A DNA stretch of 64,000 bases from Pyronema omphalodes (Eukaryota > Ascomycota > Pezizomycetes > Pezizales > Pyronemataceae). The stretch lies in NCBI GenBank assembly GCA_024516155.1, contig JAJJXM010000055.1, forward strand, positions 372,001 through 436,000. The letters are read 5' to 3'. A model generated the notes under the pieces. It was not told the origin of the DNA, ran no database searches, and worked only from the letters and a program-made list of their open reading frames with translations. Below are positions 1 to 64,000 of the stretch, piece by piece (position 1 is the first letter of the stretch; the number at the start of each line of letters is the position of its first letter). Position numbers and translations under genes: made by a program.

Positions 1-3000
1 GATAGTCAGGTTCAGGCTGTAAATATGACAAGGGAAGCGGAGTGGGTGAACTAAACATGAACACTTGACGCGAAATATCGGAAGAGATATGACGAGTCGG
101 GGAAGCGCCGAGCAGATGACTTGAAATGAAAGCCTTGCGGTGAGGAACGAGAACGCGGAGAGATCCAACCTTTGTCGCCGGGACGTTGTAGATATGCTGA
201 GAGATGTTGAGCACGTCCGTCCGTTGAGATGTCCCTGACTTGGTTGTAAATAGAATGATATGAATTTGCCGTCCCGTGGAATATGTCAGACAGCAAACCC
301 TTTGGAATGTTTGTTCTTTTTCTTGGATAGGGAGGAGAAGAAGAAGGAGAAAAGAAGGAGTGGAATCTCTCCAGAAACAGCACCAACATGCCGAGTCCTC
401 CGACTCATCCATCCCCATGGCCGGTCTTCACATCTACAGTAGCTTCGCGCCTTCCCAGCTCCGCCGCTGCTCGTGTGTGCGATGACGGCAACTGTCGCAT
501 GGCTTCTTCCCAAAGCCGACACCGCAGATGATAGATATGGCGATAGGGTGGGTGCGGGCGGTCTCGCTGCGTCTCGCTGCGTCCGGTTGCATCCAGACCC
601 TGTGAATGGTGCTGGAATACCCTATCACCCCTGCGTGTCACAGGGTCTTATCACTCCCGAAATGATCAAGCGCCGATAACAGCAACCCGAAAAAAAGGCA
701 TCAACGAGAATTTGGAGATTGTGGAGAAAAAGCTTAATTTAAAATTCCCCGTTTGGTGGCAAGTAGCTGGCGTTGAGTTCTTCCATACAGTCGGGTACAA
801 GAAAGAGATACATAAAATCATGATTCATGCGAGTAAGAGGAAAAACTCCAAAAGCCACCAGATCAACATCAAAAAAACCACCTGCCAAGCTCTCGCAACA
901 CCTGCCTTCGACACCTTCTGCTGATTCGCTGGTTTAGTCAAAGTAACTACCAAGATCCCACGCTGTCGATCTGATCGTACAGCAGTTTTGTTTCTGGGGA
1001 GGGTGTCCAAAAACGGTGTTTGATCGACAGTCGAGGGTTCATGTGTTGCAACGAACCGGTAAGATATGACCGAAGGGGTTCCTGGGTGGAGGGCGCAGGG
1101 GGGGGAGGGGGGGGTGCTGGAATCAGTTCTATTACAGCAGCTGAGTGAGCAACAGTGAGCGCGGAGAAAGACTGACAGAAAAAGTTCCACCTCAGCTTAT
1201 TATATTTTTTTTTGGATAAAAGTATTACATATGGTGTACGGCTATTTCATCACTTTACTACATCTGAGATTTTCCCTAACGGTGATCAAATAACTTGAGT
1301 CTTGAACTTCGGACGACAACGAAACATGAAATCTCCCACCACCACCTGTTAAACGCCAAAAGCAAGCCTGCTGCCTTTATACAACGGTGCATATGGTGTA
1401 CATATCATATTTTCTCCTGCATTGTCGCCCGGATACACGGCTTCCAGTTAAAAAAAAAATTCGTTACTGTACATAAGACCGAAAGCCAGAAAAAAAAAAG
1501 AATCAGAGCTACATAGACGTCATGTCGGATCACAAGCGATCCCGGGAGGGGCTTACATTGAAATCCAGTAGCGAATCCCGAATCGCGAATCACGAATCCC
1601 AAGCACCCAAAACCAAAACCAAACCACCAGCACCCAGCAGCCCAGTAAACAAAACCCATTGTCACATACTAGTAAACGTTTCCCATTGCAGATTCCGTTT
1701 GCAGCCCATCCGAAACAATAATAGTCCCCGCTTCGCTACCTATGTACCAGGCCGAATCATCTTTAGTACTGTCTACAGTCTGTATGTATGTATACTTATG
1801 CAGGGCCTACATACATAGGCCTTCTCTAGATACATGCCTTTATACATACGCATGTTCCTTGCGGCTCTACTACTCTCTACAGTCGACTGTATGTACTCTA
1901 GACCCAGCGCCTCAAATAAACCACGGAGTCCAGAGAGGAACGATAAACCCACAGAGCACACCCACACCTACGATATCCACGTGATAGCATAACGGGGAGA
2001 ATCTCGGATTCTCTTTTGATGTATGTATGCTACGATTCCAATTTTCTGGGTGGGAGAATATCAATAATAATATCGTGGGGGTTTTCTTAGGTTACTTAGG
2101 ACACTTAGTTCACGGCGAGCAAGACGAGATGGGATTAGGCATGGAAATACAAGGCTGACCCGAGAGGCTAGAGGCTAGCAGCGCAGCGCGCGGGGCGACA
2201 CGGGCGACGCGGGCGACGCGGGCGACGCGGGGTTTAAACTCCAATGGTCGATTATGTAGCAATCCCAGTGTCTTCGCGTTGAAATTTCAAGGTGAGTAGC
2301 CAGGATTTTCTGTCGGATGCATATTATTGGATGTGTATGCAGCGAGGTATGAAGCATGAGGCGAGGTATTCATTGGAGCTTCATGGGACCATATCAACAC
2401 CAGTCAGAAAGTGACGATCCATCATCAATTACTGTACATACTGTGTCATACATATGGTTAAGGATCAACCATAGGATTCAGGGAAACTAAGCTCGAAAAT
2501 CTGGTTACTGTATATATGGTGAGACATGTTTGTGACTTGTATGGTGTATATAGGCACTCTATGTGTATACATACGTTCTTCCGCGCTCGACATATCTCAA
2601 TTCTCCATATAACCGAAGCTTGATGAGTTGTAACCCAACACGTTCATCAATACGATTAATTCCACAGTATCGAGGAAAACAGCCCTATGCTAGCTATGAT
2701 AGAGTATATGGGACTTACTTACTCGTCTTACTACGGCGGTACACAGTGCACTTACGAAACGCAGTTCGATCATAATCCCGAGTTATCTATCGTGGACTAT
2801 AAGGAAGGTATGATTATTAGCTACTGTCTACTCTGATTGACTTCCTACCACTACTGCTGCTGTGCTAGTTTTCACTTCCGAGGCGGCAAGTTTATGTTCA
2901 TTGGAGAATATAAGTTGGTGGTGGTGATACTTATCGCCTTCTATAGAATCTCTATCATGGATTATCTGCTAGCCGATGGTGTGATATTTCTCACAGAACA

Positions 3001-3268
3001 TAAACACCAGAGATGATAAAAGGTTTACACGATCACAATCACAATCAACAGGATATCATCATAACTGTGGTATGAAACCATAGATTTGAGATAGGGCTGT
3101 TGGAGTGTAGGATCTTGGGGTATGCTGCGTACTGTTGCCATAGAAATGACGGTATAATAGTGTCATTTTGGTTCATCAACGCTGGATTGGAGATTGCAAA
3201 AAAACTTTTTAAAATGGGAGTTAATAAAATTGCTTATAGGAATATATTTGACAGCTGCAAATATACAG
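1..3268. other. Intergenic DNA, no gene recognised
   Basis: No reading frame longer than about 120 codons occurs here, and none of the short ones resembles a known protein or chains into a plausible spliced gene. The stretch contains a GC-rich minisatellite near 2192-2231 and short G or A runs (about 1098-1120, 1208-1216, 1448-1458). A gene built only of short exons cannot be excluded from sequence reading alone. Confidence 0.6.
2192..2231. repeat. GC-rich 9-bp minisatellite
   Basis: About four tandem copies of the unit GGGCGACGC are visible, the first one slightly diverged (GGGCGACAC). No gene overlaps it. Confidence 0.85.
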
Positions 3269-3355
3269 TCCGTTATGGTGTAGTGGCTAGCATCGGCCGC
3301 TCTCAAGTAGAGCATATAAAACCGGCCAGACCGGGGTTCAATTCCCCGTAACGGA
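3269..3355 (+). tRNA. tRNA-Glu (anticodon CTC) with a 16-nt intron
   Basis: The acceptor arms TCCGTTA (3269-3275) and TAACGGA (3349-3355) pair over 7 bp. The D arm contains GTAGTGG. The anticodon stem GGCCG pairs with CGGCC at about 3322-3326. Between them lie CT-CTC-A and then extra bases up to the 3' stem, which fits anticodon CTC followed by a 16-nt intron at the usual position one base 3' of the anticodon. The T arm GGGG-TTCAATT-CCCC is perfect. A CTC anticodon decodes GAG as glutamate. It is the only RNA gene I could support in the window. Confidence 0.9.
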
Positions 3356-3358
3356 ATA

Positions 3359-3367
3359 TTTTGTTTT
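3359..3367 (+). terminator. Pol III terminator of the tRNA-Glu
   Basis: Two runs of four T separated by one G begin 4 nt after the tRNA acceptor stem. This is a typical RNA polymerase III stop signal. Confidence 0.7.
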
Positions 3368-3500
3368 ATTTTCCATCCTCTTTCCGTAGCTTGTTTTTCC
3401 CTTCCGTCACTTATTTTTCTTCTGTTGTCCGTGTGTGTTTTTTTTTTTTTTGATCTCCTTGTTTTCTCGTTGAATTTTCTCTACATAGACTATACTTGGC

Positions 3501-3528
3501 TGTAACCTGTAACCTGTAACCTGTAACC
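3501..3528. repeat. (TGTAACC)4 tandem repeat
   Basis: Four perfect head-to-tail copies of a 7-bp unit. No function is evident. Confidence 0.9.
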
Positions 3529-6217
3529 AACGAAGCTTCTTTCACAACTACAGACGGCGGAAGACTGCTGCTGCTGCTGTTATTTCCTCCCACCTTCTTC
3601 CTTCTTCTGGTCCTGGTCCTGGTCCTAGTGCTGCTGCTAGTATCAATAAATAACCCATCTACGAGAAAAATACCCATCACCCTTTTAGCTTACAAAAAAA
3701 AAAAACCCCTTATTTCTTGATCTTTTTACCATACATAATACATAATACAAGCCCTGAGTTCCTGACTGAGGCTTTTATGTAATGTATACAGGACGGGAGA
3801 GGATATGGAGGTGCTACATATAAGGTGGTTGTGTTTGAGGATTGCTGAGGTTGGAAGATAGGGGGATGGGTGGATGGGTGGATAGGTGCATGGGATGTGA
3901 GTGGGGGATGATGGTTTAGGGGGGATTGCGGGAGGGGGAGGGGGAGGGGGAGGGGATTGGGAAGGGGATTTACAGGGCGGGGGGGGGGGGGGGGGGGGTT
4001 ATGGGATGGTTATGGTTATGGGATTGTATATTTCTAGTTGGGCTTAGAATTTTTTATCTTGCAGTTCTTCATGATTATCATTTCCGGACAAATCGTAAGT
4101 CACGGCATAGTATTCAAATATTGCCTAGCCACAGGATATCTTTTATACATACAGACTCTCATCTCACTGCGAAGATGTCTTAAGCTGCTGATGCTCTGAA
4201 TCTATGTTTCATTTATGATACATCTTTATCTGATGTATTTTAGCTATTCGGTGAGTTGGTCTGAGTATAGTATACAATCCGTAAAGCAGTTTATTTGCTT
4301 GTTTTCTTGCTTGTTGACTTTATACAGCCTACAGATCCCTATTTTGATCTAGCCTAGTCCTCGCTGCGATGATACGGACCCCGCCCCCGAATGCTGGGGA
4401 TTTCGGTACCATGCACCGCACCATCTGGGTTCGACTAGTAAGCACGACCTGGATCATGTCAAGTCACTCACCGTCTTTATATCCCAGCGGAGATACGTTG
4501 CATCGCTTTCTGCGTTGGTAATGAACTACCGCGCATTTTATGAATATCCTATATTTACGACTGAAATACGAAACAGAATAGAAGCGCCTCGTGGTTTATC
4601 CCCCGGTTCTGTATTTTAAATCTTGGTATCATACATTCTAAGTACACCCAGGAGCTACCGAAGAAGCCCAGAGTCCCGGTGTCATCTCCTTTCCCGGGGA
4701 GTCTTTTTATCCAGGGAACTAGACTGGAGTGCATCGATACGGTTTTTCTCAATCACGGTCCAGACAAACAGTGAGGAGCTCTGATGCTAATAGACACACG
4801 TGACACGAAAGACCTGTCACCTATACAGCTGGGTGATTCCTTCATAATGTTATCGCAATATACAACATCAATCCCCCCCCCCCCCCCCCCCCTTTCTCCT
4901 GTTCAAAACAGCCAACAGAAAATCCACAGTACGTTTTCTCGAGATATTTCTTACTGTTTTTTTATTTAGGCTATGTCAAGGCTGGATATGGTTAAGAAGA
5001 AGGATCCGTTAGCTGATGCAGGTATCTGGGAGATATCTGAAGATATCATGAACCTGTGGAGGTTTATTTTTTATGTCCAGGGGTTTTCGTTCTCGCGGGT
5101 TGGGGATGGGGATGTGGATATGGTTTTATTGGGGTTTGTTTTTGGATCCTGTGGGTGTTGGTGGGATCGGGATATGGAAATGAACACTGGAAATGATGAG
5201 AATTGCGGTGTTGCAGATGCTGGGGGTTTGAGCAATAGTTCAAGATATAAAGTATGCAAAGTTGTCATGAATTATGATACTACTTATAGATTTCCAGTAT
5301 ACATATGCCTGTTAGCAGGAAACTGAGGAGACTTGCTTGCTTATAATGAATATATCATAAAAGGGATATCTATGTGCTCTTTACGAAACGGGGATTGGGT
5401 GTGACTATTTCCTTTCTTAAGATTTTTGATTCCATACAGACCACGGTTTCTTACGGTGGTTTGTTGCGGGAATTTCATGGATGTGTTGTTGCAAGGTGGA
5501 AGAGAAATTTATTGGGTGCTAGTTGAATTGCGGGTATACATAATGTTACGCTGGAGTGGACAGCTGGGTACTCTTCATCCGGTGACTCCGAAAAACGGCG
5601 GATATCATATGGATCATCGATGTTACAGGAGGAATAAGTCATTGAGGCCCGGGAGATTGTTATATTTGCATGATGCCTAAAGTCTGATTTTTGTACTTTT
5701 ATAGATACATTATATTGATCATGGTGATAGACAGAATGAAGAATCCGGAGACTGGTTTCTTGTATCACCAACGGCTGACTGGTTGGGATACATATATGGC
5801 TAGACCTTGAGACTTGGTTGCTGGATACAATATGGGGAGTGGTCATATGTCTTCATATGGACTGTGTTTTAATTACCAAGCTCACCAATCGGGTACAATA
5901 GTTCACGATGAGTTTAAGCTCTTGAAATCGGGTGGTTACTGCGTAACGCTGGTGGTAAGTGATGGGATCACAACCTCGCACTCGTCCCAAGAGCTAGAGG
6001 TGGCTCGATCAGAATATCATGCTGGGGTATATGCGGTATTCCTAGCTAGACTTCCAGATGGCAGTACCATTACGATCTTGGAGATATAACTAGTGTCAAA
6101 AATGGTTGTTAAGGTGTCGGGAACAGAGTATATTGAAGTCTCTAACGGTAAGTATTAAAATAAGATGACAGCAGAAATAATAATCCCGACAGCGCCAAAA
6201 CCAAAACTTCCCCCAAA

Positions 6218-8074
6218 TCAAGCAGAATATTTTACCCAGGCCGCATAGAAAATTAACATAGTGAGAAGCCAGACAAAATAGCTAGACCACCCTCCACCCA
6301 TTGCTGCTTCCTTGGCTCTGAGATTCGCACGCCATTGCTTATTGGTAACCCACGGAGCTTCCATATTGTAGTTCCTAAGAATCTGTTCCGAAGTAATCTT
6401 TGAACCTGCGAGACAAACTGGAACACCAGTACCTACAGCAAGTTAGCTATTATCCCTACTTTACATATCAGGATATCATACCAGGATGAGTACTCGCTCC
6501 CACAAAGTAGCAAGCATCAATTGTCGGATGCTTCGTCTTTGGTCTAAAGCAAAGCACATTAAAGAAGTCATGTGCCAAACCCAAGATAGCTCCTTGATGC
6601 AAATTGAATTTCTGCTGCCAATCAAGCGGGGTAGATACAAGTTCATCAACGATCTTATCTCCAAGATCCACTCCAGTACGGGCTTGGATAACTTTCAGAA
6701 TAGCGGCTTTGGTCCGCTGAACAATCTCAGGCCAATCTTTCTCTGTGCCGGAAAGATTACCACAAGGGACTAAAACCACAACTGCATCGCAACCTTCGGG
6801 TGCAGCTGCGGGGTCGATACGACTGGGGACGTTGGCATAGAAGGAGATTTCGCCCGGAAGATCCTGGCGCTTGAAGATTGCATCGAAGCTCTCTTTGTAA
6901 TCATTCGCCAGGAAAACATTATGTGTACCGAGCTCTGTTACCTTGGTATTTAACGACCAATAGTAAGAGATAGATGAGCAACTCATAGGCTTCTTTGCCA
7001 ATTTCTTCGCTTGCTCAGTAACGGGGAGAAGGTTGTTATAAGAATGGACCAAGTCGGCGTTGACAACAACAATGTCTGACTCTAGCTTGGTACCATCTTC
7101 TAGGATCACACCAGTTGCGCGCTTTTGATCAGGGGATAAGGCGACGGATTTTACGGGTGTGCTGAGACGGTATTCGACGCCCATGCGTTTGCCAATGTTG
7201 ACGATTGCGTTTGGGATACCGTGGAAACCACCTCGGGGGTACCAGACACCTTCGGCGAGCTCGGTGTATTGTAGTAAGGAGTAGGTTCCGGGAGCGTCGA
7301 AGGGTGACATGCCGAGATACATAGTGGCGAAAGTGAAAGCGCGGCGCAGACGCTCGGATTTGAAGTATTTGCTTGCGCGGGTGTAGACTGACTCAACAAC
7401 GTGGAGCTTGATGACAGAGCCGGTAAACTCTAGTCGTAGCATATCGGACCAGCGCTCGAAATTCCTCTTTAGAACATGTCGAGTGGATAGGAAGTTATGT
7501 GTACCAGATTCTTGGAGGAACTGTAGATATCTGCTAGTTGTTAGATTTGTCTAGAATTTCTTATGAGCTCAATAACATACCGGTTAAATCCTTCATGTCC
7601 TTCATGCTTCTCAATGACGCCCCTCATCTTCGTCAAGTCCGGAGTCATAACAACATGCTCTCCATCGTCAAAGTGAACAGTGTAATTCGGATCACATCTC
7701 AGTAGCTCAATGCCCTCCTCTTCGATACTCGTTCCGAGATCCTCAAATGCTTCGTGGTAAAAGTCTGGTAGTAATAGCAGTGACGGTCCGGTATCAAATC
7801 TCTGCCGGAATCATTAGATATCACTCCATCCAGCTATAGTGTCCGGATAGGTCTAAACCCACGTAGCCATTACGACGCATCAATGAACAACGTCCACCGG
7901 TGAAATCATTTTTCTCAAGCACAGTTACTTGAAAGCCCGCGCGTTGTAAACGTGCCGCTGTAGCGACTCCTCCAATTCCCGCACCTATTTCATATTAGGG
8001 TCAATTCGTTCAAAGCAAGCGGATTACATACCGACAACGATGGCAGTCTTCTTTTTTTCCGTCTTTGATTGCAT
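6218..8074 (-). CDS. carB: Phytoene desaturase (CrtI/AL-1 type), five exons
   Basis: FAD-dependent phytoene dehydrogenase that introduces the conjugated double bonds of neurosporene, lycopene or didehydrolycopene at membranes. I place exons at 8074-8032, 7984-7863, 7801-7581, 7530-6482 and 6432-6218. All four introns (47-61 nt) are GT-AG. The exon lengths sum to 1650 nt, giving 549 aa with no internal stop. Visible features: Rossmann GAGIGG at residues 15-20 with acidic E38 (VTVLEKN); TGGRC; GYRFDTGPSLLLLP after exon 2; the FATMYLGMSPFDAP and LLQYTELAEGVWYPRGG blocks; and the C-terminal FVGASTHPGTGVP signature formed across the last intron. A hydrophobic segment lies near the C-terminus (about 530-545). 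The start ATG is the first in frame and directly precedes the nucleotide-binding fold. The downstream end is slightly shorter than in typical ascomycete homologues. The number of desaturation steps cannot be read from sequence. Confidence 0.95.
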
Positions 8075-9523
8075 TGCTGTGTGTATGTTCCAATTCAAAG
8101 TTTGATATTGAGTTCCGAAGTTCACTGTTCGACCCTCGAAGCAGCGCGTTCAATGACTTTTGAATCATCCCGCAGATCGGCTGGTGTTCCACATGGATCT
8201 CATAGATCGGGAGCCCCTGGTGGATGCATGGCACGACATGGTGAAGAATGGTGTGGTGTCGTCATGTAAAAAATTAAAAGTCTTTGCACTGCTGTGCTGA
8301 TGCTTGTTGACTTTTCAATGTGTATCGGAGGTTGTGGTGCCACAAAGTGCAATTTTCGGGAAAAGTGAAAGTGTACAGCCGTCATAGTTGTCATATGCGA
8401 TGATAGGATAAAGCTCAAAGCTGACCGTATCTGAGATGACAAACTGCATCGGGCGTTTGACAGGTATTCAGAAGGAGGCTATCATACATACAAACGCTGC
8501 TAGATACCATATGGCAATCTGCCAATACAAAATGCGGAAAACGATTGTTGATACGCCGGCGTGGACGGGAGGTTAGTTGATTCCGCACAGTGATCGGGTT
8601 TAGGAACCAGTGGGGTCGCTGAAGTTTGTTAGTTGACTAGGATGAAGCACATCAACCCCGGAATCCCGACGGTGACCTCTTGGCACGCATTTGGACGTCG
8701 TGCATATCAAGCACGCGGGACGCATTCGTTCCGGGGCGATGTATTGTGATCTTTGATGGACAATGATTACAGGTCTAATCGGGAAAGTACAGAATATATG
8801 GTATTAACGATGGCCGCCTTTTTCCATTCCTCGGGCTCAATACCTATACTTAATTAATATGAAAGGGAAAGTCTGTTGGAGATGCGGTAAATCAAGGGAT
8901 CAATAGAACTTTGCTTGCCGTCGACATGTTGTCAAGTTTGAGTAGCCTGAGAAATAGGAACTAGGAACAGACTGTTTTGAGTGAGCGAAAGATGTCTAAT
9001 ACATTCATGTCAATGTCCGCTGTAGGAAGCTCTCGGGTGTCGGAGCCTGTCATGTCCGATAAACATCTAGAAGAATCTCTCTACATGTAGCAGACCGTGG
9101 ACAAATTTATTCACACTCTCACGTTGCAATAACTGTGAAACCTATGTACAAGTTTCATGTACCTATCTGTTGTGAAATTAATGGAATTGCAAGGTTGTCG
9201 CGCGACCGTTGCATTGAAGTGTGTACTACTTTTATCCACATCCTCGTACACAAACAGACTTTTGGTATTAGATGAAACGTTGTTGAATGTAGTCCGCATT
9301 CTGCGCATTATCGAACCGGCTACCGACATTCATCGCATCAAAGATATGGTATCACTACTGTAGGATTGTGTACTACATTTTAAACGCACAGTATATTCAC
9401 CGTTTATGAAAAATATAAGACTGAACAACGACAATATAGCATTCTATTAAACTCAAAATACTCAATGTGTTTACGCTAGGAAAGCTCGCAAAACTCGAGG
9501 TACGAACTTCACATGTTCTATAC
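8075..9523. other. Intergenic spacer between carRA and carB
   Basis: The 1.45-kb spacer separates two genes transcribed in the same (minus) direction. It should contain the carRA terminator region and the carB promoter. No ORF resembles a protein. Confidence 0.6.
8174..8210. promoter_or_regulatory. Cluster of GATC motifs upstream of carB (possible light-response element)
   Basis: AGATCGG occurs twice (8174-8180 and 8204-8210) with a third GATC between them (8196-8199). The cluster lies about 100-136 nt upstream of the carB ATG. Fungal carotenoid genes are classically induced by blue light through White Collar GATA-type factors, which bind GATC-containing sites. Assigning that role here is inference; GATC is a common tetramer. 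Confidence 0.3.
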
Positions 9524-11522
9524 TCAAGCCTGGTTCATAACCTTCCATGCCTTGAATATCCTCTGCAACTTACCAGCTGTCCATCTCGCCTTCTTATCAG
9601 GCTGGGTTTGCATTTGTCTTCCAATGTCCATGTAGCACTCAATGGCCACCTTTGCACCGCCTCTCGTCTCTTCCGGCAGCATATCGACTGCCGCAATTGA
9701 CATCTCGTACCGCTTCTCAGCCTCAGCTAGAAGTCTCGCTTTGAAAGCCTCGCCTCTACTCGGATCTGCAATAATATCCTCCTCAGTCAACCCTGCCTCC
9801 TTCAACCAAATCCCCGGAATGTAGACCCTTCCAATCAGAGAATCCTTCTCAATATCTCTAGCAATATTGACTAGCTGCAATGCGATTCCCATGGTGCCCG
9901 CTTGAGACAGAAGGTCAGGGAAGAGTTTTTGTTCCTCCTTGCTTGCGGGATAGTGCGTCATCACAAGACTGAAAAACATCTCTCCAACGGTGCCAGCAAC
10001 GCGAGAGCAGTATGACCACAATTCCTCTTCCCCTTGAATAGGCCATTTCCCTTTCTTGACCGCTGTACCTTCACACCCGGGGAATGACATGTCCATCTCA
10101 AACCCGTCCAAGAGTCCGTCAAAGGGCCCTCTCGGGATCTTGTGTGACGGTAGTGATAACAACGGTGCATGAGACCATTCAGGAAAGTTGGATCTGATAA
10201 AGCTCGGGAACTCCTGTTTCCGCTTCGGGGAGTATGCAATGTCTAGCAATTCTCTAAGTCGGAGCAGGGAGGCTTCGGGTGCCGGGGAATCATCGATAAG
10301 ATCGTCCGCAGCACGGCAAAAGGAATAGCTGTATGACGTCAGAATCCGCGTTACCCAGTCGGCGCCGTAGGAACGCCGAAAATGCGGTTAACTTACAGTA
10401 AGATAAGGTCTAGTCGTAACCGACCTTCAAAAACAGCAGAAGCTGTGTGAAAGCTTCGTGATTTCTTCTTTAGAATGGATATCGACTCCGCAATATGGTG
10501 GTATTCATCCACTGGGAACTCGGTAGTAAAAAAGGCATTGAAACCATATTTCATCAACTCCAGGAATGGGGTGCGGCCGGTAAAACCGGGATAGCGGCTC
10601 GGGAATGCAGTCGGAAGTGCTAGACCATAGTCGAAGGCTACAAGACCCATCACAATCATGGTATTAGTGGCGATAAAAAACACCAATTCTTCGATCTCCA
10701 TATGTTTCCAGGGTTGAATCCCCAGCTTGGTCCCTTCATTAATCACCCATGTACCCCGCTGGAGATGTACGGTGTCCATGAAAACGAGAACCGATGTGGG
10801 TACCACAATCGGAAGCAGTGTGTTCGTGACTGGCAAGCTGAGAAGATGCTGGTATGATACTGACCTATTACCACTATGAGATACGGGATGGGGAGTAGAA
10901 TGTTTCATGGGTCTTACCATAACATCAGCATAAATGGTAGCACCCAAATACCAATCAGTCCCATGTATGTTCCCTCCTTTTGTGCTTGAACCATCTGGAT
11001 CGATTGGCCAAATCCCGCTGTCAGGATTACAGCCACTAGACAGCCAATGATGCGGTTTCTAGTTACTTTGGACGATGACTTGCCCCCTCGTATTTCGTTC
11101 AGATAGGCGGCATGCACTGTCGTTTTGTTACAGAGAAGGTAGAAAAGAGTGGTGTCGTAAGTTTGAATAAAAAAGAAGAAAAGTTCTTCAAGTGGAATAC
11201 TGAGGAAACATGGCCCCATAATTGCATCCTCGGGATAACTCCAAACTTTGCTGACGATAAGATAATTATCCCAGGGTATCGCTGAACATACTGCAATCTA
11301 TTTCGATTGATTAGAGAATTCCACATAACTCATCCAACTCTGAACTTACAGCAATGAGAAATAATATTTTGTAGGTATCAATTCGGGTCCACAGCGGCTG
11401 ATAAAGCGTTGTCAAAAGAATCGCCGGCGGAATTGTGTACTGGACATGTCTGCATCACATAGTTTTAGAAAAAATCCCGTCCAATCACGAATAACTTACG
11501 CCAAAAGATACTGATATCCCAT
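9524..11522 (-). CDS. carRA: Bifunctional lycopene cyclase/phytoene synthase (AL-2/CarRA type), five exons
   Basis: The C-terminal half condenses two geranylgeranyl diphosphates to phytoene. The N-terminal membrane domain cyclises carotene ends. Exons: 11522-11500, 11449-11350, 11297-10918, 10864-10397, 10328-9524. The GT-AG introns are 50-68 nt. The total is 1776 nt, giving 591 aa, close to the usual length, with phases agreeing at every junction. The cyclase domain (about 1-240) shows PWDNYLI, an IPLEELFFFFIQTY block and, further on, EELVFFIATN. The synthase domain shows YSFCRAADDLIDD (325-337, first Asp-rich motif) and ARDIEKD (480-486, second Asp-rich motif) within the prenyl-transferase signature ending in GRVYIP. 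The 23-nt first exon coding MGYQYLLA was chosen because it splices in frame onto an N-terminus like those of fungal homologues. The gene sits directly upstream of carB on the same strand, the next enzyme of the pathway. Confidence 0.95.
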
Positions 11523-13475
11523 CTTTTCCTCAGCCCTTCAGCAAGCGTTTCAAGAGGATTCCAACAATGTGGCCGCTCACCTGGTGAAGATGAACAGCTT
11601 AAAAGCAATCCAACACGACGGAAGCTTATTGAGCCGAACAGTTTATGCACACAGTGTTTTCCGATGGACCCATCAATATCAAAGATAGGTCCACATCGGT
11701 CCCATATGTTGTCAAAGCGTTCTCCTGACTGGGACATTGCGTCATTCATTCAGTAGCTTGCCAGGTGAATGGAGTGTACAGGGATGTTGCTGCTCACGAT
11801 GATCTACGACATCCCTGCACGATATCCGCGTCGTGTACCGTGGCACTGGTGTGGGAGGGGCGGCGTAAGGGACGCTAGGTGGTGCGTGATTGATCAGTTG
11901 GGAGATATCAAAAAAAGTAATCAATAAAGACCCTGCGCTTACCGTAAACGTATACAATCTTTAAACCAGCTTCTGCGGAATAAGTACATGATGCGGGGTA
12001 AGAATATCATCCAGCTCTCTGCAAAACTTTCACATAATGCCATCGATGTTTATGTAGTATCGGTGACATGATGCATCTGGGATTATCGATACATGATAAC
12101 TGTAGTCGTGGCGATTTGTTTGACAATTATAACAGACTTTCTTGATGCGTTAACACAGAATATAAGCGTCTAGATGATTGTGAAATGTAACAACATCTAC
12201 TTGTTTTCGTCACGCTGTCATTGATGATCTGTCCAAATAGACTCGCAAAAAACTTTGTTCTTAAACGGAGAGGAGCGCAGAGAAGGCGCAGTTGAAACGC
12301 GTGGCGTTGATGCAGATGATCCAGTTGTCGTATGTTCTACGCGAGTCTGTTAGCAGTGTGAGAATGATTAACCGAGTTTTCTGCACCTCCAGCGGTTCAA
12401 TATAGAGTGCAAATTCTTTTCACAGATATCCTGATATCCGTGAGTCGAGGCTGATCCCTAGAAGGCCTCTATCACTGAAAATTTCTCAATGCACATGTAA
12501 CATGAGTTGGCATCCCGGAGCTGCATGGAAATTTCTGAAATGCGAACATACAATTTAACCCTCACATGAAATCTACGAGTAGAGACAGGATACGCCGCTT
12601 TGAAAATGAAGGAGTCATCTAGAATTTCAACAAGTCCATGACGGAAACATATTAGATCCACCCCTGTAGATTATTTTGAACCTATCATCGGGCCGTGCCT
12701 TGACAGCATTACCTTTTGAGCTTTTGAAAGCTTAATTTAGTTTGTAAGTAACCCCTGTAGTAGCTGCATGAATAATTAAACGTAACGTCAATGGCCAAGG
12801 CTAGTTCCCACAGGATTATTCGACAGAATGATCTCGATGTTGAGATGCATCCGGATCCTGAATGCTAGGGAGGGAAGGAATGTCTAGCATTAATCAGACG
12901 AAAGGGTAACATGCAGTCAAGCGGTGGGGTTTGATAATCTCTTGACATAGCTATTACAAGACAGACACAGGATAGTCGGCTTCGATATGTTTTTTTCTCT
13001 GCTACGATAACAGCAGTGGATCTATCAAGATTTGCTTTCTGTAAAAGAATTTTCATGCAAAGTTGAGAAAGCCAAAGGCGGACGATTATCATCTATGATT
13101 GATCTAGACATGGTCGTTTGCTCGCTGCAATGGTACAAGAAAGTCTCTCCGGGTCACAGGCATCACCTGCTTGGAAACAGCATGCAACCTGATGGAGGCC
13201 GTTAATGTCTTTTCAATCAAATTAGCTTGTGTACCCGAAAAATCCAACTGGGGCAGATCTAGAACGAATGCAAGATGACCTACGTATGGTGAGTAGCCGA
13301 GCCCTAACTACATATACTGGACAGCTTGCATATCAGTACGGTATATGCTATGTATATCGCCGCGTCTTCTGTGAGGTACGATGTATATCATCGTCTATGG
13401 GGCTGTACAAATTTTACTCCATTATGTAGTGTTCTCCGGCCAAACAGCTTGGCCGACATAGTACGCAAGGTATAC
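11523..13475. other. Intergenic DNA upstream of carRA
   Basis: This holds the promoter and 5' UTR of carRA. A GATC within CGATGATCTACGA (about 11797-11809) and another near 11892 are possible GATA/White-Collar-type sites, but this is weak. A frame at 11465-11749 (minus) overlaps the first exon in another phase and has no protein similarity. The rest contains nothing I recognise, up to the LINE target site at 13476. Confidence 0.5.
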
Positions 13476-13489
13476 GACGGATTGTTCAC
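13476..13489. repeat. Left 14-bp target-site duplication of LINE L1
   Basis: GACGGATTGTTCAC, repeated exactly at 20120-20133 directly after the L1 poly(A) tail. Confidence 0.92.
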
Positions 13490-13783
13490 GACATACAACA
13501 CCTCGAGTTCGACCCCCCCCCCCCAGCTACAGCCACAACCACACGGAAATCCTCAGATTTTCGTGCGGCATCGTCTTTAGCTCGCTCGAATTACCTAGTC
13601 GCCGCGACTTCAGATCAGGTCCCCTCGTTTTCGTCGTGCAAACGGTGAAGACAGAGATTCGGACTCTGCAGCAGCCCCCCGACTCAGGCATCCATCAACA
13701 CCCCACCACCACAACCATCTCTCTCGTCGAACTCCACGTCAAATCTATCTCTAGAAGCCCCCCCCGCATCATCTCAAGCACCG

Positions 13784-15589
13784 ATGGGCCCCCGATCCTC
13801 CGTGGCGAGGAAGAAACCGATCCCCCCCGACAAACACCCCCTCATGGCGGCCTCCCTCGGCAGTCACGCCAACGCAGAGCCGCACGGCGCACGTGACATC
13901 AATGACGAAATGTACCTGGACTCTTCTGAATTAAGCGAAATGGAAGACGCGTCTCCCACTCCCTCACCAATTCGTCGCACCGCCACTCCCGAACCGACCC
14001 CCAGAAACAGAGCCCCCCCGATCACGTCTCCCCGCACGCAACAAACCATCCGCCTACGTGACACGCCCGCCCTGACCGTCAACCCCCTCAAACGAACCGC
14101 TCCGTCCACCACCGACGCCTCCTCCGAGAGTGCACTCGTGTACGAATCCGGGATTGCAGACGCCCTCCAGACCTCCCGAACCAAACGCCGCACCGACACG
14201 ATGACTCTACCCGTCACCATAGCCGAACGCCTCCTATCAGCAGTAGCCACCTACGCCGACGGCGCTCGCGAGACCGACCGCCACACGAACGAACGAATCA
14301 CAAAGGCATTCCGCACGATGGACAGGGACAGAGCAATCATGCTCGAAACCCAAGACATGCTCCGGACTCTGGTCCCAAACTACAAGCCTTCCGCCCCGAA
14401 AGAACCCTCCCCCCTCCCCAATTCCCCTGACACTGCCCAATCCGCTGCCCTCATCAACTACTGGAAGACCCGCTGCTTCGCAGCAGAGGAAGCCCTCACC
14501 AAAAATAACATCCCCGTGCCCCCCTCCCCCGTATTTCCCCCCCCCCCACAAGTGAAGCGGCCTGGACAGGCCCCAATGTCGCTGGTAGGCTATTCAACGA
14601 CAACCCACAAAACGCCGCCAACAGAAAGAACCCCGCCCCCGCATCCTCCCCACCCAACCCCCCCGCCCCCCGTAGAAACCCCCCCAAAGAACCAAACCCC
14701 CGCCCTGTGAGCGTCGTCATGCCATGCCCCGACCCCCAAAACCTTACGGACGATACCAAGGTCCAGGTAGGCAATATGATCAATCGGGCGCTACGTGACG
14801 CAGAGGCTCCCCCCCACATCAATGTGGTAACCGTTCGGAAAAGTCCCAGCGGGAGCCTCATCCTGACCTTCCCCCCCAACAACACCCAAAGTGAAGTCAC
14901 TCAATTCCTACCCCTGATGCACGAGGCCGCACAGTCTGTGCATATGACCCTGAACAACCCCCGCATAGCTGAAAAGTGGCCCAAATTAACTGTCCACAGC
15001 ATTCCCCTTGACGTCTTCCCTGATACCCCCGACAGTATGACAGCCCTTCAAGCTGAGATAGAGCGCAACAACGCTGTACACCTCACCCAACCCCCCAGAT
15101 ATATTACACACCCAGACAAAAGAATTGGCAAGACGGCCTCTAGCGTGATGATTGCACTAACCTCTGCCGATGACGCCCGAAGGCTCAAACGCACGAAGGT
15201 AATCATCCGGTATGAACCTCGCAAGGTCACCGAGTATCACTCGGCCCGACCAACCGACCAGTGCCGCCGTTGCCTCCGCTTCGGCCACCACCACGCCATC
15301 TGCCCCAACACCGCAAGCCCAGTTTGCGCTCTCTGCGCCGAACCCCACCCAACTGATCTCCACCGCTGCCCAGAATGCCCCACCCGAGCCGGCAAAAGCT
15401 GTGCCCACTCCCCTCCCAAATGCTTCAACTGCACATCCGAGCAACAGAAGTGATGTGAACCACCCGGCATTCCATCCTAAATGCCCTGTAAGACTCGCGA
15501 TAGTGAGAGCGTCATGGGAAAAAACTCGATCCACCCGCCCAACCCTTCCCGACCAACACGCTGACTCCGCTATGATCACTGATGCATAG
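13784..15589 (+). pseudogene. L1 ORF1 (nucleic-acid-binding protein), frameshifted
   Basis: The N-terminal part reads 13784-14710 (low-complexity Pro/Thr-rich, then a helical segment ending in INYWKTRCFAAEEAL). The central and C-terminal part continues in another frame from about 14707 to 15453. The last approximately 40 residues need a further shift and end with TAG at 15587-15589. The C-terminal part carries three CCHC-like knuckles (CRRCLRFGHHHAIC, CALCAEPHPTDLHRC and a third Cys cluster) typical of LINE ORF1 or gag-like RNA-binding proteins. The first shift lies in a very C-rich tract where homopolymer length changes are likely. The stop overlaps the ORF2 start by 8 nt, as in L2, L5 and L6. 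Confidence 0.8.
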
Positions 15590-18500
15590 ACAGGAAAAAT
15601 CAGCAGCCACCATAAATGTCATATCCCACAATATTAACAGGAGCAGTAACGCTCTAAACACATTACTAAACTCCGCTGACCCCACAGCGGATATAATCCT
15701 CATCCAAGAAGCAAACATTAAAGACCCTCGTTTTGTAACTACCCACCCAAACTTCATCACCATCTACCCCCCTGCCCACAATGGCGCAACTGTCAGGACG
15801 GCGGCGTACGTGACCCGCCTAAACCCCTTCCTCCACGTCACCCCCCGCCCTGACATTTGCCCCGACCCCGACATCCAGATCCTGGAGGTACAAACTCCAC
15901 TCATCCCCTCCTTCTACCTCATCAACATCTACAACGAATGGGACCCCCAAACGAAACTATACACCATTCCGAGATCCCTAACCCCCCTTTCCCTACCCAA
16001 TCGGTGCGTTATCACAGGAGATATGAACGCCCACCACCCCTTATGGAACAGCCACCTCAAACGCATTGCCCGAGCGGATGAGTTAGTGAACCTGATCGAG
16101 AACGAAGGATGGCAGTCTGGCAAACACCCCAGATACACCAACCTACCACTTCAAGACAGGCCGTGGATCATCAGTCCTCGATCTAACTCTCTCCTCCCCG
16201 GCAATGCACGAAGAAGTACAAAACTGGTGTGTGGACGAAGAAGCCACGACGGGGCTCAGACCACGAAGTCGTGCGTTTCCAGATTCGATCTCAACACCCA
16301 GATGTGGACTACACCAACCTCACCCCTCGACTGAATTGGAAACGGACAAACTGGGATGAGTTCGCGGAGGCCCTCACGAAACTCTCCTCCAACCTCAATC
16401 CCCGATGGAGAATACTCCAACAAAACCCAACTCACGCCAACCTAGACGAATGGGCAGCCTCGCTTCAACTCACAATCCAACAAGCTGCCCAGGTCCTCGA
16501 CCCCGATGATCCAACACTCCCCCCGAGCAAAGAGATGGTGGACCCCGGAGCTTCGTGAAACCAAGAAACTCATGACACAAGCTCGCAAGAGGTGGAAACA
16601 ACGAAGAAACGAGTTGTGCCTAGAGGAGTACCGAACCGCACGCAACGCCCACTTCAGAGCCGTACGCCACGCCAAAGACAGGCTCTGGAAGGAATACTTG
16701 AGCCAGGCCAAAGGAGAAGACATCTGGGCGGCGTTTCGGTACACTAACCCCCGCCGAGCTCAACTCACCCCCCCCTCTCACATCCACAGCGAACGGCATA
16801 ACCACCGTCCATACAGACTTCCAGGGGAAAGTATCCGCCCTCCAGGCCCTCTTCCCTCCCCCCCCGTCCTCCCCCTCCTCTACCCCCCCCCCAAACCCGC
16901 AGCCCCTTGCCATGGACTACCTTCTCTGAAAGAGAAGTAGCACAGGCGATCCTCTCCTCCTCTCCGAAGAAAGCCCCAGGCCCAGACGGCATCACCTTCC
17001 TCTGTCTGAGAAAAGTGCTCCAAATCATCTCCCGACCAATTAACCCAGCTCTACGCCACACTCGGAAGAGGTAGGTTATCAACCGAAGTGCTGGCGAGAG
17101 GCAACCACAGTCATCATCCCGAAACCGAACAAGCCGGATTACAGCTCAGTGAAAGCTTACCGACCCATTGCGCTCCTCAACTGCATGGGCAAGGTACTTG
17201 AAAAGCTTATGGCAACACGACTGAGCCAGTTAGCCGAAACAAACGACCTCCTGCACCACGATCAAATTGGTGGTCGCCCGAGACGATCCGCAATTGACGC
17301 AGCAATGGCGCTCACCCATGACGTCGAAACACACCTACAACAGAAGATGACGACGTCCGCCCTTTTCCTCGACGTCAGAGGCGCATTCGACAACGTCTCC
17401 TCCGCACGACTGACCTCCACCATGCGCTCCCTCGGCTGTCCTACACCAGGTCGTTAATTGGTGTCACTCATTTCTGAATGATAGGACGATCGCTCTCTCT
17501 TTCGACGGAAGAACAGATGTGCAACGACCGACCCGAACAGGTATCCCTCAAGGCTCCCCCGCCTCGCCCATCCTCTTCCTACTGTACCTCCGCCCCCTCT
17601 TCGACGCCTTGTCCAAGCACAACCCCACCCTATGGACACCGAGTTATATCGACTGACGTTGCGGTGGTGTGTCATGGAAAATCACGCGAAGCCAACTCCC
17701 GAACCCTGGAAAAAGCGGCCCGAGTAGCCTTCAAGTGGGCAGAGGACAACGCCGTAGCTTTCGATGACGCCAAATCAGAACTTCTACACTTCCACCGGCA
17801 CAGAAAGATGAGATAACACCCCTAACATGCGTGACACTCCCGAACGGCACCGTGGTTAGGCCAGGAACTCAGAATGGGAAACAGGACGTGGTCCGCTGGA
17901 TTGGCATATACTTCGACAGAAAACTCTCCTTCTCCCATCATGTACAAACTAGGCTAACCTCTGCGTCCAGAGCCTTTAATGCCCTTCGAAGCCTCGTCAG
18001 ACAGGAAACTGGACTGTCCCCCACGGCGGTGCGAACCTTGTACCGATCATGTGTCCAGGCGAAATCCGATTTCGGAGCAGAGATTTGGTGGGCCGGCCAG
18101 AAATCCTTCGCCAGAAAACTACAACTCCAGCAAAACGCAGCCATCCGACGAATCTTAAACGCCTTCTCCTCCACACCGATCCTCGCCCTACACAACGAGG
18201 CAGCACTACCCCCAGTCACCACCCGCCTGAACCACAAGCGCAGGAAATATGCCCTCCGCCTCCTCTCCCTTCCCCCCTACCCACCCAGTCGTCACCCGTT
18301 GCCCCTCATCTTTCCCCATCCCTAATCACTTTACACACGCCATACAATCCCCGAAGGAGTACGACTGTGACTGGACCTCCGGAACACGCCCCATCACTCG
18401 CCTGGTCGCAACAATATCATCTCTAAACAGATGGTTATCCCCTAGGACCTACCGTCGAAGATACGGCACAACCAGACCCCGCCCCATGGATGGACCCCCC

Positions 18501-19583
18501 CCTGACACGCCACAGCCCCTCGTCCACCAAAGAAGAAGCCGAGGCACATCACTACAACCTCCTCGCTCACCTACGCTCCAAGCCAAATATGATCATAGCG
18601 TACACGGACGGCTCACAACTCGAAGGCTGCACCGGAGCAGGATTCTACATCCCGACAGGCCTCGATCAGAGCATCAGCAAGACCATCCCGATGGGCAGTT
18701 CGTGCGAAGTCTTTGACGCAGAACTGAAAGCCATCGAAGAATGCCTGATCGCCTGTAATACCCACATCCGCCGGCTACAACTCCAATACCGCGAAATCCA
18801 TATCTTTACGGATAATCAAGCCGCTATCATCCGAGCAACTCGTCTCACCCCGGGCCCAGGACAAGAAACCGCAACTGGTATCCACCACATCCACTCAACT
18901 CCTCCTCCGACGCACAGGGACAACCGTGCACCTACACTGGGTCCCCGGCCACACCGACATCCTCGGCAATGAAGAAGCAGACCGTCTTGCAAAACAAGCG
19001 ACTACCCAACACCCACTCACTCCCCCTCCCACCTCTCTGTCGTGGCTTCGCAGACAAGTCAAGGAAGCCCACTCCGAGGACTGGGCACAGTGGTACAACA
19101 CAAGCCCGAAACCCAAGACGTACGACGCCCCTGATAGGAAATCACTCGATGAGGCGTACACCACCGTACCCAGAAAGGTCTCAACGGCGATCCTGGGCCT
19201 CCGAACCGGACACGGATACTTCCTGGATTACCTGGCACACCCCCCCACCCCAACCTACCCCACCCGCGCATGCCCCTGCCCATTACACCCCCCCCCAAAC
19301 ACCAAGACACCTGCTGCTCTCCTGCCCGCTCTTCACCCCACACAGGATCCAGCTTCGAAAACATCTGAAACTCCCACGCCACCGACAACTCAAATTACAC
19401 ATGATCCTACACACCAAACACGGAATCCGAGCCCTCGCCACCATGATCTCTGACTCGAAATTGGCCACATCTGAATGGGCACATTCGGTACTCAGTAAGC
19501 ACCCCGAGGAGGCTAACAGACCCAGCAGAAATACCTTGATGACGGGCTGGGGGACATTATTGGACCCAGCAGAGGAACACTAG
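15582..19583 (+). pseudogene. L1 ORF2 (endonuclease-RT-RNase H), multiply frameshifted
   Basis: Domains are recognisable in order but in changing frames. Endonuclease: 15582-about 16240 (IILIQEANI, TGDMNAHHPLW). A GSDHEV block lies near 16260 in another frame. The RT entry is at about 16960-17150. RT core: 17149-17457 (RPIALLNCMGK, FLDVRGAFDNVS). The catalytic box near 17645 reads SYID followed by a stop, so the YxDD motif is interrupted. RNase H: about 18590-18990 (YTDGSQLEG, FTDNQAAI, HWVPGHTD). The C-terminal Cys/His segment runs to 19583. At least six shifts or stops make it non-functional. L5 ORF2 in this window is the best intact comparison. Confidence 0.85.
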
Positions 19584-19585
19584 AG

Positions 19586-19604
19586 AAAAAAAAAAAAAAA
19601 AAAA
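19586..19604 (+). repeat. Internal poly(A) tract after L1 ORF2
   Basis: An A19 run starts 2 nt after the ORF2 stop and is followed by about 500 bp of purine-rich 3' UTR, not by flanking DNA. The same arrangement occurs in L3 and L5. Confidence 0.9.
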
Positions 19605-20063
19605 CAAACATGTATGATAATAAGAATGTATATAGATAAGGAGGGGGAAGAAAGGAAGAGAGGAAAGGGAGACGGGAAAGGAGAGAGGAGGAGGAATGGC
19701 GGAAGGGAGGAAGGAAGGAAGAGGAGAATGGGGAGGAAACGGAGGGACGTAACGGGGACGAGTGGGAAAGGAGAGAAGAGGGGACGGGAAAGGCGTGGAG
19801 TAAGGTGGTTTTAAAAAAAAAAAAAAAAAAAAATATAAATAAAGGGGGACGTACGCGGGGAAGGGAGGAGGATACCAAACACCGGGAAGGGTGATTTGGG
19901 GAGCGCACAGGGCTCAAGGACACAACGACGAGAAGGAACAGAAAAGGAGAAGGAGAAGGCAGGAAGGGGGCTACACCCTGACAACAGCATGACCGCTGCG
20001 AGGCGTTCTCGGTGACCCTGGAAGTAACATTCCAGGGTTAGCAATGTATATAGGTAGCATCCG

Positions 20064-20096
20064 CCATAACCGTAGGGTTAGATGCGTGTATGAAAT
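20064..20096 (+). promoter_or_regulatory. Conserved LINE 3'-terminal hairpin (L1)
   Basis: CCATAACC-GTA-GGGTTAGATGCG followed by TGTATGAAATA and the A tail. AACC pairs with GGTT. Related sequences end L2, L3, L5, L7, M2 and M3, which suggests a recognition structure for the LINE RT (inference). Confidence 0.6.
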
Positions 20097-20119
20097 AAAA
20101 AAAAAAAAAAAAAAAAAAA

Positions 20120-20133
20120 GACGGATTGTTCAC
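20120..20133. repeat. Right 14-bp target-site duplication of LINE L1
   Basis: An exact copy of 13476-13489 adjoining the poly(A) tail. Confidence 0.92.
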
Positions 20134-20694
20134 CGGTCTACTATTCGTTTTGCCAGCCCATGCACCTTAGCCAGCAATACTGGTATGTTCAAGCACGAAG
20201 CACATGGTGACTATTGGTTAGATGGCTGTACCATACCTGTCACCTAATACGGATCTCGCCATATATGAGAGAAGAATGTAAGGGTCACCGAATGTTCACT
20301 GATCGTGCTATGATCTCAGGAGAGATTTAGGCGCTCAAAATGTTTGTATTGGGTGACGAAATATTCATGGATCACTCGGTATTCGGTGTCGTGCACTTCC
20401 ATGGTTTGTCCCACAGGGCCTAGCTCTCGCAAAATGAAGAAACACAGACTCATTTCCCAGCAAATGCCTCTAATTCCATGAGCAATGTTTCTTCCATCAT
20501 GGAATGTTACTACTTGGATCACGAATTCTTCTTTAGAATAGTATAGGCTACTAGAAGGTATTAGGCTCCTGAATACCGTTGCTAATCGAGTTTGCTGTTG
20601 CAATCACAAGGTTTTTTTTCTACAGTTCTTGCTCGCCGCAATCCGTCTCAAGATTGCATTATATGGTGCATGCACTCATGAGATCTGATCGACA
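20134..20694. other. Unassigned DNA between L1 and an old LINE remnant
   Basis: Nothing recognised. It is the continuation of the sequence into which L1 inserted. Confidence 0.5.
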
Positions 20695-21520
20695 CCTACC
20701 CAAATGCACCTATCCACTACAACCTCCACAAACACCAAAACACCGTGTACTGGGCGGCCGACAATGCCAAGTACACTGGAATAAACTCTTCCGCAAACCG
20801 AAACGTCAGAAGAACCACCCGGATACACTCCAGGTGATACTCTACACTCCCGCTGGAACCAAGACCCTTACCGCCATGATCTCTACTACCAACATTGCCA
20901 CTGCGGAGTGGATACCGGCACAGTTAAGTAATGCTCCTGCTACAGAAGATGACCTGGAAGGAAGAAAAATTGTTTGGGGAACTCTAATTGAATCTGGGAA
21001 CGGGAATGAAGCGGTTCTGAGCCAACAAGAAGTATAATGCTGTAAAATAAAGAAGACAAAATAACAAAAACAAAAACAACACTGATGACAAATACATAAT
21101 TATGTGAATAAAAGAAGTATCGTGCGAGAGAAGTGAGAAAGAAGAAGCGAGTAGAGGAAGAGGAAAGGATAAGATAGCAGCTCAGAAAAAAGGTGGGAGG
21201 AGAAGTCAGAGAAAGAGAGAAGAAAAGCGAGGTCCGGAATGAGGGGAGAGGAGAGAAGACAAGCGGTGAGGAGAGGAGAGAGGAGGAGAGAAGAGGATAG
21301 AAGAGAAGAGAAGTGGAGAGGACGGTTAAAGCAGCGAGTGAAAGGTGACAAGCTCAGCGAGTCGAGTGACAAAAAAGAGAATAGGGCTGCAAATTGTAAC
21401 GACGAGAATCAAAAATGACGTGCGCTCCAGGGCGAATACCAGCAGAACTCTAAGGTAACAGCAAGAGCCTGGTAAGATATTCAGACCGTAGCATACGTTA
21501 TAACCTTGAGGTTGCGAACG
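20695..21520 (+). mobile_element. Old 5'-truncated LINE remnant (L8)
   Basis: The frame ending at 21037 contains PLQPPQTPKH, LYTPAGTKTLTAMIS and NIATAEW, matching the extreme C-terminus of the LINE ORF2s in this window. It is followed by the same kind of A-rich then purine-rich 3' UTR (about 21040-21330). A diverged terminal hairpin, TATAACC-TTGA-GGTTGCGAACGG, lies near 21498-21520. No clear TSD was found. It is the most diverged LINE copy here. Confidence 0.7.
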
Positions 21521-22668
21521 GTCAAGAAGTTCAAACCCAAGGAAATCAAAATCTGATGCACCCCTATAACAGGACGCACTGGAGATGAGAAATTAAATAG
21601 GAATGATTCAGCAGGACCCTACCGTATCGAATTTCTTTCATTTTTTCATAGTCGCTTGCAACTTTAGGGTTATGGCAGTTGTTACTCTTATAGTACACGG
21701 CTGAAAGCAAGGAAAAATTCCGGATGTCACTAGGTATGCCTCACAGTGGTCTATCAAAGAGTAAGCTGTAACCTCGGCTCTCCAACTTGCATCTACATGT
21801 ATCTCTGCTTATTAGGGGATCCCCGAGCTATGTCTGCTCAGGCAAGCACCTCAGTGGGCCAATTGTTCGTGTCTGTCACGGCATCCCCTCATGAGATGGG
21901 CGGAACTCGAGGAAGGAGCGTTAGCGAACGGGAACCGTTGGGTTCGAAAGGAAGATCGGAAAGCAATCAGGGCTGTTCAGAGAAACACCTGGTACTTTTG
22001 CATGCGGAGTATGAATCAGCGATTGAAATGGAGTGCAATGTGAGGATGAGGTATAGAGTGATGTCCGGCGATTGTGTAGACCGGTGATGTCGTGTTATCG
22101 AGGCCAGTATGAAGATGATGACTTATGCTACGGTCTGGATAAATTTTGAGTCTCTAGCTGTTACCTCAGAGTCTCACTAGGATCTACCCCAGAGGGTACG
22201 CTGTTTCCTTGTTTTTTGATTGAGTCATGACTTGCCGCCATGGCACTGACCAGGGGTCGGCAGTAAAAGGTGCACTGACAGCGTCAAAGAGGGGTCACAT
22301 GTCACCTGTGCGTCGATGACTCGTGATTTCGCAATGGCGGCGTGTTTCTGCCACTGGATTTGACTTGAGGGAACCGGAAAACAGTGCTTGTGCCAGACTT
22401 GAATCTGAGTCCACCTTTGATGAATGAACAAATATATATGCGTCCTTCACTGTGCTAGCGCACCAGTCAAGTCTGCATAAAGTTACTGCACTAACTGTCA
22501 AGAACTGATAGGCCCATACCAAGGGCACTCGGGTCACAGGGGAAGGACCCCAGAACAGGGCTAGGGTTTGGCTTTCAAGACAAGAACAGGAATAATAATA
22601 CGAGAGGACACGGGCACGACAGCCACAAGGCAAGGCAAGACAGGCACAAGGGATGGGTGCAAGGACAG
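21521..22668. other. Unassigned DNA left of gypsy A1
   Basis: A 113-codon frame (21746-22087) has no recognisable features. No RNA gene or repeat boundary was identified. Confidence 0.5.
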
Positions 22669-23222
22669 TGTCACGGCTCACGGCTAGCGAGTCGGATTGT
22701 TGTGTTGTTGTGTTGTTGTGTTGTGGTTGTTGTGTTGTTGTTGTGTTGTTGTTGCATTGTTGTTGTATTGTTGTTGCGTGCCGGGCTATGCTGATGATGG
22801 ACTGTGATGATTGACTTGATGATGGATGACGTACCACGAGCCGTGAGAGCTGTGGCGTCGCATGTTGCTAGCTGGATGATGGAGAACGGAAACAAAGATC
22901 ATGTCACGATGTTGGTTGACCGCCCAGCAAGAGTGCTGGCCACTTTCTGTACATAAGCAGGCTTGCCTCCCCGTGGTTGGAGGTCTTCATCGAATGTCTT
23001 GTGCTTCTCCTGTCTCCCCTTTATAGGAATCAGACTTCTCTTTCTTCTCTCCACTGACGTCGCTCTTGTACTTGTCCTTGTCCTTGTCCCTGCCTGCGTG
23101 CACTGACCGTTCTTCGTGTGCTTCGGTCCTTGTCCCTGTTCGGTTCCCGAAATCCTGCCTAGCCCTGTTCCCCCTTGTCCCGTCGAGCGTGTCCCTCGAA
23201 TTTTACGTTCTGAACCTTGACA
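22669..23222 (+). repeat. 5' LTR of gypsy A1
   Basis: It starts TGTCACGG and ends CTTGACA, 554 bp. It has a TTG-rich microsatellite (about 22697-22775), a TACATAAG box (about 22952) and a TCGAATGT segment near 22989, all shared in order with the LTRs of A2 and A3. The following ORF0 confirms that it is the upstream LTR. Confidence 0.88.
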
Positions 23223-23263
23223 TTACGTTCAATCAATCTCTTCGACTGACACACATGAAGTGG

Positions 23264-23268
23264 CCCGG
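23264..23268. repeat. Left TSD of solo LTR S1
   Basis: CCCGG, matching 24004-24008 exactly. Five bp is the usual gypsy duplication length. Confidence 0.85.
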
Positions 23269-24003
23269 TGTCACGAACCGCTAAGGATATGCTCCTGGGA
23301 GGGATTGTAACCACAGCTGGGCTGTGGTTCGTGGGTGTGACACTGGGGATGGCATACGTCACGGTTAGGGTTTAAGCGAGGAGGTGGAGCTAGGTCTAGG
23401 CGAGAGGAGTGAGGGTTACGCGAAGGACAAGGGGGTAAGTGCGGGGTGGAACGAGGAGGGTTTCCTCGAGGTTTGGAATATGTTTTGTATTTTGTTTTGC
23501 TTATGTTTTGTATTATGTTTTGCTTATATTTTGTATTGTGTTTGGTTTATGTTTTGTATTGTGTTTTAGTTAGGTTTGGGGGTCACGGTGGAGCGAAGGG
23601 TGTCTCATGATGGATGGAATATCTGCGGGACAGATAATTTGGGAAATCACATGAGCACAGGAACAAAGGTATATAAGGGGACATTTGTATTTCATTAGTT
23701 TAGTACGCAATCAATTATCTATCTACACAATCCTATCTACACACTGCAGTTCTATCATCTAAACCGTGACCACAAACCCAGCCCATCCCAACATACTTAC
23801 CCATTCCGAATACCCACCTATTCTCCCACCCGGATCGACCTCCGACGATTCTACCAGAGGCAAGGCTGCAGGGACATCCTGTGTACAAGGTAAGTACTGC
23901 CTGAGCCCGCGACTAACTCACCTAGAAGTCCAGAGCCGAACCCGATTGCATAGCAATCCGACGGTTGTATTTCCTGTCGACTGTGTGTAGCCGGATTCTG
24001 ACA
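23269..24003. mobile_element. Solo LTR S1 (735 bp)
   Basis: It is bounded by TGTCA...TGACA and by 5-bp CCCGG duplications. It contains four imperfect copies of a TTTTGTATTNTG/TTTTGCTTATG repeat (about 23483-23575) and a TATATAAG box at 23670-23677 pointing right. No coding sequence is present. It resembles neither the A nor the B LTR beyond the termini, so it marks a third LTR family left by LTR-LTR recombination. Confidence 0.85.
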
Positions 24004-24008
24004 CCCGG
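24004..24008. repeat. Right TSD of solo LTR S1
   Basis: CCCGG, identical to 23264-23268. Confidence 0.85.
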
Positions 24009-24226
24009 CTCCGCCTAGGCCCATTCCTTGAAACAAGCGCTCGAAAACGATACCTTGTTCGACTCCTTTGGAAACCCCGACCAATTCGCTGGCATTGTCA
24101 GGACAACCCTCGGAAGAGCGAAGTATTCTGGCCACCTTGTCATCAATTGGCGACTACAGGTTCACGATTTCCAGAGCTACTACCGACACACCATCAAACT
24201 CCAGCCAACCTTCAGATTTAACCGAA

Positions 24227-24690
24227 ATGCACATTAAAGTCATCGATGAGGGCCACCGGCCACAGATAGTCAACGCTGACGAGATGACCCAGTTCCCCGA
24301 CGGACATGACCCCGTCGCCTTCACCCGTCAACTGGGCCAATCGATCCTGGATGCAAAGGACAACCCGCCCGGTTACGTTATAAACAACCCCGCCAATGCC
24401 TCCGGTTCCCACGCCAGTACCCTCGTGTCCATCCCCGTCGCTTCCCGAGCCCCGGATCCCCCGGTTGTCGCACCCCCTACGCCTGTTGTAATTCAAACTC
24501 CGTCCGTCCAAGTCTACCCCAACAGACCCAACGGCGCTTCGCAAGCCGCTCCCCCACCAACCCCAGCCTTAGCGACACCCCCAGCCTCCATGCTCGCCCT
24601 GATCTCCAGACTCCCCCCCCGAGACCCGGAGACCCTCTCCACTCTGGAGGAGCAAGCCGACGTAAACGAAAATCTGGTTCACCAGAGGGA
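24227..24690 (+). pseudogene. A1 gag, N-terminal part
   Basis: It begins at the ATG that overlaps the ORF0 stop by 11 nt (ATGCACATTAA). Conserved blocks are MTQFPDGHDPVAFTRQL and a Pro/Ala-rich linker ending in PPRDPETLSTLEEQADVNE. It is cut at 24690 by the family B LTR. The next residues of the same gag are found at 32050-32152. Confidence 0.8.
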
Positions 24691-25796
24691 TGTTGTAATG
24701 GCGAACAAGGGAGAGATAGCTGACGGAGAACCTGAGGGCTCTTCTCGATTATTCACTCTTGAGTTCAATGATGATATCCTTATAATAACTTCAACGTTAG
24801 AAACTCTTATGCTGTGTCAAGCATCAACTTAGAGATTCCTGTGTTTAGAAGTTAAGGAAATAAACAAAGATTTGAAGGAACAAAGAGATCCAAAGACGGG
24901 GACGAGAACGAGGATGTAAACAAAGATCGACACAGTGTTTGAATTTGTAAATAAACAAATAACTGTGTGAGGAGAAAAGAAAAACAACATAAACAAACAA
25001 AGAAACAATCCTCTTATATACAATTTTTACTCCTTACACGCCGAGCCACTACTTGCAGATTTTTCCCCAAAAAAAACTAAGTAAACAACGCGGTCGCGGT
25101 TGCGCGTTCTAGACGCGCTAACGCGTTCCTACCAAATTAGCGTGTTCGCGTGCACAGCCTCGTCGCGCGCTCGTTAGCGTGTCTCGCCTGCGCCATAGTG
25201 TAACTCGCGTGCGCGGTAGCGTACTTCGTGTGCGCGCTTCCGTAACCCTACTCGTGCGCGTGCGTCCGTAACCCTAACCCTAGCTGTACGCGTACGAACA
25301 CAAACCTAACCCTAGTTTGTGTGCGTGCGGGTGCAACCCTAACCCTAGTCACGTCAAACCAGATCAGCTGCGATTGGAACGATGGTGCAGTACTGATAAG
25401 GTCACATGACTAGATCTTATCTTATCGATAACATGATCGTGCCTTAGGCCTAGTACATGTGCGCACATTAGTAGACCAGTGCGCGTGCATACTGATCTAC
25501 TACTGATATGAGACACGTCACTGATCTTATCTTATCGGATAAGATGATCAGTAGACCGTAGGTATGGAATTTCTGAAACGGGATCCGAGCAGACATTTAA
25601 GCCTGGGAATAGGTCACGTGACCTTTTGACAATCTGGCAATTGAGCGTGACCCTAACCCAGGCGAGTGACGAGCGACGATCGATAACTGAAGGATAATAG
25701 AAATGAATAAACAAATGAGTGCTGAATAATGAAGCGAATGATAATAGGTGAATGAATGACGAGGAGGGGGAAGGTAATAATTCTCGAGCCGTGACA
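24691..25796 (-). repeat. 3' LTR of gypsy B
   Basis: Plus-strand ends are TGTTGTAATGG and CGTGACA. It is homologous over its whole length to 30910-32049. It contains telomere-like CCCTAA doublets (about 25222-25350) and TTATC/GATAA palindromes (about 25414-25550). Confidence 0.88.
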
Positions 25797-25829
25797 GGAT
25801 CCCCCTTCTTGGACTGAGCTCTGGCGAGG

Positions 25830-28800
25830 TAACTTCTAAGATAAGTTGGGGAGGGGTCCCGGTTTATCGGGGTACTTTTTATGGAAGTCGTCAACCGCCT
25901 TACTGTCGGAATGAAGTTCGGCGGGTTCCCAATCGGGCATATCGTATCCAACCCATCTAACCATGTACTGAAGTTTCTTCCTGTGAATTCGGGTGTCGAG
26001 GATAGCTTCGATGAAGTGTTCGTCTTCACCGGCGATCTCCACTGGCGGTGGTGGGTCTGATTGTTGACCGGGGTAATGGTCATTCGCAGCGGGTTCCAAT
26101 AGGGAGACATGTTCAATGTTATGACATTTCATGGTCGGGGGTAGCTCTAATCGGTAGGCATAGGGGGATACTTTGGCGATAATTTGAGGGGTCCGTAACG
26201 TTTGTTGTCTAATTTCCGGGACGGTCGACGAGGTTTCCAATTGCCAGCAATCATCCATACCAGAGCTCCAGGCTCATAATTCGGTGACAGGAGTCCATGT
26301 TTCTCGGCATTCTCTTGATAACATAGATTAGCTCTATTGATTTCAGCTCGTAGATGGTTATGGATTTCGGCGAGGGTTTTCAATGTTGTGAGGGCCCGTC
26401 GATTGTTAACGTTGTTCGTAGCTGCTGGAAGTAAATCGTATTGGCAACGGGGGCCGAATCCTTTATTAGAGAAGAATGGAGAAGTCCCCGTTGTTCCGGA
26501 TGCTTGATTGTTTGCAGCGAATTCTGCTAATGGTAACTAATCAGCCCAATCATCTTGAAGATAGTTGACGTGGGCTCGGAGGTATTGTTCCATAATAGCG
26601 TTAATTCGTTCTGTTTGGCCGTCCGTTTGTAGATGGAATGCCGTAGATAATCGAGGCTCGATTCGCAAACTTCGACAGAGATTCTTCCGAAACAAAGCAG
26701 CGTATTGGGGTCCTCGGTCAGAGATAATGGTAAGGGGGAGTCCATGCAATCGGAAGATGTGAGTAATAAACCATGACAATCATTCCTTTGCGTCGATATC
26801 AGTTCGACAGGTAATTAGATGTCGTTCTTTGCTTAATCTATCCACAACTACCCAAATTGTATCACACCCATTAGACCATGGTAATACTGTTACGAAGTCC
26901 ATTGATATGTCCTGCCAGGGTCTTTCTGGAATAGGTAGTGGGGGTAGAATACCAAACGGGGCATGTCTGGTAGGTTTCGAACGTTGGCAGGCATGACAAT
27001 TTCGAAGATATCTTTCCACGTCTGTTCTCATCTGTGGCCTCGTATTGGTTCTTGAGAGGTATTCTAATGTTTTAGATCCACCTGGATGTCCAGACGTAGG
27101 AGAGTCGTGGTGTTGTTGCATTAGGTGTAGTCGTAGGGGTTTGTAATTCGGGACCCATAAACATCCCCGGTAGAATAAACGGTTATTGTTTACTGTACAT
27201 TCTGCCAATGTAATGTCTTTACAATAACGAGTGTTATTGTTTAGCATTTCAATAACTTTGGTAGGGAATGGGTCTTTATCGTAGGCTTCCGTGAATAGCT
27301 GGGATAAGGTGGGGTTTGTTTGTTGTGGCTCCGGTATTATTGTTTGTTGCGAATCCGTTATTGTTTGTTGAGTACTAGGGGTAACAGCCGCAACGTGCAA
27401 GATATTCTCTGGCTTAATGATCATTGTATGGTTCTCTGGGGAGCGTTCATCCCCCTCTTTAGGCAGATCTCCGGATCGACGAGTCAGTGCGTCTGGTTTA
27501 CCGCCTGCGGTACCGGGGCGGTAACCAATCTTGAAATTAAACTGAGACAAAAACTGGGACCAACGGGCTTGACGGCGGTTCAGGAGCTTTGTCGAAGTAA
27601 AATATTCCAGATTCTTATTATCGGACAATACTTGAATGGGGTTAATACCAGACTGCAATTCGGGACGCCATTCTTTGAAGGCCCGGACCATAGCCATCAG
27701 TTCTTTATCATATATCTCATAATTACATTCGGCGGGGGAATGTTTCTTTGAGAAGTAAGCAATAGGATGTAAGATTCCCTCATCATCATACTGAGAATGT
27801 ACTCCAGCAGAGACATAATCAGAAGCATGAGTTTCGACAATAACATCCCGGTCTGGGTTGAAACGAGCCAGGACGGGGGCGGACGTAAACGTTGATTTCA
27901 ATTCCTCAAAGGCCTGTTGTTGGGGTTCCGACCAGACGAGAGGAACTCCTTTTCGTGTCAGTAACGTGAGAGGTTGGACTATCTTTGAATAGTTTTCAAC
28001 GAAACGTTGATAGAAATTCGCAAAGCCCAAACATGCTCTAACATCTTTGAGGTTTCGGGGAGATTCCCAATCCCGGACTGCCGTAACCTTCTCAGGGTCC
28101 ATCTTTATTCCTTCTGTACCAATGATGAGTTCTAAGTACTTTACTTCCTTCTGGTAGGACTCGCATTTCTCTGGTTTGAGGTGTAATCCCGCTTTTTCGA
28201 ATGCTTTGAGGATCAATTTAACATGTTGCTTATGTTCCTCGAGATTATCCGAATAGATCAGGGTATCATCCAGATAAGCAGTTCGGAATCGATCAAGATA
28301 AGGTGCCAATACATCGTTAATGAAATTCTGAAACGTTGCAGGAGCATTGGTGAGCCCAAAGGGCATAACCAATGATTCGAATAATCCGTAACGGGTACGC
28401 AAAGCGGTTTTCCATTCTTCCCCATTCGCCATACGTATTGAATGATACGCACCCCTAATGTCGAGCTTAGTTAACCACTTAGCTCTTGAAAGGTTCATTA
28501 AGGTATCCTGCATCAGGGGAAGGGGGTAGCAGTTCTTAATTGTTCCGGCGTTGACTCCACGGTAATCGACTACCAAACGCAACGAACCATCACCTTTCTT
28601 TACGAAAAGAATGGGAGCAGCCACCGGGGATGAAGAGGCACGGATAAAACCTTTGGTAAGGTTTTCATCTAACCATCGTTTCCATTCCTCCAACTCCGGG
28701 CATGATAGGAAGTAAAGGGGACCGAAGGGAGGCTGAAAATCATCGACGAGTGATATCTTGAGATCCAACGGTCGATGGGCCGGTAACTTATCGGCATTGA

Positions 28801-29653
28801 CCTTTTCGAAGATTCCCAAATACTGGTGATACTCCCGTGGTACAATAGTCTTAAGATCTGGTTCCTGTTTCTCTGGTTGAAGAGCTGTGGTGATTTCATT
28901 CAATGATAAGGAGAATTGTTGGACTTTTCCGTAACGATTATTGGCATTGTTCATGATTCATCGAAACGTCGTAGCTGAAATAGCACAGATCTTATTTTGT
29001 TGTTTTCGAGCAATACCCTTAACAGGGGTGGGTGTTAATGTGGTTCGGTGGGAGAGACATTTCGGTGAAGAGAACGTGATGTCGTTGTTGGCGAAGTTTA
29101 TTGTAACATCGTGTTTACGAAGCCATGGGATTCCTAAAACGAGGGGATAATGACCAAGCCGAGTCACGTAAGCGATTAGTAATCCATGGTGGTCTCCTAT
29201 TGTACATTCGACTTCAACGTATTCGGTGATGTCTCCTGATGAAATAGGTCGACCATCAATTACTTCGACCATTTTGGCGTTTTTCAATTGGTAACGGGGA
29301 AGGTTGTGTAGGCGTGCGAAGTCTTCGTTCATCAAGGAAATTCCTGTGCATCCGCAGTCTACGAGAGCATGAGTATCGATTCTGGTATTGTGTTCAGTTA
29401 GTGTACATGGCACGACCAAATGATTGCCATCCAATTCGTTTTCTTGTTTACTTGACAAAGAACTAGCGGATACATAAACGAGTTCGTGAGATGAAACGAA
29501 AGATGAGGCAGGGGCTGGTCCAACAACAGAGCCAACGGGCTGTTGATGGACGACTCTTTTCGCTGGTCGACGTCGGGGTTTGTTGGGATATCCAAAACCC
29601 TGGCGGCGGCTAGGCGCATCTTGCCGCAGTTGTTTGCTGCCAACGTGGAGCAT
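25830..29653 (-). pseudogene. Family B pol (protease-RT-RNase H-integrase-chromodomain), broken
   Basis: The protease region (about 29460-29040) has ALVDCGCTG and the LGIPWLRKHDV block. A TGA at 28958-28960 precedes the 724-codon stretch 28954-26780 in the same frame. That stretch contains RT (AYLDDTLIY catalytic box), RNase H (ETHASD, where the usual acidic residue is altered) and the integrase zinc finger (HH...CHAC). A second TGA (26780-26782) and a TAG (26537-26539, Trp position) interrupt the integrase core, whose SDRG and TERIN motifs remain. A frameshift near 26190 precedes the chromodomain (FIEAILDTR..YMVRWVGYDMPDWEP), which ends around 25840. Not functional as read. Confidence 0.88.
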
Positions 29654-30669
29654 TCGTTTTTGAAATGATCGGCTGATCCACAGTCAAGACAAAGTCCCTT
29701 GGCCATTCGTTCATCACGACGGCGTTGGTTCTGAGCCTTTTGGGAAGCTGATAGGTCCATGGGGGCTGATCCGTAATTACCACTATTGGTATTTGTTGGG
29801 TGGGACGCCGGGCGAGATGGCGTGGAGCTGGAACGACTGGGGACCGAAGGAACGTGCCGTTTTGTGTTGTTTGAATGAGCTCAAATTATATAGTCTAGCT
29901 TCATGCAATGATCCACAAACTTGGTGAGGTTCTGAGGTTCTTCGGCTTGGTAAAGAAGACTTGTCTGAAGGTCTTGAGAGAGTGCACGCTTCAGAGCAGC
30001 CTTCTTTGCATTCTCATCGTAGTTCAAGATAGCCATTAATCGTTGGAACTCTGCCTAATATTGGCTAAACTCACGGTTGCCCTGTTGAAGTTTATCCAAT
30101 TCCGCAGACGCAGTTCCAACTTGATCAGGATCCCCGAAAGCAGCTTCCAGAATTGCAATGAGAGCCTCAACGTCCTTAAGCTTTATCTTATCTGTGAGAA
30201 TGTAAGGTTGAATTTGATTCTGGGCGTTGCCTTTGAGATATCCATAAGTGTAACGTAGCTTATGTTGATCATCGGTAAAACGGGAGGAGTCTCCGGCGAG
30301 CTTGGATCTGACTTTCGAAATGAAGTTCAAGAGTTCCTTGCGTTCATCAGAAAACTCAGGTGGGTGGCGTAATTTGATAGAACGGGTATTCGGGAGGGGA
30401 CCGTTTTCCGTAAGGGCTTGTAGAAGTCGAACGGAGGAGTTGGCGCTTTCGAGATCCCTCTCCAAATCGGTAATTCGTTGGGCGTAGAGGGAGTTATCGT
30501 TTCGATCTTCTGTTAGTTCGACTCGAAGGTCGTCTCTAAGTTGACAGTCTCGTTCGTATTCCTTTACGGCGTTGCGGACCAGTTTGACCTTCGTGGGGTC
30601 CTGTTCAACCTCCAGCCTTTCGGCTTCGTTGAGGTACAGGGCCACAACCACCTTGTCATTTTGGTCCAT
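29398..30669 (-). pseudogene. Family B gag, nonsense-interrupted
   Basis: The 204-residue N-terminal part (30669-30055) has a coiled-coil-prone first half and the retrotransposon gag core (FGDPDQVGTASAELDKLQQGNREF). A TAG at 30055-30057 and a TGA near 29878 interrupt it. The C-terminal part retains a perfect CX2CX4HX4C zinc knuckle (CLDCGSADHFKNEC) and runs to 29398. It overlaps the protease frame in the -1 phase, as expected for gag-pol frameshifting. I did not find an in-phase slippery heptamer in the overlap. Confidence 0.85.
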
Positions 30670-30898
30670 CTCAGGGGTTTAACGGAGGTGCCAGATGTCG
30701 GTTTCGTCGTTGTATCGAATTGGAGTTGCTGAGTATTCGTTTCCGAGTTGTCGAGCAATTTCGATTTCGTCGAGGATGACGGCGTTTTCGTGGGAACGGA
30801 AAATCGGTAATAGATTCATGAATTCGTAGAACCAGAGGTTGTGAAGCATGTAGAACTTGTTGTAATGGAGAGTTGACGGTAGAGCCGGCAGGTCTTGA

Positions 30899-30909
30899 TT
30901 ACACAGTTA
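30899..30909 (-). other. Candidate self-priming PBS of gypsy B
   Basis: In element orientation the 11 nt TAACTGTGTAA lie directly after the 5' LTR. They are perfectly complementary to TTACACAGTTA inside the same LTR (plus-strand 31179-31189), about 49 nt downstream of a TATATAAG box. This is the arrangement of Tf1/sushi-type self-priming. Confidence 0.6.
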
Positions 30910-32049
30910 TGTTGTAACGGCGAACAAGGGAGAGATAGCTGACGGAGAACCTGAGGGCTCTTCTGGATTATTCACTCTTGAGTTCATTGAAGATATCCTT
31001 ATAATAACCTCAACGTTAGAAACTCTTAAGCTGTGTCGAGCATCAACTTAGAGATTTCTGTGTTTAGAAGTTAAGGAAATAAACGAAGATTTCAAGGGAC
31101 AAGGAGATCCAAAGACGGGGACAAGAACGAGGACGTCAACAAAGATCGACAAGGTATTTGAATTTGTAAATGAACAAATAACTGTGTAAGGAGAAGAGAA
31201 AAACAATATAAACAAACAAAGAAACGATCCTCTTATATACAATTTTTCCTCCTTACACCCCGAGCTACTACTTGCAGATTTTTCCCGAAAAATAACTAAG
31301 TAAACAACGCGGTCGCGGTTGCGCGTTCTAGACATGCTAACGCGTTCGTACCAAATTAGCGTGTTTGCGTGCACAGCCTCGTCGCGCTCTCGTTAGCGTG
31401 TCTCGCCTGCGCGATAGCGTAAGTCGCGTGCGCGGTAGCGTACTTTGCGTGCGCGCTAGCATAACCCTAAGCGTAGTCACGCGCGCGCTTCCGTAACCCT
31501 AACCATGCGCGTGCGTCCGTAACCCTAACCTTAGCTGTTCACGCACCGTCACAAACCTAATGCTGGTTTGTGGGCGTGCAGGTGCAGCCCTAACCCTAGT
31601 CACGTGAATCCAGATCAGCTGCGATTGGAACGATGGTGCAATACTGACAAGGTCACATGACTAGATCTTCTGTTATCGATAAGATGACCGTGCCCTAGCC
31701 CTAGTCACATGTGCGCACATTAGTAGACCAGTGCGCATGCATACTGATCTACTACTGATAAGTGACACGTGACCGATCTTATCTTATCGGATAAGATGAT
31801 CGGTAGACCGTAGGTGTGGAATTTCCGAAAAGGGATCCGTGCAGACGTCTAACCCTGGGGATAGGTCACCTGACCTTTTTGACAATTTGGGAATTGAGCG
31901 TAACCCTAACCCAGGCGAGTGACGAGCGATGATCCTTGACCGAAGGATAATAGAAATAAATAAACAAACGAGTGCTGAATAATGAAGCGAATGATAATAG
32001 GTGAATGAATGACGAGGAGGAGGAAGGTAATAATTCTCGAGCCGTGCCA
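30910..32049 (-). repeat. 5' LTR of gypsy B
   Basis: A 1140-bp partner of 24691-25796. In element orientation a TATATAAG box (complement of 31232-31239) precedes the candidate RNA start region at about 31189. It also carries the CCCTAA-containing, GCGTGCG-rich segment (about 31460-31600). Confidence 0.88.
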
Positions 32050-32152
32050 GAAGTCACCCGCCAACGCGACCTGATCAACGCGTTGCTCGCCTCCCCCGCC
32101 ATCCGCGTTACGAGAGATGAAATCTCCGACCCCGCGACCTTCGACAGCTGCA
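32050..32152 (+). pseudogene. A1 gag, continuation after the B insertion
   Basis: It reads EVTRQRDLINALLAS and ISDPATFDS, matching the A3 gag segment TRQRELINALLAS through ISDPPTFDGS. It is cut at 32153 by the A2 LTR. Confidence 0.8.
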
Positions 32153-32695
32153 TGTCACCGCACACGGCTCACGAGCCGTTGTGTTGTTGGGTCACCGTTG
32201 TGTTGTCGTTGTTGTTGTTGTCGTCGTGCCGTTGTCGTGGTTGTGCCGTGTTGTGTTGCCGATGTGTTGTTGTGTGTGCCGTGCCGTTGTTGATGATTGA
32301 TCGATTGATGATGGATGACGTACCACAGGCTGTAGAAGCTGTGGCCTCGCAGGTTAGATGATGGAGAACGGAAGCTGTTCATGCAGCGATGTTGGATGAC
32401 GGCCCAGCAAGACTGCTGGCCGCCCTTTGTACATAAGGAGGCTTGCCTCTCCGTCGTTGAGTTCTCCATCGAACGTCTTGTGTCTTTCCCTCGACCTTTA
32501 ATACGATTTCTCATCTCCTTGTCGTCAAGACCTACGTCACTCTTGTCCCTGTTCCTGTGCTTGTCTAGTGTGCCAACCGTCTGTCGAGCACTTTGGTCCT
32601 TGTCCCTCTGTTGCCGCGTCCCGGAACCCGCCTAGTCCCCCCCTGCCGGGTAGTGTTCAGTGTGTCCCTCGAACGTCCTTTCGTTGTCCCTGACA
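32153..32695 (+). repeat. 5' LTR of gypsy A2
   Basis: It starts TGTCACCG and ends CCCTGACA, 543 bp. It has a TACATAAG box (32430-32437), and 38 nt further ATCGAACGT (32468-32476). This segment is complementary to ACGTTCGAT (32698-32706) just after the LTR. Confidence 0.88.
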
Positions 32696-32730
32696 TTACG
32701 TTCGATCGCAAATTTATTCGACCGACACGT

Positions 32731-32973
32731 ATGAACATAACCGGTTCTGCTTGGACGCACACCTTGAAACAAGCCCTACAAACCGACACCCTAACTGAAA
32801 CCTTTGGAATACCTAACCGATTCGCTGGCGTAGTCCGACGAACCCTCCGAAGAGCAGAAGATCTCGGCTACCTTGTTGTCCGTTGGGAACTCCAGAATTA
32901 TAACTACCAGGAGTACGTCCGTTACACCATCCAACTTAAGCCTATCCTCCGAGCCCGTCGACATGCACGTTAA
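32731..32973 (+). CDS. A2 ORF0, 80-aa protein of unknown function
   Basis: An intact 80-codon frame from ATG 32731 to TAA 32971-32973. It opens with MNITGSAWTHTLKQAL and contains FGIPNRFAGVVRRTL and YTIQLKPIL. It is strongly similar to ORF0 of A3 (243 nt, same length) and of A1. The TAA lies inside the gag start region, with ATG 32963 overlapping it by 11 nt (ATGCACGTTAA). No known domain is recognised. Either it is a separate small protein or it is joined to gag by frameshifting or reinitiation. Confidence 0.7.
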   Translation: MNITGSAWTHTLKQALQTDTLTETFGIPNRFAGVVRRTLRRAEDLGYLVVRWELQNYNYQEYVRYTIQLKPILRARRHAR

Positions 32974-33343
32974 GGTCATCGAGGAAGGGCATTGGCAGCA
33001 GATCGTCAACGCTGCTTCCATGACCCAGTTTCCGGACGGGCACGACCCGGTCACGTTCACCAAGCAGCTCGCTCAATTGATCCTAGACGCCCAAGATCAT
33101 CCCACGGGCTACATATTAAACGACCTCACAGAGACCCCCGGCTCCTGTACCAGCACCCGAGTTTCCAGTCCTGTCGCCCCCCGCGCTCTGGAAGCCCCTA
33201 TCCTTGCCCTCATTCCCCCCGTTGTTATTCAGACTCGATCCGTGCAGGTTTATCCCAACAGACCAGACAGCGCGCCGCAAGCCGCCGCGCCCCCCACCTC
33301 AGCCACAGCCACAGCCGCAGCCCCGGCCCCTGCTAAGAGATGA
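32963..33343 (+). pseudogene. A2 gag, truncated
   Basis: It starts MHVKVIEEGHWQQIVNAASM and continues through the FPDGHDPVTFTKQL block into a Pro/Ala-rich region. It stops at TGA just past the junction with M4, so the zinc-knuckle half is missing. Confidence 0.8.
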
Positions 33344-33873
33344 CCGGTGAACCACAGACCAAGAGCTGCATCACCGGTGCGAAGCCTGATGCACTCGAAA
33401 CATGCGACTACCGCCGCCCAGGACAAGCTTGATGCCCTCAAGCCTATGTCCCCCCTACCTCTCCTCTCAATCACGTCGACCGAAGGGACACCGGAACCTC
33501 ACCCTGACAGTTCATCTGCTCAGGACACACCTCTACCCGATGCCCCAAGCACTGCCCCTGCTGAGACCAACGGATGGAAAACTGTGGAGGCGAAGGCTAC
33601 ACAGAGGAAGAAGCAGAAAGCGAAGGAGACGACACCTACGGCAGCGACACCTAGCAAGACCCCTACAACAAAGAATGGTGGCCGGGGAAAGAATACCAAC
33701 CAACCCAGAACGACAACCCCCTCTGCAAAGAATTCTTGGGCAGAAGTCTTCAAGAGCGGAGGCATCAACGTCCAGATTGTGCTTGGAAATGGCAATCTTG
33801 GACTGACAACACCAACCACAAGAAGGGGAGAGAGGCGAGGTGGCGCAGCGAGAAGGCTGAGGCAGAAGGAAGG
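33341..33873 (+). mobile_element. M4, fragment of LINE-like M element (ORF1 C-terminal part)
   Basis: The 33347-33873 frame matches residues of about 280-460 of the 501-aa M ORF1 (PVNHRPRAASPVRSLMHSKHA, WKTVEAKATQRKKQK, SWAEVFKSGG, QIVLGNGNLGLTTP). Both ends are abrupt: the truncated A2 gag on the left and the A3 LTR on the right. Confidence 0.8.
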
Positions 33874-34402
33874 TGTCAGGGAACTAGGAACGGACGTTCA
33901 GAGAACACACTGAACACTACCGGCAAGAGGGACTAGGCGGGTTCCAGGACGGGGAACGGAAAGACAAGGACCGAAGTGCTCGTCAGACGGACGACACACG
34001 AAACAGGGACAGGGACAAGGACAAGAATGACGTGGGACTGGAAGGAGAAGTCTTTATTAGGAGCAAGGGAAAGACACAAGACGTTCGATGGAGAACTCGA
34101 CAACGGGGAGGCAAGCCTCCTTATGTACAAAGGGGCGGCCAGCACTCTTGCTGGGCCGTCATCCAACATCGCTACATGAAAGCTTCCGTTCTCCATCAAT
34201 TCACCTGCGACGCCACAGCTCTCCAGTTTCTGGTACGTCATCCATCATCAATCAGTCTATCAATCACAACGGCACGGCACACACAACAACACAACGACAA
34301 CACAACACAACACGGCAAGACAACGGCACGATGTCGACAACAACAACGACAACACAATGATGACGCAACAACACAACGGCTCGTCAGCCGTGTGCCGTGA
34401 CA
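33874..34402 (-). repeat. 3' LTR of gypsy A3
   Basis: 529 bp, TGTCAGGG...CGTGACA, nearly identical to 39749-40277. Confidence 0.93.
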
Positions 34403-34412
34403 GTACCCCCCC
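34403..34412 (-). other. Polypurine tract of gypsy A3
   Basis: In element orientation the sequence CGGGGGGGTAC adjoins the 3' LTR, fitting the plus-strand primer of LTR elements. Confidence 0.6.
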
Positions 34413-34413
34413 G

Positions 34414-37400
34414 TTAGGCTCGAGTTCCTACGAGAGGAGAAGGTTTGTCTGGGTATAACTGGAGGAATTTCTCGGCGGCCTCAGTTTCGGATAGGTTCGT
34501 TTCCGGTTCCCAGGTTGGAGAGTCATGGCCGGTCCACTTGACGAGGTACTGCAGGTTTCCTCTTGACCAACGGCTATCCAGAATTTCATCGACGAACCAT
34601 TCTTCTTCGCCGTCTACTACTACCGGTAGGGGTGGTGGGATAATCTGGCCACGGAGGGGGTCCGAAGGGGCTGGGTTGAGTAGGGATACGGGGAAGGTCC
34701 TGTGATGTTTCATTGTTTCCGGTATATCCAATTCATAGGCGTGGGATCCAATGGGCCGTAACACGGTGAAGGGGCCTAGGTGTTTGTTTTCCAGTTTCTT
34801 TGAGGGGCGGCGGGTTCTGAGGTTGCGGGCGTCCAGCCATACCAGGTCTCCTGGTTTGAAGACCGGCGCGGGGAGTCGGGAATTGTCAGCGGCCTCTATG
34901 TGGCGAGCTTGGGCGTATTTCATTTCAGAGCGTAAGACGTCATGGATGTGTGACATCCTTTCTGCTACCTCGTTCGCTTTCACTTCTTCAGGATTGTCTG
35001 TCCTGATTTCCAATTCGAAGGAGCATTTGGGGTGTCGGCCGTATATAGCGTAGAACGGAGACAGCGACGTTGTATCCGATACTTGGTTATTTGCAGCAAA
35101 TTCTGCCAGTGGTAAAAATTTCTTCCAATCGTCTTGTAAATAACAGACGTACGCGCGGAGATATTGCTCCGTAACCGCGTTGATTCTTTCTGTTTGGCCG
35201 TCGGTTTGGGGGTGGAAGGCCGTGCTCGTGGCAATTTCGATACCCATGCAATTTGCCAGGTGTTTCCAGAAGTGGGCCACAAATTGCGGACCGCGGTCGG
35301 ACACTACTGTGTCTGGCAGGCCGTGTAGTTTGAATACGTTTTCCAGGAAGAGTTGCGCGAAGCCTTCTGCGTCTATCGTGGAGTGGCAGGGCACCAAGTG
35401 CCGCTGTTTCGTGAGTCGGCAAACGATCGCACATATTGCGTCGAAGCCTTCTGATGTCGGTAGTCCAGTAACAAAGTCCAGAGATATATTCTGCCAAGGG
35501 TGGTGCGGGACCGGTAGGGGTTTCAAGGTTCCATAGGGTGCGTGGCGGGTAGCTTTTGTTCTTTTACAAGTGTGGCCATTTCGGACGAATTGGTCCACAT
35601 CTTTTCTCATAGAAGGCCAGTAATAATTTCTGGCGAGGAGTTCGAAAGTCTTTGCACGGCCCGGGTGTCCCATGGTGGGGGGGTCGTGGTGATCTTGTAG
35701 TAGTTTCAATCGTAATTTGTCCAGCGCGGGGACATAGAGGCAGTCTCGGTAGTACAATCTGTTTTCCAACACGGAGCAATCGGCGAGTGATATGTCCTTA
35801 CAGATTTGTGTACCGTCTTCCAGCATTCCCAACACTCGGTTGGGGAATGAATCTGTCTTGTAGCCCTCTGTGAACAGGAGGTCTACTTCGGAGGGTGCAA
35901 GTTTCATGGGCGGCGTCATGCACAACTGGAAGTTTTGTGGCTTTAGAACAGCTTGCTGGTTCGCTAGTATGCGTTCGTCTCCCTCTCCCGGGAGGTCGGC
36001 GGCTCGTCTTGTCAGGGCGTCCGGTTTCCCTCCCAACGTTCCTGGTCGATAGGTGATCACAAAGTTGAACCGAGACAGGAATTCGGACCAGCGTGCTTGT
36101 CGTCTGTTCAGCAGCTTGGTCGTCATAAAGTATTCGAGATTCTTGTGGTCTGTCAATACTTTTATAGGGAAGGCGGAGCCCTCCAAGTGGGGACGCCATT
36201 CCTCGAAACAACGAACTATTGCCAGTAGTTCTTTGTCATATATCTCATAGTTGCATTCTGCCGGGGAATGCTTTTTGGAATAAAACGCGACGGGGTGTAA
36301 CACGTTATCGTCGTCGTATTGTGATAAAACTCCAGCAGACACATAGTCAGATGCGTCTGTTTCTACTACAATCGGTTTCTCGTAGTCGAAGTGCTTGAGA
36401 ATCGGTGCTGATGTAAATGCGTCCTTCAGTCGGTCGAAGGCGCTTTGCTGATCTTTACCCTAGGTAAAGGGGATTGCTTTACCATCTTTCTTTTTGGTCA
36501 GACCCGTCAGAGGGGAGACCACTTTTGAGTAGTCTTTGATGAATCTTCGGTAGAAATTCGCGAAACCCAGGAACTCTTGGACCTGCTTCAAATTGGTTGG
36601 TTCCTTCCAATCTCTCACTGTGGCTACTTTGGAATCCATCATGCGCGCGCCGTCGCGGCCGATGTTGTAGCCCAGGTACTGTACTTCTGCCTTAGCAAAC
36701 TTACACTTCTCTGGCTTCAAGTGCAGTTTTTCTTGTTTGAGTCGTTCCAAGATCTTTCGGACGTGTGCGGTGTGATCGGGCTTTGTTTCGGAGAATACGA
36801 GAATATCGTCCAAGTATGCCGTACAAAACTGGTCCAGGTATGGTCTCAGGACATCATTTATAAATGCCTGGAAATCGGCAGGCGCGTTGGTGAGCCCAAA
36901 GGGCATCACTTTCGACTCGAATAGGCCGTACCTTGTGCGGAAGGCCGTCTTCCATTCTTCGCCCTCTGCCATTCTGATAAGTTATAAGCGCTGCGGACAT
37001 CTAGGGTCGTAAAGTATTGAGCTTTGGAAAGATTCATCATCGTTTCCTGTATCAGTGGCAGCGGGTACCGGTTCTTCTCGGTACCTTCATTCAGTCTTCG
37101 GTAATCGACGCATAGGCGTAGGGATCCGTCTGATTTTTTCACGAATAATATCAGCGAGGCGGCTGATGATTGGGAGCGTTGTATAAATCCTTTCTCCAAA
37201 TTCTCATCGAGCCACGTTTTCAGCGTCTGCAACTCGTTGCGTGACAGCGAGTATAACGGACCGAAGGGGGGGACGAATCCTTCTTTCAGTGGGATCTTGT
37301 GGTCGTAGGGTCGGTGCGGGGGGAGTTCCTTCGCGTTGACCTCCTTGAATAAATCGAGGTAGTCATGATACTCTTCAGGGATCATGTCTTTCAGTTCCTC

Positions 37401-38138
37401 ATCCGTGAGGGGGGGCCTTGTCTTGTAGGGCGACGGTGATCTCATCCAACAATAGCGAGAACACTGTCAGGCTTTCGTCTTCTACCATTTCTTTGAAGTC
37501 GGAGATGGTCAGACATGAGATCGCTATTGGGGGTTCGTCCGGGGGGTCGGGGACCGAGTCTTCCAACTCCGGCATGGGGTTTGTGTCGGGCTCGTGGACA
37601 GCGGGAGGGGGCCTCGAGTCCAGGACCTCGACACCGGTTGTGCTTACAGGCAACGGGGTGCAGTTCCTTAGGCAGTATTGGGAGTCGAAGCTTACAGTGT
37701 TGGAACTGAAGCTTATTGTTACGTCGTGTTTCTTCAACCAGGGGATGCCCAACACCACCGGGTAGTGACCAACTTGGTGACGAACATGGGAAGGGTTTCC
37801 GAGTGACCATTGATGGTACACTCCACTTGGGCGAGGTGTGTGATGTTTCCTGAGGATATGGGGCGGCCGTCGATAACTTCGACCGTTCGGGAGGTGGATA
37901 GGGGGGTTAGGGGGAGTTTGTGATGGCGGGCGAAATTGCGGTCAACAAAGGCGATACCAGTGGCGCCGCAGTCAGCGAGCGCTACTGTTTTCACGGAGCG
38001 GTTATTGGAAAACAAGGAGCAAGAGAGAACAAGGTGTTTGCATTCTAACTTTCCAGTAAAACTTGCGCCCGATAATAGCAATGTATCAGCAATAATTTTC
38101 CCACCAGCGGCAGAGCCATCTTCTTGCAGCTGGTTTAT
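34414..38138 (-). pseudogene. A3 pol (protease-RT-RNase H-integrase-chromodomain), frameshifted
   Basis: The protease (about 38081-37740) has ALADCGATG and the shared [11 protein letters not shown] block. The frame changes near 37770, again in a G7 run near 37410, and again near 36970 inside RT. RT has the FGLTNAP block and [13 protein letters not shown] at 36460-36462 replaces a Trp. The long frame 36342-34414 (642 codons) carries RNase H, the integrase zinc finger (GHTCKRTK, where the usual Cys/His spacing is kept), the LDFV/SDRG/TERIN catalytic triad region and a C-terminal chromodomain (WFVDEILDSR, YLVKWTGHDSPTWEP). A chromodomain suggests targeting to methylated histone H3, as known for chromoviruses. 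Confidence 0.9.
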
Positions 38139-39481
38139 TCTTTTCCCGACACCTCTTCTTCATTATCCAATAATTCCACGCTCGCCACTTTAACATTCGT
38201 CTTGGCGGGGCACGACGCAGCCATGTGGCCAAGGCCACCGCAGTAGAGGCAACGTCCTTCTGACAGGCGGGTCGCGCGCTCCTGTGCCGACAGTTTCTGA
38301 CGGGGTTCCTGGGCGGGGGTTTGCTTGCTGGAGGAGGCGGTGGTGGCTTGGGTAGCGGGGGTAGGGCGACTGGTGGCGGGGGTGGCGGCGGTAGTGTGTT
38401 TAACGTGGCCGCGGTTGGTACGCAGCTTGCGGAGGTTCTCAAGTGCTCTCAATTGGGAATCCAATTTTTGGCACTGGTCAACAAATTCGTGCATCGTAGC
38501 GGTGGGAGGGGCGCCAACCAACTTTTCGTGCAGCTCGAGTGACAGGCCGTTACGCGGAGCATCCATGGTGGCGGCTTCATCCCATCCTAACTCTGCGACC
38601 AGGCGTGAGAACTCTGCATAATAGTCCGAAAATTCGCGGTTGTTTTGTCGGAGATTTTGTAGTTTGAAACGAGCCGTTGCGCGCTCGTCCGGGTCTCCAA
38701 AGGTACGCTGTAAAATTTTAATGACGTCCTCGACGTCGTTGAGGGCCCAGCGGTTGCCATTTTCCTTGATATAAGGAAGAATCTGATCCAAGGCGCGTCC
38801 GCGGAGGCGGCCCATGGCATAAGAAATCCGTTTATGAGGGGTTGGGAAGCGTAGTTCGTCGCTAACCGAATTGATGCGAAGCAAGGGGACAAAGCGGCGG
38901 AGGTCCTCCCTGTTGGACCCGTCGAAGGTTGGCGGATCCGAGATTTTGTCTCCGGTCACGCGGATGCCAGGGGAGGCGAGTAGCGCGTTGATGAGTTCAC
39001 GCTGGCGGGTGAGCTCCTTCTCGTAGTAGTGAATTTCATTCGTATCCGCTTGTTCCTCCGGGGTTAGGAGGATTTCAGGGTCTCGGGGGGGGGGTCTTGG
39101 AATTGGTGCGATTATAGCGGGGGCGGGGGCTGCGGCTGCGGCTGTGGTAGGGGGTGCGGCGGTTCGCGGCACTGTTTCTGGGCCATTTGGATAAACCTGG
39201 ACGGAGCCAGTCTGGATAACTACAGGGGGAATGGGGGCAGGGGTTGGAGCTTCCGGAGCGCGGGAGGCGACAGGGCTGGAGACCCGAGTGCTGTTACGGG
39301 AGCCGGGGGTTTCCGCGAGGTGGTTTAAGAGATAGCCCGTGGGGTGGTCTTGGGCGTCTATGATGGATTGCGCGAGTTGTTTGGTGAAAGTAAGCGGTTC
39401 ATGGCCGTCAGGGAACTGGGTCATGGAGGCAGCGTTCATAATTTGCTGCCAGTGTCCTTCGTCGATAAGTTTAACGTGCAT
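38135..39481 (-). CDS. A3 Gag, 448 aa, intact
   Basis: The ATG at 39481 was chosen because the same MHVK start is conserved in A1 and A2 and overlaps the ORF0 stop. The frame stays open 53 codons further upstream without conservation. Blocks: MTQFPDGHEPLTFTKQL; Pro-rich linker; retrotransposon gag core (FGDPDERATARFKLQNLRQ, NREFSDYYAEFSRLVAELGW); and a CX2CX4HX4C zinc knuckle (CLYCGGLGHMAASC) near the C-terminus for RNA packaging. The last codons contain the GGGAAAA heptamer and the stop is at 38135-38137. The protease frame follows in -1 phase. Confidence 0.88.
   Translation of the reverse strand: MHVKLIDEGHWQQIMNAASMTQFPDGHEPLTFTKQLAQSIIDAQDHPTGYLLNHLAETPGSRNSTRVSSPVASRAPEAPTPAPIPPVVIQTGSVQVYPNGPETVPRTAAPPTTAAAAAPAPAIIAPIPRPPPRDPEILLTPEEQADTNEIHYYEKELTRQRELINALLASPGIRVTGDKISDPPTFDGSNREDLRRFVPLLRINSVSDELRFPTPHKRISYAMGRLRGRALDQILPYIKENGNRWALNDVEDVIKILQRTFGDPDERATARFKLQNLRQNNREFSDYYAEFSRLVAELGWDEAATMDAPRNGLSLELHEKLVGAPPTATMHEFVDQCQKLDSQLRALENLRKLRTNRGHVKHTTAATPATSRPTPATQATTASSSKQTPAQEPRQKLSAQERATRLSEGRCLYCGGLGHMAASCPAKTNVKVASVELLDNEEEVSGKE
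38141..38147 (-). promoter_or_regulatory. Predicted -1 ribosomal frameshift site (GGGAAAA) at the gag-pol junction
   Basis: In the gag frame the codons are TCG GGA AAA GAA TAA, so the heptamer reads G GGA AAA in the X XXY YYZ phase. A one-base backward slip enters the protease frame, which is open through the overlap. It sits two codons before the gag stop. Confidence 0.6.
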
Positions 39482-39713
39482 TCTGGCGGGCTCGGAGGAT
39501 TGGCTTGAGTCTGATGGTGTGGCGGACGTGCTCCTGGTAAGTGTAGTCCTGGAGTTCCCAGCGGACCACAAGGTAGCAGTGATTTTCTGCTCTTCGGATG
39601 GTTCTTCGCACTGCGCCAGCGAATCTGTCGGAAATACCAAAGGTTTCGTTTAGGGTGTGCGTTTCCAGGGATTGTTTTAAGACGTAGGTCCAAGCAGAAC
39701 CGGTGGGGTTCAT
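39471..39713 (-). CDS. A3 ORF0, 80-aa protein of unknown function
   Basis: An intact frame opening MNPTGSAWTYVLKQSLE. It ends with TAA (39473-39471) inside the gag start region (11-nt overlap). It has the same length and conserved blocks (FGISDRFAGAVRR, YLVVRWELQDY, HTIRLKPIL) as the A2 and A1 copies. Protein-level conservation, with identical positions of start and stop, argues for translation. No domain family is recognised. Confidence 0.72.
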   Translation of the reverse strand: MNPTGSAWTYVLKQSLETHTLNETFGISDRFAGAVRRTIRRAENHCYLVVRWELQDYTYQEHVRHTIRLKPILRARQNAR

Positions 39714-39737
39714 GCGTGTTGGTTGAATAATTATTCG

Positions 39738-39746
39738 ATCGAACGT
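39738..39746 (-). other. Candidate self-priming PBS of gypsy A3
   Basis: In element orientation ACGTTCGAT lies 2 nt after the 5' LTR. It is complementary to ATCGAACGT within the same LTR (plus-strand 39956-39964), downstream of a TACATAAG box. The same pairing exists in A2. Confidence 0.5.
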
Positions 39747-39748
39747 AA

Positions 39749-40277
39749 TGTCAGGGAACTAGGAACGGACGTTCAAAGAACACACTGAACACTACCGGCG
39801 AGAGGGACTAGGCGGGTTCCAGGACGGGGAACGGAAAGACAAGGACCGAAGTGCTCGTCAGACGGACGACACACGAAACAGGGACAGGGACAAGGACAAG
39901 AATGACGTGGGACTGGAAGGAGAAGTCTTTATTAGGAGCAAGGGAAAGACACAAGACGTTCGATGGAGAACTCGACAACGGGGAGGCAAGCCTCCTTATG
40001 TACAAAGGGGCGGCCAGCACTCTTGCTGGGCCGTCATCCAACATCGCTACATGAAAGCTTCCGTTCTCCATCAATTCACCTGCGACGCCACAGCTCTCCA
40101 GCTCATGGTACGTCATCCATCATCAATCAGTCTATCAATCACAACGGCACGGCACACACAACAACACAACGACAACACAACACAACACGGCAAGACAACG
40201 GCACGATGTCGACAACAACAACGACAACACAATGATGACGCAACAACACAACGGCTCGTCAGCTGTGTGCCGTGACA
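39749..40277 (-). repeat. 5' LTR of gypsy A3
   Basis: 529 bp, TGTCAGGG...CGTGACA, almost identical to 33874-34402. It contains a CAACA-rich microsatellite and the TACATAAG box in element orientation. Confidence 0.93.
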
Positions 40278-40704
40278 GCGCGACGAGTTGGCCCTCCTCA
40301 AACGCCGTAAGGTGCTGGTCCTCTTCGAAGCGCGAAGGGTTACCGAATACTTCACCGCGAGGAAAACCGATCAATGTCGACGGTGCCAACTCTACGGCCA
40401 CCACCACGCAACCTGCACTGGACCATCCGGACCGATCTGCGCCCTCTGTGGAAAAGAACACCCCACGGAGAACCACAACTGCACCGAATGCCCGACGAGA
40501 AACGGTAAGTCGTGCTCACACACTAAGTACGAATGCAGAAACTGCGTCGAGGCTGGCATCCCCGAACATGACCATCCCGCCTTTCACAAACAATGGCCGA
40601 CTCGCCTCCGCATCCACAAGGAAGCCAGAGAGGCAACCCAACCCGCCGCCTCTACCTCACCCAACCCTACAGACAAAGAAACCGACATGATCCAACATGT
40701 CTAA
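40278..40704 (+). pseudogene. L2 ORF1, C-terminal part
   Basis: It reads in the frame of LLKRRKVLVLFEARRVTEY followed by CCHC-type knuckles (CRRCQLYGHHHATC, CALCGKEHPTENHNC, and a third Cys/His cluster), ending DMIQHV. It is nearly identical to L6 ORF1. The N-terminal half is missing. The stop overlaps the ORF2 ATG by 8 nt (ATGTCTAA). Confidence 0.85.
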
Positions 40705-43198
40705 TTACGACCAATTGGCAACGACAATCCGAATAGTTTCCCATAACATGAATCGTCAACGCCCAGCCCTCGACTCCCTCCTAAACAGCGCCTGCACAAC
40801 AGCAGACATCATCCTGCTACAGGAAATCAACATCACCGACCCCGCCTTCGCCACCACCCACCCCGCCTTCACGTTGGTCCTGCCCCCCCGCGGTGACAGA
40901 GCCTCCAACAGGACAGCGGCGTATATCAACCGCACAAACCCTTACCTGAAAGTATTACAACGCACAGACATATGTACAGACCCGGACCTCCAGGTCCTCG
41001 AGGTAGGTACAGATCTCATCCCCGCGTTTTTCCTTTTAAATATTTATAATGAACGTGACCCCGAAACCCAAACCTACACAATTCCCCGCTCCCTATCACC
41101 CCTTTCCCTCCCACGCAGATGCGTTATAACAGGTGACCTCAACGCTCACCACGCTCTATGGAACTCCGCAACACGCACCCCCAAACGTGCCAGTGAACTG
41201 GTACACCTTATAGAACAGAAAAATTGGAGATTGGTTTCCGTCCCAGACACCCCGACACACTACTACCAACGGGGGACTAGATTCTCCGTTATCGACTTGA
41301 CCCTGGCCTCGCCAGCCATGATGGAAGAGGTAGGAAACTGGGCCATAGACGATGAATTAGCCACCGGGTCGGACCACGAAGTAATTCGCTTCGACATCCA
41401 AACTGTGCACCCAGACATAGAACCTACCCCCCCACCGGAACGTCTCAACTGGCGGAAAACAGACTGGGCCTTGTTCTCCACGACCCTCCAAGCATCCATC
41501 TCCGCATCGACAACATAGTGGAGTCAATACGCCTCCAACCCCACACCCGAAAACCTCGATGCCTGGGCGCGCCACGCGAGAGAACATATCCTCGATGCAG
41601 CTCGCGCCTCCACCCCCGTACTACAAGTCACCCCCCGATCGAAACGTTGGTGGACGGTGGAAGTCACCACCGCCAGAAAGGATATGACCCGCGCAAAAAG
41701 AAGGTGGAAATCAACAGGCTCAGACACTAACCACACCATTTACCGCCGCCTACGAAACATGTATCACCGTTAGATAAGACATGCCAAGGATGCGATGTGG
41801 AAAGAGTATCTGGCTCAGGCAGAAGGACTAGACGTCTGGAGGGCCTTCAAATACACAAACCCGCGCCGTGCCCAACTCACTCCGAATATCCGCGCCACAA
41901 TCAACGGTAGGGAGGAACTCTGCAGTTCGTTCGACAGGAAAGTAGAGGCATTTCAGATGTTATTCCCCCCACCAGCTTCCCCGCCCCCCTCATCCACCCT
42001 CCACTGTCGCAGAGAGACAGCGTGGACGACCTTCTCGCCGTCGGAGGTCAAACAAGCCATCTTTACCTCTTCCCCCTCGAAAGCCCCAGGGCCCGACGGG
42101 ATAACCTTTGGTTGTCCCCGCCAAGTGTATCTCGCCGTCCCCACATACCTAACCAATCTATACTCGACGCTGGGCACTGTAGGGTACCATCCCCGCGGGT
42201 GGAGACAGGCCACGACGGTAATTATACCAAAACCTAACAAACCCGACTACGCAAATCCAAAGGCATACCGCCCAATCGCCCTGCTGAACTGCCTTGGAAA
42301 AACGTTAGAGAAATTAATGGCGACTCGGCTCGGACAACTCGCGGAGACCCGGGAACTGTTACACCGAGACCAAATAGGAGGCCGTCCGCAGCGATCCGCC
42401 ATCGACGCCGCAATGGCACTCGTCCACGACATTGTAATGGGTAAGCAACAGAAACTTATCACCACAGCACTTTTCCTAGACGTACGCGGAGCTTTCGACA
42501 ATGTCTCCGCCGACTGCCTTCAGCAGACACTACACCAGCTAGGCTGCCCCCGACAAATCCGAACATGGTGCGAAACCTTCCTCGCCGAAAGGACGACCGC
42601 TCTATCCTTCGACGGACAAACAGATCGCCAACGCCCAATTAAAACGGGAATCCCCCAGGGTTCCCCAGCATCACCGATCCTGTTCCTCCTGTTCTTAAGA
42701 CCGCTCTTCGACGCACTACTGCAGGAACACCCGTTCGCGTGGACCCCCAGTTACATGGATGACGTCGCAATCGTCGTACAGAGTCGAACCCGGAAAGAAA
42801 ACGCGCGCCTCCTGGAAAAAGTCACCAAAACAGCATTCACTTGGGCAGCTTCCAACGCTGTGGCCTTTGACGACTCAAAGACGGAACTCCCCCATTTCCA
42901 CTGGGCGAGGTCAGCTACAATCACAGACAATGGAAAAGTAAAACTACCGAACGGTACGATAGTGAGCCCTGGGACGCAGGGAGGAGAAAAAGATGTTGTA
43001 CGATGGATTGGTATGTACCTAGACAGACGCCTTACCTTTAAAGCACATGTACGTAGAAAAACAGCCGCCGCACAAAGAACGCTCAACGCGCTATGCCGAT
43101 TAGCAAGATATGAAACAGGTCTGTCTCCCCTCGCGACCCGACTAATTTTCCAGGCATGCGTCCAAACCCGTGCGGACTTTGGCGCGGAGATATGGTGG

Positions 43199-43203
43199 AC
43201 GCG
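43199..43203. repeat. Left TSD of solo LTR S2
   Basis: ACGCG, repeated at 44560-44564. Confidence 0.85.
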
Positions 43204-44559
43204 TGTGAACCTGGCTATTGAGGCTTTCAATAGAGAGGCTTATTCGATCAGTCGTTCTTCGTTTGAAAGATATTCAACAAATAGATTTCCCAAGAAGCTA
43301 GGGAGTAAACTAATCGATCACAGGCCGAATAAACTTAAGGGTCTCGTCCTGAGGTATTGGTGTAGAATGGTAACGTCGTAACAAGAGATCAAGTTGCTGA
43401 TGCTGGAGGAGACGGTGGGAAGACTTAGGGTCTTTTATAGACTTTCGTCTACAAGTTCGCCCAGACTTCCCAAGGGAACCAACTTCCAAACTAAGCTTAG
43501 GAGATAAGACGTGAGTCAATCCCTTGACAAATCTGCCGATGGCTCGCATCATGCTGCATGCGCAATTATATTAATTGCTCACTTGCATGATGTGCCTCGT
43601 CTCAGATTAATCTTTGACATTCCTCGCCGTGCTACCACACCTTCCAATCAGGTATTGGGGTTAAGCGCCTAGTCGAGGGTTACTCCACTTGAGCGCATAA
43701 TGCAATGACTCCTCCGATAATAACATGTGAGTCATATATCGCATGAGCCGTCTTGATCATAGATCTCCCTAGAGAATCTCGATTGCGAGTGAAGGAATCT
43801 GACATCATAAGGCAGACTATGCCTTACCGGAGCGCACTGCCCCGTCACATTCCTGTGTGATGTCATAACAGCCCCACCTACGCGCACTTGCGCGCAGCCA
43901 CACCCTGGTGTGTACGCAAACGCCGTCTTATCTTGCAGTTGGTAGTCATTGGCCTAAGGTCGCGTCATATCAGTTCCATCCAACAGTTTCCCTGAGTGGT
44001 GTTCCTTGCTGCAGGACGTCGTCTCATGCTAACGCAATCTTGACCCTTGTCCTGAGCTCCACTCCTGTTGGCTGACTAGACTCTGCCTTGTTCCTTGGCC
44101 GACTATCCGCCCAACTCAGACCTCGGATGATCCTATTCGTCTGCCTTGCACTGTCCTGAGAATTCCCTTCTCTTGCAAGCCCTCTGGTAGCCGTGCTTGG
44201 TGGAACACAACCTCAAGTATAAGGAGGTGTCCTTTCGCCGTCGTCTTCTGTCTCCATCAGCGTCGTCTGTAGTTTTCTCATGGGTAAGTCGACACCCATG
44301 AGGTAAGTTGTTCCTCGTTCCCATCCATCTGTGATCCTCCCAAACTGACAGTGAATAACAGGTAGCGACGCCTCGGGCCGGGATCCTCGTGAGGTCCTTT
44401 CGGAAAGTCACGAATCACGTGACGTGGCTAGCTGGAGCTCCTCAGGGGGTTCCGGCCCGGGATACTAACCTTATTATTCATTCTCCTGTCGAGTTTGCCA
44501 TGTTCTCTAAATGTTATACATGTTACCTATTCTATACTCACACAATATAGGGTGTGACA
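43204..44559. mobile_element. Solo LTR S2 (1356 bp)
   Basis: It is bounded by TGTGAACC and GTGTGACA with a 5-bp ACGCG duplication, inserted in L2 ORF2. No ORF with retroelement similarity is present, so it is a solo LTR or a very small non-autonomous element. It is unrelated by eye to the A, B or S1 LTRs. Confidence 0.82.
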
Positions 44560-44564
44560 ACGCG
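44560..44564. repeat. Right TSD of solo LTR S2
   Basis: ACGCG, identical to 43199-43203. Confidence 0.85.
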
Positions 44565-45999
44565 ACAGAGAGACCTTGCCTCGAAACTACAAACCCAACA
44601 AAATTCAGCCCTACGCCGCATACTCAACGCCTTTAACTCGACTCCCACACTGGCGCTCCATAACGAGACCGCGCTACCTCCGGTATCGATACGCCTGGAC
44701 CACAAGCAACGCCAATACGCACTTCGCGTCCTCACTCTCCCTCCGACACACCCGATCGCACGCCGGTGTCCCACATCCTTCCCCATACCGAGCTTACAAT
44801 CCGCCGCTATTGAGATCGCAAACGAGTACGACCACCCGTGGCACAACACCACGCGACAGCCCACGCGCCTCCTCAGCGCTCTACACTCTCTCTCGCCTTG
44901 GCTCCCTCTCAACGCACCGGTCGAAGACACCTCCCTCCCCGTTCCGCTCGACGCCGACGAAAACCTCTTAACCGTCGACATCCCCACAGCCCCGAAACCC
45001 GAGACAGCGCACGCCCACCTCCTACTCCTCGACAACCTCAGACGACGCTGCAATGTCATCATCGCCTACACGGACAGGTCGCAGACCGCGTCTGGCACCG
45101 GCGCCGGATACACCATCACCACTGGACTACCCACCACCATTAACGCCATCGTACCTATGGGAGACACAGCTGAAGTGTTCGATGCAGAGGTGCGCGCAAT
45201 TCAAGAATGCCTCTTAACGTGCTTGAAATACATCGCTCGCCTCAACCTCCACGACCGTCGACTGCACAATCTTAGCGACAACAAAGCTGCGCTCCAACGT
45301 GCCTCACACCTCCGACGCGGCCCCGGCCAGGAAATAGCCCACACTATACATGAGACGGCCGAAGCCCTGCTACAACACGACGTCACAGTCACCCTCCACT
45401 GGATCCCCGGTCACTCCGACATACCCGGCAGCGATGCCACAGACCGCCTGGCTAAACAAGCCACCGAATCCCTCCCCCGTGCGAATCTACCCATTACACT
45501 CACCTGGCTACGCAAGAAAACACGCGAGAAGACCGTCGCCGAGTGCACACACTGGTACTCCTCCTCCGATCGACCACACACATACTCTGCCCCGCACCGG
45601 AGACGCATGGATCCCATCTACGTCGACAACCCCCGGTGGCTCTCTACCGCGATCCTTGGCCTCCGTACAGGACACAGATACTTTCTGGACTGCCTGGCAC
45701 ACCCGCCGACAGACTCCTACCCATCGCGACATTGTAGCTGCCCGCTACACCCCCCTCAAACCCCTCGGCACCTGCTCCTCAGCTGCCGAGACCACCAGGA
45801 CGCCCGGACAACACTTCGACAGGATCTCAAACTCCACAGGAATTCCCGGATCAATTTGGACAACATCCTCTACACCCCCTCCGGCACAAAGGCTCTCTCT
45901 TCGTTTATCTCCGCGACAAAGGTCGCTACTTCGGTATGGGCTCCTGCCAGGTTAAGTAGGACTCGCAGGCGAGACCACCCCCGTTTCATTGACAGCTAA

Positions 46000-46576
46000 T
46001 AAGCAGTACCGCTTGACTTCTCCGTGCGTTATAGATTCGTCGTTCTCTTTTGACATCATGTATTCCTTCTCATTTTCTTTGCTTTTCTGTTTCCTTTGTT
46101 ATCGCGGGCGGAGTTGGATAGGAGAAGACAGTGGAAGGAGAAGGGACCGGGGTAGGAAGGGGGGATGGGATTGCGCGATGAGAGTTTTTCCTTTGATTAT
46201 TTCCTTTCTTTTGTTTTGTTTTTAAGGGCGGAAGGGGTATACGGCATTGCACGAGGAGAGAGAGGCGCGATGGGAAGGGGCAGAGTGGGCCGGCGGAGGT
46301 TATCTTTTTCTTTTTGCTCGTGGAGGAAATAAAGGCGGGAAAAACGGCTAAAACATGGGAGGGGAAGGGTGGAGAAAGAGAGGACACCCGGCGCGGTGGC
46401 CTCTGTGCGAACAGGGCACTGGAACAGCAGACGCGGTTGGACAACAAGACCAACGAAGTAACAGTGGGGACAGGACCACAAAATCACAGCCTAAGGGAGG
46501 ATCAGCGGAGGTAGAGACGGGACTTTGTTTTGTTTTTGCTTTTGACTTTCCATGTACTATAAACCTGTACCCTCGT
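46000..46576 (+). other. L2 3' UTR
   Basis: It is purine-rich and contains the box GGCGCGGTGGCCTCTGTGCG (about 46391-46410), which recurs with small changes in the 3' UTRs of L3, L5, L7 and the M elements. No A run follows ORF2 in this copy, unlike L1, L3 and L5. Confidence 0.7.
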
Positions 46577-46624
46577 CATAACCAATAAGGTTGCATACGA
46601 GTAATGAATAAACAAACAAACAAA
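46577..46624 (+). promoter_or_regulatory. L2 3'-terminal hairpin and (AAAC)n tail
   Basis: CATAACC-AATAA-GGTTGCATACGAG, then GTAATGAATAAAC and AAAC repeats. AACC/GGTT form the stem. Same type as M2 and L7. Confidence 0.65.
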
Positions 46625-46634
46625 CAGCTGTGAT
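46625..46634. repeat. Left TSD of LINE L3
   Basis: CAGCTGTGAT, repeated at 47714-47723. Confidence 0.8.
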
Positions 46635-46955
46635 CACTGCCCACTACATCCCCCACAGACCCCAAAGCACCTAATCCTCTCATGCCCGAACTTCAACACA
46701 CAGCGGACTGAACTACGCCGAACACTACACATCCCCCGACGACGCCAACTGACTCTCCCCACGATCTTGTATACGACCGCCGGCACAAAAGCTCTATCTA
46801 CCATGATCTCGGACACCAAGGTGGCGACCGCCGAATGGGCACACGCGAAGTTGAGTACTCACCCCGCAGAGGAGGACACCCCTCGTACACTGACGACAGG
46901 CTGGGGGACGCTGCTGGACCTAACGGACGAGCACGCGGAAACCCACGATAACTAA
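46635..46955 (+). pseudogene. L3 ORF2, C-terminal remnant
   Basis: Reads HLILSCPNF, ILYTTAGTKALSTMIS and KVATAEWAHAKLS, matching the ORF2 C-terminus of L1 and L5. It stops with TAA at 46953-46955. Confidence 0.85.
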
Positions 46956-47713
46956 TGAGAAAAAAAAAAAAAAAAAAAAAAAAAAAAGAAACAAAAAAAA
47001 AAAAAAAAGAAGAAAAAATAGGAATGACGACGGGAGGAAGGGCAGGAGAGAGGGAGGAGACACAGGGGACGAGGAGCGAGGCAGAAGGGGCAGGAGGAGC
47101 AACGGAGGGACGAGGAGTATTACTTTTCCTGTTTTTCTTTTGTTTCTTTGGGGACGGTCATGAGGGACGTGAGATGGGCGGGGAGGCGAAGATGTAAGGC
47201 GCGCGGGAGAGGAGATCGGAGACGGTGACGAGTGAGAGGTGATGATGCGGGGCGATAGAGAAGGGGAAGAGGCGCGGACGGGAGGGAGCAACGGAGAAGA
47301 GTGAGAAGGGGAGAGCGGATGAGTTGAGGACGAAAGGGGAGAGAGGGGAGGCGCGGGGGCGGTGGCCCGGAGGAGTTACTTTTTCTTTTTTTTGTTCTGT
47401 ATTTGCTTTGTGGAGGAAACAAAGGCGGGAAAATGGTTAAAAATGGGAGGGGAAGGGTGGAGGAAATTGGGGATCGACCCGGCGAGGTGGCCTCCGAGCG
47501 CACAGGGCTCCTTGGATCTAACGACGCGAGATGAAAACCTGCATGACGAGACTTGGGAGACTACACTCCCACCCACATAGACAGCTCTGGGGCTTACCCA
47601 GTGGGAACCTGGCATCACCCCCAGGTTCTCAACATTGTACTTAATTTGTAGATACCGCCATAACCTTACGGTTGGATGCGTGTATGAATAAAGAAATAAA
47701 ATAAATAAATAAA
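46635..47713 (+). mobile_element. 5'-truncated LINE L3
   Basis: 1079 bp with 10-bp TSDs. It contains only the last about 105 codons of ORF2, an A28 run (46960-46987), a purine-rich 3' UTR with the GGCGAGGTGGCCTCCGAGCG box, the terminal hairpin (47658-47690) and an AAAT-type tail. It inserted at the junction between the L2 tail and the M1 3' region. Confidence 0.88.
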
Positions 47714-47723
47714 CAGCTGTGAT
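47714..47723. repeat. Right TSD of LINE L3
   Basis: CAGCTGTGAT, matching 46625-46634. Confidence 0.8.
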
Positions 47724-49564
47724 TTTGTGGTCCTGTCCCCACTATTACTTCGTTGGTCCTGTTGTCCAACCGCGTCTGCTGTTCCAGTGCCCTGTTCGCA
47801 CAGAGGCCACCGCGCCGGGTGTCCTCTCTTTCCTCCTCCCTCCCCCTCCCATTTTTAACCATTTTTCCTCCTTTATTTCCTCCACAAAGCAAAAACGAAA
47901 CCAAAGCAAAGTTAAACAGCCGCCGGGCCACCCGTGCCCCCACTCTCCTCTCCTCTCTCACCTCCTCCGCCGGTGTCTCCTGACTCTTTCCCCTTTGAGA
48001 CACCCGGGCCTGCCCTGCCCCTCTTCTCCTCCCCTCTCTCCCTTTCTCCTTCCTTCTTCCTCAGCCTTCTCGCTGCTCCCCCTCGCCTCTCTCCCCTTCT
48101 TGTCGGTGGTGTCGTAAGTCCAAGATTGCCATTCCCAAGCACAATCTGGACGTTGATGCCTCCGCTCTTGACGACTTCTGCCCAAGTCTTCTTTGCAGAG
48201 GAGGTTGTCGTTCTGGGTTGGTGGGTATTCTTTCCCCGGCCGCCATTCTTTGTTGTAGAGGTCTTGCTGGGTGGCGCTGCCGTAGGTGTCGTCTCGTTCG
48301 CTTTCTGCTTCTTCCTCTGTGTAGCCTTCGCCTCCACAGTCTTCCATCCGTTCGACTCAGCAGGGGCAGCGCTTGGGGCGTGGGGTAGAGGTGTGTCCTG
48401 AACAGATGAACTGTCAGGGTGAGGTTCCAGTGTCACTTCGGTCGACGTGATCGCGAGGAGAGGTAGGGGGGACATAGGCTTGAGGGCATCAAGCTTGTCC
48501 TGGGCGGCGGTAGTCGCATGTTTCGAGTGCATCAGGCTTCGCACCGGTGATGCCACTCTCGGTTTGTGGTTCACCGGTCTTCTGTTTGTCGGTGAGGTGG
48601 GTTCGGTGTTCTGGTCGCTTCCCCTTCGCTTTCTCTTGCCAGGAGGGTTGCGAACAGCGTCCAGGACATCCTGAATGTCATGTTGGACGACGGACGGTTG
48701 CATAGTCATCTCTTCCATCGCTGAGGAAGAGGCCGTGAGGTTCGGTGAGGGGGGCGCCGAAATGACTTGTTGCTGTTCGTCGATTTTCTTCGTCAGGGCG
48801 TCCACAGCAGCCTTGAGAGCGGCTGTTTCTGCCTGTGTAGAGTCGTATGCTGCGCGCAGCTTCGTGTTTTTGCCGGTCAGAATGTCGAAGTTCGTCATCA
48901 TGACGTCGAATCTGTGGCGCATCTCATCGCTGTTGTTGCGTATGGTGTCATCGAGGGTATTAAAGCGTCGCTGTGTGTCCCGGTGGATCTGTTGTATCCC
49001 CAGGAAGCTTGCTCCTGTGAAAAGCGGTTCATGTTCACAGAACAGGGTGCTCAAGCTGCTATCGTTGTCGTCTTTTTTGATAGCGTCTCGCATAGCAATA
49101 ACCAGATTGCGGCGAAATTCTCTGAATCGGTTGTGCTCAGGTGTCGCTTGCTGCTGGTGTGTTGAAGCCGAAGGAACTGGTGATCCTGCCAAGACCACGC
49201 TCTGGAAGGGCTTTCCAGCGAGGTGTCCATCAACTTCATGAACTTTTCCATCTCTTTCATCAAATGAAGGATTAGATCCATCATGAGGAAGGTCGGCTAG
49301 AACATTGTACGCGTTTTCGGACCATTTCGATCGTCGGGCGTTGTTCTGTCGTTGTTTTGGCGACATTTCGTGAGGTGGGGTAAGCCAAAACTCGTGAAAA
49401 CTCTCATTTTGCGACAAAAGTCAACAAAAACAACGTAGAATTCCCTGAAAATTCAGAGAATAACGTAACAGAGTGCTGCGAATCCGAATCCGATGAGAAA
49501 ATCGGGGGTTTCGGTGCTCGTTGTTGAGAATGCAGGGGGGGGGGTCGCCGTTGCCGTGTGGTGT
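47718..49564 (-). mobile_element. M1, ORF1-only LINE-like element, 3' end truncated
   Basis: The 5' end is ACACCACACGGCAACGGCG (complement, starting 49564), followed by a C-rich tract and a short 5' UTR, then the 501-codon ORF1 and a LINE 3' UTR. It stops at the L3 target site before the terminal hairpin. No ORF2 is present between ORF1 and the 3' UTR. Confidence 0.82.
47912..49417 (-). CDS. M-type ORF1 protein, 501 aa, intact
   Basis: It opens MSQNESFHEFWLTPPHEMSP; the next ATG (MSPKQRQNN) is a plausible alternative start. The central part (about residues 140-220) is predicted to be coiled coil (RRFNTLDDTIRNNSDEMRHR, ALKAAVDALTKKIDEQQQ). A basic patch KRKRRGSDQ follows near 260, then a low-complexity Thr/Lys region. 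The motif TWAEVVKSGG is of the kind seen before the RNA-binding part of Tad-type ORF1 proteins. The C-terminus is Arg/Gly/Glu-rich and seems to be read-through of 3' UTR-like sequence. There is no zinc knuckle. It presumably binds element RNA, but its function is not proven. Confidence 0.75.
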   Translation of the reverse strand: MSQNESFHEFWLTPPHEMSPKQRQNNARRSKWSENAYNVLADLPHDGSNPSFDERDGKVHEVDGHLAGKPFQSVVLAGSPVPSASTHQQQATPEHNRFREFRRNLVIAMRDAIKKDDNDSSLSTLFCEHEPLFTGASFLGIQQIHRDTQRRFNTLDDTIRNNSDEMRHRFDVMMTNFDILTGKNTKLRAAYDSTQAETAALKAAVDALTKKIDEQQQVISAPPSPNLTASSSAMEEMTMQPSVVQHDIQDVLDAVRNPPGKRKRRGSDQNTEPTSPTNRRPVNHKPRVASPVRSLMHSKHATTAAQDKLDALKPMSPLPLLAITSTEVTLEPHPDSSSVQDTPLPHAPSAAPAESNGWKTVEAKATQRKKQKANETTPTAAPPSKTSTTKNGGRGKNTHQPRTTTSSAKKTWAEVVKSGGINVQIVLGNGNLGLTTPPTRRGERRGGAARRLRKKEGERERGEEKRGRAGPGVSKGKESGDTGGGGERGEESGGTGGPAAV

Positions 49565-50083
49565 AGCCAGTCAAGGGTGGCATAGTTGTCATTATGCGAG
49601 CCTGCCTCATTAACTGCAGATGCTATTTGGCCACGGTATTCACTGAACAGGCTGGGTTCAGTTGTCGCCTGTTTCTGCTTTGTTGAAGCCGAAGGAACTG
49701 GTGATCCTGCCAAGACCACGCTCTGGAAGGGCTTTCCAGCAAAGTTTCCATCAACTTCATCAACTTTTCCATCTCTTCCATGAAAAGTAGGGCTGGATCC
49801 ATCATGAGGAGGGTCGGCTAGAACGTTGTACGCGTTTTCGGACAGTTTCGATTGTTGGGCGTTGTTCTGTCGTTGTTTTGGCGACATTTCGTGATGTGGG
49901 GTAAGCCAAAACTCGTGAAAACTCAGATTTTGCGACAAAAGTCAACAAAAGCAACGTAGAATTCCCTGAAAATTCAGAGAATAACGTAACAGAGTGCTGC
50001 GAATCCGAATCCGATGAGAAAACCGGGGTTTCGGTGCTCGTTGTTGAGAATGCAGGGGGGGGGTCGCCGTTGCCTTGTGGTGT
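49565..50083 (-). mobile_element. M1b, 5' part of an M element (interrupted by M1)
   Basis: The 5' end ACACCACAAGG starts at 50083. ORF1 codons 1 to about 120 read to YATLDWL at 49565, where the 5' end of M1 follows. M2b on the other arm has the same junction to the base, so the nested state was duplicated rather than formed twice. Confidence 0.8.
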
Positions 50084-51053
50084 GTTTTGGAACGCCTGGT
50101 TTTAGGCTTCTTGACTGCCAGCTTCAACTCCTCGCCGAAGAAGGCACCCGGGCCCGACGGAATCACGTCCGCCTGCCTCAGGCAAGTCTACCTGGTTATC
50201 CCCGAACAAATCAACACGCTCTACGCCACACTGGGCACGACAGGATACCACCCGCGCTGTTGGCGACAAGCCACAACGGTTATCATCCCAAAGCCCCATA
50301 AGCCCGACTACTGAAACCCGAAAGCGTACAGACCGATCACCCTCTTGGATTGCCTAGGTAAAGTCCTCGAGAAGCTGATGGCAACACGCTTGGGGGTCAT
50401 GGCAAACACCCGTGCTCTGTTACATAGGGACCAAATCGGAGGATGCCCTCAGCGATCCGCGGTGGACGCAGCGATGGCATTTGTACACGACGCAGAGATG
50501 GGAAAAACTAACTGCATGATAACAACTGCGCTCTTTCTAGACGTCCATGGGGCGTTTGACAATGTCTCTGCCGACAGGTTGCAGCAAACCCTCCGCCAAC
50601 TCGGCTGCCCGGAACCGGTGATCTCGTGGTGCAAGTCCTTCCTCGCGGACCGCACAATCGCCCTCGCTTTTGATGGCCAAACGGACGGACAACGGCCGGT
50701 TAAGACTGGAATCCCGCAAGGTTCCCCCGCGTCCCCCATACTGTTCTTGCTATATCTACGCCCGCTATTCGACGAGTTAGAACAGGTACGCCCTTACGCA
50801 TGGAGGCCTAGCTACATAGACGACGTAGCTATAGTGGTACAAGGCAGAACGCGCAAAGACAACGCACGCGCACTGGAAAAGGTCACAGCGACAGCTTTCA
50901 GATGGGCCAACACGAACGCGGTAGCTTTCGACGACGCCAAGTCGGAACTACTCCACTTTCACTGGGCTCGCGCCAATACAATTACCGCAGAAGAGTAGGT
51001 TAAGTTGCCGAATGGGACAGTGCTCACACCGGGTACGCAGGGAGGGGAGAAGG
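50084..51053 (+). pseudogene. L4, LINE ORF2 RT fragment in the loop of the inverted repeat
   Basis: It reads KKAPGPDGITSACLRQVYL, a TGA at about 50312, then RPITLLDCLGKVLEKLMATR, FLDVHGAFDNVSADR, GIPQGSPASPI, SYIDDVAIV and LHFHWARA, a TAG at 50996-50998, and LPNGTVLTPGTQGGEKD. The catalytic YIDD is intact but two stops and missing ends make it a fragment. Both sides abut M-element 5' ends pointing inwards. Confidence 0.88.
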
Positions 51054-51571
51054 ACACCACACGGCAACGGCGACCCCCCCCTGCATTCTCAACAACGAGC
51101 ACCGAAACCCCGGTTTTCTCATCGGATTCGGATTCGCAGCACTCTGTTACGTTATTCTCTGAATTTTCAGGGAATTCTACGTTGCTTTTGTTGACTTTTG
51201 TCGCAAAATCTGAGTTTTCACGAGTTTTGGCTTACCCCACATCACGAAATGTCGCCAAAACAACGACAGAACAACGCCCAACAATCGAAACAGTCCGAAA
51301 ACGCGTACAACGTTCTAGCCGACCCTCCTCATGATGGATCCAGCCCTACTTTTCATGGAAGAGATGGAAAAGTTGATGAAGTTGATGGAAACTTTGCTGG
51401 AAAGCCCTTCCAGAGCGTGGTCTTGGCAGGATCACCAGTTCCTTCGGCTTCAACAAAGCAGAAACAGGCGACAACTGAACCCAGCCTGTTCAGTGAATAC
51501 CGTGGCCAAATAGCATCTGCAGTTAATGAGGCAGGCTCGCATAATGACAACTATGCCACCCTTGACTGGCT
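51054..51571 (+). mobile_element. M2b, 5' part of an M element (interrupted by M2)
   Basis: It begins ACACCACACGG and encodes ORF1 codons 1 to about 120, with one amino-acid difference from M1b (SKQSEN against SKLSEN). It ends at the M2 5' end. Confidence 0.8.
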
Positions 51572-51718
51572 ACACCACACGGCAACGGCGACCCCCCCCC
51601 CTGCATTCTCAACAACGAGCACCGAAACCCCCGATTTTCTCATCGGATTCGGATTCGCAGCACTCTGTTACGTTATTCTCTGAATTTTCAGGGAATTCTA
51701 CGTTGTTTTTGTTGACTT

Positions 51719-53224
51719 TTGTCGCAAAATCAGAGTTTTCACGAGTTTTGGCTTATCCCACCTCACGAAATGTCGCCAAAACAACGACAGAACAACGCCC
51801 GACGATCGAAACGGTCCGAAAACGCGTACAATGTTCTAGCCGACCTTCCTCATGATGGATCTACTCCTACTCTGGATGGAAGAGATGGAAAAGTTGATGA
51901 AGTTGATGGAAACTTCGCTGGCAAGCCCTTCCAGAGCGTGGTCTTGGCACGATCACCAGTTCCTTCGGCTTCAACATCGCAGCAACAGGCGACAACTGAA
52001 CACAGCCGGTTTAGTAACTACCGTCGCATAATGGTATCTGCAATTAATGAGGCAGTCGCAGTTGACGACAACTATGCCACCCTAGATCAACTGTTTATAG
52101 ACAACTACGCCGAATTCACTGGAGCCAGCTTCCTGGGGATACAACAGATCCACCAGGACACACATCGTCGCTTCAATACCCTCGATGACACCATACGCAA
52201 CAACAGCGATGAGATGCGCCACAGATTCGACGTCATGATGACGAAATTCAACATGCTGACCGACGAAAACACGAAGCTGCGCGCAGCATACGACTCTACA
52301 CAGGCAGAAACAGCAGCTGTCAAGGCTGCTGTGGACGCCCTGACGAAGAAAATCGACGAACAGCAACAAGTCATTTCGGCGCCCCCCTCACCGAACCTCA
52401 CGGCCTCTTCCTCAGCGATGGAAGAGATGACTATGCAACTGTCCGTCGTCCAACATGACATTCAGGATCTCCTGGACGCTGTTCGCAACCCTCCTGGCAA
52501 GAGAAAGCGAAGGGGAAGCGACCAGAACACCGAACCCACCTCACCGACAAACAGAAGACCGGTGAACCACAAACCGAGAGCGGCATCACCGGTGCGAAGC
52601 CTGATGCACTCGAAACATGCGACTACCGCCGCCCAGGACAAGCTTGATGCCCTCAAGCCTATGTCCCCCCTACCTCTCCTCGCGATCACGTCGACCGAAG
52701 CGACACCGGAACCTCACCCTGACAGTCCATCTGCTCAGGACACACCTCTACCCGACGCCCCAAGCACTGCCCCTGCTGAGACCGACGGATGGAAGACTGT
52801 GGAGGCCAAGGCCACACAGAAGAAGAAGATGAAAGCGAAGGAGACGACATCTACGGCAGCGATACCCAAACAGACCCCTACAACGAAGAATGGTGGAAGG
52901 GGTAAGAATACCCACCAACCCAGAACAACAACCTCCTCTGCAAAGAAGACTTGGGCAGAAGTCGTCAAGAGCGGAGGCATCAACGTCCAGATCGTGCTTG
53001 GGAATGGCAATCTTGGACTGACAACACCACCGACAAGAAGGGGAGAGAGGCGAGGGGGAGCAGTGAGAAGGCTGAGGAAGAACGAAGGAGAAGGGGAGAG
53101 AGGGGAGGAGAAGAGGGGCAGGGCGGGCCCGGGTGTCTCAAAGGGCAAAGAGTCAGGAGACACCGGCGGAGGAGGTGAGAGAGGAGAGGCGAGTGGGGGC
53201 ACGGGTGGCCCGGCGGCTGTTTAA
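51719..53224 (+). CDS. M-type ORF1 protein, 501 aa, intact (M2)
   Basis: The same length, start context and domain order as the M1 copy: MSQNQSFHEFWL, coiled coil around residues 140-220, basic KRKRRGSDQ patch, TWAEVVKSGG near 420, Arg/Gly-rich tail. Residues about 85-125 differ strongly from M1 (YRRIMVSAINEAVAVDDNY against FRRNLVIAMRDAIKKDDND) but resemble M3, while the flanks are nearly identical. Two uninterrupted copies suggest either recent activity or selection on this protein. RNA-binding function is inferred from position in a LINE-like element. Confidence 0.75.
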   Translation: MSQNQSFHEFWLIPPHEMSPKQRQNNARRSKRSENAYNVLADLPHDGSTPTLDGRDGKVDEVDGNFAGKPFQSVVLARSPVPSASTSQQQATTEHSRFSNYRRIMVSAINEAVAVDDNYATLDQLFIDNYAEFTGASFLGIQQIHQDTHRRFNTLDDTIRNNSDEMRHRFDVMMTKFNMLTDENTKLRAAYDSTQAETAAVKAAVDALTKKIDEQQQVISAPPSPNLTASSSAMEEMTMQLSVVQHDIQDLLDAVRNPPGKRKRRGSDQNTEPTSPTNRRPVNHKPRAASPVRSLMHSKHATTAAQDKLDALKPMSPLPLLAITSTEATPEPHPDSPSAQDTPLPDAPSTAPAETDGWKTVEAKATQKKKMKAKETTSTAAIPKQTPTTKNGGRGKNTHQPRTTTSSAKKTWAEVVKSGGINVQIVLGNGNLGLTTPPTRRGERRGGAVRRLRKNEGEGERGEEKRGRAGPGVSKGKESGDTGGGGERGEASGGTGGPAAV

Positions 53225-53505
53225 CTTTGCTTTGGTTTCGTTTTTGCTTTGTGGAGGAAATAAAGGAGGAAAAATGGTTAAAAATGGGAGGGGAAGGGAG
53301 GAGGAAAGGGAGGAGCCCGGCGAGGCGGCCTCTGTGCAAGCAGGGCACTGGAACAGCAGACGCGGTTGGACAACAGGACCACCGAAGTAATAGTGGGGAC
53401 AGGACCACAAAATCACAGACTAAGGGAGGATCAGCGAAGGTAGAAACGGGACTTTGTCTTGTTTTTGCTTTTGACTTTCCATGTACGATAAACCTGTACC
53501 CTCGT

Positions 53506-53556
53506 CATAACCAATAAGGTTGCATACGAGTAATGAATAAACAAACAAACAAACAA
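53506..53556 (+). promoter_or_regulatory. M2 3'-terminal hairpin and (AAAC)n tail
   Basis: CATAACC-AATAA-GGTTGCATACGAG, then GTAATGAATAAAC and AAAC repeats, the same as in L2 and L7. Confidence 0.65.
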
Positions 53557-53580
53557 GGGAGGTTTGTTGTTTGTTTGTTT

Positions 53581-53616
53581 GTTCTCTCATTACTTGTTTG
53601 CAACCCGAAGGTTATG
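53581..53616 (-). promoter_or_regulatory. L5 3'-terminal hairpin
   Basis: In element orientation CATAACC-TTCG-GGTTGCAAACAAG and GTAATGAGAGAAC. AACC/GGTT stem with a UUCG-type loop. Confidence 0.6.
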
Positions 53617-54307
53617 ACAAGGGACAGATAAATACAAAAGAGAAGAAGAAAGAAATGTAAAAGCAAAAACCCAGTCTCCACCTCTACCAGTCTCCTCCTC
53701 TTGATCGTTGTGGTTGTGGGGTCTGTCCCCACTGTATACTTCGGGGGTTTCTTGTCCAAGCGCGTCTGATGTTCCAAGTGCCCTGCTTGCACAGAGGCCG
53801 CCTCGCCGGGCTCCTCCCTTTCCTCCTCCCTTCCCCTTCCCATGTTTAGCCATTTTACCGCCTTTGTTTCCTCCGCGTACAAAAGAAAAAAGATAACTCC
53901 CGCCGCCCTCCTCTGCCCCTTCCCCGTGCCCCTCTCTCTCCTTTCGCAACGCCTCGCACTCCTCCCGCCCTCCGAACATAAGAAAAACATCGTCGCACCC
54001 AAACAAAGGAAAGTACAAAAGAAACTCGTCTGCCCTCTCTCGCCTGCCGTCCCCTTCATCTTCCTTCCTGTGCACCATTCCACCATCCGTTCCCTTCTCA
54101 CCCGTCGCACCATAAAACAACTCCAACCCGTAAGACAAACAATTGAAAGACAAAGAAAAGAAAACAAAAGAAAACAAAAAGAAAACAAGACTCAAAACAC
54201 CCGAACCCCAAGCAGACCCAAGCAACGACCCCAGCCCGATCCCGTCACCGCGTGCCCGTTCCCTTTCTCTCCGCCTATCACTCTTCTACCTTCCCCTTTT
54301 GCTTGTC

Positions 54308-54310
<3 letters not shown>

Positions 54311-54338
<28 letters not shown>
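54311..54338 (-). repeat. Internal poly(A) run downstream of L5 ORF2
   Basis: T28 on the plus strand, about 97 nt beyond the ORF2 stop and about 750 nt before the true 3' tail. Compare L1 and L3. Confidence 0.88.
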
Positions 54339-54341
<3 letters not shown>

Positions 54342-54434
54342 CAAAAACAGAAATCCTAAGTAAGAAAGCACTGCAAAATCAGCGCGCGCGAAAGTTCCTA
54401 AGGTACTGCGGTCAGTGTAGTCAGCGGTAGGGGT

Positions 54435-57400
54435 CTATCCCCTTCTGCGAGGCTTCTCTAGCCGGGCGTGTGCCCAGGTCGAGGTAGCAACCTTGGTTGC
54501 AGAGATAAAGGTGGAAAGAGCCTTGGTGCCGGAGGGGGTGTCCAGAATGGTGTTTAGGTTGATCCGGGAGTGTTGTCTGAGTTTGAGGTCCTTCCTGAGT
54601 GTGGAGCGAGCGGCCTGGAATTCGGGGCAGCTCAGGAGGAGGTGTCGAGGCGTCTGCGGTGGGTGGATTGGGCAGCTGCAGCTGCGGGAGGGGTATGCGT
54701 CGGATGGAGGGTGGGCCAAGCAGTTGAGGAAGTACCCGTGGCCGGTGCGAAGACCCAGGATTGCAGTTGATATCCAGCGGGGGTTTTCGGTGTACGCAGT
54801 GTCCATTGTGCGGCGGTGTGTGGCGGTGTACGTGCGCGGTCGGGGGGAAGAGGTGAACCAGGTAGCCCAGTCTTCGGTGTACCTCTCTCGAGCGCGGCGG
54901 CGCAGCCAAGTGAGGGATATCGGTATTCGTCGGCGTGGCGGTACTGTTGTCGCCTGTCTGGCCAGTTCGTCGGCGGCTTCGTTTCCGGGGACACTAGTGT
55001 GTCCTGGGACCCAGTGGATGGTAATTGAGGTACCGTAAGCGTGAAGGTCGTGAGCGGTGTTGTGGATGGCCCAGGCGAGCTCCTGGCCGGGGCCTCGACG
55101 GAGGTGAGAGGCTCGATGTATCGCGGCCTGGTTGTCGGTAAAAACGTGGATGTGTTTGTCGTATAGGTCGTTGCGTCGAATATGTGTCAGGCATGTCCGG
55201 AGTCCTTCGTGGATGGCCATAACTTCCGCGTCGAAGACTTCTGTTCTGTCGCCCATGGGCACTATGGAGTCGACAGGTCGTGGCAGCCCGTGGGGGATGG
55301 TGTATCCTGCGCCTGTTATGCCGTCAAGTTGAGAGCCGTCCGTGTACAGTAGGATAGTATCCGATCGTTGGCGAAGGGCGTGGAGGAGGAGGAGGTGGTC
55401 GTCGGCAGCGTCAGCCTTCGGGGAGGAGGAGATGTCGATCGTTAATGTAGGGGCGAGGTCGTCGTCGGGGATGTTTTGGGAGGTGTCCTCGATTTCGGCG
55501 TTTGGTTGGACCCACGGGGAGAGGGTGCTGATGACGTGCAGGAGGCGGGACGGGGCTTGTCCTGGGACGTGCCACGGGTGGTCGTACTCGGTGTCCGGGT
55601 TGATGGAGGCATCATTGATACTCGGGGCGGGAAACGAGACGGGGCAGCGTGTGATGATAGGGTGCGAAGCGGGTAAGGTGAGGGTGCGCAGGGCGTATTT
55701 CCGCTGGCGGTTGTCAAGACGTATTGTGACGGGAGGGAGTGCGGATTCATTGTGGAGGGCCAGGACCGGAGTAGAGGTGAAAGCGTTGAGAATCCTGCGC
55801 AGGGCGGTGTTCTGTTGATTCTGGAGGGTGCGGGCAAGGTCTTTTTGTTGGTTCCACCATATCTCTGCGCCGTAGTCTGCTCTCGACTGGACACACGCCT
55901 GGTAGATTAGTCTTGTAGCAGCGGGGGACAGACCTGTTTCGTACCGTGCTAACCTACACAGTGCGTTCAGAGTTCTTTGCGCGGCGGTTACTCGTCTAGC
56001 TACATGTTTTCTAAAGTTAAGTTTCCTATCTAAATACAGGCCTATCCACCTCACAACATCCTTCTCTCCTCCTTGTGTTCCCGGTGTGATAACTGTACCG
56101 TTTGGTAACTTAACTTTTCCCTCCTCAGTGATGCTATCGGTGCGTGCCCAGTGGAAATGCAGGAGCTCTGACTTGGCATCGTCAAATGCAACGGCGTTTG
56201 CGTCGGCCCACCGAAAGGCTGTTGTCGTGATGTTCTCAAGTGCGCGGGCGTTCGCTTTTCTGGTGCGTCCCTGGACGACGATCGCTACGTCGTCAATGTA
56301 GCTAGGTGTCCAGGCGTACGGGTGTACCTGCGCTAGTTCGTCGAATAATGGGCGGAGGTATAATAAGAAAAGTATGGGGGATGCAGGGGAACCTTGTGGG
56401 ATGCCTGTTTGCACTGGGCGTTGCGTGTCAGTTCGCCCGTCGAACGCTAGAGCGATCGTGCGATCTGCGAGGAAAGACTGGCACCACGATACTACTGGTC
56501 GCGGGCACCCAAGCTGTCGTAATGTTTGTTGGAGGCGGTCAGCAGAGACGTGGTCGAACGCTCCACGAACATCGAGGAAGAGGGCAGAGGTTAGCATTCC
56601 GTGAGATTTCCCAATCTCAACGTCGTGCACCAGCGCCATCGCCGCGTCAATTGCTGATCTCTGCGGGCGTCCACCTATTTGGTCTCTATGTAGTAAGTCG
56701 TGAGAGTCTGCCATCGTGCCTAGGCGAGTGGCCATTAGTTTTTCGAGGGTCTTCCCAAGGCAGTTTAGGAGCGCAATCGGACGGTATGCCTTTGGATTGC
56801 TGTAATCCGGCTTGTTAGGTTTGGCGATAATGACTGTGGTGGCCTGGCGCCAGCATCGCGGATGGTAGCCCACCGTCCCTAATGTGGCGTAGAGGTTGTT
56901 CATGTGTTTGGGGATGGCAAGGTATGCTTGGCGCAGGCAGGCGAATGTGAGCCCATCGGGTCCGGGCGCCTTCGTCGGCGAGGAGGAGAATATCGCTGTT
57001 TCTACCTCTGTCGGTGTAAAGGTGGTCCACTGCAACTCGCGGCGCGGGGGGAGGACGGACGGAGGCGGTGGTGGCGGCGGCGGGGGAAACAACTTTTGGA
57101 AGGCCTCTACCTTTGCGTCGAAGGAGCTGCAGATTGTTTCTTGGCCGTTTATCATTGCGCGGAGGTTTGGTGTTAGCTGAGCACGCCGAGGGTTGGTGTA
57201 CCTAAACGCCTGCCACACATCGGGTCCTTCGGCTTGGGAAAGATATTCCTTCCACTTTGCATCTTTCGCCGTTCGAATGGTCCTGTGGTATTCGTTTCGG
57301 TGTTGTTTGTAGTTTAGGTGGGATCTATCGTCACGTTTGCGTTTCCACTTACGTCTTGCTTTGGTCATCTTTTTCCTTGCCTCGGTGACTTCTGCGGTCC

Positions 57401-58355
57401 ACCATCTCTTCGATTGTGGGGTCACTTGTAGTACGGGGGTGGACGTAGTCGCGGCATTAAGGATGGCATCACGTATTGACTCCGCCCACGCATCGAGGTT
57501 GTCTGTGGTAGGGTGGTTGCGGTATTGTGTCCATGATGGTGTGAGGGCTAAGCACGAGGCACGGAGGGTTTCGGCGAAGAGCTCCCAATCCGTCTTTTTC
57601 CAGTTCAGTCGGTTTGTTGGGGGGGTTGTTTCAGCGTCTGGGTGGGTTGTGTGCACTTCGAAACGTATGACTTCATGGTCAGATCCCGTAGCGTTGTCGT
57701 CGTCAATTGCCCAGTTGATTGTTTCCTCTGCCATGTGGGGTGATGCTAGGGTCAGGTCGAGGACGGAAGAACTGCGGCCTTGGTTGTAGTAGTAGGTGGG
57801 AATGTCAGGGACGGACACGAGGGTCCAGTCTCGTTGTTCGATGAGGTCAACTATTTCGGTGGCGCGGGTGGGGGAACGTGTGGAGGAGTTCCACAGGGCA
57901 TGGTGGGCGTTGAGGTCACCTGTGATGATGCACCTGCGGGGGAGGGGGAGGGGGGTGAGGGCTCTCGGGATGGTATAAATATTGCTTTCGGGGTGTTTTT
58001 CGTTGTACATATTAAGAAGAAAGAAAGAAGGAATTAAGTCGGTGCCTACCTCGAGGACCTGGAGGTCAGGATCCGCGCATATATCGGTGCGCTGAGAAAC
58101 CCTGAGGTATGGGTTTGTCCTGGTCACATAGGCGGCTGTTCTGTTGGTGGTTCTGTCCCCACGCGGTGGCAAGACCAGTGTGAACGATGGGTGTGTGGTG
58201 GCGTATGTTATGTCGGTAATGTGAATTTCTTGTATTAGGATTATGTCGGCTGTGTTGTCTGCGCTATTCAGCAGCGCATCGAGTGCTGTTCGTTGTCGGT
58301 TCACGTTGTGGGAGACGATCCGTATGGTTGCTGCCAGTATGTTGTAGCTAGACAT
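54435..58355 (-). CDS. L5 ORF2: intact LINE endonuclease-reverse transcriptase-RNase H, 1306 aa
   Basis: The enzyme for target-primed reverse transcription. The AP-endonuclease-like domain (about 1-235) shows IILIQEIH with E43, TGDLNAHHALW (145-155) and GSDHEVIRF (224-232). RT (about 460-740): KAYRPIALLNC (522-532), FLDVRGAF (593-600), GIPQGSPASPI (651-661), catalytic YIDD (686-689). RNase H (about 1000-1140) has the acidic set D1006 (YTDGS), E1044 and D1074 (FTDNQAA), and a HWVPGHTSVPGNEAAD block. A C-terminal Cys/His segment CSCPIHPPQTPRHLLLSC follows. No stop or shift in 1306 codons makes this the only visibly complete LINE polymerase in the window. Its ATG overlaps the ORF1 stop by 8 nt (ATGTCTAG). 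Confidence 0.95.
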   Translation of the reverse strand: MSSYNILAATIRIVSHNVNRQRTALDALLNSADNTADIILIQEIHITDITYATTHPSFTLVLPPRGDRTTNRTAAYVTRTNPYLRVSQRTDICADPDLQVLEVGTDLIPSFFLLNMYNEKHPESNIYTIPRALTPLPLPRRCIITGDLNAHHALWNSSTRSPTRATEIVDLIEQRDWTLVSVPDIPTYYYNQGRSSSVLDLTLASPHMAEETINWAIDDDNATGSDHEVIRFEVHTTHPDAETTPPTNRLNWKKTDWELFAETLRASCLALTPSWTQYRNHPTTDNLDAWAESIRDAILNAATTSTPVLQVTPQSKRWWTAEVTEARKKMTKARRKWKRKRDDRSHLNYKQHRNEYHRTIRTAKDAKWKEYLSQAEGPDVWQAFRYTNPRRAQLTPNLRAMINGQETICSSFDAKVEAFQKLFPPPPPPPPPSVLPPRRELQWTTFTPTEVETAIFSSSPTKAPGPDGLTFACLRQAYLAIPKHMNNLYATLGTVGYHPRCWRQATTVIIAKPNKPDYSNPKAYRPIALLNCLGKTLEKLMATRLGTMADSHDLLHRDQIGGRPQRSAIDAAMALVHDVEIGKSHGMLTSALFLDVRGAFDHVSADRLQQTLRQLGCPRPVVSWCQSFLADRTIALAFDGRTDTQRPVQTGIPQGSPASPILFLLYLRPLFDELAQVHPYAWTPSYIDDVAIVVQGRTRKANARALENITTTAFRWADANAVAFDDAKSELLHFHWARTDSITEEGKVKLPNGTVITPGTQGGEKDVVRWIGLYLDRKLNFRKHVARRVTAAQRTLNALCRLARYETGLSPAATRLIYQACVQSRADYGAEIWWNQQKDLARTLQNQQNTALRRILNAFTSTPVLALHNESALPPVTIRLDNRQRKYALRTLTLPASHPIITRCPVSFPAPSINDASINPDTEYDHPWHVPGQAPSRLLHVISTLSPWVQPNAEIEDTSQNIPDDDLAPTLTIDISSSPKADAADDHLLLLHALRQRSDTILLYTDGSQLDGITGAGYTIPHGLPRPVDSIVPMGDRTEVFDAEVMAIHEGLRTCLTHIRRNDLYDKHIHVFTDNQAAIHRASHLRRGPGQELAWAIHNTAHDLHAYGTSITIHWVPGHTSVPGNEAADELARQATTVPPRRRIPISLTWLRRRARERYTEDWATWFTSSPRPRTYTATHRRTMDTAYTENPRWISTAILGLRTGHGYFLNCLAHPPSDAYPSRSCSCPIHPPQTPRHLLLSCPEFQAARSTLRKDLKLRQHSRINLNTILDTPSGTKALSTFISATKVATSTWAHARLEKPRRRG

Positions 58356-59663
58356 GGGCGTTCATCTCAGTGTCTCTGTCGGCTGGGTTGGGTGGGGCGG
58401 CGGCGGGGTTTTGTGACGCTGTCCAGGCTTCTTTGAATATGCGGATGCGTACGGGGCATTGCTTGCTGAAGCCTGGGAGGTCGAGGTCGGGGAGGTTGGC
58501 GTCCGCGCAGTTTTTGCAATGGTATCTAGTGTGCTCACAACGCTTACCTTTGCTTTGGGGGCAGTCGTTGCAGGCGTGGTCGTCCGTGGGGTGGTTCTGG
58601 CCGCAGATGCCGCAGGTGGGGCCTTGCGGTCCAGTGCAGTTGGTGTAGTGGTGGCCAAAGAGCAAGCAGCGCCGACACTGGTCGGTCCGTCGGGCAGAGT
58701 GGTACTCGGTGACTCTTCGGGGCTCGAAGAGTACCATGACTCGTTTGCGCTTCAGGAGTGCGAGCTCTTCGGCGGTACGTACCGCAATAACCACACTGGA
58801 CGCTTCCTTGCCCACACGCTTCTCCGCGGTCGTCATATATCGGGGGGGTTGCGCCAGGGTGACAGATCCGTTGCTGCGTTCGATCTCCTCCTGGAGGGAG
58901 CGCATTCCGTCGGGGGAGTCGGGGTATTGGCTCGTGGGGATTCCATGAACTGCGAGCTTATACCACCGTTCGTTCAGGCGGGGTGCGGCGATGGAGGTGT
59001 TGACCTGTCGCGTCGCTGTGTGTATGGTCCCTAGGTTCTCGGTCAGCTCGGATTCAGTGGTGCCGTCTGTCATGGTCACGATGAGGTTTCGTGATGAGGC
59101 TTGTCTGATCGTGGCGACAGCCATGTGAGGCGGCGCCTGTGTCTGGGTGAGTGCAGCGTTGATCGCCCTTCCCAGTTGGGCTTTGGTATTGACGTCGATT
59201 TCCGCAGGGTGTGGGAAGGGTATCATGATGGACTGGGGGCGGGTGCGTTGGCGTCGGGGGTGCGGTTTTGCGGGGGGGGTTGCTTTTAGGGGCGTGGGCG
59301 GGGAAGGAGAGGTCAGCGACGGTTGTGCCGGAGGTCCACGGCTGGTGAGTGGTCGTGGGGGGGTTGTGGCGGCGAGTAGTGGTGGAGGTCGGTATGGCGA
59401 TGTTGTGGTGGCGAAGGGCGTTTTCCAGGGGTCGGCATCGTTCTTTCCAGTATTGGAGGTCGTCGGGGGGTGAGTTGGCGGTGGTCGTTTGTTCGGGGTG
59501 GGGTTGACGTTGGGGCTGTGTCGGAGGGGGAGGGCTGGGTTTTGTGATTTTGTCGAGTCTTTTGTTGATGGTGTCGATGGAATGGACAATAGGTCGGAGC
59601 GCGTCGTTGGTGTTTTTCGAAATCATAGTGGCGATGGCTGAGAGGAGGTTGTTGTCGGGCTGA
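58348..59663 (-). pseudogene. L5 ORF1, C-terminal two thirds (frame change in a C8 run)
   Basis: From 59663 the frame reads LLSAIATMISKNTNDALRP through YWKERCRPLENALRHHNIAI, which parallels L1 ORF1. In the C8 run at about 59272-59279 the reading must change to the frame that contains RRQRTRPQSIMIPFPHPAEI. That frame continues to three zinc knuckles (CRRCLLFGHHYTNC, CGICGQNHPTDDHAC, and a third cluster) and stops at 58348. L6 has C7 and a single frame here. This is therefore a homopolymer indel, a sequencing error, or a slippage site. The N-terminal part is on the other side of M3. Confidence 0.82.
59649..59663. repeat. Left 15-bp TSD of M3
   Basis: TTGTTGTCGGGCTGA, identical to 61846-61860. 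Confidence 0.93.
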
Positions 59664-61845
59664 TTTATTTATTTATTTATTTATTAACTCATACACGCAT
59701 CCAACCGTAAGGTTATGGCGGAATCTACAGTAAATACGAAATTAAGAAACCCGTGTGTTAGGCCAGGCTCTCACTGGGTATGCCCCAGAGCTTGTCGTTA
59801 GGGTGTGGGGTTGTAGACCCCCAAATCTCGTTGTGCTTTTGTTCGTCAAGCGTCGTCTGTTCCAGGAGCCCTGTACGCTCGGAGGCCACCTCGCCGGGTC
59901 GTTCCCCCATTTCCTCCACCCTTCCCCTCCCATTTTTAACCATTTTTCCGCCTTTATTTCCCCCACAAAGCAAAAACAAAACCAAAGCAAAGTTAAACAG
60001 CCGCCGGGCCCCCTACGCCCCCACTCTCCTCCCCTCTCTCAACTCCTCCGCCGGTGTCTCCTGACTCTTTGCCCTTTGAAACACCCGGGCCCGCCCTGCC
60101 CCTCTTCGCCTCCCCTCTCTCCCCTTCTCCCTCCTTCTTCCTCAGCCTTCTCGCTGCCCCGCCTCGCCTCTCTCCCCTTCTTGTCGGTGGTGTTGTAAGT
60201 CCAAGATTGCCATTCCCAAGCACAATCTGGACGTTGATGCCTCCGCTCTTGACGACTTCTGCCCAAGTCTTCTTTGCGGAGGGGGTTGTCTGTCTGGGTT
60301 GGTGGGTATTCTTTCCCCTCCCACCATTCTTCGTTGTAGGGGTCTTGCTGGGTGTCGCTGCCGTAGGTCTCGTCTCCTGCGCTTTCATCTTCTTCTTCTG
60401 CGTAGCCTTCGCCTCCACAGTCTTCCATCCGTTCGTCTCAGCAGGGGCAGTGCTTGGGGCGTCGGGTAGAGGTGTGTCCTGAGCAGATGAATTGTCAGGG
60501 TGAGGTTCCGGTGTCGCATCGGTTGACGTGATCGCGAGGAGAGGTAGGGGGGACATAGGCTTGAGGGCATCAAGCTTGTCCTGGGCGGCGGCAGTCGCAT
60601 GTTTCGAGTGCATCAGGCTTCGCACCGGTGATGCAGCTCTCGGTTTGTGGTTGACCGGTGCTCTGGTCGTTGGTGAGGTGGGTTCGGTGTTCTGGTCGCT
60701 TCCCCTTCGCTTTCTCTTGCCAGGAGGGTTGCGGACAGCGTCCAGGACATCCTGAATGTCATGTTGGACGACGGACAGTTGCATAGTCATCTCTTCCATC
60801 GCTGAGGAAGAGGCCGTGAGGTTCGGTGAGGGGGGGCGCCGAAATGACTTGTTGCTGTTCGTCGATTTTCTTCGTCAGGGCGTCCACAGCAGCTTTGAGA
60901 GCTGCTGTTTCTGCCTGTGTAGAGTCGTATGCTGTGCGCAGCGTCGCGTTTTCGAAGAGCAGATCGTTGAATTTCGTCATCATGACGTCGAATCTGCCGT
61001 GTATCGCATCGTTGTTGTTGCGTATGGATTCCTCGAGTGTATTGAAGCGTCGCTGTGTGTCCCGGTGGATCTGTTGTATCCCCAGGAAGTTGGCTCCAGT
61101 GAGTTCGGCGCAGTTGTCATGGAACAGCTGATCCAGCGTGACATAGTTGTCATCAGCTGCGACTGCCTCATTAATCGCAGATACACACAAGCGACGGTAG
61201 TGACTGAACCGGCTGTGTTCAGTTGTCGCCTGTTGCTGCTGTGTTGAGGGCGAGGGAACTGGTGATACTGCCGGCACCACGGTCTGGGAGGCCGTCCCAG
61301 TGAAGTTTCCATCAACTTGTTTGGCTTTTCCATCTCTTCCATCAGAGGCAGTCTTAGGTCTATGACGGTACATCTTGGCCATGTACGCTTCTATCAACTG
61401 TTCATTCGTCTGTTGCTGCTGGGTTGAAGCTGAAGGAACTGGTGATCTTGCCAAGACCACGCTCTGGAAGGGTTTTCCAGCGAAGTTTCCATCAACTTCA
61501 TCAACTATTCCATCTCCTCCATCAAAAGTAGGATCGGATCCATCATGAGGAGGGTCGGCTAGAACATTGTACGCGTTTTCGGACCGTTTCGATCGTCGGG
61601 CGTTGTTCTGTCGTTGTTTTGGCGACATTTCGTGAGGTGGGGTAAGCCAAAACTCGTGAAAACTCTGATTTTGCGACAAAAGTCAACAAAAACGACGTAG
61701 AATTCCCTGAAAATTCAGAGAATAACGTAACAGAGTGCTGCGAATCCGAATCCGATGAGAAAACCGGGGGTTTCGGTGCTCGTTGTTGAGAATGCAGGGG
61801 GGGGGTCGCCGTTGCCGTGTGGTGTGCCGCGTCGAGTCGCACTTT
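59664..61845 (-). mobile_element. M3, full-length ORF1-only LINE-like element inside L5 ORF1
   Basis: 2182 bp bounded by perfect 15-bp TSDs. The 5' end in element orientation is AAAGTGCGACTCGACGCGGC followed by the common ACACCACACGG. It carries ORF1 but no ORF2. The 3' UTR has the GGCGAGGTGGCCTCCGAGCG box, the type-1 terminal hairpin (complement of 59685-59720: CATAACC-TTAC-GGTTGGATGCG) and an (AAAT)n tail. The TSDs prove that the unit mobilised as a whole. Confidence 0.92.
59993..61679 (-). pseudogene. M3 ORF1, one frameshift, internal duplication
   Basis: 61679-60759 reads the N-terminal half (MSQNQSFHEFWLTPPHEMSP; coiled coil with EESIRNNNDAIHGRF and KAAVDALTKKIDEQQQ). An extra G in the G7 run near 60831 shifts the frame. 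60799-59993 reads the rest (268 codons, TWAEVVKSGG, Arg/Gly-rich end). The N-terminal part contains a diverged tandem duplication of about 60 residues (DGNFAGKPFQSVVLARSPVP and DGNFTGTASQTVVPAVSPVP), absent from M1 and M2. Confidence 0.85.
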
Positions 61846-61860
61846 TTGTTGTCGGGCTGA
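61846..61860. repeat. Right 15-bp TSD of M3
   Basis: TTGTTGTCGGGCTGA, identical to 59649-59663. Confidence 0.93.
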
Positions 61861-62255
61861 GGCTGGGGGTCGGGGTTGACGTCGGAAGCAGTTATTGCGT
61901 GCTGGCTGTCGTTGAGGTTTAGGTCAGAGTCGGATTCGGAGTCGGTGTCGGGGCAACTGTCAGTGTCCATGGCGGTCGGCATTGTTTCGACGGGGGTCCC
62001 ATCGAGGTTCACGTGGGTGTCTGTTTTCGGTCGGGTGACATTTTTGCGGAGGAGGTCGAGGTCACGTCTAGAGGCGGATGTTTTGGTGGGGGGTTTGGTG
62101 ACTTTTCCGGAGACGGTCGTTGATTTCTTAGAGGTCGCGATGGCGGAGGAGCCAGCGTGCGGGGCGTTGATTCGGGAAAGCTCGTCGGGGCTAAAAATAT
62201 TCTCGGGTACCTGCATACGCGAGGGCGTGGCGGGGATGGGTGCGTTAGCGTCCAT
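61861..62255 (-). pseudogene. L5 ORF1, N-terminal part
   Basis: Starts MDANAPIPATPSRMQVPENI, Ser/Thr/Asp-rich with an acidic stretch (DTDSCPDTDSESDSDLNLND), and runs in frame to the M3 insertion at QPQPDN. It would continue directly into 59663 if M3 and one TSD were removed. Start chosen as the first ATG of the open frame. Confidence 0.75.
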
Positions 62256-62705
62256 CGCTTAACCGGTGGTACGGTAAGCGATGGCGAAGAGTCACGTGAG
62301 GAGGCTCTTGCTAAGCGAGCACGAAAATTTCTCGCGAGGAAAGGGGTCCGGAGGGGGGGAAATTTGGGGTATCACCACAACCAGTGCTGCTGGTGGGGGG
62401 GGGATTTGGGGGGGGGGGGGGATTTCGGTATGCCGAAACCGAAAATAAGGTCGGTTTGATGATTGGGGGGGCGGGTGGTGGAGCGGCGTTGATGAAAGTG
62501 CCCGGAATCCGGCCCGGAGGTCCCAGAATCGCGTTTTTTCCGCTGAATCTCAACGGTAAACGGTAGCTGGGTTCCGAAAGTCGAGATTCGGGGTAATTCC
62601 GAGGTAAGAAATCGATTGCCAATTCGAAAATCGGGGAAATTGTTGTTGTTGTCGCAAATGCAGGGGGGGGTCAGCGGTTGCTGTGTGGTGTTTTTGCGGC
62701 TAAAT
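62256..62705 (-). other. L5 5' UTR
   Basis: Contains long G/C homopolymers (about 62395-62420) and, at its outer end, ACACCACACAGCAACCGC with a C-rich tract. This 5' terminus is clearly related to the 5' ends of the M elements (ACACCACACGGCAACGGCG). Confidence 0.65.
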
Positions 62706-62797
62706 CTGTTTAGGAGGGAGTCGAGGGCTGGGCGTTGGCGATTCATGTTATGGGAAACTATTCGGATTGTCGTTGCCAATTGTTTGTAATTAGACAT
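62706..62797 (-). pseudogene. L6 ORF2, first codons
   Basis: MSNYKQLATTIRIVSHNMNR then ALDSLLN, as in L2, then L5 sequence. The start overlaps the ORF1 stop by 8 nt. Confidence 0.8.
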
Positions 62798-63765
62798 GTT
62801 GGATCATGTCGGTGTCTTTGTCTGTAGGGTTGGGTGAGGTAGAGGCGGCGGGTTGGGTTGCCTCTCTGGGTTCCTTGTGGATGCGGAGGCGAGTCGGCCA
62901 TTGTTTGTGAAAGGCGGGATGGTCATGTTCGGGGATGCCAGCCTCGACGCAGTTTCTGCATCCGTACTTAGTGTGTGAGCACGACTTACCGTTTCTCGTC
63001 GGGCATTCGGTGCAGTTGTGGTTCTCCGTGGGGTGTTCTTTTCCACAGAGGGCGCAGATCGGTCCGGGGGGTCGAGTGCAGGTTGCGTGGTGGTGGCCGT
63101 AGAGTTGGCACCGTCGACATTGATCGGTTTTCCTCGCGGTGAAGTATTCGGTGACCCTTCGCGCTTCGAAGAGGACCAGCACCTTACGGCGTTTGAGGAG
63201 GCCCAACTCGTCGGGCGTGCGCACTGCAATTACTAGACTGGAGGCCGTCTTGCCAGCGGGCTTTTCTGCCGTCGTCATGTACCGCGGAGTCTGGGCCAGG
63301 GTGACCGGGTTGTTGCTCCGTTCGATTTCTTCCCGGAGGAGGCGCATTCCTTCCTCAGTGTCGGGGAAGATGTCCGTGGGGATGCCGTGGACGGCGAGTT
63401 TATACCATCCTTCGTTGATGCGAGGGCTGTCGAGAGAGGGGTGTACCGTTTGGGCAGCGCGTTGAATTGTTTCTAAGTGTGCGGTTAGCTCTTCGGCAGT
63501 GGTAGCAGGGTTCAGTGTCAAGATGATATTTCCCGCTTCGTTTTTGCGGACCGTAGTGACTCCCATGTGAGAGGGGGCTTTGGCCTCCAGCAGTGCTTTG
63601 TTCACTGCGAAGCCCATTTCTACTCTCGTGTGGACCGGGAGGACACTGGGGTCGGGCAGGGCAGAACGATTTCCTGGGGGCGGGTTCGGGGCTGTCGTTT
63701 GACAACGGGGCGAGTAGTGGCGGGTGTGGGGTTGGTGGGGGGGTTGGCTTTGAGGAGATGTTTGT
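62790..63765 (-). pseudogene. L6 ORF1, N-terminally truncated by the L7 tail
   Basis: One open frame from the junction at 63765 through RPVVKRQPRTRPQEI and the conserved central domain (KLAVHGIPTDIFPDTEEGMR, TLAQTPRYMTTAEK). It continues into three zinc knuckles and ends DMIQHV. No frame change occurs in its C7 run, unlike L5. The original start is lost. Confidence 0.83.
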
Positions 63766-64000
63766 TTGTTTGTTTGTTTGTTTGTTTATTCATTACTCGT
63801 ATGCAACCTTATTGGTTATGACGAGGGTACAGGTTTATAGTACATGGAAAGTCAAAAGCAAAAACAAAACAAAGTCCCGTCTCTACCTCCGCTGATCCTC
63901 CCTTAGGCTGTGATTTTGTGGTCCTGTCCCCACTATTACTTCATTGGTCCTGTTGTCCAACCGCGTCTGCTGTTCCAGTGCCCTGTTCGCACAGAGGCCA
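63766..64000 (-). mobile_element. 3' end of LINE-like element L7 (continues beyond the window)
   Basis: In element orientation: 3' UTR with the CAGGGCACTGGAACAGCAGA segment shared with L2 and M2, terminal hairpin CATAACC-AATAA-GGTTGCATACGAG (complement of 63788-63821), and (AAAC)n tail at 63766-63787. Whether it is an L- or M-type element cannot be decided here. Confidence 0.8.

Follow-up and report, generated by a model that had tools for sequence, protein, structure and literature searches.

To our knowledge, the non-autonomous parasites of LINEs are mostly protein-less SINEs or elements that retain the ORF1 of their own partner. Mammalian HAL1 (half-L1) encodes ORF1 of its partner LINE. 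SINEs are short, are transcribed by RNA polymerase III and encode no protein; they are mobilised via a 3' end shared with a LINE and can change partner by tail exchange. HAL1 elements are the subject of Bao and Jurka 2010 (cited in PMC4161310), and SINEs with LINE-derived 3' tails are dealt with in PMC3747384. HeT-A of Drosophila is presented, in the portion of the source cited here, as an abundant non-LTR element with a single protein (Gag) and no pol, whose RT is presumably borrowed from relatives and whose transposition is telomeric (PMC5537684).

The window is a stretch of 64,000 nucleotides of Pyronema omphalodes (contig JAJJXM010000055.1, positions 372,001 to 436,000), and an earlier note on it had described three units, M1, M2 and M3, as LINE-like elements encoding only ORF1. 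Followed through the assembly (60.77 Mb, 232 contigs), M is very probably a non-autonomous, protein-coding non-LTR element set in a LINE shell, mobilised in trans and exchanging its tail, with a protein for which we infer a role. The element is ~2 kb long and carries one protein and no ORF2. Three groups were distinguished: group A, of 484 aa with LINE-5 or LINE-4 tails; group B, of 480-482 aa with LINE-C tails; and group C, of 482 aa with a differing coiled-coil module and LINE-C tails. LINE-5 is the L5 of the earlier note, and LINE-4 and LINE-C are names given in this analysis. The M copies of the window and their neighbours are the following.

47717-49564, minus strand: M1, with a LINE-4 type 3' UTR, terminal tail lost
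47912-49417, minus strand: M1 ORF, 501 codons from TTG, with an ATG at 49366
49571-50083, minus strand: 5' piece of M joined upstream of M1
51054-51562, plus strand: 5' piece of M, head-to-tail upstream of M2
51572-53556, plus strand: M2, full-length M element with a LINE-4 type tail (93.0%)
51770-53224, plus strand: M2 ORF, 484 aa from ATG, 501 codons from TTG at 51719
59664-61825, minus strand: M3, with a LINE-C type tail and a central module that is group-A like by eye
59664 and 61825, minus strand: start of the (AAAT)n tail and canonical 5' base of M3, respectively
61826-61845, minus strand: 20 additional nt separating the canonical 5' base of M3 from the upstream TSD
59649-59663 and 61846-61860: TSD copies of M3, TTGTTGTCGGGCTGA, perfect over 15 bp
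60759-61679, minus strand: N-terminal part of the M3 ORF (TTG at 61679, ATG at 61628), containing an internal duplication
59993-60799, minus strand: C-terminal part of the M3 ORF, in a different frame
59664-59985, minus strand: 3' UTR and (AAAT)n tail of M3, LINE-C type, 97.5% identity to LINE-C over 283 nt
33335-33873, plus strand: fragment of an M element
53560-62691, minus strand: LINE-5 (L5) copy in which M3 is inserted, its 5' end at 62691 similar to the M 5' end
54435-58355, minus strand: LINE-5 ORF2, 1306 aa, with endonuclease, RT and RNase H
58348-59589, minus strand: 3' part of LINE-5 ORF1, split by M3, with one CCHC motif, apparently unrelated to the M ORF
62790-63617, minus strand: ORF1 fragment of a LINE-4 copy, with one CCHC motif, apparently unrelated to the M ORF
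46306-46626, plus strand: 3' UTR of a LINE-4 copy, of the same tail type as M1 and M2

The window also holds an LTR retrotransposon (34000-40174, minus strand) with 300-nt ends 99% identical, a gag frame at 38135-39640 and an integrase with chromodomain at 34414-36342. M1 (47717-50083, minus strand) and M2 (51054-53556, plus strand) each have an upstream M 5' piece of ~512 nt abutting the full copy. This is what one would expect had a 5'-extended dimer been copied as a unit, and the mutual orientation of the two is inverted.

The defined 5' end attributed to M1, M2 and M3 was recovered in the window, where the M 5' 17-mer has 6 sites when up to 3 mismatches are allowed (0.17 expected), and genome-wide, with 208 exact sites (partial 5' pieces included) against 0 for the reversed control. 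Patterns of another length, the 5' 19-mers of LINE-5 and LINE-C, gave 148 and 83 exact sites. The unbroken 501-codon ORF reported for M1 and M2 is present when counted from TTG, the frame from the first ATG being 484 aa. The M3 ORF is frameshifted as had been stated, being split over two frames, and contains an internal duplication of ~119 nt.

A DNA search with M2 as query produced 897 first-look candidates; 40 were scored and 30 loci fetched. These DNA-picked loci (M2 among them), M1, M3 and 12 loci of groups B and C form the set of 44 M units. The alignment starts at the first 6 nt in 29 of the 30 DNA-picked loci and only at position 32 in L028; in L045 the first ~40 nt are missing. A LINE tail is present in 40 of the 44 units, the exceptions being L027, L028, M1 and L046, which end within the 3' UTR. 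The breaks in L027, L028 and M1 each abut an inverted LINE 3' end, which in M1 has cut off the terminal tail. The ATG frame is complete in 25 of the 30 DNA-picked copies (exceptions L002, L003, L014, L022 and L029). The search of the genome with the M protein, biased to good copies, scored 86 ORFs, 70 of them stop-free; the group B protein shows 57-61% identity to the other groups.

Target site duplications were sought at each copy. Among the 36 of 44 copies that could be parsed, 23 have a match of at least 10 bp; mismatched pairs, used as control, gave such a match in 7 of 1260. Three of the 23 are doubtful, the matches of L019 and L024 being to repeats nearby and that of L013 not being at the end of the tail. 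The perfect 15-bp duplication of M3, TTGTTGTCGGGCTGA at both ends, stands as first described. With a genome-wide family and these duplications, the view that M is a mobile unit and not an accidental deletion holds. The genome paper of P. confluens, in the section cited, reports few high-identity repeats and the perhaps incurred loss of long perfect repeats in assembly (PMC3778014), whereas the assembly used here has many repeats at more than 95% identity.

The absence of any trace of ORF2, claimed for three copies, extends to the family: LINE-5 ORF2, the LINE-5 ORF1 fragment and LINE-C ORF1 matched 0 of the 44 units (tblastn, E 0.01), and the M protein matched 44 of 44 in the same set. The tail is without ORF2 in 28 of the 30 DNA-picked copies, L027 and L028 stopping inside the 3' UTR. 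A case against the earlier reading, in which most copies would have an ORF2 behind this ORF, was looked for from the 5' ends and was not seen. Among 100 listed of the 208 17-mer sites, a scored M ORF lies directly behind in 35; of the other 65, 20 were sampled over ~1 kb each and all 20 enter the start of the M ORF, L071 and L074 being rearranged. The idea that M copies are deletion derivatives was rejected because listed and sampled 5' ends lead into M. LINE ORF2 sequence was found upstream of the M 5' end in four of these 20 (L073, L075, L077 and L079) and LINE-4 DNA in L082, so M appears to be often located inside LINEs.

Pairs of an M ORF and a LINE-5 ORF2 on the same strand within 4.5 kb number six, from 145 scored M ORF rows and 36 scored ORF2 rows. 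The closest, at C54 with a gap of 330 nt, was considered as a unit of M ORF followed by ORF2 and was rejected: it is explained by insertion of an M into LINE-5 ORF2, the duplication ACAGCCGACATAATC fitting the ORF2 reading TADII. The candidates at C11, C155 and C151:82473 were also discarded, a LINE-5 5' end lying between M and ORF2. The last two M ORFs, C151:109051-110553 and C211:35355-36797, have a same-strand LINE-5 ORF2 3.8 and 3.1 kb downstream and are counted against the best explanation.

The LINE shell of M, the only part shared with LINEs, consists of ~45 nt at the 5' end and the terminal ~300 nt of the 3' UTR. Over its first 48 nt M is similar to LINE-5 and LINE-C at their 5' ends, with 0 of 2000 shuffles scoring as well in each of four M-LINE comparisons and likewise in the one LINE-LINE comparison. 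LINE-type sequence resumes 2 to ~30 nt past the M stop codon. The best tail match is LINE-5 in 26 of the 31 group A copies (96.6-99.4% identity), LINE-4 in the other five (L001, which is M2, L008, L023, L029 and M1; 93.0-95.1%) and LINE-C in all 13 of groups B, C and M3 (97.2-98.9%); the matched lengths are short in L046 (88 nt), M1 (150 nt), L028 (162 nt) and L027 (179 nt). For comparison, LINE-5, LINE-4 and LINE-C are 75-84% alike among themselves where alignable, and the M3 3' UTR matches LINE-5 at 82% over 89 nt and LINE-C at 97.5% over 283 nt. M tail repeats are (AAAC)n or (AAAT)n. Of the common LINE 3' UTR first ascribed to M1, M2 and M3, the LINE type is thus retained in all three and the common tail is not, M1 and M2 being of LINE-4 type (with the terminal tail lost in M1) and M3 of LINE-C type.

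LINE-C, a third LINE family with an (AAAT)n tail, was discovered via the tail of M3. The tail-C pattern has 169 sites and, among 100 listed, 19 have a scored M ORF. Eighteen of the other 81 listed sites were sampled and comprise 10 LINE ORF2 ends (~56-65% identity to LINE-5 ORF2), five M, one internally deleted LINE and two without class. LINE-C copies are L054-L058, L060, L061, L063, L065 and L068, together with L089 and L091. In one copy, read in stretches, the ORF1 frame has 674 codons and ORF2 is 61% identical to that of LINE-5 over 1177 aa. In L062 the LINE ORF2 ends near residue 437 and is joined straight to the LINE-C 3' UTR, an internal deletion.

All tail types have a hairpin AACC-loop-GGTTG near the 3' end, with the inner stem AACC/GGTT. 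The outer stem is CTTGT/ACAAG in LINE-5 and CTCGT/ACGAG in LINE-4, one position being changed on both sides, and in LINE-C it is partly kept with one mismatch (all by eye). The folding z-scores of the tail RNAs are weak and unexceptional (-0.69, -1.03, -1.57 and +0.51); the last value belongs to the M3 tail, whose minimum-energy fold lacks the hairpin.

These 5' ends, 3' UTRs and duplications, all of them LINE-like, would suit a true half-LINE, that is, a LINE without ORF2 that has kept its own ORF1 as mammalian HAL1 has, and the source of such an ORF1 might be a LINE that is extinct or not sampled. The order of coiled coil and then basic region also resembles part of the layout of L1 ORF1p. 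The comparison of the ORFs points the other way: hhalign, run with the profile of 70 M sequences, returned a probability of 0.6% against LINE-C ORF1, again 0.6% against the fragment of LINE-4 ORF1 (62790-63617) and 0.2% against that of LINE-5 ORF1. The three LINE ORF1s compared (LINE-5 and LINE-4 as fragments) have one CCHC motif apiece, which occurs in 0 of 70 M proteins, M2 (484 aa) being without any cysteine. No Pfam gag or knuckle match was obtained in the M protein at E 0.01, a null that is weak evidence because Pfam also finds 0 families in the LINE-5 ORF1 fragment. Judged by its sequence, the M ORF thus appears unrelated to those portions of the three LINE ORF1s that were available (for LINE-4, a fragment lacking the N-terminal part), and its identification as a LINE ORF1 is not supported. 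With the M profile matching none of the three ORF1s, the half-LINE reading was set aside and is held to be improbable; on these hhalign values and the lack of CCHC in M proteins, M does not count as a half-LINE of the HAL1 type. The fungal parallel to HAL1 proposed at the outset does not extend to the ORF, that of M showing no homology to the ORF1 of the partner LINEs seen.

The M ORF is maintained by selection. As had been proposed, dN/dS was compared between copies, using open frames only (27 of the 32 window or group A copies; L002, L014, L022, L029 and M3 were dropped and L003 was retained despite a frameshift near its end). The NG86 values within groups are 0.57 in A (27 copies), 0.43 in B (8) and 0.40 in C (4), and between groups 0.44 for A-B, 0.63 for A-C and 0.42 for B-C. 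Variant-count omega was tested against a neutral null from UTR or ORF mutation spectra. In group A it is 0.70-0.73 for private variants (p 0.005-0.012) and 0.57-0.60 for shared ones (p 0.005-0.009), and in group B 0.42-0.47 for shared variants (p 0.02-0.04); the group B private variants, with omega 0.65-0.73, showed no significant departure from neutral (p 0.09-0.17).

The ORF could also be a passenger or a long-lived relic, M then being a long SINE-like element moved via its LINE tail. Such a reading would draw on the weak constraint of private variants (omega 0.65-0.73) and on codons 80-120, which within group A have dN/dS ~1.0. Against it, the A-B core is constrained, with dN/dS 0.14 at dS 1.5 in codons 200-240 and 0.20 at dS 1.3 in codons 280-320 (the block 240-280 has no computable value); the group B rows at an identity of at least 95% are stop-free in 16 of 16, four of them partial; and homologues of similar length exist at ~50% identity. 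A passenger ORF is accordingly given little credence.

Two regions of the ORF behave differently. In codons 400-488, the purine-rich 3' part, A-B dS is low (0.07-0.25), and because dS drops there a nucleotide-level constraint or exchange is hinted at. Codons 60-180 are a swapped coiled-coil module: groups A and C share as little as 43% identity there, compared with 87-97% ahead of it and 84-99% behind it, the latter range applying to blocks from codon 160 to 480.

No Pfam family fits the M protein and a search of solved structures gave no match, only weak coiled-coil matches being obtained. AlphaFold2 (70 sequences, the first without its first two residues) gave a mean pLDDT of 58.6 and helices at 68-95, 100-199 (blocks with pLDDT 73-96) and 212-237, the rest being mostly of low confidence. 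The helix at 212-237 falls in the most conserved region. The protein is described here as a predicted coiled coil, a conserved helix and a basic tail. Homologues number 147 in a single-sequence search and 422 in a profile search. Among the 120 listed single-sequence matches, 104 have the source jgi, taken as metagenomes, and 16 are from P. omphalodes; no Pfam domain occurs among the 120 matches listed in either search. No P. domesticum name appears among the listed M homologues, a species where LINE-C ORF1 has a 56% relative. One annotated P. omphalodes hypothetical protein, P0094, has a LINE ORF1-like N-terminus (by eye) and an M C-terminus and is probably a gene model spanning a nested insertion.

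RNA binding by the M protein is a guess, because it has no known domain. The protein might instead oppose silencing by the host, whether quelling, RIP or chromatin, which would benefit both M and its LINEs. The swapped module at codons 60-180 has the look of an adaptation to a partner that changes, and clusters of basic residues, noted by eye, could serve as nuclear signals, whereas the most conserved segment, a helix followed by a basic region, is equally suited to RNA binding. A silencing antagonist in place of RNA packaging is considered rather unlikely.

For M as a non-autonomous element in a LINE shell, the proposed cycle would begin at the ~45 nt of LINE 5' end, probably an internal promoter, with M transcripts beginning ACACCACACGG. 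The tail matches and duplications suggest that the tail-matched LINE supplies, through its ORF2 protein, the reverse transcription of M RNA in trans. The dependence on an autonomous LINE such as L5 that had been anticipated is thereby kept as probable, with L5 not being the best partner for M3, whose tail is LINE-C. Tails are exchanged among the three LINE families as a visible pattern, which template switching or recombination may have produced. The M protein would most likely bind M RNA in cis, replacing or hijacking the LINE ORF1p/RNP step. A more specific form is offered tentatively, as a real possibility: that M is a LINE satellite with its own, independently acquired RNP gene, in which a non-ORF1p protein packages in cis, a swap of the 3' tail alone switches among three LINE polymerases and the coiled-coil module diversifies by recombination.

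M in P. omphalodes can be regarded as a natural experiment on LINE polymerase recognition, through its terminal ~300 nt and the shared hairpin, and bears also on whether an unrelated protein can replace ORF1p. Both questions are testable in one genome with three autonomous partners and many open-frame M copies. M further accounts for a set of P. omphalodes gene models named hypothetical protein (16 of the 120 matches listed). No fungal element of this kind is described in the titles and abstract starts found among open PMC papers.

Compared with autonomous LINEs, M is without ORF2 (0 of 44 units). With HAL1 it shares the non-autonomous state, LINE ends (the LINE 5' end and 3' UTR being kept and ORF2 absent), one ORF without RT and reliance on an autonomous LINE, but the HAL1 ORF is the ORF1 of its partner whereas that of M appears unrelated to the ORF1s seen and its tails come from three LINE families. 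With HeT-A, as far as the source portion cited above describes it, M has in common being an abundant non-LTR element with a single protein and no pol; it differs in that the protein of HeT-A is a Gag and its target the telomeres, whereas M has no CCHC knuckle and inserts internally with duplications. With SINEs it shares a 3' end common with a young LINE family, target site duplications and tail repeats, and it differs from them in its 2 kb of length, its maintained ORF and its LINE 5' end.
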